From positions 2,542,001 to 2,606,000 of the forward strand of contig NZ_CP017990.1 in assembly GCF_002208095.1 (NCBI RefSeq): 64,000 bases of DNA. The letters are read 5' to 3'. Positions 1 to 64,000 of this stretch are shown here, one piece after another. Position 1 is the first letter of the stretch; each line of letters starts with the position of its first letter. Source of the stretch: Enterobacter cloacae complex sp. ECNIH7 (lineage in GTDB: Bacteria > Pseudomonadota > Gammaproteobacteria > Enterobacterales > Enterobacteriaceae). The notes beneath the pieces were generated by a model. That model did not search any database. It was given only the letters and a program-made list of their open reading frames with translations, and was not told where the DNA came from. The translations under genes and the position numbers were made by a program.

Positions 1-34
1 GGCAAGCAACCACCCATTAATTCAGAGTAAAAAC

Positions 35-310
35 ATGTTTTGTGTGATCTACAGAAGTACAAGCCGTGACCAGACCTATCTTTATGTCGAAAAGAAAGAC
101 GATTTTTCACGCGTGCCTGAAGAATTAATGAAGAACTTTGGCCGACCACAGCTGGCGATGCTGCTGCCGCTCGATGGTCGTAAGAAACTGATTAACGCCG
201 ATCTGGATAAAGTGAAAACGGCCTTATCCGAGCAAGGCTATTATTTACAGCTTCCACCGCCACCCGAGAATTTATTAAAACAGCATCTTGAGGCGAACGG
301 TAAAAAATAG
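35..310 (+). CDS. ycgL: YcgL family protein
   Basis: A small protein of 91 residues of the YcgL family. The N-terminus MFCVIYRS and the body ([31 protein letters not shown]) match E. coli YcgL closely as I recall it. The family is a single compact alpha/beta domain of unknown biochemical role. The E. coli protein has a short N-terminal extension before MFCVIYR. The frame here is open to the window edge, so translation may begin further upstream; position 35 is the first ATG, with AGAG upstream. It lies directly before ycgM on the same strand, as in E. coli. Confidence 0.9.
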
Positions 311-357
311 TCTCAACTGTTTTTGGGCACAACACATCAACCGTTTAGGGGTCGACC

Positions 358-1017
358 ATGTATCAACATCATAACTGGCAAGGTGCATTACTGGATTATC
401 CCGTCAGCAAAGTGGTTTGCGTGGGCAGCAACTACGCAAAACATATTCAGGAGATGGGCAGCGCGACGCCAGAAGAGCCGGTCCTGTTTATTAAGCCTGA
501 AACGGCGCTTTGCGATATCCGCCAGCCGCTGGCGCTGCCCCAGGGGCTGGGTTCGGTGCATCACGAAGTTGAACTTGCCGTGCTGATCGGCGCGACGCTG
601 CGCCAGGCCTCAGAAGAACATGTTAAAAAAGCGATTGCCGGATACGGCGTGGCGCTGGATCTGACCCTGCGTGACGTTCAAGGCAAAATGAAGAAAGCAG
701 GGCAGCCGTGGGAAAAAGCCAAAGGGTTTGATAATTCCTGCCCGATTTCGGCGTTTGTGCCGGTGAGCGAATTTACCGGCGATCCGCAGGACACGCCGCT
801 CAGCCTGAAGGTTAACGGCGAGATCCGCCAGCAGGGCACCACGGCAGACATGATCCATAAGATTGTGCCCCTGATCGCCTACATGAGCCGCTTCTTTACC
901 CTGAAACCGGGTGATGTGATCCTGACCGGCACGCCGGAAGGCGTTGGCCCGCTCGTGAGCGGTGACGAGCTGGAGGTCGGTTTTAACGGTCTGTCGCTGA
1001 AAACCCGCGTGCTGTAA
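358..1017 (+). CDS. ycgM: fumarylacetoacetate hydrolase family protein YcgM
   Basis: A 219-residue FAA-hydrolase fold protein, the same length as E. coli YcgM. The metal-binding motif HHEVELAVLIG (residues about 64-74) and the following ALDLTLRDVQ are typical of the family, which includes acylpyruvate hydrolases and oxaloacetate decarboxylases. The likely role is hydrolysis or decarboxylation of small 2-oxo acids in the cytoplasm; the substrate cannot be read from sequence. The start ATG follows a GGGG stretch. A GC-rich inverted repeat without a T tract (1025-1047) follows the gene, so read-through into ycgN is possible. Confidence 0.92.
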   Translation: MYQHHNWQGALLDYPVSKVVCVGSNYAKHIQEMGSATPEEPVLFIKPETALCDIRQPLALPQGLGSVHHEVELAVLIGATLRQASEEHVKKAIAGYGVALDLTLRDVQGKMKKAGQPWEKAKGFDNSCPISAFVPVSEFTGDPQDTPLSLKVNGEIRQQGTTADMIHKIVPLIAYMSRFFTLKPGDVILTGTPEGVGPLVSGDELEVGFNGLSLKTRVL

Positions 1018-1110
1018 TCCCATCTTGCCGCCTGAAGAGGGCGGCAAAACTTGCAACAACGTGCCAGACTCGTTATAAGGTGCGCTTTCTTTTGACGTGT
1101 GGACATCCTG

Positions 1111-1551
1111 ATGAACGACATCCCTTTCTGGCAAAGCAAAACTCTCGACGACATGACTGACGCGGAATGGGAATCATTGTGCGACGGCTGCGGGCAGTGC
1201 TGCCTGCACAAGCTGATGGATGAAGATACGGATGAAATCTACTTCACCAACGTTGCCTGCAAGCAGCTAAACATTAAAACCTGCCAGTGCCGCAACTATG
1301 AGCGCCGGTTTGAATTTGAGCCGGACTGCATAAAGTTAACCCGGGATAATCTGCCGACGTTTGAATGGCTGCCGCATACCTGCGCGTATCGCCTGCTGGC
1401 GGAAGGGAAAGGTCTGCCTGACTGGCATCCGTTGTTAACCGGTTCAAAAGCGGCGATGCACGGCGAGCGTATCTCTGTGCGCCACATTGCGGTGAAAGAG
1501 TCCGAGGTGCGGGACTGGGAAGATCACATCATGAATCACCCGACCCGTTGA
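1111..1551 (+). CDS. ycgN: UPF0260 cysteine-cluster protein YcgN
   Basis: A UPF0260/YcgN protein of 146 residues from this ATG. An in-frame GTG at 1099 would add four residues. It contains the CxxCxxCC motif CDGCGQCC near the N-terminus, then TCQCRNY, typical of the zinc- or iron-chelating cysteine-cluster family. The function is unknown; the cysteine pattern suggests metal binding. It shares near-identical blocks with E. coli YcgN ([37 protein letters not shown]). It is followed immediately by a strong bidirectional terminator shared with the convergent dsbB. In E. coli, hlyE and umuDC lie next; they are absent here. Confidence 0.92.
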
Positions 1552-1555
1552 GATT

Positions 1556-1582
1556 AAAAAACCCGCCGAAGCGGGTTTTTTA
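1556..1582. terminator. bidirectional intrinsic terminator ycgN/dsbB
   Basis: An A-tract, the stem CCCGC, loop CGAA, GCGGG and a T6 run read as a rho-independent terminator on both strands. It sits between the convergent ends of ycgN and dsbB. Confidence 0.9.
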
Positions 1583-1596
1583 TTATGCGCGGTTGT

Positions 1597-1665
1597 GTCG
1601 GGTGGCGCTGCGCTTACCCGACCTACAAAACCGTAGGCCCGCGCAAGCGAAGTGCCGCCGGGCAA
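1597..1665. repeat. REP/BIME palindromic repeat
   Basis: Two REP-like units in opposite orientation (GTCGGGTGGCGC...TTACCCGAC, then a degenerate unit ending GCCGCCGGGCAA). This is the usual mosaic form of enterobacterial intergenic REP elements, here downstream of dsbB. Similar units occur at 9085, 16536 and 20625. Confidence 0.8.
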
Positions 1666-1666
1666 C

Positions 1667-2197
1667 TTAGCGCCCAAAGAGGTCGCGTTTCTTCGGTTTG
1701 AACGGCTGAGCGATCAGCACCAGCAGCGCCACGATGAAGTAGGCGGCAAAAATGCCTACCAGCCACTGCGGCATCTCCAGCGTCAGGAATTCCCACTGAC
1801 GAACGGAGCAGTCACCGGATGCGACAAACACCTGCGGCAGCCATTTATCCAGCGGCAGCCAGCTCGGGAAGCGGGCGGCAAAATCGCAGGTCATAAACGG
1901 CGACGGATGCAGCTGCATCATGGTGTGCTGCCAGGAGAGTTCAATCCCTTTCCAGGCGCTGTACAGCCAGATCGCGATAGCGGCATAGCGAAGCGGCGAC
2001 TTCGGCGCAATCGCGCCCACCAGGCCCGCCCCCATAATGCCGAACAGCGCGCAGCGTTCGTAAATACAAAGCACGCAAGGTTTCAGTCCCATTACGTGCT
2101 GGAACCACAGCGCGACCATTTCCAGCGCAAAGGCGGTCAGGGCCATTAACAACCACGCTCCGCGACCGCGGGAGCACTGGTTTAAAAATCTCAACAT
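1667..2197 (-). CDS. dsbB: disulfide bond formation protein DsbB
   Basis: An inner-membrane quinone reductase of 176 residues that re-oxidises periplasmic DsbA and passes electrons to ubiquinone or menaquinone. Both catalytic pairs are present at the E. coli positions: Cys41-Cys44 (KPCVLC) and Cys104-Cys130 (MTCDF, SGDC). Four membrane segments are evident. The start at 2197 was chosen because AGGGA lies seven bases upstream and the length equals the E. coli protein; an in-frame ATG two codons upstream (2203) is the alternative. It is downstream of nhaB on the same strand, separated by about 140 bases. Confidence 0.95.
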
Positions 2198-2340
2198 AAT
2201 CATTTCCCTGGAACATGCTTAGAAAGCGCAGTGTAAACGAATTCGTTTATCGCGCCACCTGTACCTGGCGAAATAAAACGTAATTGGATGTTTATCGTGC
2301 GAAAAGGCAAACGGGCAGCGAACTGCCCGAGATGCATAGT

Positions 2341-3879
2341 TTACTGCGCCGCAAGTATACCCGCTTGTACCAGCCATTGCGTACAGGGAATGAGGGTAAT
2401 TTTGACGCAAAGCAATCCCACGATCGTGAGCACCAGCGTGTAGGGCAGCGCCATCCACACCATCCGGCCATAAGAAAGACGTATGAGCGGCGCGAGAGCG
2501 GAGGTCAGCAGGAACAGGAAGGCGGCCTGGCCGTTTGGCGTCGCCACCGACGGAAGGTTGGTGCCGGTATTGATCGCCACGGCCAGTAGCTCAAACTGTC
2601 CGGCGCTGATAACGCCTTGCTCCATAGCGGCTTTGGCCTCGTTGATGTAGACCGTCCCGACAAAGACGTTATCTGAGATTGACGAGAGCAGGCCGTTAAA
2701 CAGGTAAAACAGCGACAGCTGAGCATCCGGTGATGCCTGTAATACAAAGGCAATAATCGGCGCGAAGAGATGCTGGTCGATAATCACCGCCACGACCGCA
2801 AAGAACACCGCCAGCAGGGCGGTAAACGGCAGGGCTTCGGTAAACGCTTTACCGATGGCATGTTCGTCCGTCACGCCAGTAAAGGTGGTGGCGAGAATAA
2901 TGACTGACAGGCCTATCAGCCCCACTTCGGCAAGATGAAACGCCAGCGCGGCGATAAGCCAGACGCCGATGATCCCCTGAGCAATCAGGCGCAGCGTCTC
3001 CTGGCGGGTCCGCTGGCGTCGGCTCTGCAGATCGAATTTATGCAGTTCCTGACGTACCGGCTCCGGGAGTTGGGCCCCATAGCCAAAGAGGCGAAATTTT
3101 TCCACCAGCAGACAGGTCGCCAGCCCGCAGATCAGCACCGGTACGCTCACCGGGGCCATTCTCAGGAAAAAATCACCGAAGTGCCAGCCCGCCGCTTTGG
3201 CAATGATCAGGTTTTGCGGCTCGCCCACCATGGTCATCACGCCGCCCAGGGCGGTACCCACGCCGGCATGCATCATCAGGCTGCGCAGAAACGCGCGGAA
3301 CTGTTCCAGCACGTCACGGTTATGCGCCTCGACGTGGCTGTCATCCTGCAGGTCCTCATTTGGGCGAGAGGAGGCCACGCGGTGATAAATACCGTAAAAC
3401 CCAACCGCGACGCTGATCACTACCGCGACGACCGTCAGCGCATCCAGGAAGGCTGACAGGAAGGCGGCGGCAAGGCAAAACGCCAGCGAGAGGAACATTT
3501 TCGACGGAATGCTGAGCAGCAGGCGCGTGAAGATGAACAGCAGCAGCTGTTTCATAAAGTAGATACCCGCCACCATAAAGATCAGCAGCAGAAGCACTTC
3601 GAGATTAGACGCCAGCTCTGCTTTGACATGCTCGGCGCTGGTCATACCGATGACGACGGCTTCAAACGCCAGCAATCCACCCGGCAGCAGGGGATAACAT
3701 TTCAGCGCCATGGCCAGGGTGAAGATAAACTCCGCCACCAGCAGCCAGCCGGCGATAAAGGGATTCACGCTAAAAATGATGGGATTAACGACCAGGAAAA
3801 CCAACAGTATCAGTTTATACCAGTCAGGAGACTGGCCTAAAAAATTGCGCCATAGCGCGCGCCCAAAAGAAATTTCCAC
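2341..3879 (-). CDS. nhaB: Na+/H+ antiporter NhaB
   Basis: A polytopic inner-membrane sodium/proton antiporter of 512 residues; E. coli NhaB has 513. Recognisable blocks include [36 protein letters not shown] and [19 protein letters not shown]. The start is GTG ([12 protein letters not shown], matching MEISWGRALWRN of E. coli), with GGAAGGA eight bases upstream. An in-frame upstream ATG would add 18 non-conserved residues. It is divergent from fadR, sharing a 200-base control region. Confidence 0.94.
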
Positions 3880-4031
3880 AACAGACGTCCTTCCCGTCAA
3901 GTAAGACAAAACATCAGTATACGCAAAAATCACGGCCTGGAGGCGGATAAGGCTGCATTGTAAATTTCACAAAAATGAAACGGCGATCCCTCTTTTCTCT
4001 CTTTGCCGCGCTACCTGCTACTGCGTGCCTC

Positions 4032-4040
4032 TGGTATGAT
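4032..4040 (+). promoter_or_regulatory. probable fadR promoter, extended -10
   Basis: TGGTATGAT is an extended -10 element (TGnTATGAT) 40 bases before the fadR ATG. No good -35 hexamer is visible, as expected for extended -10 promoters. Confidence 0.5.
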
Positions 4041-4079
4041 GAGTCCAATTTGCTAAAGCTGTGTAATGGAAATCTCACT

Positions 4080-4799
4080 ATGGTCATTAAGGCGCAGAGC
4101 CCGGCGGGTTTCGCGGAAGAGTACATCATTGAAAGCATCTGGAATAATCGTTTCCCTGCGGGGTCCATTCTTCCGGCTGAACGCGAACTCTCTGAACTGA
4201 TTGGCGTCACTCGCACCACGCTGCGTGAAGTGCTTCAGCGGCTGGCGCGCGATGGCTGGTTGACGATCCAGCACGGTAAGCCTACGAAAGTGAACAACTT
4301 TTGGGAAACGTCCGGGCTGAACATTCTTGAAACGCTGGCGCGTCTCGACCATGAAAGCGTGCCGCAGCTCATTGATAATCTGCTCTCCGTTCGCACCAAC
4401 ATCGCGACGATCTTTATTCGTACCGCTTTCCGTCAGCATCCGGAAGACGCCCTTGCGGTGCTTGCCACAGCGAACGAGGTGGAAGATCACGCCGATGCTT
4501 TTGCCACCCTCGATTACAACGTGTTTCGCGGCCTGGCGTTTGCCTCCGGCAACCCGGTGTATGGCCTGATCCTCAACGGTATGAAAGGGCTTTATACCCG
4601 CATTGGCCGCCACTACTTTGCCAATCCGGAAGCGCGTAGCCTGGCGCTGGGCTTCTACCATAAGCTGAGCAAGCTCTGTACCGAAGGCCTGCACGATCAG
4701 GTTTATGAGACGGTGCGCCGCTACGGTCACGATTCCGGTGAAATCTGGCACCGTATGCAGAAAACGCTGCCGGGTGATTTAGCGATTCAGACCCGCTAA
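4080..4799 (+). CDS. fadR: fatty acid metabolism regulator FadR
   Basis: A GntR-family transcription factor of 239 residues, the same length as in E. coli. It represses beta-oxidation genes and activates fabA/fabB; long-chain acyl-CoA releases it from DNA. The N-terminal winged helix (residues about 10-75) holds [20 protein letters not shown], with a C-terminal acyl-CoA-binding FCD-type domain. The start is [10 protein letters not shown]; the open frame extends 35 codons upstream, but these are not conserved. It is divergent from nhaB and followed by a strong terminator. Confidence 0.96.
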
Positions 4800-4802
4800 A
4801 AG

Positions 4803-4831
4803 AAAAACCTCTCATACGAGAGGTTTTTTTT
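4803..4831. terminator. intrinsic terminator fadR/ycgB
   Basis: A-tract, stem CCTCTC, loop ATAC, GAGAGG, then T8. It works for fadR, and its A-rich left arm makes it usable for the convergent ycgB as well. Confidence 0.92.
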
Positions 4832-4843
4832 CGCCCGGTGGCG

Positions 4844-6376
4844 CTACAGCGTATTCAACCGCGCCGGGCAACGTTCCAGCAGCTCGACGCTCCCGTCTTC
4901 ATTCTGCTGCTCCAGCTGCACGTCAAAACCCCACAGGCGATGCACGTGCTTCAGCACCTCTTTACGCCCTTTATCCAGCGGCGCGCGATTGTGCGGGATA
5001 TAGCGCAGCGTCAGGGAGCGGTCGCCGCGCAAATCGACGTTCCACACCTGAATATTCGGCTCAAGGTTGCTCAGGTTGTACTGGGAAGAGAGGCGAGAGC
5101 GGATCTCACGGTACCCCTCTTCGTTGTGGATTGCGGAGATCTCCAGATAGTTGTTGCGGTCGTCGTCCAGCACGGTGAAGAAGCGGAAATCACGCATGAT
5201 CTTCGGCGACATAAACTGGCTGATGAAGCTCTCGTCCTTAAAGTCGCGCATCGCAAAGTGCAGCGTTTCCAGCCAGTCAGAACCGGCGATATCCGGGAAC
5301 CAGTACTTGTCTTCTTCCGTCGGCGACTGGCAGATGCGCTTAATATCCTGGAACATGGCGAAGCCAAGCGCATACGGGTTAATCCCGCTGTACCACGGGC
5401 TGTTGTAGGGCGGCTGGAACACCACGTTGGTATGGCTGTGGAGGAATTCCATCATGAACCGCTCGGTCACTTTTCCCTCGTCGTACAGATGGTTAAGAAT
5501 GGTGTAGTGCCAGAAGGTCGCCCAGCCTTCGTTCATGACCTGCGTCTGCTTTTGCGGGTAAAAATACTGGCTCACCTTGCGCACGATGCGCAGGATCTCA
5601 CGCTGCCACGGCTCCAGCAGCGGGGCGTTCTTCTCCATAAAATAGAGCAGGTTTTCCTGCGGCTCGGACGGGTAACGACGTGCTTCGGCGATCGTTTTTT
5701 CCTCCTCACGCTTCGGCAGGGTACGCCACAGCATGTTCACCTGGCTTTGCAGGTACTCTTCGCGGCTTTTCTGTCGGGCTTTCTCCTCCTGCAGGGAGAT
5801 TTTCTGCGGGCGTTTATAGCGGTCCACGCCGTAGTTCATCAGCGCGTGGCAGGAGTCGAGCAGTTTTTCCACTTCGTCCACGCCGTAGCGCTCTTCGCAG
5901 TCGGTAATGTATTTGCGGGCGAAGATCAGGTAATCGACGATGGAGCTGGCGTCCGTCCAGCTGCGGAACAGGTAGTTATTCTTGAAAAATGAGTTATGCC
6001 CGTAGCAGGCATGCGCCATCACCAGCGCCTGCATGGTAATGGTGTTCTCTTCCATTAAATAGGCAATACACGGATTGGAGTTAATCACAATCTCATACGC
6101 CAGCCCCTGCTGGCCGTGCTTATACAGCCGTTCCGTTTCAATAAATTTTTTACCAAACGACCAGTGCGGATAGTTAATCGGCATCCCGACGCTGGAGTAG
6201 GCGTCCATCATCTGTTCGGACGTAATGACTTCAATCTGATGGGGATAGGTATCCAGACGATACAGCTTTGCGACCCGGTCGATTTCGGCGAGGTAAACAT
6301 CCAGCAGCTCGAAGGTCCAGTCGGGTCCATCGCTCAGACGTGTGTTGTCCTTGTTCAGGGAATCAATAGTAGCCAT
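4844..6376 (-). CDS. ycgB: SpoVR-family protein YcgB
   Basis: A 510-residue SpoVR-family protein, the same length as E. coli YcgB and near-identical over long stretches (MATIDSLNKD start, HACYGHNSFFKNNYLFRSW, PQKQTQVMNEGWATFWHY). The family is named for Bacillus SpoVR (spore cortex); in enterobacteria it is a stress/stationary-phase protein often linked to yeaGH. The biochemical role is unknown. The His/Glu-rich blocks (HACYGHNSFF, MNEGWATFWHY) resemble metal-site geometry; that is inference. An upstream in-frame start would add 17 non-conserved residues. Confidence 0.94.
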   Translation of the reverse strand: MATIDSLNKDNTRLSDGPDWTFELLDVYLAEIDRVAKLYRLDTYPHQIEVITSEQMMDAYSSVGMPINYPHWSFGKKFIETERLYKHGQQGLAYEIVINSNPCIAYLMEENTITMQALVMAHACYGHNSFFKNNYLFRSWTDASSIVDYLIFARKYITDCEERYGVDEVEKLLDSCHALMNYGVDRYKRPQKISLQEEKARQKSREEYLQSQVNMLWRTLPKREEEKTIAEARRYPSEPQENLLYFMEKNAPLLEPWQREILRIVRKVSQYFYPQKQTQVMNEGWATFWHYTILNHLYDEGKVTERFMMEFLHSHTNVVFQPPYNSPWYSGINPYALGFAMFQDIKRICQSPTEEDKYWFPDIAGSDWLETLHFAMRDFKDESFISQFMSPKIMRDFRFFTVLDDDRNNYLEISAIHNEEGYREIRSRLSSQYNLSNLEPNIQVWNVDLRGDRSLTLRYIPHNRAPLDKGRKEVLKHVHRLWGFDVQLEQQNEDGSVELLERCPARLNTL

Positions 6377-7996
<1,620 letters not shown>

Positions 7997-8005
7997 GGAG
8001 TTGTC

Positions 8006-9076
8006 ATGTCCCGTCCTGTTCTGGCCCAGCTGAACCTGCAGGCCCTGAAGGATAATCTGCAAATTGTTCGTCGGGCGGCACCGGGTTCGCGCGTCTGGTC
8101 GGTGGTGAAAGCGAATGCCTACGGCCATGGTATCGACCGTATCTGGAGCGCGCTGAGCGCAACCGACGGCTTTGCGCTTCTGAATCTGGAAGAGGCCATT
8201 CTGCTGCGCGAGCGCGGCTGGAAAGGGCCGATTCTACTGCTGGAAGGCTTCTTCCACGCGGACGATCTGCCGCTGCTGGACAAGTACCGTCTGACCACCA
8301 GCGTTCACAGCAACTGGCAGATTAAGGCGATCCAGGATGCGAAGCTCCATGCTCCGCTGGATATCTACCTCAAGGTGAACAGCGGCATGAACCGCCTGGG
8401 CTTTCAGCCTGAGCGGGTGCATACGGTCTGGCAGCAGCTGCGCGCCATGAAAAACGTGGGCGAAATGACGCTGATGGCGCATTTTGCCGACGCGGAAAAA
8501 CCCGACGGTATTGCCGATGCCATGGTCCGCATTGAGCAGGCGGCAGAAGGGCTGGATTGCCCGCGCTCGCTGTCGAACTCGGCGGCCACGCTGTGGCATC
8601 CCGAGGCGCACTATAACTGGGTGCGTCCGGGGATCGTTCTGTACGGTGCGTCTCCCTCTGGTCAGTGGCAGGATATCGCCAACAGCGGCCTTAAGCCGGT
8701 CATGACCCTGCGCAGTGAAATCATTGGCGTGCAGACGCTGAAGGCCGGGGACACGGTGGGCTACGGCAGCCGCTACCGGGCAAAGGGCGAGCAGCGGATT
8801 GGCATCGTGGCGGGCGGTTATGCCGACGGCTACCCGCGCATCGCGCCGACCGGCACGCCGGTCTGGGTCGATGGGGTCCGCACGGGAACGGTGGGCACCG
8901 TATCTATGGATATGCTGGCCGTTGACCTGACGCCATGCCCGCAGGCGGGCATTGGCTCACCCGTCGAGCTGTGGGGTAACGAAGTTAAGATTGACGACGT
9001 TGCTGCCGCGGCGGGCACGGTGGGGTATGAATTGATGTGCGCGCTGGCACCAAGAGTGCCGGTTGTGACGGTGTAA
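8006..9076 (+). CDS. dadX: catabolic alanine racemase DadX
   Basis: A PLP-dependent alanine racemase of 356 residues, the same length as E. coli DadX. The Schiff-base lysine is Lys35 in VVKANAYGHG; the second catalytic base, tyrosine, lies in GDTVGYGSRY. AAGGAG stands five to six bases before the ATG. It converts L-Ala to D-Ala for DadA and is catabolic rather than the housekeeping Alr, as judged by its place in the dad operon. A BIME repeat follows instead of a classical terminator. Confidence 0.96.
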   Translation: MSRPVLAQLNLQALKDNLQIVRRAAPGSRVWSVVKANAYGHGIDRIWSALSATDGFALLNLEEAILLRERGWKGPILLLEGFFHADDLPLLDKYRLTTSVHSNWQIKAIQDAKLHAPLDIYLKVNSGMNRLGFQPERVHTVWQQLRAMKNVGEMTLMAHFADAEKPDGIADAMVRIEQAAEGLDCPRSLSNSAATLWHPEAHYNWVRPGIVLYGASPSGQWQDIANSGLKPVMTLRSEIIGVQTLKAGDTVGYGSRYRAKGEQRIGIVAGGYADGYPRIAPTGTPVWVDGVRTGTVGTVSMDMLAVDLTPCPQAGIGSPVELWGNEVKIDDVAAAAGTVGYELMCALAPRVPVVTV

Positions 9077-9084
9077 CTTATGTT

Positions 9085-9162
9085 AGCCGGGTGGCGCTAA
9101 CCCTTACCCGGCCTACGTTCGAGGGTTTTGTAAGCCGGGTAAGGCGAAGCCGCCACCCGGCA
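9085..9162. repeat. BIME (paired REP units)
   Basis: Two inverted REP units, AGCCGGGTGGCGC...TTACCCGGCCTAC and GTAAGCCGGGTAAGGCG...CCACCCGGC. They lie between the convergent ends of dadX and cvrA and probably stabilise the 3' ends of both mRNAs. Confidence 0.88.
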
Positions 9163-9168
9163 AAAAAA

Positions 9169-10920
<1,752 letters not shown>

Positions 10921-10999
10921 TCAATGTTAACGCTGTTACTAAAATCCTAACATATTAACAACGGCAACAGCGTTTTATTAAGGGGGTATAACGGCTTTT

Positions 11000-11914
11000 T
11001 TATGCCTTTATGACAGGATGACCGCTGATGGTCAGCCGACTGCCGGAATCATTGTGGATCAGGGTGGCGTGCGCCCCCAGCGCCAGGGTCACGGTTTGCT
11101 GCTCGTGGCCGAAATCGAGACCGGTGATGACCGGAATATCCAGCCGCGAGCGAACGAAGTCGACCATGGTCTCAAGGGAGTAACCCGCGTCATAGTCATT
11201 CGGGGCAGAGCCGCTGAAGCTGCCCAGCACAACCGCGGACTGGCGTTCAAGAATACCGGCATGATAAAGCTGCAATAGCATGCGCTCGACGCGGAACGGA
11301 TGTTCGTTGATATCTTCCAGCACCAGAATGCCGTCCTCGATTTGCGGCATCCACGGCGTGCCGATGAGCGAGACCAGCATCGCCAGGTTACCCCCCCAGA
11401 GCTGGCCTTCACACTCCCAGTGCGGTCCATTGCCTTGCCACTCCACGCTGTAGGTAGGGTTACGCAGCGCGCGCCAGAAATGTTCCACGGTGAACGCGTC
11501 CAGCTCCGGTGCGCCGAAGTTACCGGCCAGCATCGGGCCGCTAAACGTGATGACGTTATGCAGAGCCAGCAGCCCGAGCTGGATGACGGTGAAATCGCTG
11601 TGGCCGCAGATCAGCAGCGGATCCTGCTGCTGGCGCAGCGCCAGCCCCTGCCAGTCAATGCTCTCCAGCAGCCGGCTCGCACCGTATCCGCCGCGCACCG
11701 CAAGCACAATCCGGTTTTCGCCCGTCAGGTTCACCAGACTATTGATATCATTCAGCCTCTGCGCTTCGGTACCGGCAAAACGCTGCTGGCGGCGGAGGAT
11801 AATCGTCTGATTTTCTACCTGATGGCCAGATTCCAGCAAACGCTGAACGCCCCGCTGCGCCGCGTCCTGGTTAATGCAGTAGCCCGACGGCGCGATAAGA
11901 TGAAACTGAGACAT
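11000..11914 (-). CDS. ldcA: murein L,D-carboxypeptidase A
   Basis: A cytoplasmic peptidase of family S66, 304 residues as in E. coli. It removes the terminal D-alanine from murein tetrapeptides during cell-wall recycling. The nucleophile is Ser106 in LICGHSDFTV; the Glu and His partners follow in the C-terminal half (GLDFGHEQQT). The neighbouring divergent emtA also acts on murein. It is followed 97 bases later by cvrA on the same strand. Confidence 0.95.
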   Translation of the reverse strand: MSQFHLIAPSGYCINQDAAQRGVQRLLESGHQVENQTIILRRQQRFAGTEAQRLNDINSLVNLTGENRIVLAVRGGYGASRLLESIDWQGLALRQQQDPLLICGHSDFTVIQLGLLALHNVITFSGPMLAGNFGAPELDAFTVEHFWRALRNPTYSVEWQGNGPHWECEGQLWGGNLAMLVSLIGTPWMPQIEDGILVLEDINEHPFRVERMLLQLYHAGILERQSAVVLGSFSGSAPNDYDAGYSLETMVDFVRSRLDIPVITGLDFGHEQQTVTLALGAHATLIHNDSGSRLTISGHPVIKA

Positions 11915-12021
11915 GGCAATTCCTTGCTGAATGAGAAACTAATTGTCTATATCATGCCGCTTATACGCTGCCTGCTTCAAGAGGCGGCGCACCGCGATGA
12001 CCGGCTATAAGGATAGATGAC

Positions 12022-12633
12022 GTGAAATTGAGATGGTTTGCTTTTTTGATTGTGTTGCTCGCTGGCTGTAGTTCAAAACATGATTATCAAAACCCGCCCT
12101 GGAACCCGGAAGTGCCGGTGAAACGGGCCATGCAGTGGATGCCGATCAGTGAGCAAGCCGGGAAGGCCTGGGGCGTAAGCCCGCGTCTCATCACGGCGAT
12201 CATTGCGGTGGAGTCCGGCGGTAATCCCACGCTTGTCAGCAAATCCAACGCGGTGGGGCTGATGCAGCTTAAAGCGTCAACGGCGGGGAGAGAGGTTTAT
12301 CGCTACATGGGCTGGAGCGGCCAGCCGTCGACCAGCGAGCTGAAAAACCCGGAACGCAACATTTCAATGGGCACGGCCTATCTGAGCATTATGGAGCATG
12401 GCGTGCTGAAGGGGATTAAGGATCCGGAGGTGATGCAGTACGCGCTGGTGGTGTCTTACGTTAACGGTGCCGGCGCGTTGCTCAGAACCTTCTCCTCTGA
12501 CCGCAAAGAGGCGATAGAAGAGATTAACGACATGGACAAAGACGAATTCTTTGAGCATGTGGCGAAAAATCACCCGGCACCACAGGCGCCTCGTTATATC
12601 TGGAAAGTACAGAAAGCGATGGATGCCATGTAA
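12022..12633 (+). CDS. emtA: membrane-bound lytic murein transglycosylase EmtA (MltE)
   Basis: An endo-acting lytic transglycosylase of 203 residues, anchored as a lipoprotein. The lipobox is LLAGC with Cys16. The catalytic glutamate is Glu64 in IIAVESGGN, followed by the SLT motifs [11 protein letters not shown] and [13 protein letters not shown]. The start is GTG with AAGGA eight bases upstream, giving the E. coli length and N-terminus [16 protein letters not shown]. It cleaves the murein sugar chain at the outer membrane. It is convergent with ycgR. Confidence 0.95.
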
Positions 12634-12670
12634 TGCCGCAGACGGGCGGCGGTCACGCTGCCCGATTTCT

Positions 12671-13402
12671 TCACAGAACTTTATTTGCGCGTTCCCGCGC
12701 CTCCCGCTCCAGGGAATAGATAATACGCTGAAGCTCACGCTCTGCGCCGGGCCCGACGTTGAGGAAACGGAAGCTCAGACGCGGCGTGGTGATAGTTTCA
12801 TTTTTGCTGTCCACGACGGTGCGGTCGCTGATGGCAATCAGCTGCGCATCGAAATAAAAGCGACCCCAGCCCCCCATATCCAGTTCAATTTGCGTAAACC
12901 GCATGCCCTCTACCAGCCCGTCCGGTTTCGGCGTATCCATCAGCGCGCCCATGCCGCCGAGCGACAGATCGAAGAGGCGGAAGCGGATCTCTTTTTTGTC
13001 CGGCATTTTGGCCTTACAAAAATAGGCGGGGTGAAGCGGGGCGCTGATGCGGAAATATTCACGACGCTGAACAAACCAGAGATTGGTCGGAAGCGGGGTA
13101 ACAAAAGCCGGCAGTCCCTGATATTCGCTCAGTTCCAGCCGCGACAGGACAAATTCTACTTTGGCGCCCTGCGTTTCGGCCATCACCGCGATATTCTCCG
13201 CTTTTAGCGCCGCGCGGTTTTCATACTCCTGACTGCCTAAATCAATCACCAGCCGATCCTGCGAGGCGTCAAGGATCTTGCTGATGAACTGATTATTCGA
13301 CCAGCTGATGCGCAGCGGCACTTCACCTTTTTGCAGGTCGCGTAATACCCCTAATACAGCCAGCGGATTTTGCTTGAGGAACTGCTCACTGTAATGACTC
13401 AC
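12671..13402 (-). CDS. ycgR: flagellar brake protein YcgR (c-di-GMP effector)
   Basis: A PilZ-domain protein of 243 residues that binds cyclic di-GMP and slows the flagellar motor. The N-terminal YcgR domain (residues about 10-110) is followed by PilZ with the RxxxR motif in RREYFRIS and the DLSLGG motif. The start is GTG (MSHYSEQFLKQNPLAVLG) with AAGGAG nine bases upstream. A near-perfect sigma-28 promoter lies upstream, as expected of a class 3 flagellar gene. The organism is therefore probably motile, although no flagellar genes are in the window. Confidence 0.95.
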   Translation of the reverse strand: MSHYSEQFLKQNPLAVLGVLRDLQKGEVPLRISWSNNQFISKILDASQDRLVIDLGSQEYENRAALKAENIAVMAETQGAKVEFVLSRLELSEYQGLPAFVTPLPTNLWFVQRREYFRISAPLHPAYFCKAKMPDKKEIRFRLFDLSLGGMGALMDTPKPDGLVEGMRFTQIELDMGGWGRFYFDAQLIAISDRTVVDSKNETITTPRLSFRFLNVGPGAERELQRIIYSLEREARERANKVL

Positions 13403-13441
13403 GCCGGATGGCTCCTTGATAGATGACGGACTGTCTTAGCG

Positions 13442-13468
13442 TTATCGGCAATCTGCAATGAAACTTAA
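13442..13468 (-). promoter_or_regulatory. sigma-28 (FliA) promoter of ycgR
   Basis: On the minus strand TTAAGTTT, an 11-base spacer and a perfect GCCGATAA match the FliA consensus TAAAGTTT-N11-GCCGATAA at 15 of 16 positions, about 40 bases upstream of the ycgR start. Confidence 0.9.
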
Positions 13469-13544
13469 TACAAACCGGTGAGTTTTTTTTGCCTGTTTAA
13501 GCAAAGATAAGTCGGTGAGATGAAAATGGTTTTCCGGCGATGAC

Positions 13545-13551
13545 CTATACT
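13545..13551 (+). promoter_or_regulatory. probable ymgE -10 element, sigma-S type
   Basis: CTATACT followed by TAAG is the sigma-S-favoured -10 sequence, 60 bases before the ymgE ATG, without a clear -35. A small hairpin (GCAGAA...TTCTGC, 13564-13579) lies in the predicted leader. Confidence 0.45.
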
Positions 13552-13610
13552 TAAGTTAGCTGTGCAGAAGGTTTTCTGCGCACGCGTTAAACCTGCAAGA
13601 GGGCATCGCT

Positions 13611-13865
13611 ATGGGTATCATCGCCTGGATTATCTTTGGTCTTATTGCTGGCGCTATCGCTAAACTGATCATGCCGGGAAACGATGGCGGCGGCTTTATT
13701 TTGACCTGTGTACTCGGGGTCGTTGGTGCGGTTGTGGGCGGCTGGCTGGCGACGATGTTTGGCTTTGGAGGCAACATAAGTGGTTTCGACCTGCACAGTT
13801 TTCTGGTCGCTGTCGTGGGTGCCATTGTGGTGCTGGGCATATTCAGGTTACTGCGACGAGCATAA
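13611..13865 (+). CDS. ymgE: GlsB/YeaQ/YmgE family membrane protein
   Basis: An 84-residue protein with three membrane segments of the transglycosylase-associated (GlsB/YeaQ/YmgE) family, the same length as E. coli YmgE. Glycine-rich motifs GLIAGAIAKLIMPG and GVVGAVVGGWLATMFG are typical. No enzymatic activity is established for the family, and the name comes from context. The likely sigma-S promoter fits a stationary-phase or stress role. A strong terminator follows. Confidence 0.93.
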   Translation: MGIIAWIIFGLIAGAIAKLIMPGNDGGGFILTCVLGVVGAVVGGWLATMFGFGGNISGFDLHSFLVAVVGAIVVLGIFRLLRRA

Positions 13866-13875
13866 ATTGACATGA

Positions 13876-13903
13876 ACGGCTCTCTGCGGAGGGCCGTTTT
13901 TTT
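13876..13903 (+). terminator. intrinsic terminator of ymgE
   Basis: ACGGCTCT, a short loop, AGGGCCGT and a T7 run, right after the ymgE stop. Confidence 0.9.
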
Positions 13904-13925
13904 GCCGGAGTATTGATTTGTTAAT

Positions 13926-13944
13926 CTAAATGATAATAATTGTC
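13926..13944 (+). promoter_or_regulatory. Fur box upstream of siderophore receptor
   Basis: CTAAATGATAATAATTGTC matches the 19-base Fur consensus GATAATGATAATCATTATC at 14 positions, including an unbroken ATGATAAT core. It lies 34 bases before the receptor ATG, so iron-dependent repression is likely. Confidence 0.72.
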
Positions 13945-13977
13945 GTTCCGTATTGCATCTAACAACAAGACGACATT

Positions 13978-16080
13978 ATGAATACCTCACGTTTTACGCT
14001 TTGCGCCCTGGCAGGGGCCGTCACGCTGGCATTGCAGGTCCCGGCGTTCGCCGAAGAATCCACCATCGTCGTCACAGGTTCAGAGCAGGGCAGCGCGCTG
14101 CCGGCCTGGACGAACAGCGCCACGAAATCGGCCGTTGCCGAAAGTAAAACGCCGCAGGTCATCACGACCCTCTCTGCGCCGGAAATTGAAAAGCGTCACG
14201 CGAATTCGGTGAATGAAATCCTGCGCTATGCCCCGGGCGTCTCAACCGAGGTGCGGGGAAATACCTCCTACATGAGCGAATATAAAATTCGTGGCTTTAC
14301 CGTTGACCAGGAGTTCTACAACGGGCTGCAGCTGCCCTATAACGTCACCGGCAATACCAAAGCGCGCATCGATCCGCTGCTGATCGACAGCGTTGATATC
14401 CTGAAAGGCCCCTCATCGGTCCTTTACGGCGGCGGTTCGCCGGGTGGGCTGGTGAATATTCAAAGTAAAAAACCGCAGCGGGAAGCGCGGACGGAGATCG
14501 GCGTTAATACCGGAAACCGTAATCTGAAAGAGGGCTATCTCGATTCAACCGGGCAGATTGCCGACAGCGACTGGAACTACCGTCTGCTGGGCAAAGCCAC
14601 GGAAAACGACGATCAGCCGCACACCACCCGGTATGAAAACTACCTGGTTGCTCCGTCCGTCACCTGGCAGCCGGACAGCAAAACCCGACTCACCCTGGAC
14701 GCGCTGGCGCAAAACACCCCGAGCCTGACGCCGTCTAACCCGCTGCCGCTCGCCTACCTGCGCTCGAAATATGCGGGCAAGCGCGATTACGCCGGAGATG
14801 AGTGGAGCGGGTTTAAGCAGCGTCAGTGGATGCTGGGCTACAGCTTTGAACATGAGTTTGACAGCGGCTGGGGCTTTAACCAGAAGGCGCGCTATTTCGA
14901 CGTCGATACCCACCAGCGCAGCGTCTACGCGACAGGGACGGGAAGCGAGGTGTATCAGCTCAACCGCTTTGCCTACACCACCGATGAAGACCTTAAGAGC
15001 TTCAACATCGACAACCAGGTGACCAAAACCGTTGCGCTGGGCGAGTGGAAACACCATCTGCTGGCCGGGTTTGACTATCAGAAGCTGAACTCCCATTTCC
15101 ACTATCGCTACGCGTCGGCCACGCCGGGTATCGATATGCGGTATCCTGACTATTCGCAGATCCAGGAAAGCGCGCTGGGGCTCTATACCGCCCAGAAAAA
15201 CCGTCTCAGCTACCAGCAAAACGGTTACTACCTGCAGGATCAGGTTGAATTTGGCGGCCTCAACCTGCTGGGCAGCCTGCGCTACGACGATTACCGCTCC
15301 GTCACCACCAACTACCTGCAAAACGGTGATAAAGCCTGGGTGTCGCAGGATCGCGTCACCAAACGCCTGGGCGCGCTTTACGCCTTCGATAACGGTCTGT
15401 CGCCGTTTATCAGCTATTCAGAAGGTTTTGCGCCGGTATCACCGCAGGGCACGCTCGTGGCGAAAGACGTCAAACCGACCACCAGCAAGCAGGTGGAGGG
15501 CGGGGTGAAATATCTGCTGGCCGACTACGCCACCACCTTTACCGCCTCGGTGTTTAACATCCGGCAGAAAAATGTCGTCACCTCCGATCCGGGCTTCCTG
15601 AACTATCGTCAGACCGGGGAAGTGGAATCCAAAGGGGCAGAGCTGTCCGCCATCAGCCGTCCGACGGACAACCTGACGCTGATTGCCAACTATGCGTACA
15701 CCCACGCGATAAACCGGGAAGATGACAAGTACAAAGGTAAACGTCCAACGCAGGTCCCGGAGAATGCCTTCAACCTCTGGGGGGATTACACCTTTGAAAA
15801 TACGCCGCTGAAAGGACTGATGCTGGGAGCGGGCGCACGCTACACCGGGCCGATGGAAATCTCTCCGGCAAACGATGCGGGAAAACTGGGCGGCACTACG
15901 CAGTACGATCTGGCGGCCTCGTACCGGATGGGCGAAATCCTGCCCTCGCTGGCAGGGTTAACGCTCAAAGCCAGCGCGCAGAATATCACCAACAAAGAGA
16001 CGCTGACCTGCTACGACGCGACCAACTGCTGGATTGGACGTGACAGGACGTATCAGTTAGGGGCGAGTTATAGTTTCTAA
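13978..16080 (+). CDS. TonB-dependent siderophore receptor
   Basis: An outer-membrane receptor of 700 residues of the FhuA/FoxA/FhuE-like siderophore class. A signal peptide ends near VPAFA. A TonB-box-like STIVVTGS follows, then the plug domain (about 55-165: TPQVITTLSAPEIEKR, IRGFTVDQEFYNG, VDILKGPSSVLYGGGSPGGLVN). The 22-strand barrel ends in YQLGASYSF with a terminal Phe. The C-terminal cysteine pair (TCYDATNCW) also occurs in ferrioxamine- and ferrichrome-type receptors. It probably imports a hydroxamate siderophore; the exact ligand cannot be told. No transport genes are adjacent. E. coli has no such gene between ymgE and treA, so it is an accessory insertion. Confidence 0.9.
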   Translation: MNTSRFTLCALAGAVTLALQVPAFAEESTIVVTGSEQGSALPAWTNSATKSAVAESKTPQVITTLSAPEIEKRHANSVNEILRYAPGVSTEVRGNTSYMSEYKIRGFTVDQEFYNGLQLPYNVTGNTKARIDPLLIDSVDILKGPSSVLYGGGSPGGLVNIQSKKPQREARTEIGVNTGNRNLKEGYLDSTGQIADSDWNYRLLGKATENDDQPHTTRYENYLVAPSVTWQPDSKTRLTLDALAQNTPSLTPSNPLPLAYLRSKYAGKRDYAGDEWSGFKQRQWMLGYSFEHEFDSGWGFNQKARYFDVDTHQRSVYATGTGSEVYQLNRFAYTTDEDLKSFNIDNQVTKTVALGEWKHHLLAGFDYQKLNSHFHYRYASATPGIDMRYPDYSQIQESALGLYTAQKNRLSYQQNGYYLQDQVEFGGLNLLGSLRYDDYRSVTTNYLQNGDKAWVSQDRVTKRLGALYAFDNGLSPFISYSEGFAPVSPQGTLVAKDVKPTTSKQVEGGVKYLLADYATTFTASVFNIRQKNVVTSDPGFLNYRQTGEVESKGAELSAISRPTDNLTLIANYAYTHAINREDDKYKGKRPTQVPENAFNLWGDYTFENTPLKGLMLGAGARYTGPMEISPANDAGKLGGTTQYDLAASYRMGEILPSLAGLTLKASAQNITNKETLTCYDATNCWIGRDRTYQLGASYSF

Positions 16081-16120
16081 GGAACCAGGGAAACCCCGTC
16101 AAAAATGCGCAATCGGACTG

Positions 16121-16194
16121 CCCCCTCTCCCTTGAGGGAGAGGGCTGGGGTGAGGGGGAACATACGGCTGTGGTGGTCATTCCGTTCACTTTAT
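16121..16194. repeat. dispersed palindromic repeat, copy A
   Basis: It starts with CCCTCTCCC-TTGA-GGGAGAGGG, a perfect 9-base-pair stem, and continues GCTGGGGTGAGGGGGAA and CGGCTGTGGTGGTCATTC. A second, diverged copy lies at 39948-40014 inside the T6SS cluster, between tssC and hcp. C-rich/G-rich repeats of this type are common in gammaproteobacterial intergenic regions. Confidence 0.75.
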
Positions 16195-16231
16195 GTTCCT
16201 TGCTACTCTGTAACGATGTGACCGGTGAACG

Positions 16232-16428
16232 TGCCAGGGTGGCTCAGTCGCCGCCACCCTGGCAACCCGGGCTCCCGGCGGTAAATCGCCGCTTCGCGGT
16301 GCCCTCGGCGTATTCCTTCCGGCTTATCGGGGACGGGCGGAGGTAACATCCCTGTAAAGCCCGCCCTCTCGGCGCATCCATGCGCCTCGCCCCGGCCGGA
16401 AGGAAATGCCTCAGCGATTTACAGCCGG
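16232..16428. repeat. nested inverted-repeat block, possible MITE-like element
   Basis: A 12-base-pair perfect hairpin (16232-16243 with 16253-16264) precedes a set of nested inverted repeats: 16275-16289 pairs with 16414-16428 (14 of 15), 16313-16322 pairs with 16396-16405 (10 of 10), 16335-16340 pairs with 16362-16367, plus an internal hairpin GGCGCA-TCCA-TGCGCC at 16371-16386. The spacing would allow one long cruciform or a folded RNA on either strand. No transposase is present. Confidence 0.55.
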
Positions 16429-16535
16429 ACCATGGCATCGCTGAAAGCGTTCAGGCGTTCTGAAACAACGTTATTGCTTCTGCTCAAAACTTACTGGCTA
16501 ACCTTCTCCCGGAGGGAGAGAGCCAGCACGCGCAG

Positions 16536-16563
16536 GCCGGGTAAGGCGTAGCCGACACCCGGC
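16536..16563. repeat. REP unit
   Basis: GCCGGGTAAGGCG...CACCCGGC, a single REP palindrome just downstream of treA. Confidence 0.8.
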
Positions 16564-16570
16564 AATACCC

Positions 16571-18256
16571 TCACTGTGCAGCAGCTTTCACCGGCGCAGC
16601 CTCATCATTCGCCGCAGGCTGATTCTCCGGCACGCTGTCGCACGGTTTTGCTTTCGGACAGACCCGATCCAGCATTTTCAGCGTCACGCCGTTGCTCCAG
16701 CCGAAGCCGTCCTGCAGCGGATACTCACCGCCGCCGCCGCCCGTACCGGTTGTCGACACGTCATACTTCTCGACCAGTTTCTTTTCGCGGTCGTAAGTAT
16801 GCTGAACGTTCTTCAGGAAGCGCCAGGTCACGTCCATTGAGACCTTCTCCTGTCCGTAATTCTGCAGCCCTTCCGCGGCCACCCACTGCAGCGGGGCCCA
16901 GCCGTTTGGCGCATCCCACTGCTGGCCGCTATTGACGGTGGTGGTCGCAATACCGCCCGGCTTCAACAGGCGCGATGAAGTTGCCGCGGCGACTTTATCG
17001 GCCCGATCCTGCGCCGCCGCCTTCACGTAAAGCGGGAACAGGGCTGCTGCCGTGAGCTGATTGCGTACCTTCTTGCTTTTCAGATCGTAATCCGCGTACC
17101 AGCCCTCTTTATCATTCCACAGGTGGCTCTCGATGGCTTTCTGACGCGCCGTCGCCTGCGCCTCGTATTTGCTTGCGCTGGCGGCGTCGCCACTCTCCTG
17201 GCTTGCCCGCGCCAGCAGTTTTTCCATCTTGAACATCAGGGCGTTCAGGTCCACGGGGACAATGCTGGTGGTTCGGATGGTGCCGAGCTTTTGCGGATCG
17301 TCCATCCAGCGGGAGCTAAAGTCCCAGCCCGAGGCCGCAGCGGAACGCAAATCACGGTAGATCTCGGTCGCAGGCCGGTTAGGGTTACTTTTGGCGGTAT
17401 TCACGTCGTCAAGCCAGGACTCCGGGCGCGGGGTGTCGCGGTCGTCCCAGTAGCGGTTGAGGATAGCGCCGTCGTCCAGTTTCACCACGCGTTTGTTAGC
17501 CTGCCCCGGCTGAAGGGCGTCGACGCCGTCCATCCAGTAGGCATACTCTTTCTCCATCTGCGGGCGGTACTTCTTCAGCGCATCGCTGTCGTGGGTCGCC
17601 AGCAGTTCAACCATCATTGAGAAAAACGGCGGCTGGGAGCGGCTCAGGTAATAGCTGCGGTTGCCGTTGGGAATGTGGCCGAAGGTATCAATCTCATACG
17701 CAAAGTTATCCACCATGTCGCTGATTTTGTCCCAGTGATCGCTCTCTGCCAGGCCCAGCATGGTGAAATAGCTGTCCCAGTAGTAGACCTCGCGGAAACG
17801 TCCACCGGGCACAACGTAAGGTTTGGGTAACGGCAGCAGGGAATCCCATTTGTTGCTGGCTTTATCCGTGGTGCGCGTCAGCACGGGCCAGAGATCGTCG
17901 ATGTGCTCACGTAAACTTTGTCCAGCAGGCGGAACATATTTTTCCCCTTCCGCAGGGAGCGTAAAGTTCATCTCGACAAAGTGGCGTAAGTCAAAGCTGG
18001 ACTGCGTGTGCTGCATCCGGTAATCCGCCAGAATCATTAGCGGGTCGCTTTTGGGCACGGCATCCGCGAAGGTTTTCTGATCGGGAAACAGTTTGGCGCT
18101 TTGCACATCGTTAAACAGAGGGCCCAGCAAAATATCGGGTGAGGTTGTCTGGGCTGCGGGGCTATCGTCGGCATAACCGAAAGTCGTGACGCCGAGCAGC
18201 GCGCCTCCTAACGCAAGGGGCAAGAATGCGGGGCGTAGTGTACGAGGTCTTATCAT
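16571..18256 (-). CDS. treA: periplasmic trehalase TreA
   Basis: A GH37 trehalase of 561 residues that splits trehalose to two glucose molecules in the periplasm, allowing growth on trehalose at high osmolarity. A signal peptide (about 1-30, cleavage near GYADD) precedes the catalytic domain. Both family signatures are present: [20 protein letters not shown] and [12 protein letters not shown]. The start ATG at 18256 has AGGAGA seven bases upstream; the in-frame GTG at 18277 would put the ribosome site inside the gene. The C-terminus has a short acidic/alanine tail as in other enterobacteria. In E. coli, dhaKLM follow this locus; here accessory genes do. Confidence 0.95.
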
Positions 18257-18358
18257 CAGTTCGTCTCCTGTCTTCACTAAACAGCGTGACCGCTGTTGTC
18301 AATCACCTGAAAACCTTAGACGAATATTGCCCGCTTCGCGTTAATAATTGCCTGCCCG

Positions 18359-19315
18359 TCAGACCTCTTCCGGCGTCTGGCTGGCTTCCCGCAGCGTGCC
18401 CGGCGCATGTCCAATGATGCGCTTAAATGCCCGGCTAAACGCCGCCAGAGAGCCGTACCCCAGCCGCAGCGCGACGGTTTCAATCGGCTGATTTTCGTGG
18501 CGAATGTACTGGATGGCCAGTCGCATCCTCAACTCGCTGAGATATTTTGCCGGGGTGGTTCCCGTCGCGGCCAGGAACCGTTCGGCGAACACGGAACGGG
18601 ACGTGCCCGCTTCTTTTGCCAGATCCGCCACGCTCCAGTTCAGGCCGGGCTGCTGGTGCATGGCGTAAATGGCCCGGCTCAGGCGCGGGTCACGCAGAAC
18701 CTGCACCCAGCCGGTGGCTTTACCACACCCGCCTTCAACCCAGCCGCGCACGATTAACGCCGCCACCACGTCGGCCAGACGCGCAAGGATCCCGGCGTAC
18801 CCGGCCTGACGCGCCACGGATTCCCGCTCCATCGCCGCCAGCAGCGGGTGGATCTCCGGCCAGGTGGACATCAGCCGACTGACCATCATCACTTCCGGCA
18901 TCGCCTTGATCAGCGGCTGCATCCCGCCCAGCTCAAAATCCATGCACCCGCTAAAGATGATGGTGTTCTCGCTTTCCGGGCAGGGCTCGCAGGTGATGGC
19001 ACACACCGAGCTGCAGATAGGCTCGCTGGGAAAGTCGCTGACCGGGGTAATGGTGGCCCGCTCGTCGGAGAGCAGGGCATGGGAATTGCCGCCTGGAATA
19101 AAGAGGGCGTCTCCGCTGCTCAGCTGAAAGGCCGCACCGCTCTCCATTCGCAGCAGGGCGCTGCCGTGGCTCACGAAATGAAACTGCGCCCTACCGGGCG
19201 CCTGATGGAAGGCGACGCCAAACGGCGCGCTGGCCTGGATCCGCCGGTATTTCACCCCTGACAGACGCATGCCGCGTAAAAGTTCGCTGATCAGATCGGG
19301 TGACTGTACGGTCAT
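18359..19315 (-). CDS. AraC-family regulator with cupin sensor domain
   Basis: A 318-residue regulator with an N-terminal cupin-type sensor domain (residues about 20-200, HFVSHGSALLRM, GDALFIPGGNSHAL) and a C-terminal double HTH AraC domain (about 215-310; SVADLAKEAGTSRSVFAERF and IETVALRLGYGSLAAFSRAF). The architecture is that of AraC_binding_2/cupin_6 regulators often found divergent from an efflux gene. Here the divergent neighbour is a NepI-like MFS exporter whose start lies 115 bases away, so it most likely controls that exporter in response to the exported compound. The inducer is unknown. Confidence 0.88.
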   Translation of the reverse strand: MTVQSPDLISELLRGMRLSGVKYRRIQASAPFGVAFHQAPGRAQFHFVSHGSALLRMESGAAFQLSSGDALFIPGGNSHALLSDERATITPVSDFPSEPICSSVCAITCEPCPESENTIIFSGCMDFELGGMQPLIKAMPEVMMVSRLMSTWPEIHPLLAAMERESVARQAGYAGILARLADVVAALIVRGWVEGGCGKATGWVQVLRDPRLSRAIYAMHQQPGLNWSVADLAKEAGTSRSVFAERFLAATGTTPAKYLSELRMRLAIQYIRHENQPIETVALRLGYGSLAAFSRAFKRIIGHAPGTLREASQTPEEV

Positions 19316-19430
19316 GGCGCAACTCCGGACGAATAATCAATAAGTGGAGATTATATGTCATAGATCGTCCAGGGTGAACCTTCTATGCTTTTGCGACAGT
19401 TGTCACATTTTTATAACGGGAGAAAAACAG

Positions 19431-20618
19431 ATGAATTCATGTGTCGCGGCGAGCGAGGCGGTAGCGCCTGCAAAACCCGCCTGGCGGGCCGTCTATTCAC
19501 TGGGGCTGGGGGTGTTTGGGTTGATTACGGCAGAATTTCTGCCCGCCAGCCTGTTAACGCCGATGGCCGCGAGCCTGGGCGTGAGTGAGGGAATGGCCGG
19601 ACAGGCCGTCACCGCCACCGCGCTGGTGGCGCTGGTGACCGGACTGCTGATTACGCCGGCGACCAAAAGCATCGACCGCCGCTGGGTGCTGATGTTTTTC
19701 TCGGTGCTGCAAATTATCTCCAGCCTGCTGGTTGCCTTTGCGCCCAACCTGCACGTCCTGCTGATGGGCCGCCTGCTGCTGGGGATCGCCATCGGGGGAT
19801 TCTGGGCGATGTCGACGGCGACCACGATGCGTCTGGTTCCGGCGGATAAAGTGCCGAAGGCGCTGGCGGTGATATTTTCCAGCGTATCGATAGCCACGGT
19901 GGTCGCGGCGCCGCTCGGCAGCTATCTGGGCAGCCTGATCGGCTGGCGCAACGTCTTTGTTCTCTGCATTCTGCCGAGCATGCTGGCGCTGCTGTGGCAG
20001 CTCTGGGTCCTGCCGTCCATGAAGCCGGAGAGCAGCGGCAGCCTGAGTACGCTGTTCCGCGTGCTGCGTCATCCGGGGATGATCGGCGGCATGCTGGCGA
20101 CCATCCTGATCTTCAGCGGCCATTTCGCCTTCTTTACCTACCTGCGCCCGTTCCTGGAAACGGTGGGGCAGGCGAGCGTTGAGACCATTTCGCTGATCCT
20201 GCTCGGCTTTGGGCTCGCCAACTTTGTCGGCACCTCCGTTGCCGGGCATCTGCTGGCACGCAATCTGCGCCTGACGCTGGCGCTGGTGCCGTTCGCGATG
20301 GGCGTTCTCGCGCTCACGATGGTGGCGTTTGGTCATCTGGCGATGCTGGACGGGTTCCTGGTCGCGCTGTGGGGCTTTGCATTTGGTCTGGTTCCGGTGG
20401 GCTGGTCAACCTGGCTTGCTACCACCGTACCGGATGAAGCCGAAAGTGCAGGCGGGCTGCTGGTGGCCTCAATTCAGCTGGCGATAAGCGCCGGTGCGGC
20501 CGGAGGTGGGGCAGTGTTTGATCTTAACGGCGCCAGCGGCGTATTCGCGGGAAGCGGTCTTTTGCTGGTAACGGCGATGGTAATTGTGTTTATGGGAGTA
20601 AAAGTGAAGGCGGAGTGA
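19431..20618 (+). CDS. NepI-like MFS exporter (DHA1 family)
   Basis: A 12-helix major facilitator of 395 residues. Blocks such as AEFLPASLLTPMAASLG, GGFWAMSTATTMRLVP, LGSYLGSLIGWRNVF and FALVPVGWSTW-like FGLVPVGWSTW follow E. coli NepI (purine ribonucleoside efflux), also about 396 residues. It probably exports a nucleoside, sugar or drug-like compound across the inner membrane. The ATG at 19431 has GGGAG eight bases upstream; an in-frame start 29 codons earlier has no family support. It is divergent from the cupin-AraC gene, its likely regulator. A REP unit follows. Confidence 0.87.
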   Translation: MNSCVAASEAVAPAKPAWRAVYSLGLGVFGLITAEFLPASLLTPMAASLGVSEGMAGQAVTATALVALVTGLLITPATKSIDRRWVLMFFSVLQIISSLLVAFAPNLHVLLMGRLLLGIAIGGFWAMSTATTMRLVPADKVPKALAVIFSSVSIATVVAAPLGSYLGSLIGWRNVFVLCILPSMLALLWQLWVLPSMKPESSGSLSTLFRVLRHPGMIGGMLATILIFSGHFAFFTYLRPFLETVGQASVETISLILLGFGLANFVGTSVAGHLLARNLRLTLALVPFAMGVLALTMVAFGHLAMLDGFLVALWGFAFGLVPVGWSTWLATTVPDEAESAGGLLVASIQLAISAGAAGGGAVFDLNGASGVFAGSGLLLVTAMVIVFMGVKVKAE

Positions 20619-20624
20619 ATTATT

Positions 20625-20653
20625 TGCCGGGTGAGCGCAAGCGCCACCCGGCA
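20625..20653. repeat. REP unit
   Basis: TGCCGGGTG-N11-CACCCGGCA, a perfect 9-base-pair palindrome between the convergent MFS and GAPDH genes. Confidence 0.85.
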
Positions 20654-20665
20654 TCACGGTAAGAC

Positions 20666-21676
20666 TTACAGCCCTTTCTTATCCATCCACACTGCCAGAT
20701 CAACCAGACGGTTAGAGAAGCCCCACTCGTTGTCGTACCACGCCAGGATCTTCACCATGTTCCCGCCAATCACCAGCGTGGAAAGCCCGTCGATAATCGA
20801 GGAGCGTGGGTCGCCCTGGTAATCGCTGGAGACCAGCGGTTCATCGCTATAGCCCAGAATACCTTTCAGCGGCCCGCTGGCGGCCGCGTTGCGGAACGCT
20901 TCGTTCACCTCTTCGGCGGTCACGTTACGGCTCAGCGTTACCGTTAAATCTACAATCGACACCACCGGCACCGGTACGCGCAGGGAGTACCCGGTCAGTT
21001 TGCCGTCAAGGGATGGGATCACTTTCCCCAGCGCTTTTGCCGCGCCGCTGGAGTAAGGCACAATCGACAGCGCCGCCGCGCGCGCGCCGCGCAGATCTTT
21101 CTCCGGCTGATCGTGCAGCGCCTGGCTATTGGTGTAGGCATGCGTGGTGTTCATCAGGCCATGCTCAATCCCGAACTGCTGATGCAGCACCTGAGCGGCA
21201 GGCGCCAGGCCGTTCGTGGTGCAACTCCCGTTACTCACCACCGCGTGACGGGCTGGATCGTACTGCTCGTGATTAACCCCCATCACAATCGTCAGGTCGT
21301 CGTTCTTCCCGGGGGCGGAAATGATGACGCGCTTGGCGCCGCCGTGGGTGATATGCACCGCCGCTTTTTCCCGCTCGGTAAAGAAGCCGGTGGCCTCAAT
21401 CACCACGTCAACGCCGACGTCACGCCAAGGGATATTCGCCGGATCGCGTTCGCTAAATACGGCGATTCGCTGCCCGTCTACCTGCAGCGCGCCGTCAGCC
21501 GCTTCAACGGGCGCGGGCAGTTTGCCCAGAAGGGAATCATGCTTCAGCAGATGGGCGAGGGTTTTACTGTCCGTCAGATCGTTAATGGCCACAATCTGCA
21601 GATCCGGGTTGCCCAGCGCCGCGCGCAGGAAATTACGTCCGATACGGCCGAAACCGTTAATACCGACCTTAACCAT
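20666..21676 (-). CDS. type I glyceraldehyde-3-phosphate dehydrogenase, paralogue
   Basis: A phosphorylating GAPDH of 336 residues. Rossmann motif VKVGINGFGRIGRN, catalytic Cys152 in SNGSCTTN and His179 in NTTHAYTN are all present, so it should be active. The cofactor loop reads INDLTDSKTLAHLLKHDS, the pattern of Bacillus-type GAPDH, not VNDPF of the housekeeping enterobacterial GapA. The usual SNASCTTN has Gly for Ala here. AAGGAG lies six bases before the ATG. The adjacent GlxA-type regulator upstream on the same strand (79 bases) probably controls it. This is a second, probably acquired GAPDH; its metabolic occasion is unknown. Confidence 0.9.
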   Translation of the reverse strand: MVKVGINGFGRIGRNFLRAALGNPDLQIVAINDLTDSKTLAHLLKHDSLLGKLPAPVEAADGALQVDGQRIAVFSERDPANIPWRDVGVDVVIEATGFFTEREKAAVHITHGGAKRVIISAPGKNDDLTIVMGVNHEQYDPARHAVVSNGSCTTNGLAPAAQVLHQQFGIEHGLMNTTHAYTNSQALHDQPEKDLRGARAAALSIVPYSSGAAKALGKVIPSLDGKLTGYSLRVPVPVVSIVDLTVTLSRNVTAEEVNEAFRNAAASGPLKGILGYSDEPLVSSDYQGDPRSSIIDGLSTLVIGGNMVKILAWYDNEWGFSNRLVDLAVWMDKKGL

Positions 21677-21754
21677 GGTGCACTCCTTATCTCTGTTGTC
21701 TGGAGCCACTGTAGGCGTCGGGCCGGTTGGCGTAAACGACAAAAAAGGATCAGA

Positions 21755-22735
21755 TTACGCCATCTTGCGGCAGTGGAAGCGCTGGCGGTACTCGCCGGGC
21801 GTGAGGTGAAGCTGTTTCTCAAAGATGCGGCGCAGGTTAATGCTGGTACCAAACCCGCTTTGCTCGGCAACGCGCTCAAGGGAGTCATGGGTCTGCTCAA
21901 GCAGCTGGCGGGCCGCGGCCAGACGCGCTTCGGTCACGTAGCGGGCCGGAGAAACTCCCGCGTCGCGGGTAAACACGCGGGTGAAATTACGCGGGCTCAT
22001 TGCCGCTTTCTCGGCCAGATTTTCCACGCACAGGTCGGCGGTGAGGTTTTGCAGGATCCAGGTTTGCAGCTCGCTTATCGGACCGGATGTGCCGGGCTGC
22101 TTCAGGCTGTAACGGCTGAACTGCAGCTGGCCGCCGGGACGGCGCAGATACATCACCATATCCTGCGCCACGTCGCGGGCGAGGGTAAATCCGTAGTCGT
22201 CTTCCACCAGCGCCAGGGTCAGATCGAACCCGGAACTCACGCCGCCGGAGGTCCAGATGGGGCCATCCTGAATATACAGCGGACCGCCTTCGACGTGGAT
22301 AGCCGGATACTGGGCTTGCATCGTCTCCAGCAGCCGCCAGTGGGTGGTCGCCCTGCGACCGTCCAGCAGGCCGGTCTGGGCCAGCAGCATCGCGCCGCCG
22401 CAGATAGAGGCTACCCGCCGGGCGTGCGGCGCAGCGAGGTGCAGCCAGTCCACCACCGCCGTGCTCTCCTGCTCGTTCATGCCGCGTCCGGTGATAATAA
22501 TGGTGTCCAGCGGTTCACGCGGATCCAGCTCCGGCAGGCGATAGTCCGCCAGCAGATTCAGGCCGGACTGGCCGTGGATCACCTGGTGAGGCTGGGTGGT
22601 GGCGATGATAATCCGGTAGCGGGGATGCGCCAGCCCTTCCGGATGCAGCCGGTTGGCCTGCATCAGAATGTCGGCGATACCGGCGGCTTCAAACAGCATG
22701 CCGCCGTCGGGAACAATAATCAGGATCTTCTTCAT
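21755..22735 (-). CDS. GlxA-family transcriptional regulator (DJ-1/PfpI + AraC)
   Basis: A 326-residue regulator with an N-terminal class I glutamine amidotransferase-like (DJ-1/PfpI) domain (residues about 1-170; KKILIIVPDGGMLFEAAG, ASICGGAMLLAQTGLLDG with the nucleophile-position Cys). A C-terminal AraC HTH domain (about 220-320; LCVENLAEKAAMSPRNFTRVF, QSGFGTSINLRRIF) follows. Such proteins sense metabolites through the DJ-1 domain. It is divergent from the desaturase gene and upstream of the GAPDH gene, either of which may be its target. The start is MKKILIIV; the AGGA upstream is unusually close, so the start is less certain than the gene. Confidence 0.87.
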   Translation of the reverse strand: MKKILIIVPDGGMLFEAAGIADILMQANRLHPEGLAHPRYRIIIATTQPHQVIHGQSGLNLLADYRLPELDPREPLDTIIITGRGMNEQESTAVVDWLHLAAPHARRVASICGGAMLLAQTGLLDGRRATTHWRLLETMQAQYPAIHVEGGPLYIQDGPIWTSGGVSSGFDLTLALVEDDYGFTLARDVAQDMVMYLRRPGGQLQFSRYSLKQPGTSGPISELQTWILQNLTADLCVENLAEKAAMSPRNFTRVFTRDAGVSPARYVTEARLAAARQLLEQTHDSLERVAEQSGFGTSINLRRIFEKQLHLTPGEYRQRFHCRKMA

Positions 22736-22884
22736 GTCCTGAAAAGTACCTTTATCACAGAATAAGTCAAGCAGCGCGTGTGCTCCACGTTTCTGGCAAA
22801 GCAATGCGATTTAAGTTCTTTGTTATTTCAGGCGTTATCCCCGATCGTCAGAGAATTATCTCTGGCGAAACGGCGTCTGAAGGA

Positions 22885-23856
22885 ATGAGTCAACGAAGCT
22901 CCCTCTATTTACATCCGCAACAACGCGAACAAATCCGCCACCTTGCATCGGGTTTTTTATGGCGAAGCGAACTGCCCACGTGGCTGTTGATTATCACGAT
23001 TTATGCCGGCTGGTTTGCCACGCTGGCGTTCTGGCAAACGCTCGGCCTGCTGCCCGCCACGCTGCTGCTCATCGGGTTTACCGCCTGGTACATGTCCCTG
23101 CAGCATGAGCTGATCCACGGGCACCCCACGCGTTTTGCCTGGCTTAACCAGCTGTTCGGCACGCTCCCGCTGGCGGTCTGGTATCCGTATGGCTTGTACC
23201 GGGACTCCCATCTTGCCCATCATCGGCACCATAGCCTGACCCATCCGGTGGATGACCCGGAGTCATACTATTTTACCGACGAGAGCTGGGCGCGCTTTTC
23301 CCCCTGGCAGAAGCGTACGATCCGCGCCCGGAATACCTTCGCCGGGCGGCTGGTACTGGCCCCGCTACTGGATATCCTGCAGACGCTGGGCAGCGCCGTG
23401 GCGGCATTTCGCCACCTTCACCTGAGGGCGATGGCGATGTGGCTGGTTCACGTTTTGCTGCTGGTGGCGCTCTTCGCCTGGATGACGCGTACCGGTCTTT
23501 CACCCGTCTGGTTTGTGCTGGCCGTCAGCTATCCGGCGCTGGCGCTGACCAAGGTCCGATCGTTTTTCGAACATCGCGCGGCGGACGACCCGCTGGCGCG
23601 CTCCGTCATTAACGAGGCCGGGCTTTTCTGGCGGGTGCTGTTTTTGAATCTCAACTACCATTCAGTGCATCACGATCTGCCGGGCGTTCCCTGGTACGGG
23701 CTGAAGGCCATCTACCAGCAAAACCGGGAGGCGTACCAGCAGCGAAACCACGGTTTTCTCGTCAGAGGCTATGGTGAATGGCTGCGTCAGTTCTGGGTCA
23801 GGCCCGTTGACGTCACCGTTCATCCCGCAAAACAACAGGGGGAAGGGTATGAGTAA
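22885..23856 (+). CDS. membrane fatty acid desaturase/hydroxylase family protein
   Basis: A 323-residue integral membrane di-iron protein. The three histidine boxes are HELIHGH, HLAHHRHH and HSVHHD, the FA_desaturase arrangement, with membrane segments between them. It should insert a double bond or hydroxyl into a lipid-like substrate using O2; the substrate is unknown. E. coli makes unsaturated fatty acids anaerobically and has no such enzyme. The start at 22885 is the third possible one (others at 22804 and 22780) and has AAGGA almost touching the ATG, so the N-terminus is uncertain. Its stop overlaps the start of the next gene, so the two form an operon. Confidence 0.85.
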   Translation: MSQRSSLYLHPQQREQIRHLASGFLWRSELPTWLLIITIYAGWFATLAFWQTLGLLPATLLLIGFTAWYMSLQHELIHGHPTRFAWLNQLFGTLPLAVWYPYGLYRDSHLAHHRHHSLTHPVDDPESYYFTDESWARFSPWQKRTIRARNTFAGRLVLAPLLDILQTLGSAVAAFRHLHLRAMAMWLVHVLLLVALFAWMTRTGLSPVWFVLAVSYPALALTKVRSFFEHRAADDPLARSVINEAGLFWRVLFLNLNYHSVHHDLPGVPWYGLKAIYQQNREAYQQRNHGFLVRGYGEWLRQFWVRPVDVTVHPAKQQGEGYE

Positions 23857-24607
23857 CCTGCTGGCGTTTCCCATGTATGCCGTGGATCGCGCCAATACCC
23901 GCGCGCTCTGGGTGGCGGTAAAGGGGCTGCTGGCCGCGCGCGGTGTGACCGTCGATCGCGATCCCGGCTGGCCGGAGTCCGACCTGCTGACCCACTGGCA
24001 ACAGCCTGCGCTTATCCTCAGCCAGACCTGCGGTTATCCGCTGGTCACGCAGCTCCCGGACGTGCAGGTGGTCGGCTGTTTTCACTACGCGGCACCGGGC
24101 TGCGAAGGGATCCAGTACCGCAGCTTTCTGGCGGTGCGCGAGGAAGATCGGCACCTCACGCTGGCGGATTTTCGCGGACGTCGGGCGGTCTGTAATTCCC
24201 CGGATTCCCAGTCCGGCTACAATGCGCTGCGAAAAAAAGTGGCTCCCCTTGCGAGCGACGGTCTCTTTTTCGCGCAAACGTCCTTCAGCGGCAGCCATCG
24301 CCAGTCGCTGATTGATGTGAAACGCGGGGCGGGGGATATCGCGGCCATCGACTGCGTGACCTGGGCACTGCTGCAGCGCCATGAGCCGGAACGCCTTGCG
24401 GGACTGGCAGTCATTGACCGCACACCGCTGACGCCCGGACTGCCGCTGATCACCTCGCATAACACCTCACCTGAAACGCTTAACGCTATTCGCGATGCGC
24501 TTCACGAGCTGGTGGATGCGCCGGAATACCGGGAGGTGCGCGACGCGGTGTTGATCGACGGTTTTAGCGAGGTGACGCGCGAGGCCTACGCCTCATTGTC
24601 CGCGTGA
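23849..24607 (+). CDS. PhnD-like substrate-binding fold protein without signal peptide
   Basis: A 252-residue protein with the fold of phosphate/phosphonate ABC-transporter binding proteins (PhnD/SsuA-like). Blocks TLADFRGRRAVCNSPDSQSGYNALR and SGSHRQSLIDVKRGAGDIAAIDCVTW are diagnostic of that family. It begins directly with the first strand (LLAFPMYAVDRANTRALW) and has no signal peptide or lipobox, and no permease or ATPase genes are nearby. It is thus probably a cytoplasmic sensor or enzyme, not a transporter part. It overlaps the desaturase gene by eight bases (ATGAGTAA) and overlaps the convergent LysR gene by 22 bases. Confidence 0.82.
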   Translation: MSNLLAFPMYAVDRANTRALWVAVKGLLAARGVTVDRDPGWPESDLLTHWQQPALILSQTCGYPLVTQLPDVQVVGCFHYAAPGCEGIQYRSFLAVREEDRHLTLADFRGRRAVCNSPDSQSGYNALRKKVAPLASDGLFFAQTSFSGSHRQSLIDVKRGAGDIAAIDCVTWALLQRHEPERLAGLAVIDRTPLTPGLPLITSHNTSPETLNAIRDALHELVDAPEYREVRDAVLIDGFSEVTREAYASLSA

Positions 24608-25482
24608 TAAATCTCCTGCGCGTCGGTAAAGCAGCGCAGCGCCAGCGAGGAGACCGGCTTCTGCCTGCGCATAATCAGGCCGACGGGAGCCTCAATGTTC
24701 GCGTCGGCGATGGGGACAATCCTGAAGTTGCTGTTCAGCGCCTCCAGCCCGTTGTTCAGCGGCATGACGGCGCAGCACACGCCGCTCTGAACCGCCTGAA
24801 TGATCTGGAACGTCGAGTCGCTCTCGAAAACGGACGTCGGTTCGATGCCTGCAGATTTAAAGCTGGCCTCCATATGCGCCCGGTAATGCATCCCTTTGGT
24901 CAGGAACCCCAGCGGAAAATCCGTCAGGTCGTGCCACGTCAGCGTTGCCTGGCCGAGCTGAAAATGGCGGACGTCGTGCAGCAGGCCCATCTTGGTTTTT
25001 GGCAGCTGGATAACGTCAAACAGGCTGGTGTCGATGCTGTTGAGGTAGCAAATTCCCAGCTCAAGCTGATTGCGGCTGACGCCGTCGGCAATCTGCGCTG
25101 AGGACATGGAATAGAGGCTGTAGCTCAGCTCCGGGTATTTTCGCGTCTGCAGGCGAATAAAGATCATCGGATCCACGCTCGCCAGCGGCACCATCCCCAG
25201 ACGTAATTCGCCCACCACCTGGCCTTTACACAGCGCGGCTTCCGCCTGTAACCCGTCGTGCGCGGCCAGCAGGGCACGGGCCCACGCGAGGATGCGTTCA
25301 CCCTCCGGCGTAAACCCTTCAAAGCGCTGCCCGCGCACGATCAGCACCAGCCCCAGCTCCTCTTCCAGGCTGCGGATGCGCATGGAGAGGGTCGGCTGGG
25401 TGACGTTGCACTGCGAGGCCGCTTTACCAAAGTGGCGGGTCTCGTCGAGCGCGATTAAATATTTTAACTGTTTAATATCCAT
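24586..25482 (-). CDS. LysR-family transcriptional regulator
   Basis: A 298-residue LysR regulator. The N-terminal winged helix (residues 1-60: MDIKQLKYLIALDETRHFGK, QCNVTQPTLSMRIRSLEEEL) and the C-terminal effector domain (about 90-290) are complete. It starts 22 bases after the stop of the molybdopterin oxidoreductase gene on the same strand, so the two are probably co-transcribed. Such a gene usually controls its partner or a nearby divergent operon. Its end overlaps the end of the PhnD-like gene by 22 bases. The inducer is unknown. An in-frame upstream extension lacks family support. Confidence 0.9.
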   Translation of the reverse strand: MDIKQLKYLIALDETRHFGKAASQCNVTQPTLSMRIRSLEEELGLVLIVRGQRFEGFTPEGERILAWARALLAAHDGLQAEAALCKGQVVGELRLGMVPLASVDPMIFIRLQTRKYPELSYSLYSMSSAQIADGVSRNQLELGICYLNSIDTSLFDVIQLPKTKMGLLHDVRHFQLGQATLTWHDLTDFPLGFLTKGMHYRAHMEASFKSAGIEPTSVFESDSTFQIIQAVQSGVCCAVMPLNNGLEALNSNFRIVPIADANIEAPVGLIMRRQKPVSSLALRCFTDAQEIYHADNEA

Positions 25483-25504
25483 CTTATTTTCTGCGCGAGC
25501 AGCC

Positions 25505-27793
25505 TTACAGCATGCGGATCTCTTTCGAGCGCAGGGTGATGCGAACCGGAACGGATTTATACGACGGCGTACCGCTGTCCTTATCCAGATAATCAAGCGG
25601 CACCAGCACGTTGGCCTCCGGGTAATAGGCGCCGACGGTGCCCGGCGCGATGTTATACGCCACCACGGTAATGTCTTTCAGACGCTGAACGCTGCCGGGG
25701 AGGGCGGTTTCGATATCCACGCGGTCGCCGTGTTCCAGGCCTGACTGCGCCATATCGTCTTCGTTCATAAATAGCACGTCGCGGCGGCCAAACACGCCGC
25801 GGTAGCGGTCGTCCAGAGCGTAAATGGTGGTGTTGTACTGGTCGTGGCTGCGCAGCGTGATCAGGCGCAGAACGTGCTCACCTTCGCCGCTGGCGTTCTC
25901 GTGAACGCCGTCGAACACCGAGAACATCGCTTTCCCCGTCGCCGTTGGCCAGATGCGCTGCGTTGGCGGCAGCGGCATGCGAAAGCCGCCGGGAACGCGG
26001 ATCCGCGCGTTGTAGTTCTCAAAGCCCGGAATGGTCTGCTCGATCAGATCGCGGATGCGGTCGTAATCCTCAACCAGCGTTAGCCAGTCCACGCGGGTTT
26101 CCGGCAGCGTGGCTTTCGCCATGCCGGCGACGATAGCAGGTTCCGAGAGGAGCAACGGCGAGGCGGGCTTCAGCTTGCCGGACGAGGCATGCACCATCGA
26201 CATGGAGTCTTCGACGGTAATGGACTGACGGCCGGTGGCCTGGAGATCCAGCTCGGTGCGGCCGAGACACGGAAAGATAAAGGTCTCTTTGCCCACCAGC
26301 AGATGGGTACGGTTGAGCTTGGTCCCGACGTGCACGCTCAAATCCAGGTTACCCATCGCCGGAAAACCCCGCTCGTGATCGGGCATCGCGACGGCAAAAT
26401 TACCCCCAAGGCAGATGAGCGCCTTCGCGCGGCCGTCGATCATCGCCTGCGTGGCCTGCACCGCATCGTGTCCGTGGTGAGACGGCGGCTCAAAGCCGAA
26501 AACGTCCTTCAGACGGTTCAGGAAGACCGGGGTAGGCTTCTCGCTAATCCCGACGGTGCGGTTTCCCTGAACGTTAGAGTGGCCGCGCAGGGGGCAGATA
26601 CCCGCGCCGGGCTTGCCGATATTCCCGCGCAGCAGCAGCAGGTCGGCGATCAGGCGGACGTTTGCCGTACCTTTATTGTGCTGGGTAATGCCCATCCCGT
26701 AGGTAATGATGGTGGCATTTGATTTCGCATAGGCGTCGGCCACCTTTTGGAGCGCCGCCTGGCTCAGGCCTGACTCGCGCTCGATCTCGTCCCAGCGGGT
26801 TTGCGCGATATCGGCGGTGAAGTCCTCAATGCCCTGGGTGTGTTCGGCAATAAACGCATGGTCGAGCACGTCACCGCGTTCGGCCTCCATTTCCAGCAGG
26901 TGTTTGGCAATGCCTTTCAGCGCGGCGGCATCGCCCCCGGCCTTCACCTGGAAATAGGTCGAGGCGATATCCGTTGAGCCGTAGGTCGCCATTTCAATCA
27001 CGCTTTGCGGGTCGGCGAAGCGTTCGAGGGCGCGCTCGCGCAGCGGGTTAAAGACGATAATCGGCACGTTGCGACGGGCCAGCTCATGGAGAGTCCCCAT
27101 CATTCGCGGATGGTTGGTGCCGGGGTTGTGGCCGATGGAGATCACCAGCTCGGTCTTATCGAAGTCGTCCAGCGAGACTGTGCCTTTCCCGATGCCAATC
27201 GAACGCGGCAAACCGACGCTGGTGGCCTCGTGACACATATTCGAGCAGTCGGGGAAGTTATTGGTGCCGTATTCGCGGGCGAAGAGCTGGAAAAGATACG
27301 CCGCTTCGTTAGAGGCGCGTCCGGAGGTATAGAACTCGACCTGGTCCGGCTCGAGCCCGCGCAATATTTCGCCGATGCGTTGAAACGCCTCTTCCCAGTC
27401 GACGGGCCGGAAGGTATCGCTTGCCCGGTCATAGCGCAGGGGATGCGTCAGCCGACCGTAGCCTTCCAGTTCAAAGTCCGATCTCGCCAGCAGCGAGGAG
27501 ACGCTGTTCTCAGCCAGAAACGCGGGGGTAACGCGTTTGCTGGTGGCTTCCCAGGTCACGGCTTTGGCGCCGTTCTCACAGAACTGGAACGTCGACTTGT
27601 GTTCTTTATCCGGCCACGCGCAGCCCGGGCAGTCAAAACCGTCAGGCTGGTTGGTGCGCAGCAGCGTCGCGGGGGCATCAAGGGTATCCATTTGGGTACG
27701 TACTGCAATGGCCGTCGCTTTCAATGCGCCCCAGCCGCCGGCAGGACCGTCATAGTGTCTGATACCCGGCACCGAGCGTCTTTTCTTGTTCAT
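25505..27793 (-). CDS. FdhF/YdeP-family molybdopterin oxidoreductase
   Basis: A 762-residue molybdopterin-guanine-dinucleotide oxidoreductase of the YdeP/FdhF-like family. Matches to E. coli YdeP are extensive: GFDCPGCAWPD, EFYTSGRASNEAAYLFQL, FPDCSNMCHEATSVGL, GHNPGTNHPRMM, ITQHNKGTANVRL, GAGICPLRGHSNVQGNRTVGI, and TLRSHDQYNTTIY near the C-terminal molybdopterin-binding domain. There is no in-frame TGA, so no selenocysteine. E. coli ydeP is linked to acid resistance (EvgA regulon), but the substrate is not established. The ATG at 27793 has AGGAG five bases upstream; GTG two codons earlier is less likely. LysR follows in the same transcript. Confidence 0.9.
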   Translation of the reverse strand: MNKKRRSVPGIRHYDGPAGGWGALKATAIAVRTQMDTLDAPATLLRTNQPDGFDCPGCAWPDKEHKSTFQFCENGAKAVTWEATSKRVTPAFLAENSVSSLLARSDFELEGYGRLTHPLRYDRASDTFRPVDWEEAFQRIGEILRGLEPDQVEFYTSGRASNEAAYLFQLFAREYGTNNFPDCSNMCHEATSVGLPRSIGIGKGTVSLDDFDKTELVISIGHNPGTNHPRMMGTLHELARRNVPIIVFNPLRERALERFADPQSVIEMATYGSTDIASTYFQVKAGGDAAALKGIAKHLLEMEAERGDVLDHAFIAEHTQGIEDFTADIAQTRWDEIERESGLSQAALQKVADAYAKSNATIITYGMGITQHNKGTANVRLIADLLLLRGNIGKPGAGICPLRGHSNVQGNRTVGISEKPTPVFLNRLKDVFGFEPPSHHGHDAVQATQAMIDGRAKALICLGGNFAVAMPDHERGFPAMGNLDLSVHVGTKLNRTHLLVGKETFIFPCLGRTELDLQATGRQSITVEDSMSMVHASSGKLKPASPLLLSEPAIVAGMAKATLPETRVDWLTLVEDYDRIRDLIEQTIPGFENYNARIRVPGGFRMPLPPTQRIWPTATGKAMFSVFDGVHENASGEGEHVLRLITLRSHDQYNTTIYALDDRYRGVFGRRDVLFMNEDDMAQSGLEHGDRVDIETALPGSVQRLKDITVVAYNIAPGTVGAYYPEANVLVPLDYLDKDSGTPSYKSVPVRITLRSKEIRML

Positions 27794-28525
27794 ACCCACT
27801 CCTGATTTGTTCGGTCACACAACGTCTGAACCCCTAAAAGCGCTGCAAAGAACGATAAGTGAATGCAATGACGACCGGATGGTGACGCGCGTGCGGCACG
27901 AAAAGATGCTTTAACTTAAATTCTTTTTATTACAGTTGTTTATAGGGTCTGACGTTGAAATATTTAAAGAAATTATAACGAAATTTTATCATTTTAATAA
28001 TAAATCTTATCTATCAAGCGGTAGGCAAGATAGATGGGGCGAGCAGGAGAGGATGTAGCAGCAATAAAATTTCGAATGAAGCCTTTGAGCGGCAGCAATA
28101 AAGAATGTTCGCAGCTGGCGGGGCTATTGCGAGCATTTTCGGCTGCGGTAATGTCAGGATGGTTAACTCAGGCTTAATGATTGACGATTAAAATTCAGGC
28201 CTGACGGGGTAATTGTCGCAACGCGAAATATAAAGTTATTTTGAGTCGTGAAATTAACGTCGTGCAACATAAGTGAAATAGTTACCTTCACGTTGTCGCG
28301 TGCATTCAATATTAAAGATACCCTTTTAGTGCAACAAATAATTCATGGTTCATATATTCTGCTGACCTCACCAATACGCGAATTCTACTAATTATGGTAG
28401 TGGCGATAATAGCCGTATTGCGTTAATGAAAGTGGTTCTCTTTTGTATTTTCCATATATAAAACATGTGGTTGTAATGTTGTGTGGCTAAAAAATAAAAG
28501 GGCGTAGGTCGTATCGGGTTTTTTC

Positions 28526-28544
28526 ATAGGATTAATCCTATAAT
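28526..28544 (+). promoter_or_regulatory. candidate T6SS promoter with palindromic operator
   Basis: ATAGGATT-AATCCTAT is a perfect 16-base palindrome (28526-28541) overlapping a consensus -10 TATAAT (28539-28544). No strong -35 is seen, suggesting activation or relief of repression. The predicted leader to the first gene would be about 245 bases. Confidence 0.4.
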
Positions 28545-28673
28545 TTTCCGACTGCTTCATTTACCAACAGTTACGTACCGGTAAATATTGAATTGAGACG
28601 AAGCTCATGTAAACTTGTTTACCGTTTGTCAAAATATGTCAGGAAGACACTGGGCCTTATTCTGAAGGGCTCG

Positions 28674-28684
28674 TGCGGTAGCTA
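28674..28684 (+). promoter_or_regulatory. ops-like element (possible RfaH recruitment site)
   Basis: TGCGGTAGCTA keeps the GCGGTAGC core of the ops element (consensus GGCGGTAGCGT), which pauses RNA polymerase and recruits RfaH to long operons. It lies in the predicted leader of the 35-kb T6SS unit. Eight of 11 positions match, so this is a weak candidate. Confidence 0.3.
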
Positions 28685-28795
28685 TGCCCTTAAAATAGTA
28701 ACGCCCCGAAAATATCCTGGCTATTTTAACAATAGCACCTAAGTCAAACTTCACCCCCTTATCTTCATCATCGAAATATCGCTACGGAAAAGCAT

Positions 28796-29290
28796 ATGAA
28801 AATGCGCGTACTGTTTTCACTTCTGTTTGTAATGGCGGTGGCGGGCTGTAAAGCGCCGCAGAAACCTGTGATCAACGACGATACGATCGAGACCAGCCAG
28901 GTCAACGGCGTGACCTTAACCCACCGTCACGCTGTGGCGCCGCCTGCGGAGTTCAACCCGGTCAACGAACCGTATCGCGCCATGTATCCGGCCTCCCTGA
29001 TGAGCCGTCCTGACTTCGGCGGCAAAGTTATCCGTACTCTCGACACCGGAAAAACCTACGTGGTGCTGGGGCAGGTTGAACACTACTGGATGGCGCTTGC
29101 CGATGAAGGTAACGATCAGCTGATTGGTTACGTCCCGATGCGCGCCGTGATCAAGGCCGACCTGTACGACGCCGCCGTGCGTAAACAGGCCATTCGTCCG
29201 AAGGCGCGTAAAAAAGCGACCTGTGTCGACGTCGATGGCAACAGCAAAGCCTGCAAAGACAGCGCTAACGGTACCTGGATCCTGAACTAA
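28796..29290 (+). CDS. SH3-like lipoprotein, first gene of the T6SS cluster
   Basis: A 164-residue predicted lipoprotein. The signal peptide ends at lipobox VAGC (Cys18). The middle (about 65-120: KVIRTLDTGKTYVVLGQVEHYWMAL, GYVPMRAV) resembles a bacterial SH3 domain, which often binds murein. The C-terminal part has a conserved cysteine pair (ATCVDVDGNSKACKDS). I do not recognise a named T6SS component. Its position right before tssJ, with five bases to the next possible start, suggests a role at the outer membrane or cell wall in anchoring the membrane complex. It could equally be an accessory envelope protein. Confidence 0.8.
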   Translation: MKMRVLFSLLFVMAVAGCKAPQKPVINDDTIETSQVNGVTLTHRHAVAPPAEFNPVNEPYRAMYPASLMSRPDFGGKVIRTLDTGKTYVVLGQVEHYWMALADEGNDQLIGYVPMRAVIKADLYDAAVRKQAIRPKARKKATCVDVDGNSKACKDSANGTWILN

Positions 29291-29313
29291 ACGGCTTGCA
29301 TGAGCGCATTTTT

Positions 29314-29817
29314 ATGAATAATAAAAATTTTCATAAGCTGTGGTTATTCTTTTACGCGGTGATTTTCGCCCTGGTCAGTGGTTGTACGTCGTCTTCACAC
29401 AGCGACCCCTCCCGCTACAATCTGCAGTTTCAGGCTCATCCACAAATCAACGAATCTGCGCCGCTTAAGGTTCGGGTGCTGCTGCTGAAATCCGATGCGG
29501 ATTTCATGTCCAGCGACTTCTACTCCCTGCAGAACAACGCGTCAGCCACGCTTGGCGCGAATCTGCTGAACAGCGATGTGTTCTTCCTGATGCCGGGACA
29601 GCTGTCCAAAACTCTCAGCGGGCAAAGCTCGCCGGAGGCCCGCTACATCGGCGTGATGGCGGAGTACCAGGTGCTGGATGGCAAAAAATGGCGCGTTTCA
29701 CTCCCTCTGCCCGTGCCTGGCGAAAATCATATCTACCAGTTCTGGAAATGGTCCGCCGATGAACTTCAGGCCAACGTTTTTCTCGACGTGAACGGCATTC
29801 GGGTCATCAGCCAGTAA
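29314..29817 (+). CDS. tssJ: T6SS outer-membrane lipoprotein TssJ
   Basis: TssJ/SciN lipoprotein of 167 residues, the outer-membrane anchor of the TssJLM complex. The signal peptide ends with ALVSGC, and a transthyretin-like beta domain follows (LKVRVLLLKSDADFMSSDFYSL, MPGQLSKTL, VMAEYQVLDGKKWR). The ATG at 29314 opens the signal peptide; an upstream TTG in frame would add six polar residues. The ribosome site is weak, so translation may be coupled to the lipoprotein gene ending 23 bases before it. Confidence 0.9.
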   Translation: MNNKNFHKLWLFFYAVIFALVSGCTSSSHSDPSRYNLQFQAHPQINESAPLKVRVLLLKSDADFMSSDFYSLQNNASATLGANLLNSDVFFLMPGQLSKTLSGQSSPEARYIGVMAEYQVLDGKKWRVSLPLPVPGENHIYQFWKWSADELQANVFLDVNGIRVISQ

Positions 29818-29845
29818 CGCGCTTCTAAACAGGAAACACATCATC

Positions 29846-31189
29846 ATGACGAAAGCAGAAAAGGTCGTCTGGACCGAAGGCATGTTCCTGCGTCCACACC
29901 ATTTTCAGCGGACTGAAAGCTATCTGCTCAACCATGTTCGTGAATGGGGCGCGCTGCAGCGATCGTATCTCTGGGGCTTTCTCGACGTTGAACTGGATGA
30001 AGCGATGCTTCGTCAGGGATGCATTGCCCTGAGCTACTGCAGTGGGCTGCTGCCGGACGGCACCTTTTTCCAGGTGCGCAACGGGCGCAACGGTCCTGTA
30101 CCGCTGAAAATTCCTGACAACCTCTCCAACGAAAAGGTGGTGCTCGCACTGCCGGTTCGTCGTGGCGAGAGAGAAGAGGTGATTTTCAGCGAAGAGCCAT
30201 CCTCGCTGGCGCGCTTTATCGCGTTCGAGCAGGAGGTGGAGGACGATAACGCCATGTCGGTGGGGGATGCTACCGTCCAGTTTGGCCGCCTGCGTCTGAC
30301 CCTGATGCTGGAAAAAGACCTCACGGCGGAATGGACCGCCATCGGCGTGGCGTTTGTGACAGAGAAACGTAACGACAACCACGTGCGGCTCGACAACAGC
30401 TACATCCCGCCGATGCTCAACGCCAACAACAGCCCGCAGATCTACAGCATGATCAACGATCTGCACGGTCTGCTGGTCCAGCGCAGCCAGCAAATTGGCG
30501 GTCGTCTGCGCCAGCCTGGCCGCTTTAACACCTCCGAACTGATTGAGTTCACGCTGCTGTCGCTGGTTAACCGTCATCTGGGCGAAGTATCTCATTTAAA
30601 AACCCTCCCGCTGCTGCATCCGGAAACGCTCTGGCGCAGCTGGCTGCCGTTTGCGACCGAGCTAGCCACCTGGACGTCGCAGCGTACCGCCGAAAGCGTG
30701 CTGCCGATTTACGATCATGACGATCTGGCAAACTGCTTCAGCAAACTGATGCTGATGCTGCGTCAGGGGCTGTCGCTGGTGATGGAAGACCACGCGATTC
30801 AGCTGCCGCTGAACGAACGCTCCCATGGCCTGAACATCGCTACGGTGCCTGAAACCAGCATGGTGCGCGAGTTCGGCTTCGTGCTGGCGGTAAAAGCCAA
30901 TGTGCCAGGCGAACACCTGCAAACCCATTTCCCGGCGCAGATGAAGGTCGCGCCGGTCTCGAAAATCCGCGATCTGGTTCAGCTTCAGCTGCCGGGCATT
31001 ATGCTGCGCGCCATGCCGGTCGCGCCGCCGCAGATCCCGTGGCATGCCGGCTACAGCTACTTTGAACTGGAGAAGGGCAGCGAGCTGTGGCACGAGATGG
31101 ATAAGTCCGGCGCATTCGCCCTGCATCTTGCAGGGGAGTTCCCGGGGCTGGATATGGAGTTTTGGGCCATCCGTAGCCCGACAGAATAA
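29846..31189 (+). CDS. tssK: T6SS baseplate protein TssK
   Basis: A 447-residue TssK (ImpJ/VasE) that links the baseplate to TssL and TssM. The typical N-terminus KVVWTEGMFLRPHHFQRTESY and the C-terminal blocks (LPGIMLRAMPVAPPQIP, FELEKGSELWHEM) are present. The cytoplasmic trimer has an N-terminal shoulder related to phage receptor-binding proteins. The gene is preceded by AGGAAA and lies between tssJ and tssL, the standard order. Confidence 0.96.
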   Translation: MTKAEKVVWTEGMFLRPHHFQRTESYLLNHVREWGALQRSYLWGFLDVELDEAMLRQGCIALSYCSGLLPDGTFFQVRNGRNGPVPLKIPDNLSNEKVVLALPVRRGEREEVIFSEEPSSLARFIAFEQEVEDDNAMSVGDATVQFGRLRLTLMLEKDLTAEWTAIGVAFVTEKRNDNHVRLDNSYIPPMLNANNSPQIYSMINDLHGLLVQRSQQIGGRLRQPGRFNTSELIEFTLLSLVNRHLGEVSHLKTLPLLHPETLWRSWLPFATELATWTSQRTAESVLPIYDHDDLANCFSKLMLMLRQGLSLVMEDHAIQLPLNERSHGLNIATVPETSMVREFGFVLAVKANVPGEHLQTHFPAQMKVAPVSKIRDLVQLQLPGIMLRAMPVAPPQIPWHAGYSYFELEKGSELWHEMDKSGAFALHLAGEFPGLDMEFWAIRSPTE

Positions 31190-31206
31190 TAAAGCGAGCG
31201 CTTAAT

Positions 31207-32445
31207 ATGCAGGAACGACAGGACACCGGCAGTGATGCCGCGTTTACCGGGGCCAGTAGCAACAATCAGCTGGTGGCGGCCGCCAATCCGCTGCTCAACG
31301 CGATTCCGCAGATCCGTCATTCGGTCTCCCATGACGATCAGGTGGCACTACGCCAGCGCCTGATCGATGAGATTCGCCGTTTCGAAGTCCGCTGCCAGCA
31401 GGCGGGGCTGCCCTACGAAGTGATCGTCGGGGCGCGTTACTGCCTGTGTACGGCGCTCGATGAGGCCGCCGCGCTCACCCCCTGGGGCAGCAGCGGCGTC
31501 TGGTCAAGCAACGGTCTGCTGGTGACCTTCCATAACGAAACCTGGGGCGGTGAGAAGTTCTTCCAGCTGCTGGCGCGCCTGTCGCAGAACCCGCGCGAGC
31601 ATATTCTGCTGCTGGAGATGATCAACTACTGCCTGCTGCTGGGCTTCGAAGGACGCTATCGGGTACTGGATAATGGCCGCACGCAGCTTGAAACCATCAA
31701 GCAGCGGCTGTGGCAGATGATCCGCGGCGTGCGCGGCAGCTATCCGCCGCCGCTTTCTCCCCATCCGGAAGATCGTCCGGTGCTGCGCAAGCTCTGGCGG
31801 CCGATGGTTCCCCTGTGGGCCTGTGTGGCGCTGGCCGGGTTTATCGCCTGTCTGTTTTATATCGTGCTTAACTGGCGCCTTGGCGATAACACCAACCCGG
31901 TGCTGGCGAAGATTTACCAGTCCCAGCTGCCGGAAACCACTATTCAGCAGCAGGCCCGTCAGCTACCAGCGGTGCTGAACCTGCGCGGCTTCCTGAAGCC
32001 TGAAATCGAGGCTGGCCTGGTCGCGGTGAAAGACGAAGCGGATCGCAGCGTCGTTATCCTGAAGGGCGACGGGCTGTTTGCCTCTGCCTCTACCGTCGTG
32101 CGTGACCGCTATGAACCGGTCATCAACCGCATTGCGCAGGCGATGAATAACGTCAGCGGCAAAATTCTGGTGGTGGGCTACAGCGACAACGTGCCGATCC
32201 GCAGCGCGCGCTTTGCCTCGAACTATGAACTCTCTCTGGAACGCGCCCGCTCGGTACAGAAAATGCTGCAGGGAAGCCTCTCTCAGCCTGGCCGCGTGAA
32301 AGCTGAAGGGCGGGGCGAGATTAACCCGGTGGCGCCGAACACGACGCCTGAAAACCGCGCCCGTAACCGCCGTGTGGAAATTACTCTGCTGGTGTCGCCT
32401 GAAAACACTCAGGCCGAGCTGAACGGATTGCCGCAAGGAAACTAA
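31207..32445 (+). CDS. tssL: T6SS inner-membrane protein TssL with OmpA-like domain
   Basis: A 412-residue TssL of the extended type. The N-terminal DotU/IcmH cytoplasmic domain (about 40-185) includes YCLCTALDEAAALTPWG and NYCLLLGFEGRYR. A single membrane segment lies near 198-223 (LWACVALAGFIACLFYIVL). The C-terminal periplasmic OmpA/MotB peptidoglycan-binding domain (about 285-400) carries GYSDNVPIRSARFASNYELS. The murein-binding domain is thus fused in and no separate TagL is needed. It forms the inner-membrane complex with TssM, encoded two bases downstream. Confidence 0.95.
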   Translation: MQERQDTGSDAAFTGASSNNQLVAAANPLLNAIPQIRHSVSHDDQVALRQRLIDEIRRFEVRCQQAGLPYEVIVGARYCLCTALDEAAALTPWGSSGVWSSNGLLVTFHNETWGGEKFFQLLARLSQNPREHILLLEMINYCLLLGFEGRYRVLDNGRTQLETIKQRLWQMIRGVRGSYPPPLSPHPEDRPVLRKLWRPMVPLWACVALAGFIACLFYIVLNWRLGDNTNPVLAKIYQSQLPETTIQQQARQLPAVLNLRGFLKPEIEAGLVAVKDEADRSVVILKGDGLFASASTVVRDRYEPVINRIAQAMNNVSGKILVVGYSDNVPIRSARFASNYELSLERARSVQKMLQGSLSQPGRVKAEGRGEINPVAPNTTPENRARNRRVEITLLVSPENTQAELNGLPQGN

Positions 32446-32447
32446 GG

Positions 32448-35400
32448 ATGCTGACTACACTTCTTTCCATCTTGACCAACCGCATTCTGTGGAGCTTCCT
32501 CGGCGTAACGGCGCTTGCGGCGGTGATCTGGATGATTGGTCCCCTGTTGTCCATCGTGGACACCCGACCGCTTGAGTCTGAACAGAACCGCATTATCAGC
32601 ATCGCCGTGGTCTATCTGCTCTGGGCGCAGGGACACATTCTGCCGCGCCTGTACAATGCCTGGCTTAACCGCAAGCTGATGGACAAGCTCAAGGAGAACA
32701 CCGCCAGCCCGGAAGCGGCGGACCCGCAGAAGCGGCTGAACAGCGAGGAGCAGATCCTCGCCAGCCGCTTTGATGAAGCCGCGCAGATGCTGAAAAAAGC
32801 GCACTTCAGCAAAGCGGGCCAGGGCGCCCAGTGGACGCAGCGCTTCAGCACGCAATATCTCTATCAGCTGCCGTGGTACGTCATTATCGGCGCGCCGGGC
32901 TCCGGTAAAACCACGGCGCTGGTTAACTCCGGGCTACAGTTCCCGCTGGCCGATCGCTTCGGTAAGACCGCGCTGCGGGGCATTGGCGGCACGCGTAACT
33001 GCGACTGGTGGTTTACCAATGAGGCGGTGCTGCTGGACACGGCGGGCCGCTATACCACCCAGGAGAGCGAGCAGGTACAGGACGCCGGCGAATGGCTGGA
33101 GTTCATCAACCTGTTGCGTAAGTATCGCCGCCGCCAGCCGATCAACGGCGTCATCATCACCATCAGCATTTCTGACCTGCTCACCCAGTCCGCCGAGGCG
33201 TCCCGTCAGCAGGCGGTGAACCTGCGCCAGCGTCTGTCCGAGCTGCATGAACAGCTGGGTATTCGCTTCCCTGTCTACGTGATGGTGACCAAGGCCGACC
33301 TGCTTAAAGGCTTCCGCGCCTGGTTTGCCGACTACGACAAAGCGCAGCGCGACCAGATCTGGGGCTTTACCCTGCCGTGGGAGCAAACCAAACACGCCGA
33401 TTACGACCTGATGGGCAACTTCCAGCAGGAGTTTTCTCTGCTGCAGCAGCGCCTCGATGCCGGGCTGCCGGAAACCATGCTGAAAGAGCACGACGCGAAA
33501 ACCCGCGCCGAAGCGTATCTCTTCCCGCAGGAGTTCGCCGCGCTGCGTCCGCTACTGGCGGACTACCTGAGCACGGTCTTCGCCCGCTCCAACTTCGAAA
33601 CCGAGTTCTCTCCGCGCGGGATCTACTTCGCCAGCGGGACTCAGGAAGGCATGCCGTTCGACCGCGTGATGGGCGAACTGAACCGCGCGCTGTCGCTGCC
33701 GGAAGGGGGAGAGGCGGATAACTGGGATTCGGTCAGCAAAGAAGCGCCGATCCCGGGGGCAAAAGGTCAGAGTTTCTTCATTAAGAACCTCCTGCAAAAC
33801 GTCATCTTCCAGGAAGCCGGGATCGCGGGCGAAAACCGCTGGTGGGAGCTGCGCAACCGGGCGGTGATCTGGTCCGGCTACGCGGCGCTGCTGGCCCTGC
33901 TGGTGATCCTCGGCGGTCTGTGGCTGACCAGCTATGCCAAAAACAAGGCCTATCTGGAAGAGGTGGATGCGAAGGTGCCGCTGCTGGACCAGCAGAGCAA
34001 GGCGTTGCAGAACCAGACCCAGCGTGACCTGTTCGATCTGCTGCCGCTGCTGAACGGTCTGGTGGATCTGCCGAAAAGCGACGCGTTTGATGTGAACGAT
34101 CCGCCCGTATCCCGCCGTATGGGGCTCTACCGCGGAGATGACGTCAGCGATGCCTCGCAGTCGCTGTACCAGAAAGCGCTGGATCAGATGCTGTTGCCTG
34201 CCGTTGCCATGCACATCACCACCTGGCTGCGCAACGACAACGGTAGCGACGTGGAATACAGCTATGAAGCGCTGAAAGCCTATCAGATGCTGTATCAGCC
34301 GAAGCACTACGACGGCAAATTCCTGCATTCGTGGGTGATGCTCAACCTGCAGCGGAATCTGCCGCAGAACGTCACGAAGGCGCAGCTGCAGCAGCTTGAA
34401 TGGCACCTGACGCAGCTGCTGGAGCCGAAAATTCAGGCCTCGCCGTACGCGCAGGACGAATCGCTGGTTGCCCGCGAAAGGGCGATGATCGGCCAGCAGC
34501 CGCTCTCCACGCGGGTGTACGGTCGTCTCAAGCGCCTGCTGGAGCATGATGAAAACCTGAAGCCGGTTTCCCTTTCCGACCTGGGCGGGCCGCAGAGCGA
34601 GCTGGTATTTTCCCGCAAAAGCGGCAAGCCGGTCAGCGAAGGCGTACCGGGGCTCTATACGCCGGACGGCTACTGGAAAAGTTTTAACGGCCAGATTGAC
34701 AGCGTAACCACCGCTCTGCACGAGGACGACGCCTGGGTGCTGGGGGCCGCGACGGCGCAGGAGGATAAACAGCAGATCGATAACGCCGTGCGCCAGCTCT
34801 ACATGCGCGATTTTATCGCGAACTGGGATCGCTTCCTCGCCGACATTCAGCTCAATAACAGCGCCGATCTCTCCCAGCGCATCAACACCGCGCGCCTGCT
34901 CTCCGGCGCAAACTCGCCGCTGCGCCGCCTGGTGCAGAACCTGAGCCAGGTCCTGACGCTGTCGCGTAATGCGCCAGCGCCGGAAGATGCGGATAAAGCG
35001 CAGGCGCAGAGCAACCGCGCCACCCGCACGCTGGAAGCGCTGTTCAGCAACAATGACGCTGCGCCGACCCAGGCCGCCGTGGTCACCCAGGCGCCGGAAC
35101 AGCTGGTCACCGACCACTACGCGCCGATGATTGAGCTGGCGCAGCCGCTGGAGAAGGGCGGGAAGACCATCGTGTTTGATGATTTTCTCAAGCAGGTGGA
35201 TGAACTCTATCGCTACCTGACCGCGGTTCAGGACGCGGCCAACAGCGGCATGCCGGCACCGGGCGGAGAGGCGATCAGCCGCCTGCAGGCCAGCGCCGGT
35301 CGCCTGCCGGGCGGGCTACAAACTATGTTCAGCAATATGGCGGTGGGCGCCAGCAGCGATACCCAGCGCCGCGACCTCGAAAACGTGCGGAAGCGTATTA

Positions 35401-36068
35401 ACGTTGAGGTGGGAGGATTCTGCCGTCAGGCGATCGCCGGTCGCTACCCGCTGGTGCGCAGCGCCAGCACCGAGGTCACCCCTGACGATCTCGCGCGCAT
35501 GTTTGCGCCGGGAACCGGGCTGATGGACGCTTTCTTCCGCGACAATCTGACCAATAAAGTGGATACCACGCAGGCAAACTGGCGCTTTATGCCGGGCATC
35601 GACGGTAAAACGCTGCCGGGAAGTGAAGGGCTGCTGAGACCGTTCCAGCAGGCCCAGTCGATTCGCGACGCTTTCTTTGCTAATGGCGCCACGACGCCGT
35701 CCTTCAAGGTGACGGTTCGCACCGTGCGAATGGATAACTCCATTCTGAACCTGACGCTGGACGTCGACGGCCAGCTGCTGCGCTACAGCCACGGCCCGCA
35801 GGCCGTGCAGATCATGAACTGGCCGGGGCCGGGCGGCACCAACCAGGTACGCATGCAGCTGGGGCTGGCGAACGGCAGCACGGCGACGCTGGTCACCAAC
35901 GGCGCCTGGGCGCTCAACCGCTTCTTTGATAAAGCGAGCACCAGCCCGGGCGCGGGTAGCCTGAGCCGTCAGGCCACCTTCAACGTCGACGGACATCAGG
36001 TCACGCTGGAGTTTGCGCCTAACAGCATTCGTAACCCGTTCCAGCTTCCCCGTTTCTCATGCCCATAA
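32448..36068 (+). CDS. tssM: T6SS membrane-complex protein TssM (IcmF)
   Basis: A 1206-residue IcmF-family protein, the central inner-membrane spanner of the trans-envelope complex. Two N-terminal membrane helices (about 10-65) precede a cytoplasmic NTPase-like domain with Walker A GAPGSGKTT at 148-156 and DTAGRYTTQ downstream. A third helix (about 470-490) leads to the long periplasmic part that contacts TssJ. The C-terminus has the ImcF-C/DUF2169-type beta domain. AAGGAAACTAAGG precedes the ATG. It lies in tight tandem with tssL and tagF. Confidence 0.96.
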   Translation: MLTTLLSILTNRILWSFLGVTALAAVIWMIGPLLSIVDTRPLESEQNRIISIAVVYLLWAQGHILPRLYNAWLNRKLMDKLKENTASPEAADPQKRLNSEEQILASRFDEAAQMLKKAHFSKAGQGAQWTQRFSTQYLYQLPWYVIIGAPGSGKTTALVNSGLQFPLADRFGKTALRGIGGTRNCDWWFTNEAVLLDTAGRYTTQESEQVQDAGEWLEFINLLRKYRRRQPINGVIITISISDLLTQSAEASRQQAVNLRQRLSELHEQLGIRFPVYVMVTKADLLKGFRAWFADYDKAQRDQIWGFTLPWEQTKHADYDLMGNFQQEFSLLQQRLDAGLPETMLKEHDAKTRAEAYLFPQEFAALRPLLADYLSTVFARSNFETEFSPRGIYFASGTQEGMPFDRVMGELNRALSLPEGGEADNWDSVSKEAPIPGAKGQSFFIKNLLQNVIFQEAGIAGENRWWELRNRAVIWSGYAALLALLVILGGLWLTSYAKNKAYLEEVDAKVPLLDQQSKALQNQTQRDLFDLLPLLNGLVDLPKSDAFDVNDPPVSRRMGLYRGDDVSDASQSLYQKALDQMLLPAVAMHITTWLRNDNGSDVEYSYEALKAYQMLYQPKHYDGKFLHSWVMLNLQRNLPQNVTKAQLQQLEWHLTQLLEPKIQASPYAQDESLVARERAMIGQQPLSTRVYGRLKRLLEHDENLKPVSLSDLGGPQSELVFSRKSGKPVSEGVPGLYTPDGYWKSFNGQIDSVTTALHEDDAWVLGAATAQEDKQQIDNAVRQLYMRDFIANWDRFLADIQLNNSADLSQRINTARLLSGANSPLRRLVQNLSQVLTLSRNAPAPEDADKAQAQSNRATRTLEALFSNNDAAPTQAAVVTQAPEQLVTDHYAPMIELAQPLEKGGKTIVFDDFLKQVDELYRYLTAVQDAANSGMPAPGGEAISRLQASAGRLPGGLQTMFSNMAVGASSDTQRRDLENVRKRINVEVGGFCRQAIAGRYPLVRSASTEVTPDDLARMFAPGTGLMDAFFRDNLTNKVDTTQANWRFMPGIDGKTLPGSEGLLRPFQQAQSIRDAFFANGATTPSFKVTVRTVRMDNSILNLTLDVDGQLLRYSHGPQAVQIMNWPGPGGTNQVRMQLGLANGSTATLVTNGAWALNRFFDKASTSPGAGSLSRQATFNVDGHQVTLEFAPNSIRNPFQLPRFSCP

Positions 36069-36084
36069 CCGCAAGGACAGCCGT

Positions 36085-36801
36085 ATGACGAATACCCCTG
36101 CGATGAACCGCTACAGCTGGTATGGCAAGTTACCCAGCGCCGGAGATTTTTTGCAGCGTCGCTTTCCTGACACTTTACAGCGCCAGTGGTCACACTGGTT
36201 CCAGGTCGGTCTGCTGGCCTGGCAGCAGGAAGAGCAGCGCAGCGGCGAGCGCCAGTTTCACAAAGCGCCAGTCTGGAATTTTGTGGTACCGCCCATGCTG
36301 GGCAGCCAGATGATCCAGATGGGCTGCCTGCTGCCGGGCCGCGACAGCGTTGGCCGCCAGTACCCGGTTTGCCTTCAGCTGAGCTTCGCCCCGTCAGAGT
36401 GGTCGACCAGCCTGCTCAGCCAGGCCGAAAGCTGGTACCAGCAGATTGGGCGCCTGGGGCTGCACGCGGTGCGCAACAGTTTTTCCGCCTCGCAGCTGGA
36501 TGAGATGCTGATGACCATCCCGGCGCCGCAGCCCGTCGAGCCGCAAAAGCGTTCCGACATCCTTGATGTGATTGGCTATGACGAGGACGGCCAGAGCACG
36601 CTGGGCTGGCCTCAGGCGGCTGAGTGTTTTGATCCGCTGCGCCAGACCAGCTACTGGTGGACCAACCGCTGCGACGGCTACCCGCTGTACACCCACGTGC
36701 ACAGCGGTAACTTTACCGGGCAGCTTTTCACCCTGCTGTTCGACCCGGCAGGGGGCGCCCGTCCGGGGCGTCACGGTCTTTATCCGCCCATGTTTGAATA
36801 A
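36085..36801 (+). CDS. tagF: T6SS-associated protein TagF
   Basis: A 238-residue TagF/ImpM (DUF2094) protein, recognised by RYSWYGKLPSAGDFLQRRFP, LLPGRDSVGRQYPVCLQLSF and SYWWTNRCDG. In Pseudomonas, TagF is a post-translational brake on T6SS firing that acts through Fha and is antagonised by the PpkA pathway. PppA, TagH and a PpkA-like kinase are all encoded downstream, so the whole module is present. The ATG at 36085 has AAGGA seven to eight bases upstream; an in-frame earlier start lies inside tssM and is unsupported. Confidence 0.92.
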   Translation: MTNTPAMNRYSWYGKLPSAGDFLQRRFPDTLQRQWSHWFQVGLLAWQQEEQRSGERQFHKAPVWNFVVPPMLGSQMIQMGCLLPGRDSVGRQYPVCLQLSFAPSEWSTSLLSQAESWYQQIGRLGLHAVRNSFSASQLDEMLMTIPAPQPVEPQKRSDILDVIGYDEDGQSTLGWPQAAECFDPLRQTSYWWTNRCDGYPLYTHVHSGNFTGQLFTLLFDPAGGARPGRHGLYPPMFE

Positions 36802-36812
36802 GCAGGGATCTC

Positions 36813-37829
36813 ATGAATATCGAAGAATTTCTCGCGCCAATAAGCCCCGAAAAACCCTGCGGCGAAAACCTGGAGTACGACGCCGACTTCCAGATCATGA
36901 ATCAGGCAAGTCTTGGGAAAGCGGAACAGCAGTTTGGCGACACCATTATCCCGGCAGAGCCCGCTGACTGGAACACGGTGGAAAAATACGCCACCAGCCT
37001 GCTGACCCGCACCAAAGATCTTCGCGTACTGCTGGCGTTAACCCATGCCTGGACGCGCCGCCGCGGGCTTGCGGGCTACGCGGACGGATTATTGCTGGTG
37101 CAGGAGGCGATCGCCCGTTACTGGGAGACGCTCTATCCGCTGCTGGAAGAGTATGGCGAAACCGATCCGTTCTATCGCATTAACGCCCTGGCAGGGTTGA
37201 GCGATAAATCCGACCTCACCGTCGCCGTGCGAAACGCCTCGCTTCTGCGTTCAAACGGCGATGAAATTTCGCTCCGGGATGCCCAGGCCCTGCTGGACGG
37301 CAGCAAGACGGAATGTCCGGACTATCCCGGCGGCCGTCCACGGCTGATTGACGAGCTGGCCCGCGGCGACCAGCCCGGCACCGCCGCGGTTATCGTCATT
37401 AACGAACGTCTGATGGCGATTCGCGAGCTTCTCACCGGGCATCTCGGTGAAAGCGGCGTGCCCGAGATGGAACAGCTGCTGAAAACCGTCGGACTGGTCG
37501 CCAGCGCGTGTCAGGTAACCGACATCAGCAAGCTGCTGCCGAACCGCGAGGCGCAGGCAGAACCCCAGGCCGAGCAGCAGTCGGCGGCAGCGCAGCCCGT
37601 TCAGCCGGTCACCGACTGGCGCAGCGTGCAGGTCACCAGCCGCGCCGACGCGCAGCTGATGCTGGAAAAAGCGAAGCAGTATTTTGCGCAGTACGAACCG
37701 AGCCACCCCGCACCGCTGATGATTGAACGGGTGCAGCGGCTGTCAGAACTTAACTTTATGGACATTATTCGCGACCTGGCGCCAGACGGCGTTAACCAAC
37801 TTGAAAACATCTTTGGGCGCCGCGAATAA
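36813..37829 (+). CDS. tssA: T6SS protein TssA
   Basis: A 338-residue TssA with the ImpA N-terminal domain (about 5-125; IEEFLAPISPEKPCGENLEYDA-type opening and YWETLYPLLEE). A variable Gln/Ala-rich linker (about 250-270) precedes a C-terminal ring-forming domain (RADAQLMLEKAKQYFAQYEPSHPAP, LNFMDIIRDLAPDG). TssA coordinates baseplate assembly and sheath polymerisation. This is the short form without a VasJ-like membrane extension. It is flanked by tagF and tssB. Confidence 0.94.
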   Translation: MNIEEFLAPISPEKPCGENLEYDADFQIMNQASLGKAEQQFGDTIIPAEPADWNTVEKYATSLLTRTKDLRVLLALTHAWTRRRGLAGYADGLLLVQEAIARYWETLYPLLEEYGETDPFYRINALAGLSDKSDLTVAVRNASLLRSNGDEISLRDAQALLDGSKTECPDYPGGRPRLIDELARGDQPGTAAVIVINERLMAIRELLTGHLGESGVPEMEQLLKTVGLVASACQVTDISKLLPNREAQAEPQAEQQSAAAQPVQPVTDWRSVQVTSRADAQLMLEKAKQYFAQYEPSHPAPLMIERVQRLSELNFMDIIRDLAPDGVNQLENIFGRRE

Positions 37830-37904
37830 CGCGTCCAGGCATTATGACGACAGGCATGGAGCCTGCCGTTTCACCTTCACCGCGCATCTTTGATGGAGAA
37901 CATC

Positions 37905-38429
37905 ATGGCAATGAGTAACAGTGGGCAGAAATTCATCGCACGTAACCGTGCCCCCCGCGTGCAGATCGAGTACGACGTAGAGATCTACGGTGCAGAACGT
38001 AAGATTCAGCTGCCGTTTGTGATGGGCGTCATGGCCGATCTGGTCGGCAAACCGGTTGAAAATCTGCCGGCCGTCGACGAGCGTAAATTCCTCGAAATCG
38101 ACATCGACAACTTTGACGAACGCATGAAGGCGCTTAAGCCGCGCGTGGCGTTCCAGGTGGATAACACCCTGACCGGCGAAGGCAAGCTCAACGTGGATCT
38201 GACCTTTGACAGCATGGACGACTTCCTGCCGGATGCGGTGGCCCGCAAGGTCGAGCCGCTGAATAAGCTGCTGGAAGCGCGTACCCAGCTCTCCAACCTG
38301 CTGACCTATATGGACGGCAAAAACGGTGCGGAAGAGCTGATCGCTAAAATTCTGCAGGATCCGACGCTGCTCAAATCCCTGAGCCAGTTGCCGAAAAATG
38401 ACGAAAGCGCGAAAGGTAGTGAGGAATAA
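37905..38429 (+). CDS. tssB: T6SS sheath small subunit TssB
   Basis: A 174-residue TssB/VipA, which pairs with TssC to build the contractile sheath. Motifs are QKFIARNRAPRVQIEYDVE, LPFVMGVMADLVG and FLEIDIDNFDERMKALKPRV. GGAG lies six bases upstream of this ATG, which decides the start over two earlier in-frame codons (37890 TTG, 37893 ATG). It is followed three bases later by tssC. Confidence 0.96.
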   Translation: MAMSNSGQKFIARNRAPRVQIEYDVEIYGAERKIQLPFVMGVMADLVGKPVENLPAVDERKFLEIDIDNFDERMKALKPRVAFQVDNTLTGEGKLNVDLTFDSMDDFLPDAVARKVEPLNKLLEARTQLSNLLTYMDGKNGAEELIAKILQDPTLLKSLSQLPKNDESAKGSEE

Positions 38430-38432
38430 TCG

Positions 38433-39932
38433 ATGAGCAACCAGACTCAACAACACGAGCAGCAGGCGGGTCAGGCGTTCAGCCAGGATGAATTCAGCGC
38501 GCTGCTGAACAAAGAGTTCCGCCCAAAAACCGATCAGGCCCGTTCTGCCGTAGAAAGCGCGGTTAAAACTCTGGCGCAGCAGGCGCTGGAAAACACCGTC
38601 ACTTTCTCCAACGACACCTACCGCACCATTCAGAACCTGATCGCCGGTATTGACGAGCAGCTGTCGCAGCAGGTGAATCAGATCATTCACCACGACGAGT
38701 TTCAGAAGCTGGAGAGCGCCTGGCGCGGTCTGAGCTACCTGGTGAACAACACTGAAACTGACGAGATGCTGAAGATCCGCTTTATGAGTATCTCCAAGCA
38801 GGAGCTGGGCCGCACCCTGAAGCGCTTCAAGGGCGTGGGCTGGGACCAGAGCCCGATCTTCAAGAAAATCTACGAGCAGGAGTACGGTCAGTTCGGCGGC
38901 GAGCCGTTTGGCTGCATCGTCGGCGACTACTACTTCGACCACAGCCCGCAGGACGTTGAGCTGCTGGGTGAAATGGCGCGCATCGGCTCTGCGGCGCACT
39001 GTCCGTTTATCACCGGTACCGCACCGGGCGTGATGCAGATGGAGTCCTGGCAGGAGCTGGCTAACCCGCGCGACCTGACCAAGATCTTCCAGAACACCGA
39101 ATACGCCGCCTGGCGTTCGCTGCGTGAATCCGAAGATGCCCGCTATCTGGGCCTGGTGATGCCGCGCTTCCTGTCGCGCCTGCCGTACGGCATTCGCACC
39201 AACCCGGTCGACAGCTTTGACTTTGAAGAGCAGACCGACGGCGCGAACCACAACAGCTACTCCTGGGCGAACGCCGCCTATGCGATGGCTGCCAACATCA
39301 ACCGCTCTTTCAAAGAGTACGGCTGGTGCACCTCGATTCGCGGCGTGGAGTCCGGCGGGGCGGTGGAAAACCTGCCGTGCCACACCTTCCCGAGCGATGA
39401 CGGCGGCGTGGACATGAAGTGCCCGACCGAGATCGCCATCAGCGATCGTCGTGAAGCCGAGCTGGCGAAAAACGGCTTTATGCCGCTGGTTCACCGCAAA
39501 AACTCCGACTTTGCCGCCTTCATCGGCGCGCAGTCGCTGCAGAAGCCGGCCGAGTACCACGACCCGGATGCCACCGCCAACGCGCGTCTGGCCTCTCGTC
39601 TGCCGTACCTGTTCGCCTGCTGCCGCTTTGCCCACTACCTAAAGTGCATCGTGCGCGACAAAATCGGCTCCTTCCGCGAGCGCGAAGAGATGGAGCGCTG
39701 GCTGAACGACTGGGTCATGAACTACGTCGACGGTGACCCGGCGAACTCCTCTCAGGAGACCAAGTCCCGTAAACCGCTGGCCGCTGCAGAAGTGCAGGTG
39801 CAGGAGATTGAAGATAACCCGGGCTACTACGCCGCGAAGTTCTTCCTGCGTCCTCACTACCAGCTGGAAGGTCTGACCGTTTCCCTGCGTCTGGTTTCTA
39901 AACTGCCGTCGCTGAAGACGAAAGACGCGTGA
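38433..39932 (+). CDS. tssC: T6SS sheath large subunit TssC
   Basis: A 499-residue TssC/VipB, the main sheath protein. Diagnostic blocks include LVNNTETDEMLKIRFMSISK, GCIVGDYYFDHSPQDVELL, LGLVMPRFLSRLPYG and the C-terminal YAAKFFLRPHYQLEGLTVSL. It forms the tubular sheath around Hcp with TssB, and ClpV disassembles it after contraction. A dispersed palindromic repeat starts 16 bases after the stop. Confidence 0.97.
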   Translation: MSNQTQQHEQQAGQAFSQDEFSALLNKEFRPKTDQARSAVESAVKTLAQQALENTVTFSNDTYRTIQNLIAGIDEQLSQQVNQIIHHDEFQKLESAWRGLSYLVNNTETDEMLKIRFMSISKQELGRTLKRFKGVGWDQSPIFKKIYEQEYGQFGGEPFGCIVGDYYFDHSPQDVELLGEMARIGSAAHCPFITGTAPGVMQMESWQELANPRDLTKIFQNTEYAAWRSLRESEDARYLGLVMPRFLSRLPYGIRTNPVDSFDFEEQTDGANHNSYSWANAAYAMAANINRSFKEYGWCTSIRGVESGGAVENLPCHTFPSDDGGVDMKCPTEIAISDRREAELAKNGFMPLVHRKNSDFAAFIGAQSLQKPAEYHDPDATANARLASRLPYLFACCRFAHYLKCIVRDKIGSFREREEMERWLNDWVMNYVDGDPANSSQETKSRKPLAAAEVQVQEIEDNPGYYAAKFFLRPHYQLEGLTVSLRLVSKLPSLKTKDA

Positions 39933-39947
39933 TGAAGACACGGACGC

Positions 39948-40014
39948 CCCCCCTCCCTTGAGGGAGAGGGCGGGGGTGAGGGGGAAAATACCGCTGCGGT
40001 GGTTATTCAGTTTT
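39948..40014. repeat. dispersed palindromic repeat, copy B
   Basis: CCCTCCCTTGAGGGAGAGGG, then GCGGGGGTGAGGGGGAAA and CCGCTGCGGTGGTTATTC. It matches the element at 16121-16194 over about 65 bases with scattered changes. It has lost part of the left arm of the stem. Confidence 0.75.
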
Positions 40015-40108
40015 CCTCAAACATCACTGTCCGTAAGAATTCAAAAATTAATCCCCGGTAATGCCGGGCTTATTCGGTTCCAGAATAACGCACGGTAATA
40101 ATGACTTC

Positions 40109-40166
40109 ACATTCCTTCCGTTATTTCGAAGGAATGTAAGACTGTCAAATGACACGGGTCATTTGA
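40109..40166 (+). promoter_or_regulatory. two perfect inverted repeats upstream of hcp
   Basis: ACATTCCTTC/GAAGGAATGT (10 base pairs, 9-base loop, 40109-40137), then TCAAATGAC-ACGG-GTCATTTGA (9 base pairs, 4-base loop, 40145-40166). No T tract follows either, so they are operator-like or mRNA-structure signals, not terminators. Confidence 0.55.
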
Positions 40167-40276
40167 TATGAGGCAGAGGTAAAATATGGACGGTTTTATT
40201 CAGCCCCATGCTTTCCTGTTTGCCATATAAGTGCTTTTTCGAAAGCAATATTGTTCATCCACGAAGAGTAGATATT

Positions 40277-40759
40277 ATGGCTATTGATATGTTTCTGAAG
40301 GTCGAGGGTGTTACGGGCGAATCTAAAGATTCTAACCACACCGGCTGGACTGATATTACCTCCTTCTCCTGGGGCGCTTCCCAGCCAGGTAATATGAGCG
40401 TTGGCGGTGGCGGCGGTGCCGGTAAAGTTAACTTTAACGACCTGCACGTTAACGCGCTGATCGACAAGTCCACCACAGCTATCCTGAAACACTGCGCCAG
40501 CGGTAAACACCTGACCAAAGTTGAGCTGTCCGTCTGTAAAGCCGGCGGCCAGCAGGTGGAATACTCCCGCATCACGCTGGAAGATGTGCTGGTCACCTCT
40601 GTTCAGTACACCGGTGCTGACAACGGCGATACCGTTGGTGTGACCTATGCGTTCCAGGCTGCGAAAGTGAAACAGCAGTACTGGGAGCAGACCACGTCTG
40701 GTGGTAAAGGCGCTGAAAGCAGCGCTGGCTGGAACATCAAAGAAAACAAAGAAGCATAA
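40277..40759 (+). CDS. hcp: T6SS inner-tube protein Hcp (TssD)
   Basis: A 160-residue Hcp that forms the hexameric inner tube and carries small effectors in its lumen. The family opening MAIDMFLKVEGVTGESKDS and the blocks SFSWGASQPGNMSVGGGGGA and HVNALIDKSTTAILKHCASG are textbook Hcp1. It starts at the third possible in-frame ATG-type codon, where homology begins. A hairpin directly behind the stop separates it from tae4, probably giving Hcp more transcript than its cargo gene. Confidence 0.97.
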   Translation: MAIDMFLKVEGVTGESKDSNHTGWTDITSFSWGASQPGNMSVGGGGGAGKVNFNDLHVNALIDKSTTAILKHCASGKHLTKVELSVCKAGGQQVEYSRITLEDVLVTSVQYTGADNGDTVGVTYAFQAAKVKQQYWEQTTSGGKGAESSAGWNIKENKEA

Positions 40760-40763
40760 TAAT

Positions 40764-40785
40764 AGTGGGCCCGAAAGGGCTCACT
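40764..40785 (+). terminator. partial terminator/stabilising hairpin after hcp
   Basis: AGTGGGCCC-GAAA-GGGCTCACT, a 9-base-pair stem (one G-U) with a GAAA tetraloop and a weak TTTAT tail. It is likely leaky, protecting hcp mRNA and damping tae4. Confidence 0.6.
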
Positions 40786-40817
40786 TTATCCTGAGCTTCT
40801 TATCAAGGAGAAACAAG

Positions 40818-41309
40818 ATGTCTCAAATGCGTCCTGCTTTTGGTGCCGCCTGGAACAGATTCAGAGAAGTGAACATAAGCGTAGAACAGGTTGGCAAATT
40901 GTTGGGTGGAAAAGTTCAGCATAATATCGACGCCGGTATTTTTAAAAATGCCTGCCCAATTCGTATGAGCTACGTTTTAAATTACTGTGGCATTCCGATT
41001 CCTTCTAACAGTAAATATGCGACAGTGACCGGAAACGACAAAAAGCGCTATATGTTCCGCGTTAAAGATATGATTGCATTTCTACCCACGGTACTGGGCA
41101 ATGCCGATATGTCTGTCTCTTCTCCTACTCCTGCGCAATTTGCAGGCAAACAGGGCATTATCATCTTCACCGGGCACGGCTGGAGCGACGCTACCGGGCA
41201 TGTCACACTCTGGAATGGAAATATTTGCTCTGATGATTGCCATTTTCTGGGCTCACCGGGTAATGGTTCATTTATTCCGACCAACGCAACATTCTGGAGC
41301 CTGAAATGA
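40818..41309 (+). CDS. tae4: T6SS amidase effector Tae4
   Basis: A 163-residue peptidoglycan amidase effector of the Tae4 family. It cleaves the gamma-D-glutamyl-meso-diaminopimelate bond of peptide stems in the victim periplasm. The catalytic triad is visible as Cys46 (KNACPIRMS), His128 (ATGHVTLW) and Asp139 (CSDDC), the positions known for E. cloacae Tae4. The neighbouring Cys137 and Cys141 can form the reported disulfide. AAGGAG stands well placed before the ATG. It is delivered with Hcp, whose gene is directly upstream, and overlaps its immunity gene by four bases. Confidence 0.95.
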   Translation: MSQMRPAFGAAWNRFREVNISVEQVGKLLGGKVQHNIDAGIFKNACPIRMSYVLNYCGIPIPSNSKYATVTGNDKKRYMFRVKDMIAFLPTVLGNADMSVSSPTPAQFAGKQGIIIFTGHGWSDATGHVTLWNGNICSDDCHFLGSPGNGSFIPTNATFWSLK

Positions 41310-41659
41310 AACGTTTATTACTGCTGATCCTGGCTATAAATGCCCCTGCTGTTTATGCCCAAACCCTGCCTGATGTTAGCGCTTTTTCTCAGCAACAAAT
41401 CTTTGAAAACTGGGTGCAAAATCGATGCATCAGTAAGATTGCGGACAGTAAAAGTCTCAAAGATGATGCAGAGGCCAGTGCAGCCGCATGGCTGGAAGCA
41501 AGCAATCTCCCTGCTGAGAATTTTGAAAAAGCTGACAAGGTGATTGTTTCTTTACTGAAAGAGAAAGTAGGCGGTACCGAACCGGGTCAATATCAGGTTT
41601 TAAAGTGCAGCTTAATCGCCAACAGCGACGCGATTCGTCCGCTCAAAACCGCAAAATAG
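41306..41659 (+). CDS. tai4: Tae4 immunity protein Tai4
   Basis: A 117-residue periplasmic immunity protein: signal peptide MKRLLLLILAINAPAVYA, then an all-helical domain (FSQQQIFENWVQNRCISKIA, KADKVIVSLLKEKV) with two cysteines (NRCIS, LKCSL) that fit the Tai4 disulfide. It binds Tae4 and blocks its active site, protecting sister cells. Its ATG overlaps the tae4 stop (ATGA), ensuring coupled synthesis. Confidence 0.93.
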   Translation: MKRLLLLILAINAPAVYAQTLPDVSAFSQQQIFENWVQNRCISKIADSKSLKDDAEASAAAWLEASNLPAENFEKADKVIVSLLKEKVGGTEPGQYQVLKCSLIANSDAIRPLKTAK

Positions 41660-41677
41660 AAGCAATGGAATCGCCCC

Positions 41678-41715
41678 CAAACGCCGCCGTTCTCGCCCCG
41701 AGAGCGGCAGCGTTT
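41678..41715 (+). promoter_or_regulatory. long hairpin between tai4 and tagH
   Basis: CAAACGC-C-GCCG-TTCTCG pairs with CGAGAG-CGGC-A-GCGTTTG around a short CCC loop, about 16 base pairs with small interruptions. It has no T tract, so an mRNA processing or stabilising element is likelier than a terminator. Confidence 0.5.
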
Positions 41716-41745
41716 GAGCGCTAATCATACCAGCAGGAATACGCC

Positions 41746-43509
41746 ATGCGATTCACGATTATTTCTACGAAACCCGGTCATCAGCCGCCGCAAAGCAGCT
41801 GTGATTTTTACGCCCCGGGCGGCACCATTGGGCGCGGTACGGATAACAATCTGGTGTTGCCGGATAATGACCGCACCATCTCTCGTCTGCAGGCGATTGT
41901 TCACGTTGACGCCCAGGGCGAATGCCGCGTGACCAACCGTGGCAGCGTCACCCGCGTGGTATTAAATGACATTCCGCTGGAGCGAGGGCGTCAGGTTGAG
42001 CTGCAGGATGGCGACATTCTCGGTATTGATGACTACCGTATCGAAGTGTCCGAACTGATCCACGATACGCAGCCCGTGAGCCGTATGGCGGCCAGCATGC
42101 ATCAGCAGGCGCGTCCGGCAGCCGCACCCGCGCCCGCTGCGCAACCGAAGCCGGCGAGCGCCGCACCGCGCGGGAAGGCCGAGCCAACCGCCGTGCCAAC
42201 GGAGATCTGGGATAGCCTGATGCAGGAGTTCTCCATCTCCGACAGCATCTCCAGCAACCGTACAAAACCGCAGCCTGCTGCATCGCACGATCCGTTCTCC
42301 CAGCCTTCGGCCCCGGAGCGTAACGCTGAAGATCCGCTGGCGATGTTCAACGACAGCGATCCAAAGCTCGAGCGTAAGAACGTTGACCCGGACACGCTGT
42401 TCAGCGACGAAGCGTTGTTCAAAAAAGAGAGTATTTTTGACGACGTCACCCCGTCAACGCTGGTGCCGCCGGGCGAGACGACCCCCGCTAAGCAAGAAGA
42501 CGAGGCGACGGACGAACTCGATCCGCTGGCCCTGTTTGGCGGTAAGGCCAGCGCGCCAGCCGCGCGTAATGACGACCCGCTCGGGCTGATGGGCGGCGCC
42601 CCATTAACCCATCCGGATGACATTCTTACCGAAAAGCCTGCGCCAGTGCCGGAACCCGAGCAGGAAGAGGACGTGCTGGCCGATTCTCCGCTGTTCGCCC
42701 CTGAGCCGCAGGAAGAACCGCGTGCTGAAGAAGAGCCCGCGCGACCGGATTACGCAGGCTTCACCATGCCTACGCCACAGGCCGTTGCGCGCAGCAGCGC
42801 TCAGGCCCCGAAGGGCCGTCTGCGCATCGACCCGGTCAATAACGCCGCCGCCCCAACCGCTACGGCGAACAGCGGTGAGAAGGGCGAAGTGCTGCAGGGC
42901 GAGCTGCTGGAGGCGCTGCTGGAAGGCATGGGTCTGAGCGAAATGCAGCCCGTCCCGCAGTTTGACCGGGAAAATATGCGTCAGCTCGGGCAAATCCTCG
43001 GTATGTTCTCTCAGGGGACCGTGGCGCTGCTCTCCTCGCGTTCCATTCTCAAGCGTGGCGTGAAGGCCGATATGACCATGGTGCTGGACGATGCCAACAA
43101 CCCGTTCAAGCTGTTGCCGACCGGCAAAACCGTGCTGATCCAGATGTTCGGCACCCCGATGCCGGGCTTTATGCCGCCGACCAAATCCGTGCGCGACGCG
43201 CTGATCGATCTTCAGGCGCACCAGCTGGGCATGATCTCCGGTATCCGCGCCATCATTGCCGCGATGCTGCAGTCCTTTAACCCGGAACAGCTGGAAGAGC
43301 AGGCGAAGCAGAACGGGATGACCTCTCGTCTGGCGCTGCCGGGCAGCCGCAAAGCCGCCCTGTGGGACTATTTTGTTCGCAGCTATGGCGAGACGGCGGG
43401 CGAGATTGAGGATGACTTCCACACCCTGTTCGGCGAAGCCTTCCTTCATGCCTACGACATGGAGGTGAATCAGTACAAAGACTCACAGAGCGGATCGGAA
43501 GACAAATGA
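41746..43509 (+). CDS. tagH: T6SS FHA-domain protein TagH (Fha)
   Basis: A 587-residue protein with an N-terminal forkhead-associated domain (about 25-95; GRGTDNNLVLPDNDRTISRLQA, INRGS-like TNRGSVTRV) that binds phosphothreonine. A long acidic, proline/alanine-rich, low-complexity middle (about 120-380) follows, then a C-terminal TagH/ImpI domain (about 390-575; MVLDDANNPFKLLPTGKTVL). In the threonine phosphorylation pathway, PpkA phosphorylates Fha to license firing and PppA reverses it. It overlaps pppA by four bases. Confidence 0.94.
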   Translation: MRFTIISTKPGHQPPQSSCDFYAPGGTIGRGTDNNLVLPDNDRTISRLQAIVHVDAQGECRVTNRGSVTRVVLNDIPLERGRQVELQDGDILGIDDYRIEVSELIHDTQPVSRMAASMHQQARPAAAPAPAAQPKPASAAPRGKAEPTAVPTEIWDSLMQEFSISDSISSNRTKPQPAASHDPFSQPSAPERNAEDPLAMFNDSDPKLERKNVDPDTLFSDEALFKKESIFDDVTPSTLVPPGETTPAKQEDEATDELDPLALFGGKASAPAARNDDPLGLMGGAPLTHPDDILTEKPAPVPEPEQEEDVLADSPLFAPEPQEEPRAEEEPARPDYAGFTMPTPQAVARSSAQAPKGRLRIDPVNNAAAPTATANSGEKGEVLQGELLEALLEGMGLSEMQPVPQFDRENMRQLGQILGMFSQGTVALLSSRSILKRGVKADMTMVLDDANNPFKLLPTGKTVLIQMFGTPMPGFMPPTKSVRDALIDLQAHQLGMISGIRAIIAAMLQSFNPEQLEEQAKQNGMTSRLALPGSRKAALWDYFVRSYGETAGEIEDDFHTLFGEAFLHAYDMEVNQYKDSQSGSEDK

Positions 43510-44303
43510 ATATCGCAACGGCTTCTCTCTCCCGCCAGGGGACGCGCGCCAGCAACCAGGATCAGACGGGAGAAACCATAGGGGAACGTTCGGCCTGCTT
43601 TGTCGTCTGCGACGGCATCGCGGGCCTGCCGGGCGGTGAGGTGGCTGCAGAGCTGGCCCGCAACAGCATTATCTCCCGCTTCGATGGCGACAAACATCTT
43701 AATGCGCAGCATATCCGCGACTACGTGCAGACGGCGAACCGCACCATCCTCAGCGAACAGCAGGCCGTTCAGGACTATCGCCGGATGGGCACGACGCTGG
43801 TCAGCCTGTTCATTGACCGTGATTACGGTCTGGCCTACTGGGCGCACGCCGGAGACAGCCGCCTGTACCTGTTTCGCCGGGGATGGCTGTGGCATGTGAC
43901 CACCGACCACAGCCTGGTGCAGCAGATGAAAGACGCCGGGCACCAGACCGACGATCTCAACAGCAATCTGCTGTACCTCGCGCTGGGGATTGAAAACGGC
44001 GGGCCGGAAGCGAGCTACAGCGACGTGGTGCAGGTTGAAGACGGCGATGCATTCTTACTCTGCACCGACGGGTTCTGGCACGGCGTTAGCGAAGAGCAAA
44101 TGAAGCAGTCGCTGCATATGGTCAATACGCCGCAGGAGTGGCTGACCTTAATGAACCAAATCATTCAAAAGAATGGCGAACAGGAGGGGAATGCTCAGGA
44201 TAACTATACTGCCCTGGCGGTATGGATGGGCAACCCTCAGGACACCACTTTGCTGCACACCCTCTCTGACGCAGCACAATTTCTTCCCTGCGGAACTGAT
44301 TAG
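43506..44303 (+). CDS. pppA: T6SS PP2C-type phosphatase PppA
   Basis: A 265-residue PPM/PP2C serine/threonine phosphatase. Motifs RASNQDQTGETIG, FVVCDGIAGLPGGEVAAEL, YWAHAGDSRLYLFR and DAFLLCTDGFW carry the metal-binding aspartates. It antagonises the PpkA-like kinase encoded at 52289 by dephosphorylating TagH. The start overlaps the tagH stop (ATGA), so the two are translationally coupled. The family's usual VADGMGG reads VCDGIAG, a tolerated variation. Confidence 0.93.
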   Translation: MNIATASLSRQGTRASNQDQTGETIGERSACFVVCDGIAGLPGGEVAAELARNSIISRFDGDKHLNAQHIRDYVQTANRTILSEQQAVQDYRRMGTTLVSLFIDRDYGLAYWAHAGDSRLYLFRRGWLWHVTTDHSLVQQMKDAGHQTDDLNSNLLYLALGIENGGPEASYSDVVQVEDGDAFLLCTDGFWHGVSEEQMKQSLHMVNTPQEWLTLMNQIIQKNGEQEGNAQDNYTALAVWMGNPQDTTLLHTLSDAAQFLPCGTD

Positions 44304-44319
44304 ACACACAAGGAACGAT

Positions 44320-45318
44320 ATGAAACTTTGGCTATCGGGTTTGGCACTTCTGGCGGTCACCTCCACCGCGCAGGCTGAGAATTTCCGCATCGTGCAGTCT
44401 CCTGCGCAGAAGCTGGATATCTGGATCGACAACATCAAAGACAACACGCCGCAGAGCTGGTGTAAGCCAGAGGTGGCGCTGCGCATTGTGGCGAATGGTA
44501 AGAAAGACGTCTCCGTGCTGGAGAACTTTGTGCCGCGTCTTGGCTCCCTGCTGGAACACCAGTGCAGCAAAGTGAATAAGCTTAGCTGGACGCTCAACGA
44601 TCCGGCGGGTACCACGCTGGCGCAGGGTACGGCAGGCAAAGCGCAGGACTGGGCGCTGGTGGTGAAACAGGAGCAGGCCGCGCCTGCTGCGACCGTCACC
44701 GCAACCCCAGCCAGCGGCGCGCTGCTGCCGCCGGACCAGAACGTGGCTTCCCGCACCGTCGCGGCTGACCGCACGCCGTGGCAGGAATTTACCCTGCAGG
44801 ACGGCTGCCACCTGCGCACCTTCTGGGAAGGGGGCGCTTCCGCTCCGGCGCTCTTTATTCCGGATTCTGACACCACCCGCTGCGGTAACGGCAGCTGGCT
44901 GAGCGGACACACCGTGGTTTCGCAGTCCCGCAACGGCGGACAGAAAGAGATGGCGGTGACCTACATTCATGGCTTCCCGGTGACGGGTCTGAATCAAAGC
45001 GCCGATCCGGAAAACGCGCTGATCACCTCCGTCAACAAAGAGCGCATGGTATTCAGCACGCCAAACAGCGACCAGAGCTGGATGATTCTGCCTTACGATA
45101 GCGCCCTGAACAGCTGGAAAAGCAATGGCACCGTAGCGGTGGAGATCTCCCGTGAAATTGCCAGCGACGATGCAAAACTGCAGGCGCGTATTGCGGCGGT
45201 GAAAAAAACCTGGAGCGCCTGGGTTGCACCCGGCACTCCGCTGAATATCGTTCTGATTGACACCCTGCGTCCTCAGCTGCGCGACCCGGCCGTCGGCGCA
45301 TGGCGCGCGGCGAATTAA
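44320..45318 (+). CDS. exported T6SS-cluster protein of unknown function
   Basis: A 332-residue protein with a clear signal peptide (MKLWLSGLALLAVTSTAQA). The mature part has cysteine-containing blocks (SWCKPEVALRIV, HQCSKVNKLSWTL, DGCHLRTFWEGG, TTRCGNG) suggesting two disulfides and a beta-rich periplasmic fold. I cannot assign it to a named Tss or Tag family. It lies between pppA and tagJ in the core operon with AAGGA before the ATG, so a periplasmic accessory role, for example in sensing or wall contact, is plausible. The frame extends upstream into pppA, but those residues are a shadow. Confidence 0.82.
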   Translation: MKLWLSGLALLAVTSTAQAENFRIVQSPAQKLDIWIDNIKDNTPQSWCKPEVALRIVANGKKDVSVLENFVPRLGSLLEHQCSKVNKLSWTLNDPAGTTLAQGTAGKAQDWALVVKQEQAAPAATVTATPASGALLPPDQNVASRTVAADRTPWQEFTLQDGCHLRTFWEGGASAPALFIPDSDTTRCGNGSWLSGHTVVSQSRNGGQKEMAVTYIHGFPVTGLNQSADPENALITSVNKERMVFSTPNSDQSWMILPYDSALNSWKSNGTVAVEISREIASDDAKLQARIAAVKKTWSAWVAPGTPLNIVLIDTLRPQLRDPAVGAWRAAN

Positions 45319-45327
45319 GGAGTGTCT

Positions 45328-46140
45328 ATGAATACGCTCTATCAACACCTGGCGGGCGAGTCGCTCAGCGATGCGCTGGCGCGCCTTGAAGCTGAAATCA
45401 AAGCCCGTCCGGCAGATGCCGACCTCCGCGCCGCGTTCGTGCAGTTTTTAACCCTCAGCGGCAACTGGACGCGCGCGCTGACCCAGCTGAAAAGCTGGCT
45501 GGCGCTGAAGCCTCAGGCGAAGCCCACCGTCACGCTGCTGGAGCAATCCATTCAGGGCGAACTGCAGCGCGCGCAGGTGATGGCGGGACAGGCGCGTCCG
45601 GCTATGCCTGAAACCCAGTGGCCGTGGCTGACGACCCTGGCCTCGGCGCTGAGCGAGGAGGGCGAGCGCGCCCGGGCGCTGCGTCTCGAAGCCCTCGATC
45701 GGGCTGAGGCCAGCGCCGGCCAGATTATCCTCGAAAACGAGGAGACGCAGGCGTTTGACTGGCTGATGGACGGTGATGCCCGTCTCGGCCCGGTCTGCGA
45801 AACCATCGTGAACGGCCGTTATTTCTGGCTGCCGTTCAGCGCCATCGCGGAGATCCGTTTCCAGGCACCCGCCAGCGTGACCGATCTGGTCTGGCGTCAC
45901 GCGCTGGTGCGCCTGACCGACGGTACGGAGCAGGTGTGTCAGATCCCGGCGCGTTACCCGTTTGCTGCCGATGCCACTGATGCGGTCAAATTAGGCCGCA
46001 CCACCGAATGGCAGCCGCTCGACGAAGACGGCACTCTTTACGAAGGCAGGGGCCAGAAGGCCTGGCTGAGCGAGCAAAGCGAATACCCGCTGCTGTCATT
46101 AAGCCTCGTGACGTTTGCGACGGATGGAGCCGATGAGTAA
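45328..46140 (+). CDS. tagJ: T6SS accessory protein TagJ (ImpE)
   Basis: A 270-residue ImpE/TagJ (HsiE) protein. The helical tetratricopeptide-like N-terminal half (ALARLEAEIKARPADADLRAAFVQ, WTRALTQLKSWLAL) is followed by a conserved C-terminal domain (FDWLMDGDARLGPVCETIVNG, WLPFSAIAEIRFQ). In other bacteria TagJ binds the N-terminus of TssB and modulates ClpV-dependent sheath turnover. AAGGAG lies five bases before this ATG; a GTG two codons earlier is less likely. It overlaps tssE by eight bases. Confidence 0.92.
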   Translation: MNTLYQHLAGESLSDALARLEAEIKARPADADLRAAFVQFLTLSGNWTRALTQLKSWLALKPQAKPTVTLLEQSIQGELQRAQVMAGQARPAMPETQWPWLTTLASALSEEGERARALRLEALDRAEASAGQIILENEETQAFDWLMDGDARLGPVCETIVNGRYFWLPFSAIAEIRFQAPASVTDLVWRHALVRLTDGTEQVCQIPARYPFAADATDAVKLGRTTEWQPLDEDGTLYEGRGQKAWLSEQSEYPLLSLSLVTFATDGADE

Positions 46141-46696
46141 TCCCGCTGGCGAAGGCGATCTGCTGCGCAGCGGCTGGCAAGCCCGCAGCAGGCAGGAGAA
46201 GGTGGGGGCGCGTGACAAAATGCAGCCCTCGCTGCTGGATCGTCTCACCGATAACGACCCGGAAAAAAAACGCGAGTCGGCCAACAGCAATCTGATCACC
46301 CACGCCGCCCTGCGCCGCAACGTCCTGCGCGATCTGCAGTGGCTGTTTAACACCATCAACCACGATGCCTCCGGCGACTTGAGCGCCTTGCCGCACGTGA
46401 GGCGCTCGGTGGTCAACTTCGGCGTCGCGCCGCTGGCCGGGAAAAGGATGTCGGATATCGAATGGCACGACATTCAGCGCAAGCTCACCGAGGCCATCAT
46501 CAATTTTGAGCCGCGCATTTTGCCGCAGGGGCTGCAGGTCCGCTGCGTGTCGGATACCTCCTCGCTGGATCTGCACAACGTGCTTTCCATCGAGATCAAA
46601 GGGCGTCTGTGGTGTGTGCCGTACCCGCTGGAGTTTCTGTTTCGTACCGATGTCGATCTGGAAAACGGCCATTTTGAACTGAAAGATGCGGGGTAA
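46133..46696 (+). CDS. tssE: T6SS baseplate protein TssE
   Basis: A 187-residue gp25-like TssE. Family motifs are SLLDRLTDNDPEKKRES, VRRSVVNFGVAPLAGKRMSD and the conserved EFLF-type ending PLEFLFRTDVDLENGHFEL. It connects baseplate wedge and sheath. It starts inside the tagJ stop region (ATGAGTAA); an in-frame ATG three codons earlier (46124) is possible. It is followed two bases later by tssF. Confidence 0.94.
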   Translation: MSNPAGEGDLLRSGWQARSRQEKVGARDKMQPSLLDRLTDNDPEKKRESANSNLITHAALRRNVLRDLQWLFNTINHDASGDLSALPHVRRSVVNFGVAPLAGKRMSDIEWHDIQRKLTEAIINFEPRILPQGLQVRCVSDTSSLDLHNVLSIEIKGRLWCVPYPLEFLFRTDVDLENGHFELKDAG

Positions 46697-46698
46697 TC

Positions 46699-48570
46699 AT
46701 GGAAAGTAAACTGCTCGAATATTACAACCGCGAGCTGGCCTATCTGCGCGAAATGGGGGCCGAGTTTGCCGAACGCTACCCAAAAGTCGCCGGACGGCTG
46801 GGCATGCGCGGCATCGAAGTGGCGGACCCGTATACCGAACGTCTGATGGAGGGCTTCGCCTTCCTGACCTCCCGCGTGCAGATGAAAATGGACGCGGAGT
46901 TTCCGCGCTTCTCCCAGCGTCTGCTGGAGATGATTGCCCCTAACTATCTCGCGCCCACGCCGTCGATGGCTATCGCGGAGATTGAGCCCGACAGCAGCCG
47001 GGGCGATCTGAGCAAGGGCTTCATTGTGCCGCGCGGCACCATGATGGACAGCCTGGCGCTGAAAAAAACCGGCGTGACCTGCAGCTATACCACGGCGCAC
47101 GAGGTCAACCTGCTGCCGCTGAAAATCGACAAGGTCGAGCTGGGCGGCGTGCCCGCCGATCTGCCGCTGGCGCAGCTGGGGCTGAGCCAGCGGCAGATCG
47201 GCAGCGCCTTAAGGATCCGCATCGCCTGCGACGGCCCGCAAAACCTCGGACACCTGGATTTCGACCGCCTGGAATTTTTCCTCGGCGGTCCGGATATTGA
47301 AGCGCTGAAGCTGCTGGAGCTGGTGATGGAGCATCACGCCGGGATCGTCTGCCAGACGGTCAGCCCGCAGCCGCAGCGACAGCTGCTGGCGTCGGACGCG
47401 CTGCGCCAGGAGGGCTTTGAGCCTGACCAGGCTCTGCTTCCCGACGATCTGCGCAACTTTGACGGCTACCGCCTGCTGCAGGAGTATTTCGCCTTTCCGG
47501 CCCGCTTCCGCTTCATCAGCCTGAGCGGTCTGGGCACGCTTATCGAACGCTGTGAAGGCGAAAAAGCCTTCGACATCTTCATTCTGCTGGATAAGTCGGA
47601 TGAACAGCTGGAGCGCGTGGTCGATGCCAGCCATCTGGCGCTGCACTGTACCCCGGTCATCAACCTTTTCCCAAAGGTCGCGGCGCGTCAGAAGCTGAAT
47701 GAAGGCCAGCATGAATACCATCTGGTGGTCGATAACATTCGTCCTCTGGATTATGAAATTTACGCGGTCAAAAAAATCTATGGCAGCGCGGACGGCCAGC
47801 GCGATGACCAGACGTTTCGTCCATTCTGGAGCACCTGGAGCGGTGATGCGGGCAACTACGGGGCCTATTTTTCCCTGCGCCGCGAACAGCGCGTGCTGTC
47901 CGAGCACGCCCTGCGCTACGGCACCCGTACCGGCTATATCGGTTCAGAGGTGTTTGTTTCGCTGGTGGATGAACAGCACGCCCCGTGGCAGGAAAACCTG
48001 CGCTATATCTCTGCCGAGGTGCTCTGCACCAGCCGCGACCTGCCGCTGATGCTGCAGCAGGAGCTCGGGCAGTTCATTATGGCCGATTCTATGCCGGTGA
48101 AATCCCTCACCCTGCGCAAAGGCCCGACGCCGCCGCGCCCGGCGCTGGCGGAAGGGTTCAGCACCTGGCGGCTCATCAGCCAGCTGCAGATGAACTACCT
48201 CAGCCTGATGGACAGCGAAAACGAAGACGGCGCGGCCGCGCTGCGCCAGCTGTTAGGGCTGTACGCCAACCTGGCAGAAACGCCCGTTGCGCGTCAGGTG
48301 GAGGGGGTACGCCACTGCGTGCTGGAGCCGGTTCACCGCCGCGTGCCTGAACCCGGCCCGGTCGTTTTCGCCCGCGGGATCGGCATCACCCTGACGGTGG
48401 ATGAGCGAGCCTTTTCCGGCGCCAGCCCGTGGCTTTTCGGCAGCGTGATGGAGCGCCTCTTTGCCCGCCTGGTATCCATCAATAGCTTTACGGAGTTCAC
48501 CCTGAAAAGTCAGCAGCGCGGCGAGATTGGCTACTGGGCGCCGCGCATGGGTAAAAGGGCGCTGATATGA
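46699..48570 (+). CDS. tssF: T6SS baseplate protein TssF
   Basis: A 623-residue TssF (VasA/ImpG). The N-terminus LEYYNRELAYLREMGAEFAERYPK and FPRFSQRLLEMIAPNYLAPTPSM are diagnostic, and the C-terminal SINSFTEFTLKSQQRGEI is typical. With TssG, TssE and TssK it makes the baseplate wedge. Its stop overlaps the tssG start by four bases. Confidence 0.96.
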   Translation: MESKLLEYYNRELAYLREMGAEFAERYPKVAGRLGMRGIEVADPYTERLMEGFAFLTSRVQMKMDAEFPRFSQRLLEMIAPNYLAPTPSMAIAEIEPDSSRGDLSKGFIVPRGTMMDSLALKKTGVTCSYTTAHEVNLLPLKIDKVELGGVPADLPLAQLGLSQRQIGSALRIRIACDGPQNLGHLDFDRLEFFLGGPDIEALKLLELVMEHHAGIVCQTVSPQPQRQLLASDALRQEGFEPDQALLPDDLRNFDGYRLLQEYFAFPARFRFISLSGLGTLIERCEGEKAFDIFILLDKSDEQLERVVDASHLALHCTPVINLFPKVAARQKLNEGQHEYHLVVDNIRPLDYEIYAVKKIYGSADGQRDDQTFRPFWSTWSGDAGNYGAYFSLRREQRVLSEHALRYGTRTGYIGSEVFVSLVDEQHAPWQENLRYISAEVLCTSRDLPLMLQQELGQFIMADSMPVKSLTLRKGPTPPRPALAEGFSTWRLISQLQMNYLSLMDSENEDGAAALRQLLGLYANLAETPVARQVEGVRHCVLEPVHRRVPEPGPVVFARGIGITLTVDERAFSGASPWLFGSVMERLFARLVSINSFTEFTLKSQQRGEIGYWAPRMGKRALI

Positions 48571-49610
48571 GTGACGCTGCCACTGCACCGCTGCGCGTGC
48601 ATCGCCTGACCCGGCTGCCGGACGCGTTCTGGCAAGGGGTTCGCGAGACGCCCTGGCGCTACGATCTGTTTCAGCTGTTAAGGCGCATTGATGCCCAGGG
48701 CGGCGAGCGCTACCCGCTGGGACGCGCGCCGCTGCCGAAATTTGAGCCGCTGCGCATCGGCCAGCAGCCGTCGATGAGTTTTGCGCCGTCGACGCTGGCT
48801 CAGGTACGCCAGCGCGAAGAAAGCGGGCTGCACGAGGTGTCTATCCTCAGCTTCGGTCTGTTTGGCCCGAACGGCCCGCTGCCGGTCCACATGACCGAAT
48901 ACGCCCGCGAGCGTATTTATCATCATCAGGACACCAGCCTCAGCGCGTTTGCCGATCTGTTCCATCACCGCCTTGCGCTGCTGTTTTACCGCGCCTGGGC
49001 GGATGCGCAGCCGGCCGTCTCTCTGGACCGCGCCGACAACAGGCGCTTTGAGGGGTATCTGGCATCGCTGATTGGCATGGGCCAGCCGGGGCAGATGAAC
49101 AAAGGCAGCCTGAGCTCGCATGCGCGATTTACCCACGCCGGACACCTGACCCGTCACGGGCGGGATCCGGAGGGGCTGGAGAAGATCCTGCGCAGCTATT
49201 TTAAAGCGCCGGTTAAGCTGGTGAGCAACGTGCCGCAGTGGATGCCGCTTTCCGAGCGCGAGCAGGCGCAGCTTGGCGCAGGACGCCGCATGCCGCGCAT
49301 GGGGGAGTCCGCGTTTCTCGGCGTCGCCGTCCGCGACGTGCAGCACAAGTTTCGCATCGAAATTGGCCCGCTAAGCGCGGAGGAGTACAACCGCTTTCTG
49401 CCGGGTGAAGCGTGGGTCACCGAGCTGCGCGACTGGGTGCGCCAGTACGCCGGGATTGAATTTGAATGGGAAACGCGGGTGATCCTGCGTGAAGACGCGG
49501 TGCAGGGCACCACGCTCGGCAGCAATGGGCGATTAGGCTATAACACCTGGCTGGGCCTTCAGCCGCAGCCTGTCCCGCGTGGCGATCTGGTGTATCGCGC
49601 AGAGCGGTAA
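48567..49610 (+). CDS. tssG: T6SS baseplate protein TssG
   Basis: A 347-residue TssG (VasB/ImpH). Recognisable blocks are YDLFQLLRRIDAQGGERYPLG, ILSFGLFGPNGPLPVHMTEY, FADLFHHRLALLFYRAWADA and the C-terminal LGYNTWLG. It forms the baseplate wedge with TssF in a TssF2-TssG complex. It is translationally coupled to tssF (ATGA). Confidence 0.96.
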   Translation: MSDAATAPLRVHRLTRLPDAFWQGVRETPWRYDLFQLLRRIDAQGGERYPLGRAPLPKFEPLRIGQQPSMSFAPSTLAQVRQREESGLHEVSILSFGLFGPNGPLPVHMTEYARERIYHHQDTSLSAFADLFHHRLALLFYRAWADAQPAVSLDRADNRRFEGYLASLIGMGQPGQMNKGSLSSHARFTHAGHLTRHGRDPEGLEKILRSYFKAPVKLVSNVPQWMPLSEREQAQLGAGRRMPRMGESAFLGVAVRDVQHKFRIEIGPLSAEEYNRFLPGEAWVTELRDWVRQYAGIEFEWETRVILREDAVQGTTLGSNGRLGYNTWLGLQPQPVPRGDLVYRAER

Positions 49611-49648
49611 TCCTTCCGTATACCGAATCATTGTTAATGGAAACTAAC

Positions 49649-52264
49649 ATGTCAGAAATTAGCCGTGCCGTGCTTTTCGGCAAACTGGATACGCTGTTAT
49701 TTACCTCTCTGGAAAGCGCCACTGCGTTCTGCAAGCTGCGCGGCAACCCGTACGTTGAGCTGGTGCACTGGCTGCATCAGCTGATGCAGCAGCAGGATGG
49801 CGATCTGCAGCAGGTCATCCGCCACTTTGCCCTTGATGAACAGCAGCTGACGCGCGATATCGTTGCCGCGCTGGACGTCCTTCCGCGCGGGGCGAGTTCC
49901 GTTTCCGATCTTTCTGAACATATCGACAGCGCCGTGGAGCGCGCCTGGGTTTTTGGATCGCTGAAGTTTGGCGTCAGCCGTATTCGCGGCGGCCATTTGC
50001 TGATCGGCATGCTGAAAACCTGGAACCTGGCCAACGTGCTGAAAAGCATCTCGTCGCAGTTCACCCGCCTTAACGTCGAGGTGCTGATTGAGCAGTTCGA
50101 CGCTATCTGCGCCAACAGCAAAGAGACGCAGCAGGCCGCTGCCGCCGCAGACGCACCGGCGGGTACGGTACCGGCGGCGCAGGGGACTCTGGCCCAGTAC
50201 GGCCAGGACCTGACGGCCCGCGCCCGCGAAGGGAAGATTGACCCGGTTGTCGGGCGCGACGAGGAGATCCGCCAGATGGTGGATATCCTGATGCGTCGCC
50301 GTCAGAACAACCCGCTGCTGACCGGAGAAGCCGGGGTCGGGAAAACGGCGGTGGTGGAAGGGCTGGCGCTGCGTATCGCCGACGGCGACGTCCCGGAGCC
50401 GCTGCAAAATATTCAGCTGTGGCTGCTGGATATCGGCATGCTGCAGGCTGGCGCAGGCATGAAAGGCGAGTTCGAGGCCCGTCTGCAGGCGCTCATTAAT
50501 GAAGTCCAGTCCAGCGCCACGCCAATCATTCTATTCATCGATGAGATCCACACCCTGATTGGCGCAGGTGGCCAGCAGGGGACCGGCGATGCGGCGAACC
50601 TGCTGAAGCCTGCCCTGGCGCGCGGACAGCTGCGCACCATCGGCGCTACCACCTGGGCGGAATACAAAAAGTACATCGAGAAAGACCCGGCGCTGACCCG
50701 TCGTTTCCAGACGGTGCAGGTCCACGAGCCGGACGAAGCGAAAGCCATTCTGATGCTGCGCAGCACCGTGTCGCCGCTGGAGACGCACCACCAGGTGCTG
50801 CTGCTCGACGAAGCGGTCAGCGCAGCGGTGAAGCTGTCGCATCGTTACATCCCGGCGCGTCAGCTGCCGGATAAAGCCGTTGCGCTGCTCGACACCGCCT
50901 GCGCCCGCGTCGCGGTCAGCCAGAGCGCGCCGCCTGCGCAGCTGGAAGACTGCCTGCGCCATCTTGCCGCGCTGGACGTTGAGATTGAGATTGCTGAGCG
51001 CGAGGCGCGCGTGGGAGCCGGTGACGCCGATCGTGCGACCGCTTTACTCGCCGAACGTGACGCGTGTGAAACAAAACGCGAAGCCCTGGCCCGGCGCTGG
51101 GAAGAAGAGCGCAGCCTGGTGCAGGAGATTATCCGCCTGCGCGCGGCGCTGTTCGCGGCGGGCGATGAGGATAGCGCTGAGCTGCGTAGCCAGCTGGCGG
51201 AACGGCAGCAGGCGCTGAACGCCCTGCAGGGTGACGAGCCGCTGCTGTTTGCGGCGGTGGATGAAAACGTCGTTGCCGCGGTGGTCTCTGACTGGACCGG
51301 GATCCCGCTGGGCCGGATGGTGAAAAATGAGATCGACGCGGTGCTCAACCTCGCCGACACGCTCAACCAGCGCGTTATCGGCCAGCGTCATGGTCTGGAC
51401 CTCATTGCCCGCCGCGTGAAAACCTCGCGTGCGAAGCTGGACGATCCCAACAAACCGGTGGGCGTCTTTATGCTGTGCGGCCCGTCCGGGGTCGGTAAAA
51501 CTGAAACCGCGCTGGCGCTCGCCGAGTCTCTGTACGGCGGCGAGCAGAACGTTATCACCATCAACATGAGCGAGTTCCAGGAAGCGCACACCGTTTCCAC
51601 CTTAAAAGGTGCGCCTCCGGGGTACGTAGGGTATGGTGAAGGTGGCGTGTTGACCGAGGCCGTCCGCCGCCGTCCGTACAGCGTGGTGCTGCTGGACGAA
51701 ATTGAAAAAGCGCACCCGGACGTCCACGAGATCTTCTTCCAGGTCTTTGATAAAGGCTGGATGGAAGACGGCGAGGGGCGCCACATCGATTTCCGTAACA
51801 CCATTATTATCCTGACCTCCAACGTCGGCACCGAACTGATTAGCGCCATGTGCGCCGATCCGGAGCTGATGCCGGAGCCTGACGCGTTAAGCGGCGCCCT
51901 GCGCCAGCCGCTGCTGGAGGTCTTCCCACCGGCGCTGCTGGGCCGCCTTCTGGTGGTGCCGTACTACCCGCTCAGCGACGAGATGCTGGGGCAGATTGTT
52001 CGCCTGCAGCTCAGGCGCATTCAGCGTCGTCTGGAAGAGAATCACAGCATTATTTCTGAGTTTGACGACAGCGTGGTGGAACAGATTGTTCAGCGCTGTA
52101 CCGAGGTGGAGTCCGGCGGCCGCATGGTGGATGCTATTCTGACCAACACCCTGCTGCCTCAGATGAGCCAGATCTTACTTACCGCCAGCCGCAGCGACGA
52201 GCAGTACCGACGTCTGCACGTCACCTGCGAGCAGGGCGAGTTTCACTGTCAGTTTGCCGCGTAA
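49649..52264 (+). CDS. tssH: T6SS ATPase TssH (ClpV)
   Basis: An 871-residue ClpB/Hsp100-family unfoldase that recycles contracted TssBC sheaths. The ClpN domain (about 1-150) binds TssC. AAA1 has Walker A GEAGVGKTA at about 226, and the coiled middle domain (about 440-530) is short, as in ClpV. AAA2 has Walker A GPSGVGKTE at about 611 and Walker B VLLDEIEKAHPD. The start MSEISRAVLFGKLD was chosen over two in-frame upstream codons because homology begins here, with GGAA eight bases upstream. Confidence 0.96.
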   Translation: MSEISRAVLFGKLDTLLFTSLESATAFCKLRGNPYVELVHWLHQLMQQQDGDLQQVIRHFALDEQQLTRDIVAALDVLPRGASSVSDLSEHIDSAVERAWVFGSLKFGVSRIRGGHLLIGMLKTWNLANVLKSISSQFTRLNVEVLIEQFDAICANSKETQQAAAAADAPAGTVPAAQGTLAQYGQDLTARAREGKIDPVVGRDEEIRQMVDILMRRRQNNPLLTGEAGVGKTAVVEGLALRIADGDVPEPLQNIQLWLLDIGMLQAGAGMKGEFEARLQALINEVQSSATPIILFIDEIHTLIGAGGQQGTGDAANLLKPALARGQLRTIGATTWAEYKKYIEKDPALTRRFQTVQVHEPDEAKAILMLRSTVSPLETHHQVLLLDEAVSAAVKLSHRYIPARQLPDKAVALLDTACARVAVSQSAPPAQLEDCLRHLAALDVEIEIAEREARVGAGDADRATALLAERDACETKREALARRWEEERSLVQEIIRLRAALFAAGDEDSAELRSQLAERQQALNALQGDEPLLFAAVDENVVAAVVSDWTGIPLGRMVKNEIDAVLNLADTLNQRVIGQRHGLDLIARRVKTSRAKLDDPNKPVGVFMLCGPSGVGKTETALALAESLYGGEQNVITINMSEFQEAHTVSTLKGAPPGYVGYGEGGVLTEAVRRRPYSVVLLDEIEKAHPDVHEIFFQVFDKGWMEDGEGRHIDFRNTIIILTSNVGTELISAMCADPELMPEPDALSGALRQPLLEVFPPALLGRLLVVPYYPLSDEMLGQIVRLQLRRIQRRLEENHSIISEFDDSVVEQIVQRCTEVESGGRMVDAILTNTLLPQMSQILLTASRSDEQYRRLHVTCEQGEFHCQFAA

Positions 52265-52288
52265 TAATCATCAAGAGAACTGTAAAAG

Positions 52289-53707
52289 ATGACGGATAAT
52301 GATAACAATCGGACTGTCCCAAACGCGCTCCCGGTCGGGTACCGCTTCAACGAGTTTGAAATCAAAGAGGTGATCGGCGGCGGCGGTTTTGGCATCGTCT
52401 ATCGCGCGTGGGATCACCAGCTCGAACGCACTATCGCTATCAAAGAATTTATGCCTTCCTCGCTCGCCGTGCGCGGAGACGACATGACCCTTGTGCTGCG
52501 CAGCGAGCGCTTTGGCAAAGCGTTTTCCGCAGGCCTGAACAGCTTTATTCAGGAAGCCCGTCTGCTGGCGCGCTTTAACCACCCGAACCTGCTGCACGTC
52601 CTGCGTTTCTGGGTGCAAAACGACACGGCCTACATGGGGACGCTGTTTTACAGCGGCACCACGCTGTCGCGCCTTCGTGAAGAAAAGCCGGAGCTGATCA
52701 ACGAGGCCTGGATCCGCCGCACGCTGCCGATGCTGTTCGGTGCGATCAAGACCATCCACAACGAAGGCTATCTGCACCGCGACATCTCTCTGGATAACAT
52801 TCAGATTCAGGATAACGGCCTGCCGGTGCTGCTTGATTTCGGCTCCGCGCGCCGCACCATCGGTAACCTCTCCGACGAAACGGAAACCATGCTGCGCCCG
52901 GGCTTTGCGCCGATCGAGCAGTACACCGACGACAACGAAAGCGAGCAGGGCCCGTGGACGGATATTTACGCCCTCGGCGCGGTGCTGCGTACCCTGATTG
53001 TGGGCTCTCCGCCGCCGGTCAGCGTGGTGCGCTCAATTCAGGATACCTGCAAACCGCTGGTGGAAATCATGCCGCAGGGCTATTCCATTCCGCTGCTCCA
53101 GGCCATCGACCGCGCGCTGGCGCTGCACATGGAGGACCGTCCGCAGTCCATCGACGAGTTCGCCGCGCTGATTGAGATGCCGGTCGCCGGTATCAACGAC
53201 GTGCTGACGGCGAAAAAGCCCGGCACGATGCTGGTACCGGTGGAAGAGGAACAGCCGGCTTCGCTGCTCGACTGGCGCCGCTACAAGATCCCGGGCATGG
53301 TTGCCGCAGGCGTGTTGGTCGGCGTTGTCGCCGGGGCGATGCTGTTCAGCAGCGGTAATGATGCTCCCGAGCAGGCTGCACAGCCACCGGCAGAGACGCG
53401 TCCGACTGAAACCGCCGCTAACACGCCGGACGTGAAGCCGGAAACGGCGAAGGTTAACGAGCAGGCGACGGCCCAGCAGACTCCGCCGCCTGTCGAGAGC
53501 CCTGTTGCGCTGGTCTATATCCGCATCCTCGACGGCGAAACGCTGAAAGTGAACGGCGAGCCAAAAGCGCTGCGTCCGGCGACCAACGGCTATGCATCGC
53601 TCAAGCTGCCGGCCGGTGAGGTGAAGATTGAACTGCAGGGCAACGGAAGAACGCGTGGCCAGACGCTGGATATCACCAAACCGGGCACCTGGCTGGTGAA
53701 CCCTTAG
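52289..53707 (+). CDS. PpkA-like T6SS serine/threonine kinase
   Basis: A 472-residue Hanks-type kinase. The glycine loop GGGGFGIVYRAWD, the lysine in IAIKEFMP, the catalytic loop YLHRDISLDNIQI and DFGSARRTIG are intact in the cytoplasmic domain (about 25-290). One membrane helix (about 333-352, GMVAAGVLVGVVAGAMLF) and a Pro/Thr-rich linker lead to a periplasmic beta domain (about 410-472). It probably phosphorylates TagH to trigger firing and is opposed by PppA. It lacks the large Pseudomonas PpkA periplasmic region, so its input signal may differ. Confidence 0.9.
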   Translation: MTDNDNNRTVPNALPVGYRFNEFEIKEVIGGGGFGIVYRAWDHQLERTIAIKEFMPSSLAVRGDDMTLVLRSERFGKAFSAGLNSFIQEARLLARFNHPNLLHVLRFWVQNDTAYMGTLFYSGTTLSRLREEKPELINEAWIRRTLPMLFGAIKTIHNEGYLHRDISLDNIQIQDNGLPVLLDFGSARRTIGNLSDETETMLRPGFAPIEQYTDDNESEQGPWTDIYALGAVLRTLIVGSPPPVSVVRSIQDTCKPLVEIMPQGYSIPLLQAIDRALALHMEDRPQSIDEFAALIEMPVAGINDVLTAKKPGTMLVPVEEEQPASLLDWRRYKIPGMVAAGVLVGVVAGAMLFSSGNDAPEQAAQPPAETRPTETAANTPDVKPETAKVNEQATAQQTPPPVESPVALVYIRILDGETLKVNGEPKALRPATNGYASLKLPAGEVKIELQGNGRTRGQTLDITKPGTWLVNP

Positions 53708-53772
53708 AATTACGCTCAGTCACAGATGCGAACCTCTTTTCTGCATCGCATAAGCTAGATGGAATAAAGATT

Positions 53773-56358
53773 ATGCTCAACCGAATTACCGTTCAGCTCC
53801 CGGTGGAGGGGCTTCTGTTCTGGAAACTGACGGGCCGCGAGGCGATGTCCGAGTCGTTTGCGCTGACGCTGACCGTGCTCGGCACGGACGCGCGCATCGA
53901 CCGCAGTAAGCTGCTGGGCCAGCCGGTCACGGTGACCATCCCGACGCAGAGCCTGCTGACGTCCCGCTATATTAACGGCAAGATTACCCGCGTGGCGGTC
54001 AGCGCCGTCGAGCTGACGGGCACCCGCTATGCGGTGTACCAGCTGACGGTGGAGCCGGACCTGTGGCCGATGAAGCGCGACCGTAACCTGCGTATCTTCC
54101 AGGGGCAGACGGTGCCGCAGATTGTGAAAACCCTGCTGGGTGAGCATCAGGTCAACGTTGAGGATAAACTCACCGGCAGCTACCGGGTGTGGGACTACTG
54201 CGTGCAGTATCAGGAGTCGAGCCTGGACTTCATCAGCCGCCTGATGGAGCTGGAGGGGATTGCCTATCACTTCCGCCACGAGGCAGACAAACACACCCTG
54301 GTACTGACCGACGCTGCCACGCAGCATCAGCCGTTCAGCGGCTATGAGGTCATTCCTTACCACCAGACGCCGTCCGGCGGCAGTACGGACGAAGAGGGCA
54401 TCAGCCAGTGGGCGCTGGAGGACAGCGTAACGCCGGGGATTTACAGCCTCGACGACTATGACTTCCGCAAGCCGAACGCGTGGCTGTTCCAGGCCCAGCA
54501 GAACCCGGCGTCGCCGAAGCCGGGCAGCATTGACGTGTACGACTGGCCGGGGCGCTTTGTGGACAAAGGCCACGGGGAGTTCTATGCCCGTATCCGCCAG
54601 GAGCGCTGGCAGGTTGAGCATCAGCAGATTCAGGCCACCGCCACGGCGGCGGGGATTGCGCCGGGCCACACCTTCACCTTAACCAACGCGCCGTTCTTCA
54701 GCGACAACGGCGAGTATCTGGTGACGGCGGCGGGTTACCACTTCGAAGAGAACCGCTACGCCAGCGGCGAGGGGGAAACCATTCACCGAACCGATTTTAC
54801 GGTCATCCCGTCGGCGGTGGTGTACCGTCCGGCGCAGACCACGGCGTGGCCGCGCACCTACGGCCCGCAGACCGCGAAGGTGGTGGGGCCGAACGGTGAG
54901 AGTATCTGGACGGACAAATACGGCCGCGTGAAGGTGAAGTTCCACTGGGACCGCCTGGCGAAGGGGGACGACACCAGCTCCTGCTGGGTGCGCGTGTCGA
55001 GCGCGTGGGCGGGCCAGGGCTACGGCGGGGTGCAAATCCCGCGCGTCGGCGACGAGGTGGTGGTGGACTTTATCAACGGAGATCCGGACCGTCCGATTAT
55101 TACCGGTCGCGTGTACAACGACGCGAGCATGCCGCCGTGGGCGCTACCGGCCGCGGCGACGCAGATGGGCTTTATGAGCCGCACGAAAGACGGTTCCGTC
55201 GACAACGCCAACGCCCTGCGCTTTGAGGACAAGGCGGGCGCAGAGCAGGTGTGGATCCAGGCCGAGCGCAACATGGACACCAGCGTTAAGAACGATGAAA
55301 CGCACAGCGTCGGCGGGGCGCGCAGCCATTACGTGAAGAAAAATGAACTGCATCGCGTGGAAGCGAACCAGACTCAGGCCGTGAAAGGTGGAACCGAGAT
55401 CCTGACGGGGAAAGGCAAGCTGGACGCGGCGGTGGAGCAGTACGTTATTGCTTCCGGGACGAAGCTGCGGCTGGTCTCCGGTGAGAGCGCTATTGAGCTG
55501 AATGCTAACGGCAAGATTAACCTGATCGGCAAAGAGTTTAACTTCTTCGTGGAAGGGGATGGGTATATCACCACGGGCGGTAAGCTGCATCTGAATACCT
55601 CTGGCACCAAGCCGGGCACAACGGCGCCGGGATCAGGGCATAAAGGGGATATTGATGCGGCGGTGCAGGCGAAGTTTTCACCGCAAGAGAGCGCTAGTCG
55701 TCCTGCCCCTGCTGCGGCTCCAGCAGCAGGCCAATCGAAACCTGCTCCAGCTTCGGCGTCAACAACAGCCCCGCCTTTGAAAGGGAATTATGTTTATAAA
55801 AATAATCCGAATAGCTCAGACGTTATGCCTTTCAATGATGATGTTGTTAAACAAATCAACAAGTCACCGACCCTTCAAACTCAGCTAAAAGATTTGAAAG
55901 ACAAGGGATGGGCGATTCAACCAGGTGCGACTGGAGGGGGAAGTTATACTGATTCGGATAATAAACTGATCGTTATGGATCCCGAACACATGGAAGACAC
56001 GGCCAATACAGTACAAACACTGGCTCATGAAGCAGGGCATGCAACATATCCTGTTGCAGCGGACTATTCTAGTAAAGAAAATTTCGTTAACAGCCAGCTT
56101 ATGGATGAAGGTGGTGCAACCTTGAATAATATCAAAATACAGCGTGAAATTCTGGGAAATGGCGGTATTGATATTGATATAGCAGGAAGCCCGGAAAATC
56201 TCAAAGCTTACAATGCAGCCTATGATAAAATGGTAAATGGAGAGCTGTCGCGGGTTGACGCTGCAAAAGCTATAGGTAAAGTCTACGGTAAAGGCGAAAT
56301 AGCTTCGGGTACCGATCTCAATTACAGCGATTATTACGGGGGCTTCTATGGTAAGTAG
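53773..56358 (+). CDS. vgrG: evolved VgrG with C-terminal zinc-metallopeptidase domain
   Basis: An 861-residue spike protein. Residues 1 to about 470 are the gp27/gp5-like VgrG core (RDRNLRIFQGQTVPQIVKTLL, VKVKFHWDRLAKGDDTSSCWVRVSS, GVQIPRVGDEVVVDFINGDPDRP), then the DUF2345-type beta-helix to about 625. A Pro/Ala/Ser linker (about 635-670) leads to a roughly 190-residue C-terminal domain with HEAGH (His752, Glu753, His756) and a probable third ligand in DEGGA (Glu779), the gluzincin pattern. DNA from about 55,690 is much lower in GC and uses different codons, so the effector tip was probably acquired. An exported small protein follows directly and is the likely immunity protein. Confidence 0.92.
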   Translation: MLNRITVQLPVEGLLFWKLTGREAMSESFALTLTVLGTDARIDRSKLLGQPVTVTIPTQSLLTSRYINGKITRVAVSAVELTGTRYAVYQLTVEPDLWPMKRDRNLRIFQGQTVPQIVKTLLGEHQVNVEDKLTGSYRVWDYCVQYQESSLDFISRLMELEGIAYHFRHEADKHTLVLTDAATQHQPFSGYEVIPYHQTPSGGSTDEEGISQWALEDSVTPGIYSLDDYDFRKPNAWLFQAQQNPASPKPGSIDVYDWPGRFVDKGHGEFYARIRQERWQVEHQQIQATATAAGIAPGHTFTLTNAPFFSDNGEYLVTAAGYHFEENRYASGEGETIHRTDFTVIPSAVVYRPAQTTAWPRTYGPQTAKVVGPNGESIWTDKYGRVKVKFHWDRLAKGDDTSSCWVRVSSAWAGQGYGGVQIPRVGDEVVVDFINGDPDRPIITGRVYNDASMPPWALPAAATQMGFMSRTKDGSVDNANALRFEDKAGAEQVWIQAERNMDTSVKNDETHSVGGARSHYVKKNELHRVEANQTQAVKGGTEILTGKGKLDAAVEQYVIASGTKLRLVSGESAIELNANGKINLIGKEFNFFVEGDGYITTGGKLHLNTSGTKPGTTAPGSGHKGDIDAAVQAKFSPQESASRPAPAAAPAAGQSKPAPASASTTAPPLKGNYVYKNNPNSSDVMPFNDDVVKQINKSPTLQTQLKDLKDKGWAIQPGATGGGSYTDSDNKLIVMDPEHMEDTANTVQTLAHEAGHATYPVAADYSSKENFVNSQLMDEGGATLNNIKIQREILGNGGIDIDIAGSPENLKAYNAAYDKMVNGELSRVDAAKAIGKVYGKGEIASGTDLNYSDYYGGFYGK

Positions 56359-56359
56359 A

Positions 56360-56866
56360 ATGACAAAAAATACCATCCTCCTTTTGCTCCCACTATTTTC
56401 ATCTTTTTCTTACGCAGGACAAACAAACATGAACCAAGATTCGTTATGGCATATTGTTAAAGAACTCAAAACAGTCTGGGGAAAACAGACCGAGGATGTC
56501 AGTAAACTTTTCCATCAACCACTGGTCCAAAAAAATCCAGAAGTGAAAGACCGTTATACGTCAGTTCCATTCACATTATCTGATGGAACACGTATCAGCG
56601 ATTTAGATGTTCGTTTATGGGGAAACGGAGATAATAGTGTTTCACTTGTCTCGTTTGTAATCGAGCAGCCTTGCATTACGCTCGAACAAGTCAAAACTCA
56701 TTTCCCTGATGTTAAAATTTCTAACATTCCTCGTGGGAATACCGCAGGACAATCAGTTGGATACCGAACCGTTGCTGATGAGAGAGGACTTGCATGGGCA
56801 TTTAGTTTTCCGGTAATGAACCAGGAATGCCTAAATAGAGTCGTTATGTCGCGTTACGATCGTTAA
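56360..56866 (+). CDS. exported candidate immunity protein for the VgrG metallopeptidase
   Basis: A 168-residue protein with a signal peptide (MTKNTILLLLPLFSSFSYA) and no recognised family. The mature part has two cysteines (EQPCITLEQ, NQECLNR) that may form a disulfide. An earlier in-frame ATG at 56348 overlaps the vgrG stop and is an alternative start. It is as AT-rich as the VgrG toxin tip and lies within one or two bases of its stop, the usual layout for an immunity gene. The periplasmic address implies that the metallopeptidase acts in the victim periplasm. Role by position only. Confidence 0.72.
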   Translation: MTKNTILLLLPLFSSFSYAGQTNMNQDSLWHIVKELKTVWGKQTEDVSKLFHQPLVQKNPEVKDRYTSVPFTLSDGTRISDLDVRLWGNGDNSVSLVSFVIEQPCITLEQVKTHFPDVKISNIPRGNTAGQSVGYRTVADERGLAWAFSFPVMNQECLNRVVMSRYDR

Positions 56867-56960
56867 TAAGTGTTGTGTTTTCATGCCGGCACGGGTATTT
56901 CGCTGCCGGTTTGCAGTATTCGTGAAAAGCGTAATTTACATCAAGTTAGTGACGATAAAC

Positions 56961-57515
56961 GTGAAAAAACACACGCCTATATTTCTTTGTTTTTCCCTGA
57001 TGTTTAGTTGTCTGAGTAGCATTGTGGTTTTGGCAGAGGCTATGCCGCCCGTTCTGACAAAACAGGATTTTTCCGTGAAGGTCAAAGACCAGTCCATCGC
57101 CCTGGGCGACAGATGGGCTTCTAATATCGCGCTTAAATTTGACGTGCCGGTGGAAGGCAGTTTTACCGGTGAGGTTCCTTTTGACGGAACTAATTATAAA
57201 TTCTTCCAGCATCAAAGGGCTGGGTTAGAAATATTCAGTTCTAATCTCTGGTGGGATAAAGCGGAAAGAAGCGTTGATGATTATATCGTGTCTCAAATTA
57301 CGGTGACTGCCGAAGGCTTCGCAACGCCGCGTGGTATCCATATGGGTTCAACGAGAGAGGAATTGAACAGCGCATACGGTACCGGTCAGGTCGACAATGA
57401 TTCGGGGGAACAGTGGATTACCTACGAGTTGGGTAAAAAAGCGCTCTCGTTTGAGATGAAAGACGGCAACGTTTTGAAAATAACCATGAATTACAACAAT
57501 GGCTCTTCAGAATAA
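56961..57515 (+). CDS. exported protein of unknown function, VgrG island
   Basis: A roughly 184-residue protein with a signal peptide starting VKKHTPIFLCFSLMFSCLSS and ending near VLAEA. The start is taken as GTG at 56961 because it opens the signal peptide; GTG at 56949 or an even earlier start is possible, and no good ribosome site is seen. The C-terminal third contains GIHMGSTREELNSAYGTG, a motif seen in many small exported or lipoprotein BamE-like domains. No family name can be given. It lies four bases before the next exported gene, so the two are co-transcribed. It may be an immunity or accessory protein. Confidence 0.65.
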   Translation: MKKHTPIFLCFSLMFSCLSSIVVLAEAMPPVLTKQDFSVKVKDQSIALGDRWASNIALKFDVPVEGSFTGEVPFDGTNYKFFQHQRAGLEIFSSNLWWDKAERSVDDYIVSQITVTAEGFATPRGIHMGSTREELNSAYGTGQVDNDSGEQWITYELGKKALSFEMKDGNVLKITMNYNNGSSE

Positions 57516-57518
57516 TTT

Positions 57519-58595
57519 ATGACCAAAAAGTATCTGGCAGCCGTATTGTTCACCGCTTTATTGACAGGCGTTGTTGAAACGTCATCGGCGCTTGAATTAT
57601 CGCAATACAATAAGCTCGATACGGTTAGCCGCATCGTTAACGACAGCGAAGTGACAGACAGTCTCAGGACGCTGCTGGGAAATCATTACCAGACCTTTAT
57701 TGATAACTTTGATGTCTTCGGTGAACCGCATACCGCGGCAGGCGGCGGATTGTTTGTTGAAGGCTGGCTAAAGGATCTCTACCAGGAGAATGCGTCAGCG
57801 CTGGTCATCAATCCTGACGGCAAAATCTTTGCGGCCTGGGTGGTTCCGGAGTCGGACGTTATACAATATCGGTCATCTGATAATAGCCCGGTTATTCATG
57901 CCGATATTCAGCAATGGGCCGCCAGATTCAATACGATGCAGTTTGCAAAAAGCAGCCAATCAGGCCTCGCGTTTGACGGGGAGTGGGCTGGAGAATCCGG
58001 GAGCGACTCGACGTTAACCCTGCGGTTAGCTGAATCAGGCAACCGTATCACCGGGTCTTATTGCTATATATCCCAGAAAGGAAACCGCATAGATTGCCCG
58101 GAAGATGATGAGCGTAATCTTACCGGTACTATCGCTGGCAATCGTGCCAATATTGAATTCAACTCATCGTTTGGCGGCCCAGGCGGACGTGCTGTTCTGG
58201 CAATAAAGGGGAGTGAAATGGAATGGCGTCTGGTAACGCCTTCACAAAAAGGAAATGATTATACTCCGCTGCGTTATACGTTACGTAAAGCCGCTTCGGT
58301 TCATCACGCTGAAACCAGAAAACTGGACACCGAAAAGTTCACTATCTCTCTGATAAACAAGTGCGGGCGTTTCGAGGGTGAATGTGACCAGATGGTTTAT
58401 CTCGGCGTGCGCAAAAGTGATAACAGTACGATCTCCTTAAAGGGAAAAACGTTGCACGATTCCGCAGGTAAAATAATCGGCTCAACGTACAAGAATGGCG
58501 AGATCGTTTATACCGTGACGTATGAGCCCGCGAAATTGGTTGTCAGCAAAGGCAGCCAGGTTTTAGTCGAACAGTCAGGTCAATGGCGTAAATAA
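57519..58595 (+). CDS. exported two-domain protein of unknown function, VgrG island
   Basis: A 358-residue protein with a signal peptide (MTKKYLAAVLFTALLTGVVE, cleavage near SSA). The N-terminal domain (about 30-130) contains GGLFVEGWLKDLYQENASAL and FAAWVVPESD. The middle (about 150-250) is a lipocalin-like beta region (FDGEWAG, NRITGSYCYISQKGNRIDC), and the end (about 285-358) is another small beta domain. I do not recognise a named family. It comes three bases after the previous exported gene and is closed by a terminator. It may be an additional immunity or lysozyme-inhibitor-like envelope protector; both are inference. Confidence 0.7.
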   Translation: MTKKYLAAVLFTALLTGVVETSSALELSQYNKLDTVSRIVNDSEVTDSLRTLLGNHYQTFIDNFDVFGEPHTAAGGGLFVEGWLKDLYQENASALVINPDGKIFAAWVVPESDVIQYRSSDNSPVIHADIQQWAARFNTMQFAKSSQSGLAFDGEWAGESGSDSTLTLRLAESGNRITGSYCYISQKGNRIDCPEDDERNLTGTIAGNRANIEFNSSFGGPGGRAVLAIKGSEMEWRLVTPSQKGNDYTPLRYTLRKAASVHHAETRKLDTEKFTISLINKCGRFEGECDQMVYLGVRKSDNSTISLKGKTLHDSAGKIIGSTYKNGEIVYTVTYEPAKLVVSKGSQVLVEQSGQWRK

Positions 58596-58609
58596 TAAAA
58601 CAGCCAGCC

Positions 58610-58640
58610 AAAGGGCCAGCATGGATTGGCCTTTTTGTTT
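58610..58640 (+). terminator. intrinsic terminator between VgrG island and Rhs module
   Basis: AAAGGGCCA, an 8-base loop, TGGCCTTTT (one G-U) and TGTTT tail. It separates the VgrG effector block from eagR-rhs and suggests a separate promoter or partial read-through for the latter. Confidence 0.75.
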
Positions 58641-58670
58641 CTCACAATATTAATCATCCCGAGTTCACTT

Positions 58671-59111
58671 ATGAAATACACACTCCAGGAAGGTTCGTTT
58701 TCCCTTTTTCCTGCTGCCTGGCAGGATAACAGCATGAATATTATTCGCGATGACGAAAGCGGGCTGTCCGTGGTGGTCAGCCGCGGCGTGATTCCCGATG
58801 GCAGCGACTACGAACAAGAGTTTCACCGCCAGTGGGATGTGCTGCGTCCTCAGATGGGTGAAATTGCCCAGAGCGAATTCCGGAACGTAAAAGCCGGGCC
58901 TGACGGAAAAATTAACGGGCTGGAAGTTGAGACCACCTTTGACCGTAACGGGCAGCGCCTGTGGCAAAAACAGCTGGCCGTTCAAACGCCGGGCAAACCG
59001 GTATTGATGATTTTTACCCTCTCGGCACTCAGAGCCTTTACCGAAGAGGACGAGGTGCGCTGGAGCGCGCTTAAGCAGAGTCTGACGCTAAACGACAACC
59101 GGAATGTGTAA
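58671..59111 (+). CDS. EagR-type Rhs chaperone (DcrB/DUF1795 family)
   Basis: A 146-residue protein of the DUF1795/DcrB family (MKYTLQEGSFSLFPAAWQDNSM, SVVVSRGVIPDGSDYEQEF, KPVLMIFTL). EagR proteins bind the N-terminal membrane helices (prePAAR) of Rhs effectors to keep them soluble and mount them on VgrG. The next gene, three bases away, is exactly such an Rhs with two N-terminal hydrophobic regions. An in-frame start 15 codons upstream lies in the terminator region and is unsupported. Confidence 0.88.
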   Translation: MKYTLQEGSFSLFPAAWQDNSMNIIRDDESGLSVVVSRGVIPDGSDYEQEFHRQWDVLRPQMGEIAQSEFRNVKAGPDGKINGLEVETTFDRNGQRLWQKQLAVQTPGKPVLMIFTLSALRAFTEEDEVRWSALKQSLTLNDNRNV

Positions 59112-59114
59112 GGC

Positions 59115-62100
59115 ATGAGCGATAACAACGCGGCCCGTAAGGGCGACGAGATTATTCACTCCAGCATTTTTGCTGACATCACCAGCATTGTGGCGGAAGG
59201 TGCCGCCTATGCTGTGATCGGCGCGGCGGTAGGCGCAGCTGCAACCGTAGCGGCGCCATTGCTGGGCGCAGGGGCGGCCGCAGCGGGCGTGGCGGCAATA
59301 GGATCCAGCTGTCTGTTAAGCGGGATTATCGGTGGCGTGCTGGCGAACGTGGCGGGTATTACCGACGATATTAGCAACGCCGCTGAGGGGTTAGGCAATG
59401 CGCTTTTCCCGCCTTCGCCTGCGGGTAAAATCACTACCGGTTCCAGTAACGTTCTCACCAACGCAATCCCCGCCGCGCGCGCGGCAGGCACGCTGACGCC
59501 CGCCGATACGCCGTCTCCTGAGCCGCAGTCGCCGGGCAGTTTTGCCGATTACGCGGGCATGCTGCTATCCGCCGCCGGACAGTTTGGTAGCGAAATGTGG
59601 CAGCCGAGCGTGGCCTCTGCCGCCGCGGGAACCTCGCCGCTGGAAGAAGACAAGGTGGCGTGTGAAAAGCACTCCGGACCGCAGTATCTGGCGGAAGGCT
59701 CTAAAAGCGTCTTTATCAACGGGCAGCCTGCGGTGCGTGCCAAAGATCGCACCACCTGCGAAGGCACAGTTTCCGACGACGTCTCCCCGAACGTGATCAT
59801 CGGCGGCGACACGCTCACGGTCCGCGATATCAAAAGCGGTAAAACGCCGGGTCTGGCGCTGGGGATGATTGCGCTCTCCCTGCTGCGCGGGCGTCCGGGC
59901 AAGATCCTGAAAAACATGCCCTGCGCGCTGGCGGCAGCCGGCGGCGGGATGCTGGCCGATATGGCGGTGAATGCCGTGTTTGGCTCCTCGCACCCGGTTC
60001 ACGCCGCCACCGGCGTGAAGGTGCTGAATGACGACGACGAGCTCGACTTCTCGCTGCCGGGGCGCTTTCCGCTTCGCTGGCAGCGCAGCTACAACAGCCT
60101 GACCACCCGCGAAGGGCTGTTCGGTCTGGGTTGGGCAACGACCTTTGACAGCTATCTCACGCTGGAGGACAACAACGCCACCTGGTTCGACGAAACCGGG
60201 CGCGAGCTGAGCTTCGAGCTGCCCCCTGTCGACCGCGCGTTTTACAGCATCAGCGAAGGCATTATCATCCGCCGCAATGAGAACGGCGACGTGGCGATTG
60301 CCGACGATGACGGTGCTGTATGGCGTCTGTATAAACCGACCCGGGCGAATCCATCTATCCTGCGTCTGGCCTCCCTCAGCGACGAATACGGCAACGCGCT
60401 GCTGACGGAGTGGGACGAGCACGGCAGGCTGGTTGGTCTTCACGACGAGCCGCGGGCGATAGACGTCACCCTGCGCTATGACGATGAACGTTTCCCGCAG
60501 CGCGTTACCGCTGCCAGCCATTTCGACGGCAGCCATACATGGCCGCTGATGCAGTGGGGCTACGACGCGCGCGGCCAGCTGGCGAGCGCGACGGATGCCT
60601 CCGGCGTGGTGACGCGTGAATACCGCTATAACGAGCACGGGCTGATGGTCTGGCACCGGATGCCGGGCGGTCTGGAGAGCGAATACCGCTGGAAAAAATT
60701 CGACCACTGGCGCGTGGTGGAAAACCGCACCAGCACCGGCGACGGGTGCCGCTTTAGCTACGATTTAGCCGCCGGGCTGACGACCGTTGAGCACTACGAC
60801 GGCCAGACGCGCCGCCACTACTGGAACGCGCAAAACCTGATTGTCCGCTACGTTGACGAGCGCGGTGAAAACTGGCTCTACGAGTGGGACGAGAACGAGC
60901 TTCTGACGCGTCGCATCGATCCGCTCGGCAATGCCGTTACCTTCGTCTACGACGACATGGGCAACCGGGTTCAGGAGATCGACCCCGACGGCAATACCCG
61001 CACTACCACCTGGCTGGAGCACCGCGCGCTTCCTGCGGCCATTATCGAAGCCGACGGCAGCGCCACCCGGTTCTGGTACGACGAACATCACGGCCTTAAG
61101 CGCGTGGTGGACCCGATGGGGCAGACGACGCAGCTGCGCCGGGACGCGTTCGGCCAGGTCGTTGAAGAGGTTGATGCCGCCGGAAACAGCCGCTACCAGG
61201 AGTACAACGAGGCCGGGCAGATCGTTCGTTCGACGGACTGTTCCGGGCGTATTACCCGCTACCGCTACCATCCGCTGGGCTGGCTGGTGGCCGAGACTGG
61301 CGCCGACGGGGAAGAGACGCGATATCGCTACGACGCCGCAGGGCGTCCGGTGCAGCTCGACCGCCCGGAAGGCTGGACGGAATCGCTCAAATGGAACGAA
61401 CGTGGCCTGCCGGTGAAGCATGCGGGCGCCGACGGTAAAGAGAGCGAGTTCATATACGATAAGGCGGGGCGCTTAACCGCCACCCGTAATCCTCAGGGTG
61501 AAGAGGTCCGTCGCCGCTGGGACAGCCGCGGGCGTCTGATTGCCCTGGAAAACGAAAACGGCGAAGCGTATCAGTTCCGATGGGGCGCGGACTCGCTGCT
61601 GCTGGAAGAGGTGGGGCTCGATGGCGTAGTCTCGCAGTATCGCTACGACGCATGCGGGCGCACGATAGCACGCACGTTTGCCGCCGGTCATCCGGAGGCC
61701 ATCACCCACGCCTTCGCCTGGAGTGCGAGCGGCCAGCTGGTCGCCCGCACCACGCCGGAGGGGCAGACCCGCTATCACTACACGCCGTCCGGGCTGTTAA
61801 GCCGGATTGGGCTGCATCCTGCGCTTGCAGCCGACGCGTGGACCACCGAGGCAGAGCAGGAGCTTGCCTTTGAGTATGACGCGCTCGGTCGCGTCACGCG
61901 CGAAGCGGGCGAGCTCGGCGAGCTGGCGTGGGAGTATGACGCGCTGGGCAACCGCACCTCCGTCACGCTTCCCGACGGCCGCGAGCTGAAGCAGTTCTAC
62001 TACGGCAGCGGGCATCTGCTCAGCATTGCTCTTGATAAGCTGTCGGTCTCTGATTTTACCCGCGACGAGCTCCACCGTGAGACTAGCCGCACCCAGGGGT

Positions 62101-63458
62101 TGTTGACCACCCGCAGCGAGTACGACCGCCTCGGCCGACTGCACCGCCGGGACGTCTTTACCGGCAATGCGCAGCGCCCGTCGCCGCGCCGCTGGTCCCG
62201 CCGCTGGGATTACGATTACCGCAATAACCTGGTGCGGGAAGAGCGGGACGATAACCCGTTCAGCTGGTACCGCTGGCAGTACGACAGCGCCGGGCGCCTG
62301 CTGGTTCAGGACGGCACGCTGCCCGGCCAGGAGCAGTGGCGCTGGGATGCGGCCGGTAACCCGCTGGAAGGATCTGCTGAGAAGGTCACGCACAACCGCC
62401 TGACGCAGCTGAACGGCATTCGCTGGCGCTATGACATCCACGGCCGCACCGTGGAGAAAGATAACGGCCAGACCCGCTGGCACTACCGCTACGACGGCGA
62501 ACATCGCCTGACGGAGGTCATCAGCCAGCCGCGGGACCGCAATAAACCGCAGACGCAGGTCAGCTTCCGCTACGATCCGCTCGGTCGCCGCATCAGCAAA
62601 ACGCGACGCCAGATGCTGGGCGGACAGCCAACCGGCAAGCCGGTGACAACCCGATTTGTCTGGGAAGGGTTCCGGCTGCTGCAGGAAGTGCACGGGGATG
62701 TGCCGCTCACTTACGTCTACAGCGATCAGGACAGCTACGACCCGCTGGCGCGTATTGACGGCGTGGAAGCGCCGGAGATTTTCTGGTTCCACTGCCAGCC
62801 GAACGGCACGCCGGAGCGGATGACGGATATCGAAGGGCAGGTGCGCTGGGAAGGGGTGAACAGCGCCTGGGGCAAGCTGCTGCGGGAAAGCGAGACGCAG
62901 GTATCAGGATATTCTCAGAACCTGCGCATGCAGGGGCAATACCTGGACCGTGAGACAGGGCTGCACTACAATCTGTTCCGGTATTACGACCCAGACTGCG
63001 GACGGTTTACGCAGCAGGACCCGATAGGGCTGGCGGGGGGGATTAACTTATATAAATATACTGTTAACCCACTTACCTGGATAGATCCTCTGGGTTTAGC
63101 TGGTTGCACTTTAACAAAATCGAAGTCAAAAAATTACGAATACGTTTTGAAATTGAAACGTTCTGAATATCCTGCAACGTTTGGTCACATATCAGACGCG
63201 ATCGATTTAGGACATGCAAAGGTTGTAACAATTCAACGAGGCACTGCGAAAGCTAACAGGAAAACGAGTCTAAAAAATATCAAAACAAAGCCTGGTTATG
63301 ATCGTGATGAATGGCCTATGGCGATGTTTAAAGAAGGCGGTGATGGCGCTAGCGTAAGATATATAGATCCTAGTGACAACCGTGGTGCAGGTTCAAGTAT
63401 TGGTAATGTTTTATCAGAACTGCCAGATGGAACAAGAATAAAAGTCGAGGTAATATAA
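59115..63458 (+). CDS. PAAR-Rhs effector with C-terminal NucA/NucB-type nuclease
   Basis: A 1447-residue T6SS Rhs effector. Hydrophobic region 1 (about 22-82) and region 2 (about 247-292) flank a PAAR domain (about 105-240; GSKSVFINGQPAVRAKDRTTCEG, NVIIGGDTL). The Rhs/YD repeat cage runs to about 1300 and ends with GRFTQQDPIGLAGG and the second motif IDPLGLAG (DP at 1302 and 1324), where such proteins self-cleave. The C-terminal roughly 118 residues carry YPATFGHISDA, DRDEWPMAMFKEGGDGA (Asp1396-Glu1399) and DNRGAGS (1421-1427), the signature of NucA/NucB nucleases of Bacillus. GC falls sharply at the toxin boundary, near 63,045. A ComJ-like immunity gene overlaps its stop by one base. Confidence 0.93.
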   Translation: MSDNNAARKGDEIIHSSIFADITSIVAEGAAYAVIGAAVGAAATVAAPLLGAGAAAAGVAAIGSSCLLSGIIGGVLANVAGITDDISNAAEGLGNALFPPSPAGKITTGSSNVLTNAIPAARAAGTLTPADTPSPEPQSPGSFADYAGMLLSAAGQFGSEMWQPSVASAAAGTSPLEEDKVACEKHSGPQYLAEGSKSVFINGQPAVRAKDRTTCEGTVSDDVSPNVIIGGDTLTVRDIKSGKTPGLALGMIALSLLRGRPGKILKNMPCALAAAGGGMLADMAVNAVFGSSHPVHAATGVKVLNDDDELDFSLPGRFPLRWQRSYNSLTTREGLFGLGWATTFDSYLTLEDNNATWFDETGRELSFELPPVDRAFYSISEGIIIRRNENGDVAIADDDGAVWRLYKPTRANPSILRLASLSDEYGNALLTEWDEHGRLVGLHDEPRAIDVTLRYDDERFPQRVTAASHFDGSHTWPLMQWGYDARGQLASATDASGVVTREYRYNEHGLMVWHRMPGGLESEYRWKKFDHWRVVENRTSTGDGCRFSYDLAAGLTTVEHYDGQTRRHYWNAQNLIVRYVDERGENWLYEWDENELLTRRIDPLGNAVTFVYDDMGNRVQEIDPDGNTRTTTWLEHRALPAAIIEADGSATRFWYDEHHGLKRVVDPMGQTTQLRRDAFGQVVEEVDAAGNSRYQEYNEAGQIVRSTDCSGRITRYRYHPLGWLVAETGADGEETRYRYDAAGRPVQLDRPEGWTESLKWNERGLPVKHAGADGKESEFIYDKAGRLTATRNPQGEEVRRRWDSRGRLIALENENGEAYQFRWGADSLLLEEVGLDGVVSQYRYDACGRTIARTFAAGHPEAITHAFAWSASGQLVARTTPEGQTRYHYTPSGLLSRIGLHPALAADAWTTEAEQELAFEYDALGRVTREAGELGELAWEYDALGNRTSVTLPDGRELKQFYYGSGHLLSIALDKLSVSDFTRDELHRETSRTQGLLTTRSEYDRLGRLHRRDVFTGNAQRPSPRRWSRRWDYDYRNNLVREERDDNPFSWYRWQYDSAGRLLVQDGTLPGQEQWRWDAAGNPLEGSAEKVTHNRLTQLNGIRWRYDIHGRTVEKDNGQTRWHYRYDGEHRLTEVISQPRDRNKPQTQVSFRYDPLGRRISKTRRQMLGGQPTGKPVTTRFVWEGFRLLQEVHGDVPLTYVYSDQDSYDPLARIDGVEAPEIFWFHCQPNGTPERMTDIEGQVRWEGVNSAWGKLLRESETQVSGYSQNLRMQGQYLDRETGLHYNLFRYYDPDCGRFTQQDPIGLAGGINLYKYTVNPLTWIDPLGLAGCTLTKSKSKNYEYVLKLKRSEYPATFGHISDAIDLGHAKVVTIQRGTAKANRKTSLKNIKTKPGYDRDEWPMAMFKEGGDGASVRYIDPSDNRGAGSSIGNVLSELPDGTRIKVEVI

Positions 63459-63940
63459 TGAGTGATAAGAGCATGCAAACAGTAGATCTACTTATTTCGC
63501 ATAGTCAAATATTGTTACGATCCCGAGATTATGACGAAAAGCTGAGTCAGTGGGGAAAAGGCAATGTTTCTCAAGGTGCTGTTCTACACAAGGATTATGT
63601 TATATTCGATCCATTACCAGAGGACGCGTTTGGAGCAAACGTCAATATCAAAAAAGAGAATGCTTTCAAAATGGATGAAAATGCTCAGCGCTGTATTGTT
63701 GTGCCATTTTTCATTACGGATAAAGATAAGCTGCAAATCGCTTCTGCAACTGAGAAATTTGATTTAAATATAGATGTGAACGATAAAGTTTATTCACTCT
63801 TTTATGAGATCTGTGAAGGAGATGAAATTTACTATAATTTCACTCTTGTACCGGCAAAAGAAGCTATTGATGCTAAGTTTTTGCTAGATGACCCTTGGGG
63901 AGGAATAAAAGACCACCCTCTCAAAGAAGGTATTTTTTAA
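63458..63940 (+). CDS. ComJ/Nin-like nuclease inhibitor, cognate immunity protein
   Basis: A 160-residue cytoplasmic protein without signal peptide. DLLISHSQILLRSRDYDEKL, a central WGKGNVSQGAV, CIVVPFFITDKDKLQIASAT and YYNFTLVPAKEA align with the layout of Bacillus ComJ (Nin), the inhibitor of the competence nuclease NucA, by recalled family similarity (ISYHQF, VPFHVTENGIHIES, VPAE). Its ATG shares a base with the rhs stop (TAATG) and GAGG lies seven bases upstream. With the NucA/NucB-type toxin directly upstream, it is very probably the immunity protein. GC is low, like the toxin tip. Confidence 0.85.
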   Translation: MSDKSMQTVDLLISHSQILLRSRDYDEKLSQWGKGNVSQGAVLHKDYVIFDPLPEDAFGANVNIKKENAFKMDENAQRCIVVPFFITDKDKLQIASATEKFDLNIDVNDKVYSLFYEICEGDEIYYNFTLVPAKEAIDAKFLLDDPWGGIKDHPLKEGIF

Positions 63941-63974
63941 ATTTAATACTATCTGGGAAATTTATCTCGGAAAA

Positions 63975-64000
63975 AAAATCCACGCCAAAGCGTGGATTTT
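63975..64000. terminator. intrinsic terminator closing the T6SS cluster
   Basis: AAAATCCACG-CCAAAG-CGTGGATTTT, a perfect 10-base-pair stem at the window edge. It has A- and T-rich arms and so may work in both directions. Confidence 0.85.

Follow-up and report, generated by a model that had tools for sequence, protein, structure and literature searches.

A NucA/NucB-type nuclease domain and a ComJ-family protein as a probable toxin-immunity pair of a type VI secretion PAAR-Rhs gene in Enterobacter

In a stretch of 64,000 nucleotides from Enterobacter cloacae complex sp. ECNIH7 (the window), the gene of a PAAR-Rhs protein that ends in a NucA/NucB-type nuclease domain overlaps a gene coding for a ComJ/Nin-family protein. 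The two form a real and well-formed toxin-immunity pair, which is very probably a polymorphic toxin delivered by the type VI secretion system (T6SS) together with its immunity gene. The pairing of such a toxin with ComJ is not new: it was described in 2012 by Zhang et al., who named Tox-ComI and Imm-ComJ among the polymorphic toxins (PMC3482391). A preliminary description of the window had presented the pair as the NucA nuclease of Bacillus competence and its inhibitor, reused as Rhs toxin and immunity; the reading as toxin and immunity stands on the families, the folds and the PAAR-Rhs context, whereas the Bacillus origin finds no support in the phylogenetic trees.

The T6SS structural cluster extends over 29846..53707 on the forward strand, as do the other window genes given here, and Pfam matches of the ORFs tested identified in it VasE/TssK, DotU/OmpA, IcmF, ImpA_N, VipB and Hcp, as well as FHA, TssF, TssG, a ClpV-like AAA protein and a kinase. 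It is followed by genes for a VgrG spike protein (53773..56358; TIGR03361, E 3.7e-180) with a C-terminal extension bearing the sequence HEAGH, and for an Eag-type (DcrB/DUF1795) effector chaperone (58626..59111; PF08786 DcrB, E 5.5e-19), DUF1795 being the annotation of its Burkholderia counterpart. Directly downstream of comJ, beyond the window and on the opposite strand, lies a GTPase gene (L002, 2018-3112), which we take to be ychF. Given the T6SS cluster upstream and the GTPase gene downstream, the toxin pair therefore constitutes the end of the T6SS island. Separately, we observed that the HEAGH extension of VgrG is zinc-peptidase-like, with a weak Reprolysin match, and that the three genes after VgrG (56348-58595) show no family above cut-off; the extension and these genes are possibly a second effector with immunity genes.

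The effector gene (59115..63458) codes for 1447 residues with PAAR_motif, DUF6531, RHS and NucA/NucB matches, including 14 RHS repeat stretches in profile searches. The sequence AARKGDEIIH at residue 6 fits AARxxDxxxH, the definition of the prePAAR motif in the available part of PMC7773334, and with its PAAR domain and adjoining Eag-type gene the protein displays the hallmarks of a prePAAR, Eag-dependent Rhs effector of the T6SS. Close to the C-terminus a paired DPIGLA (residue 1302) and DPLGLA (residue 1324) mark the predicted aspartyl-protease self-cleavage region (63018..63101), the role of a motif of this kind being described for another Rhs protein (PMC8636562, accessible text). The nuclease domain occupies residues 1325-1447 (63087..63455), and the TAA stop (63456-63458) has one base in common with the ATG (63458-63460) of comJ, which codes for 160 residues (63458..63940); a GAGG ribosome-binding-like site 7 bases before this ATG, together with the TAATG overlap, spans 63447..63460. 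The GC content is 63.9% over 59115-62990, 38.4% over 63040-63458 and 36.4% over 63458-63940. The PAAR-Rhs carrier, the overlap of the two ORFs and the low GC of the pair were all correctly recognized in the preliminary description.

The Rhs C-terminal piece matched PF14040 (DNase_NucA_NucB) with E 4.3e-8 and 34.0 bits (cut-off 23.8), and contains the signature motifs DRDEWP (residue 1396), EGGDGAS (1407) and DNRGAGS (1421) on which its initial recognition depended. In comparison with PDB structures the domain aligns without gaps to NucB (reference NucB of B. licheniformis, 5omt), and the fold comparison assigns it the ββα-metal NucB fold. It is 58% identical to B. subtilis NucB and retains 4 of 4 catalytic residues (H, D, E and N); replacing any one of these abolished significant NucB activity (PMC5758888, part available). 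Sequence and fold thus both support the identification of this domain as a predicted NucA/NucB nuclease toxin.

The 160-residue protein matched PF11033 (ComJ) with E 5e-18 and 65.4 bits against a cut-off of 25, as expected from its early assignment to this family. NCBIfam and PADLOC assigned no family to this protein, nor to the Rhs C-terminal piece. The ComJ profile likewise recovered no PDB entry by sequence, and the likeness to B. subtilis ComJ (4mqd) came from the fold comparison, in which the protein shows the same fold at only 14% identity in the structural alignment. Family profile and fold concur in supporting a putative ComJ-type immunity protein. The mode in which Nin inhibits NucA was unexplained as of 2017, according to the accessible text of PMC5758888. 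No ComJ match was found in the phage collection, and the E. coli genomes gave no DNA match.

To examine the toxin locus across the genus, we compared the query 61600-63458 of the window with 60 genomes, of which 33 gave some match. The core is common from its start (query 1-3) to 23 loci besides the window, at 87-96% identity. The similarity breaks off at query 1447-1499 in 22 of the 23, and in 19 of them at 1447-1448, which corresponds to about window position 63047 and residue ~1311, between the two DPxG motifs. The left border of 63045 originally given to the feature coincides with this stop. Only G1302 continues through the toxin domain to its end, with 99% amino acid identity to the window in that domain. 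A common core with exchanged C-termini is a mark of Rhs polymorphic toxins; the toxin and ComJ form an exchangeable cassette on an Rhs core common in the genus, with a junction at about window 63047.

ComJ was found in 7 of the 60 genomes and the NucA/NucB domain (E 0.001) in just 2, the window and G1302; therefore five genomes (G1296, G1298, G1304, G1319 and G1332) have ComJ without the toxin domain at this threshold. With 5 of the 7 ComJ genes lacking a toxin partner, fixation of the pair in the genus has not occurred. In all five, ComJ is on the strand of the Rhs core and downstream of it by ~1.5 to 15 kb, and in three of them (G1298, G1304 and G1332) a remnant of the NucB tip, its last 64-81 bases, directly precedes it. 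ComJ is intact in four of the five, the G1304 copy having a stop and being accompanied by an additional partial copy. Pairwise dN/dS of the four intact toxin-less genes against the window gene ranges from 0.09 to 0.22, a divergence that may in part predate the loss of the toxin. The ComJ of G1332 is 95.6% identical to that of the window and has a full-length ychF-like gene after it, as in the window, with a different Rhs tip. Such a pattern would be expected where the immunity gene is retained although its toxin has been displaced. We also observed 3' fragments of the ychF-like gene scattered near displaced modules of relatives (L166, L167, L168, L170, L159 and L161); incoming toxin cassettes may have brought along a piece of this flanking gene, in which case the fragments could serve to order successive replacements.

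Beyond the genus, searches at E 0.001 recovered ComJ in 3 of the 247 genomes examined in the order, 2 of them above cut-off. Of 349 genomes of the phylum only that of the window had it. Around a Bacillus centre it occurred in 4 of 398 genomes (3 above cut-off, the centre being one of these), and around a Chryseobacterium centre just the centre had it, among 296 genomes; the match in L132 lies below cut-off, and a sub-threshold hit of the order search (L006) was not confirmed by the iterated profile. NucA/NucB occurred in 4 of 247 genomes of the order (3 above cut-off). Among 39 genomes picked for holding a NucB relative, 28 contain ComJ. Searching proteins with the window ComJ yielded 152 relatives, and among the 120 listed the closest named ones are from Enterobacter. 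For a wider collection we took the best 80 of at least 308 confirmed loci, from a search seeded with the window toxin and Bacillus relatives, and ran the iterated ComJ profile on these 80 as well as on plasmid and genome loci; the 62 hits reduced to 37 distinct ComJ proteins once those with identical last 100 residues were dropped. A NucB-domain ORF stands on the same strand, at most 600 bases upstream, in 31 of these 37, a count that is biased because most loci were found through the nuclease.

In other Pseudomonadota, too, ComJ stands behind Rhs-NucB tips. Pfam confirmed Rhs before the NucB-ComJ pair in Burkholderia (L021) and Pseudomonas (L023), L012 is annotated RHS, and the B. multivorans conjugative plasmid pBMUL01 has the order VgrG-DUF1795-Rhs-ComJ of the window. 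ComJ also follows NucB tips that were called Rhs by eye, on the basis of Rhs-like stretches in ORFs that are shorter or cut, in Serratia (L022), Pseudomonas (L024), Xenorhabdus (L025) and Comamonas (L026). Other pairs are linked to pretoxin-HINT domains, which Pfam confirmed in all 3 cases tested (those of Mucilaginibacter, Chryseobacterium and Croceifilum), with the NucB domain just under the Pfam cut-off in the first two; two Prevotella rows bear this label without Pfam confirmation. In all, toxin-linked pairs were seen in Pseudomonadota, Bacteroidota and one member of Bacillota, and the remaining pairs are mostly Bacillus nucA-nin and related secreted pairs. Other genes also accompany the nuclease: DUF6707 is directly behind a NucB-type toxin in 4 of 4 loci tested (L027, L029, L032 and L033, from Flavobacterium, Prevotella and Pseudomonas gingeri), and SMI1/KNR4 is beside one in 2 of 3 (L007 and L015, not L014). 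The nuclease family thus seems to have at least three immunity families, namely ComJ, DUF6707 and SMI1/KNR4. Two further arrangements were observed: Prevotella jejuni (L029, 2980-5440) has tandem NucB-domain cassettes, the first with ComJ and the second with DUF6707; and on a Vibrio nigripulchritudo plasmid (L011, 981-4480) ComJ is one of a row of immunity-type genes with Imm43, SMI1/KNR4 and DUF1629, no NucB-domain ORF being found in this 8.5 kb locus.

In the Tox-ComI/Imm-ComJ class of PMC3482391, as in the window, the competence nuclease domain is the toxin and ComJ the immunity protein; the class is listed with RHS repeats and T6SS, and the window pair is no different in kind. An experimental parallel is Rhs2 of Aeromonas hydrophila AH54, reported in 2025 as a T6SS Rhs protein with a predicted NucA/B C-terminus and Mg- or Mn-dependent DNase activity, where the downstream gene (Tsi2) protects prey, again the arrangement of the window (PMC12396204, text available in part). 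Rhs2 is described there as having no PAAR domain, unlike the window Rhs, and since the accessible text gives no sequence family for Tsi2, the Aeromonas test may not concern ComJ. PAAR-RhsA-NucA_B of Salmonella, a prediction only, is a PAAR-Rhs protein with a NucA/NucB tip whose candidate immunity protein is DUF6707 rather than ComJ (PMC11669294, part available). A NucA/B cargo effector of the T6SS is also listed in the accessible part of PMC9765294. The Rhs DNase of PMC10989746 was set aside as a different enzyme, related to VRR-Nuc in the text available. In the literature searched, PMC3482391 alone combines ComJ, NucA and Rhs, and likewise ComJ, effector and type VI secretion; no ComJ-protected toxin of the T6SS that had been examined by experiment was found there, most subscription papers and bioRxiv being outside the search.

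These comparisons suggest the following course of events. VgrG and the Eag chaperone would load the prePAAR-PAAR-Rhs protein onto the spike, with the Rhs shell enclosing the C-terminal domain. Self-cleavage at DPLGLA would then release a small, basic, NucB-type ββα-metal nuclease, which is predicted to cut the DNA of a competing bacterium once secreted. The overlapping gene encodes an acidic ComJ-family protein, which would bind the nuclease and thereby protect the producer and its kin. One could instead suppose that the tip is decayed or silent and the nuclease inactive, given that decay does occur at this locus, as the tip remnants before ComJ in three relatives attest; however, the window tip is an open frame joined to a full core and an intact immunity gene, all four catalytic residues are present and the domain is nearly invariant in G1302, which makes this highly unlikely. 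The notion that the genes belong to a competence or DNA-uptake locus of this bacterium draws on the family name ComJ only, and is scarcely credible for a nuclease forming the C-terminal part of a PAAR-Rhs protein whose gene closes a T6SS cluster, in a genome where the searches for ComJ and NucA/NucB gave no further match at E 0.001.

A polymorphic toxin with its immunity gene thus being favored, we asked whether it could be the Bacillus competence pair NucA-Nin (ComI-ComJ), taken up by an Rhs gene of a proteobacterium and made into a weapon. The window shares both folds, the catalytic residues and the gene order with the Bacillus proteins; the gene order common to Bacillus and toxin loci, and the similarity to B. 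subtilis NucB noted above, might be taken in favor of capture. The Bacillus nuclease, though, is a separate secreted or membrane-anchored protein with a hydrophobic N-terminus, whereas that of the window is the tip of a PAAR-Rhs effector. In a maximum likelihood nuclease tree with midpoint root, many of whose forks are unresolved because 112 columns serve 93 rows, a 100/98 branch separates 72 rows labeled secreted (71 from Bacillota, plus a very long-branched protein of a Klebsiella plasmid) from 21 toxin rows, and the window groups among the latter with two Burkholderia toxins (99/83). The rows are an uneven sample with identical domains entered once; labels come from ORF length with hand exceptions. 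The short row L092 is omitted, as are L004 and L013 and, apart from L129 and L130, every locus numbered L101 or higher. The ComJ tree (37 rows, midpoint root) is divided by a 100/100 branch into 15 Gram-negative rows, including the window, and 22 Bacillota rows. With the window on the toxin and Gram-negative sides of the trees, outside the Bacillus NucA-Nin group, we do not regard the pair as one recently captured from Bacillus. Further, both models used recovered the secreted nucleases as a single block, the second of them on 49 of the 93 rows (L018 being labeled toxin there and secreted in the larger tree), and toxin-linked pairs extend beyond Bacillota. We accordingly consider capture from Bacillus improbable.

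Zhang et al. suggested the opposite direction, from toxin to competence (PMC3482391), and the trees agree with it without proving it. In this sample three phyla contain toxin-linked NucB-ComJ pairs and the NucA-Nin pairs of Bacillus form a Bacillaceae crown group, and the midpoint root places the secreted nucleases inside the diversity of toxins. We tentatively regard it as nearly an even chance that Bacillus NucA and Nin arose by domestication of an interbacterial toxin-immunity pair, a direction opposite to that first suggested for the window. A non-reversible model (49 of 93 rows) placed its root next to one Rhs tip, on a branch of nearly zero length, and this root was not used. In AU tests of ComJ, a single clade was rejected for the Rhs-linked (p 0.025) and HINT-linked (p 0.0003) proteins, which counts against our reading, and was not rejected for the secreted Bacillota proteins (p 0.28). 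Croceifilum groups with toxins in the nuclease tree and with Bacilli in the ComJ tree (83/62); given the latter p value, the place of its pretoxin ComJ among the secreted Bacillota proteins is not firm.

With the window pair, the Tox-ComI/Imm-ComJ class gains a clean T6SS member. The retention of ComJ downstream of the Rhs core after replacement of the toxin provides natural evidence for ComJ as an immunity protein. The pair also makes testable whether Bacillus Nin and the weapon-linked ComJ proteins cross-protect, and which of the two roles came first.
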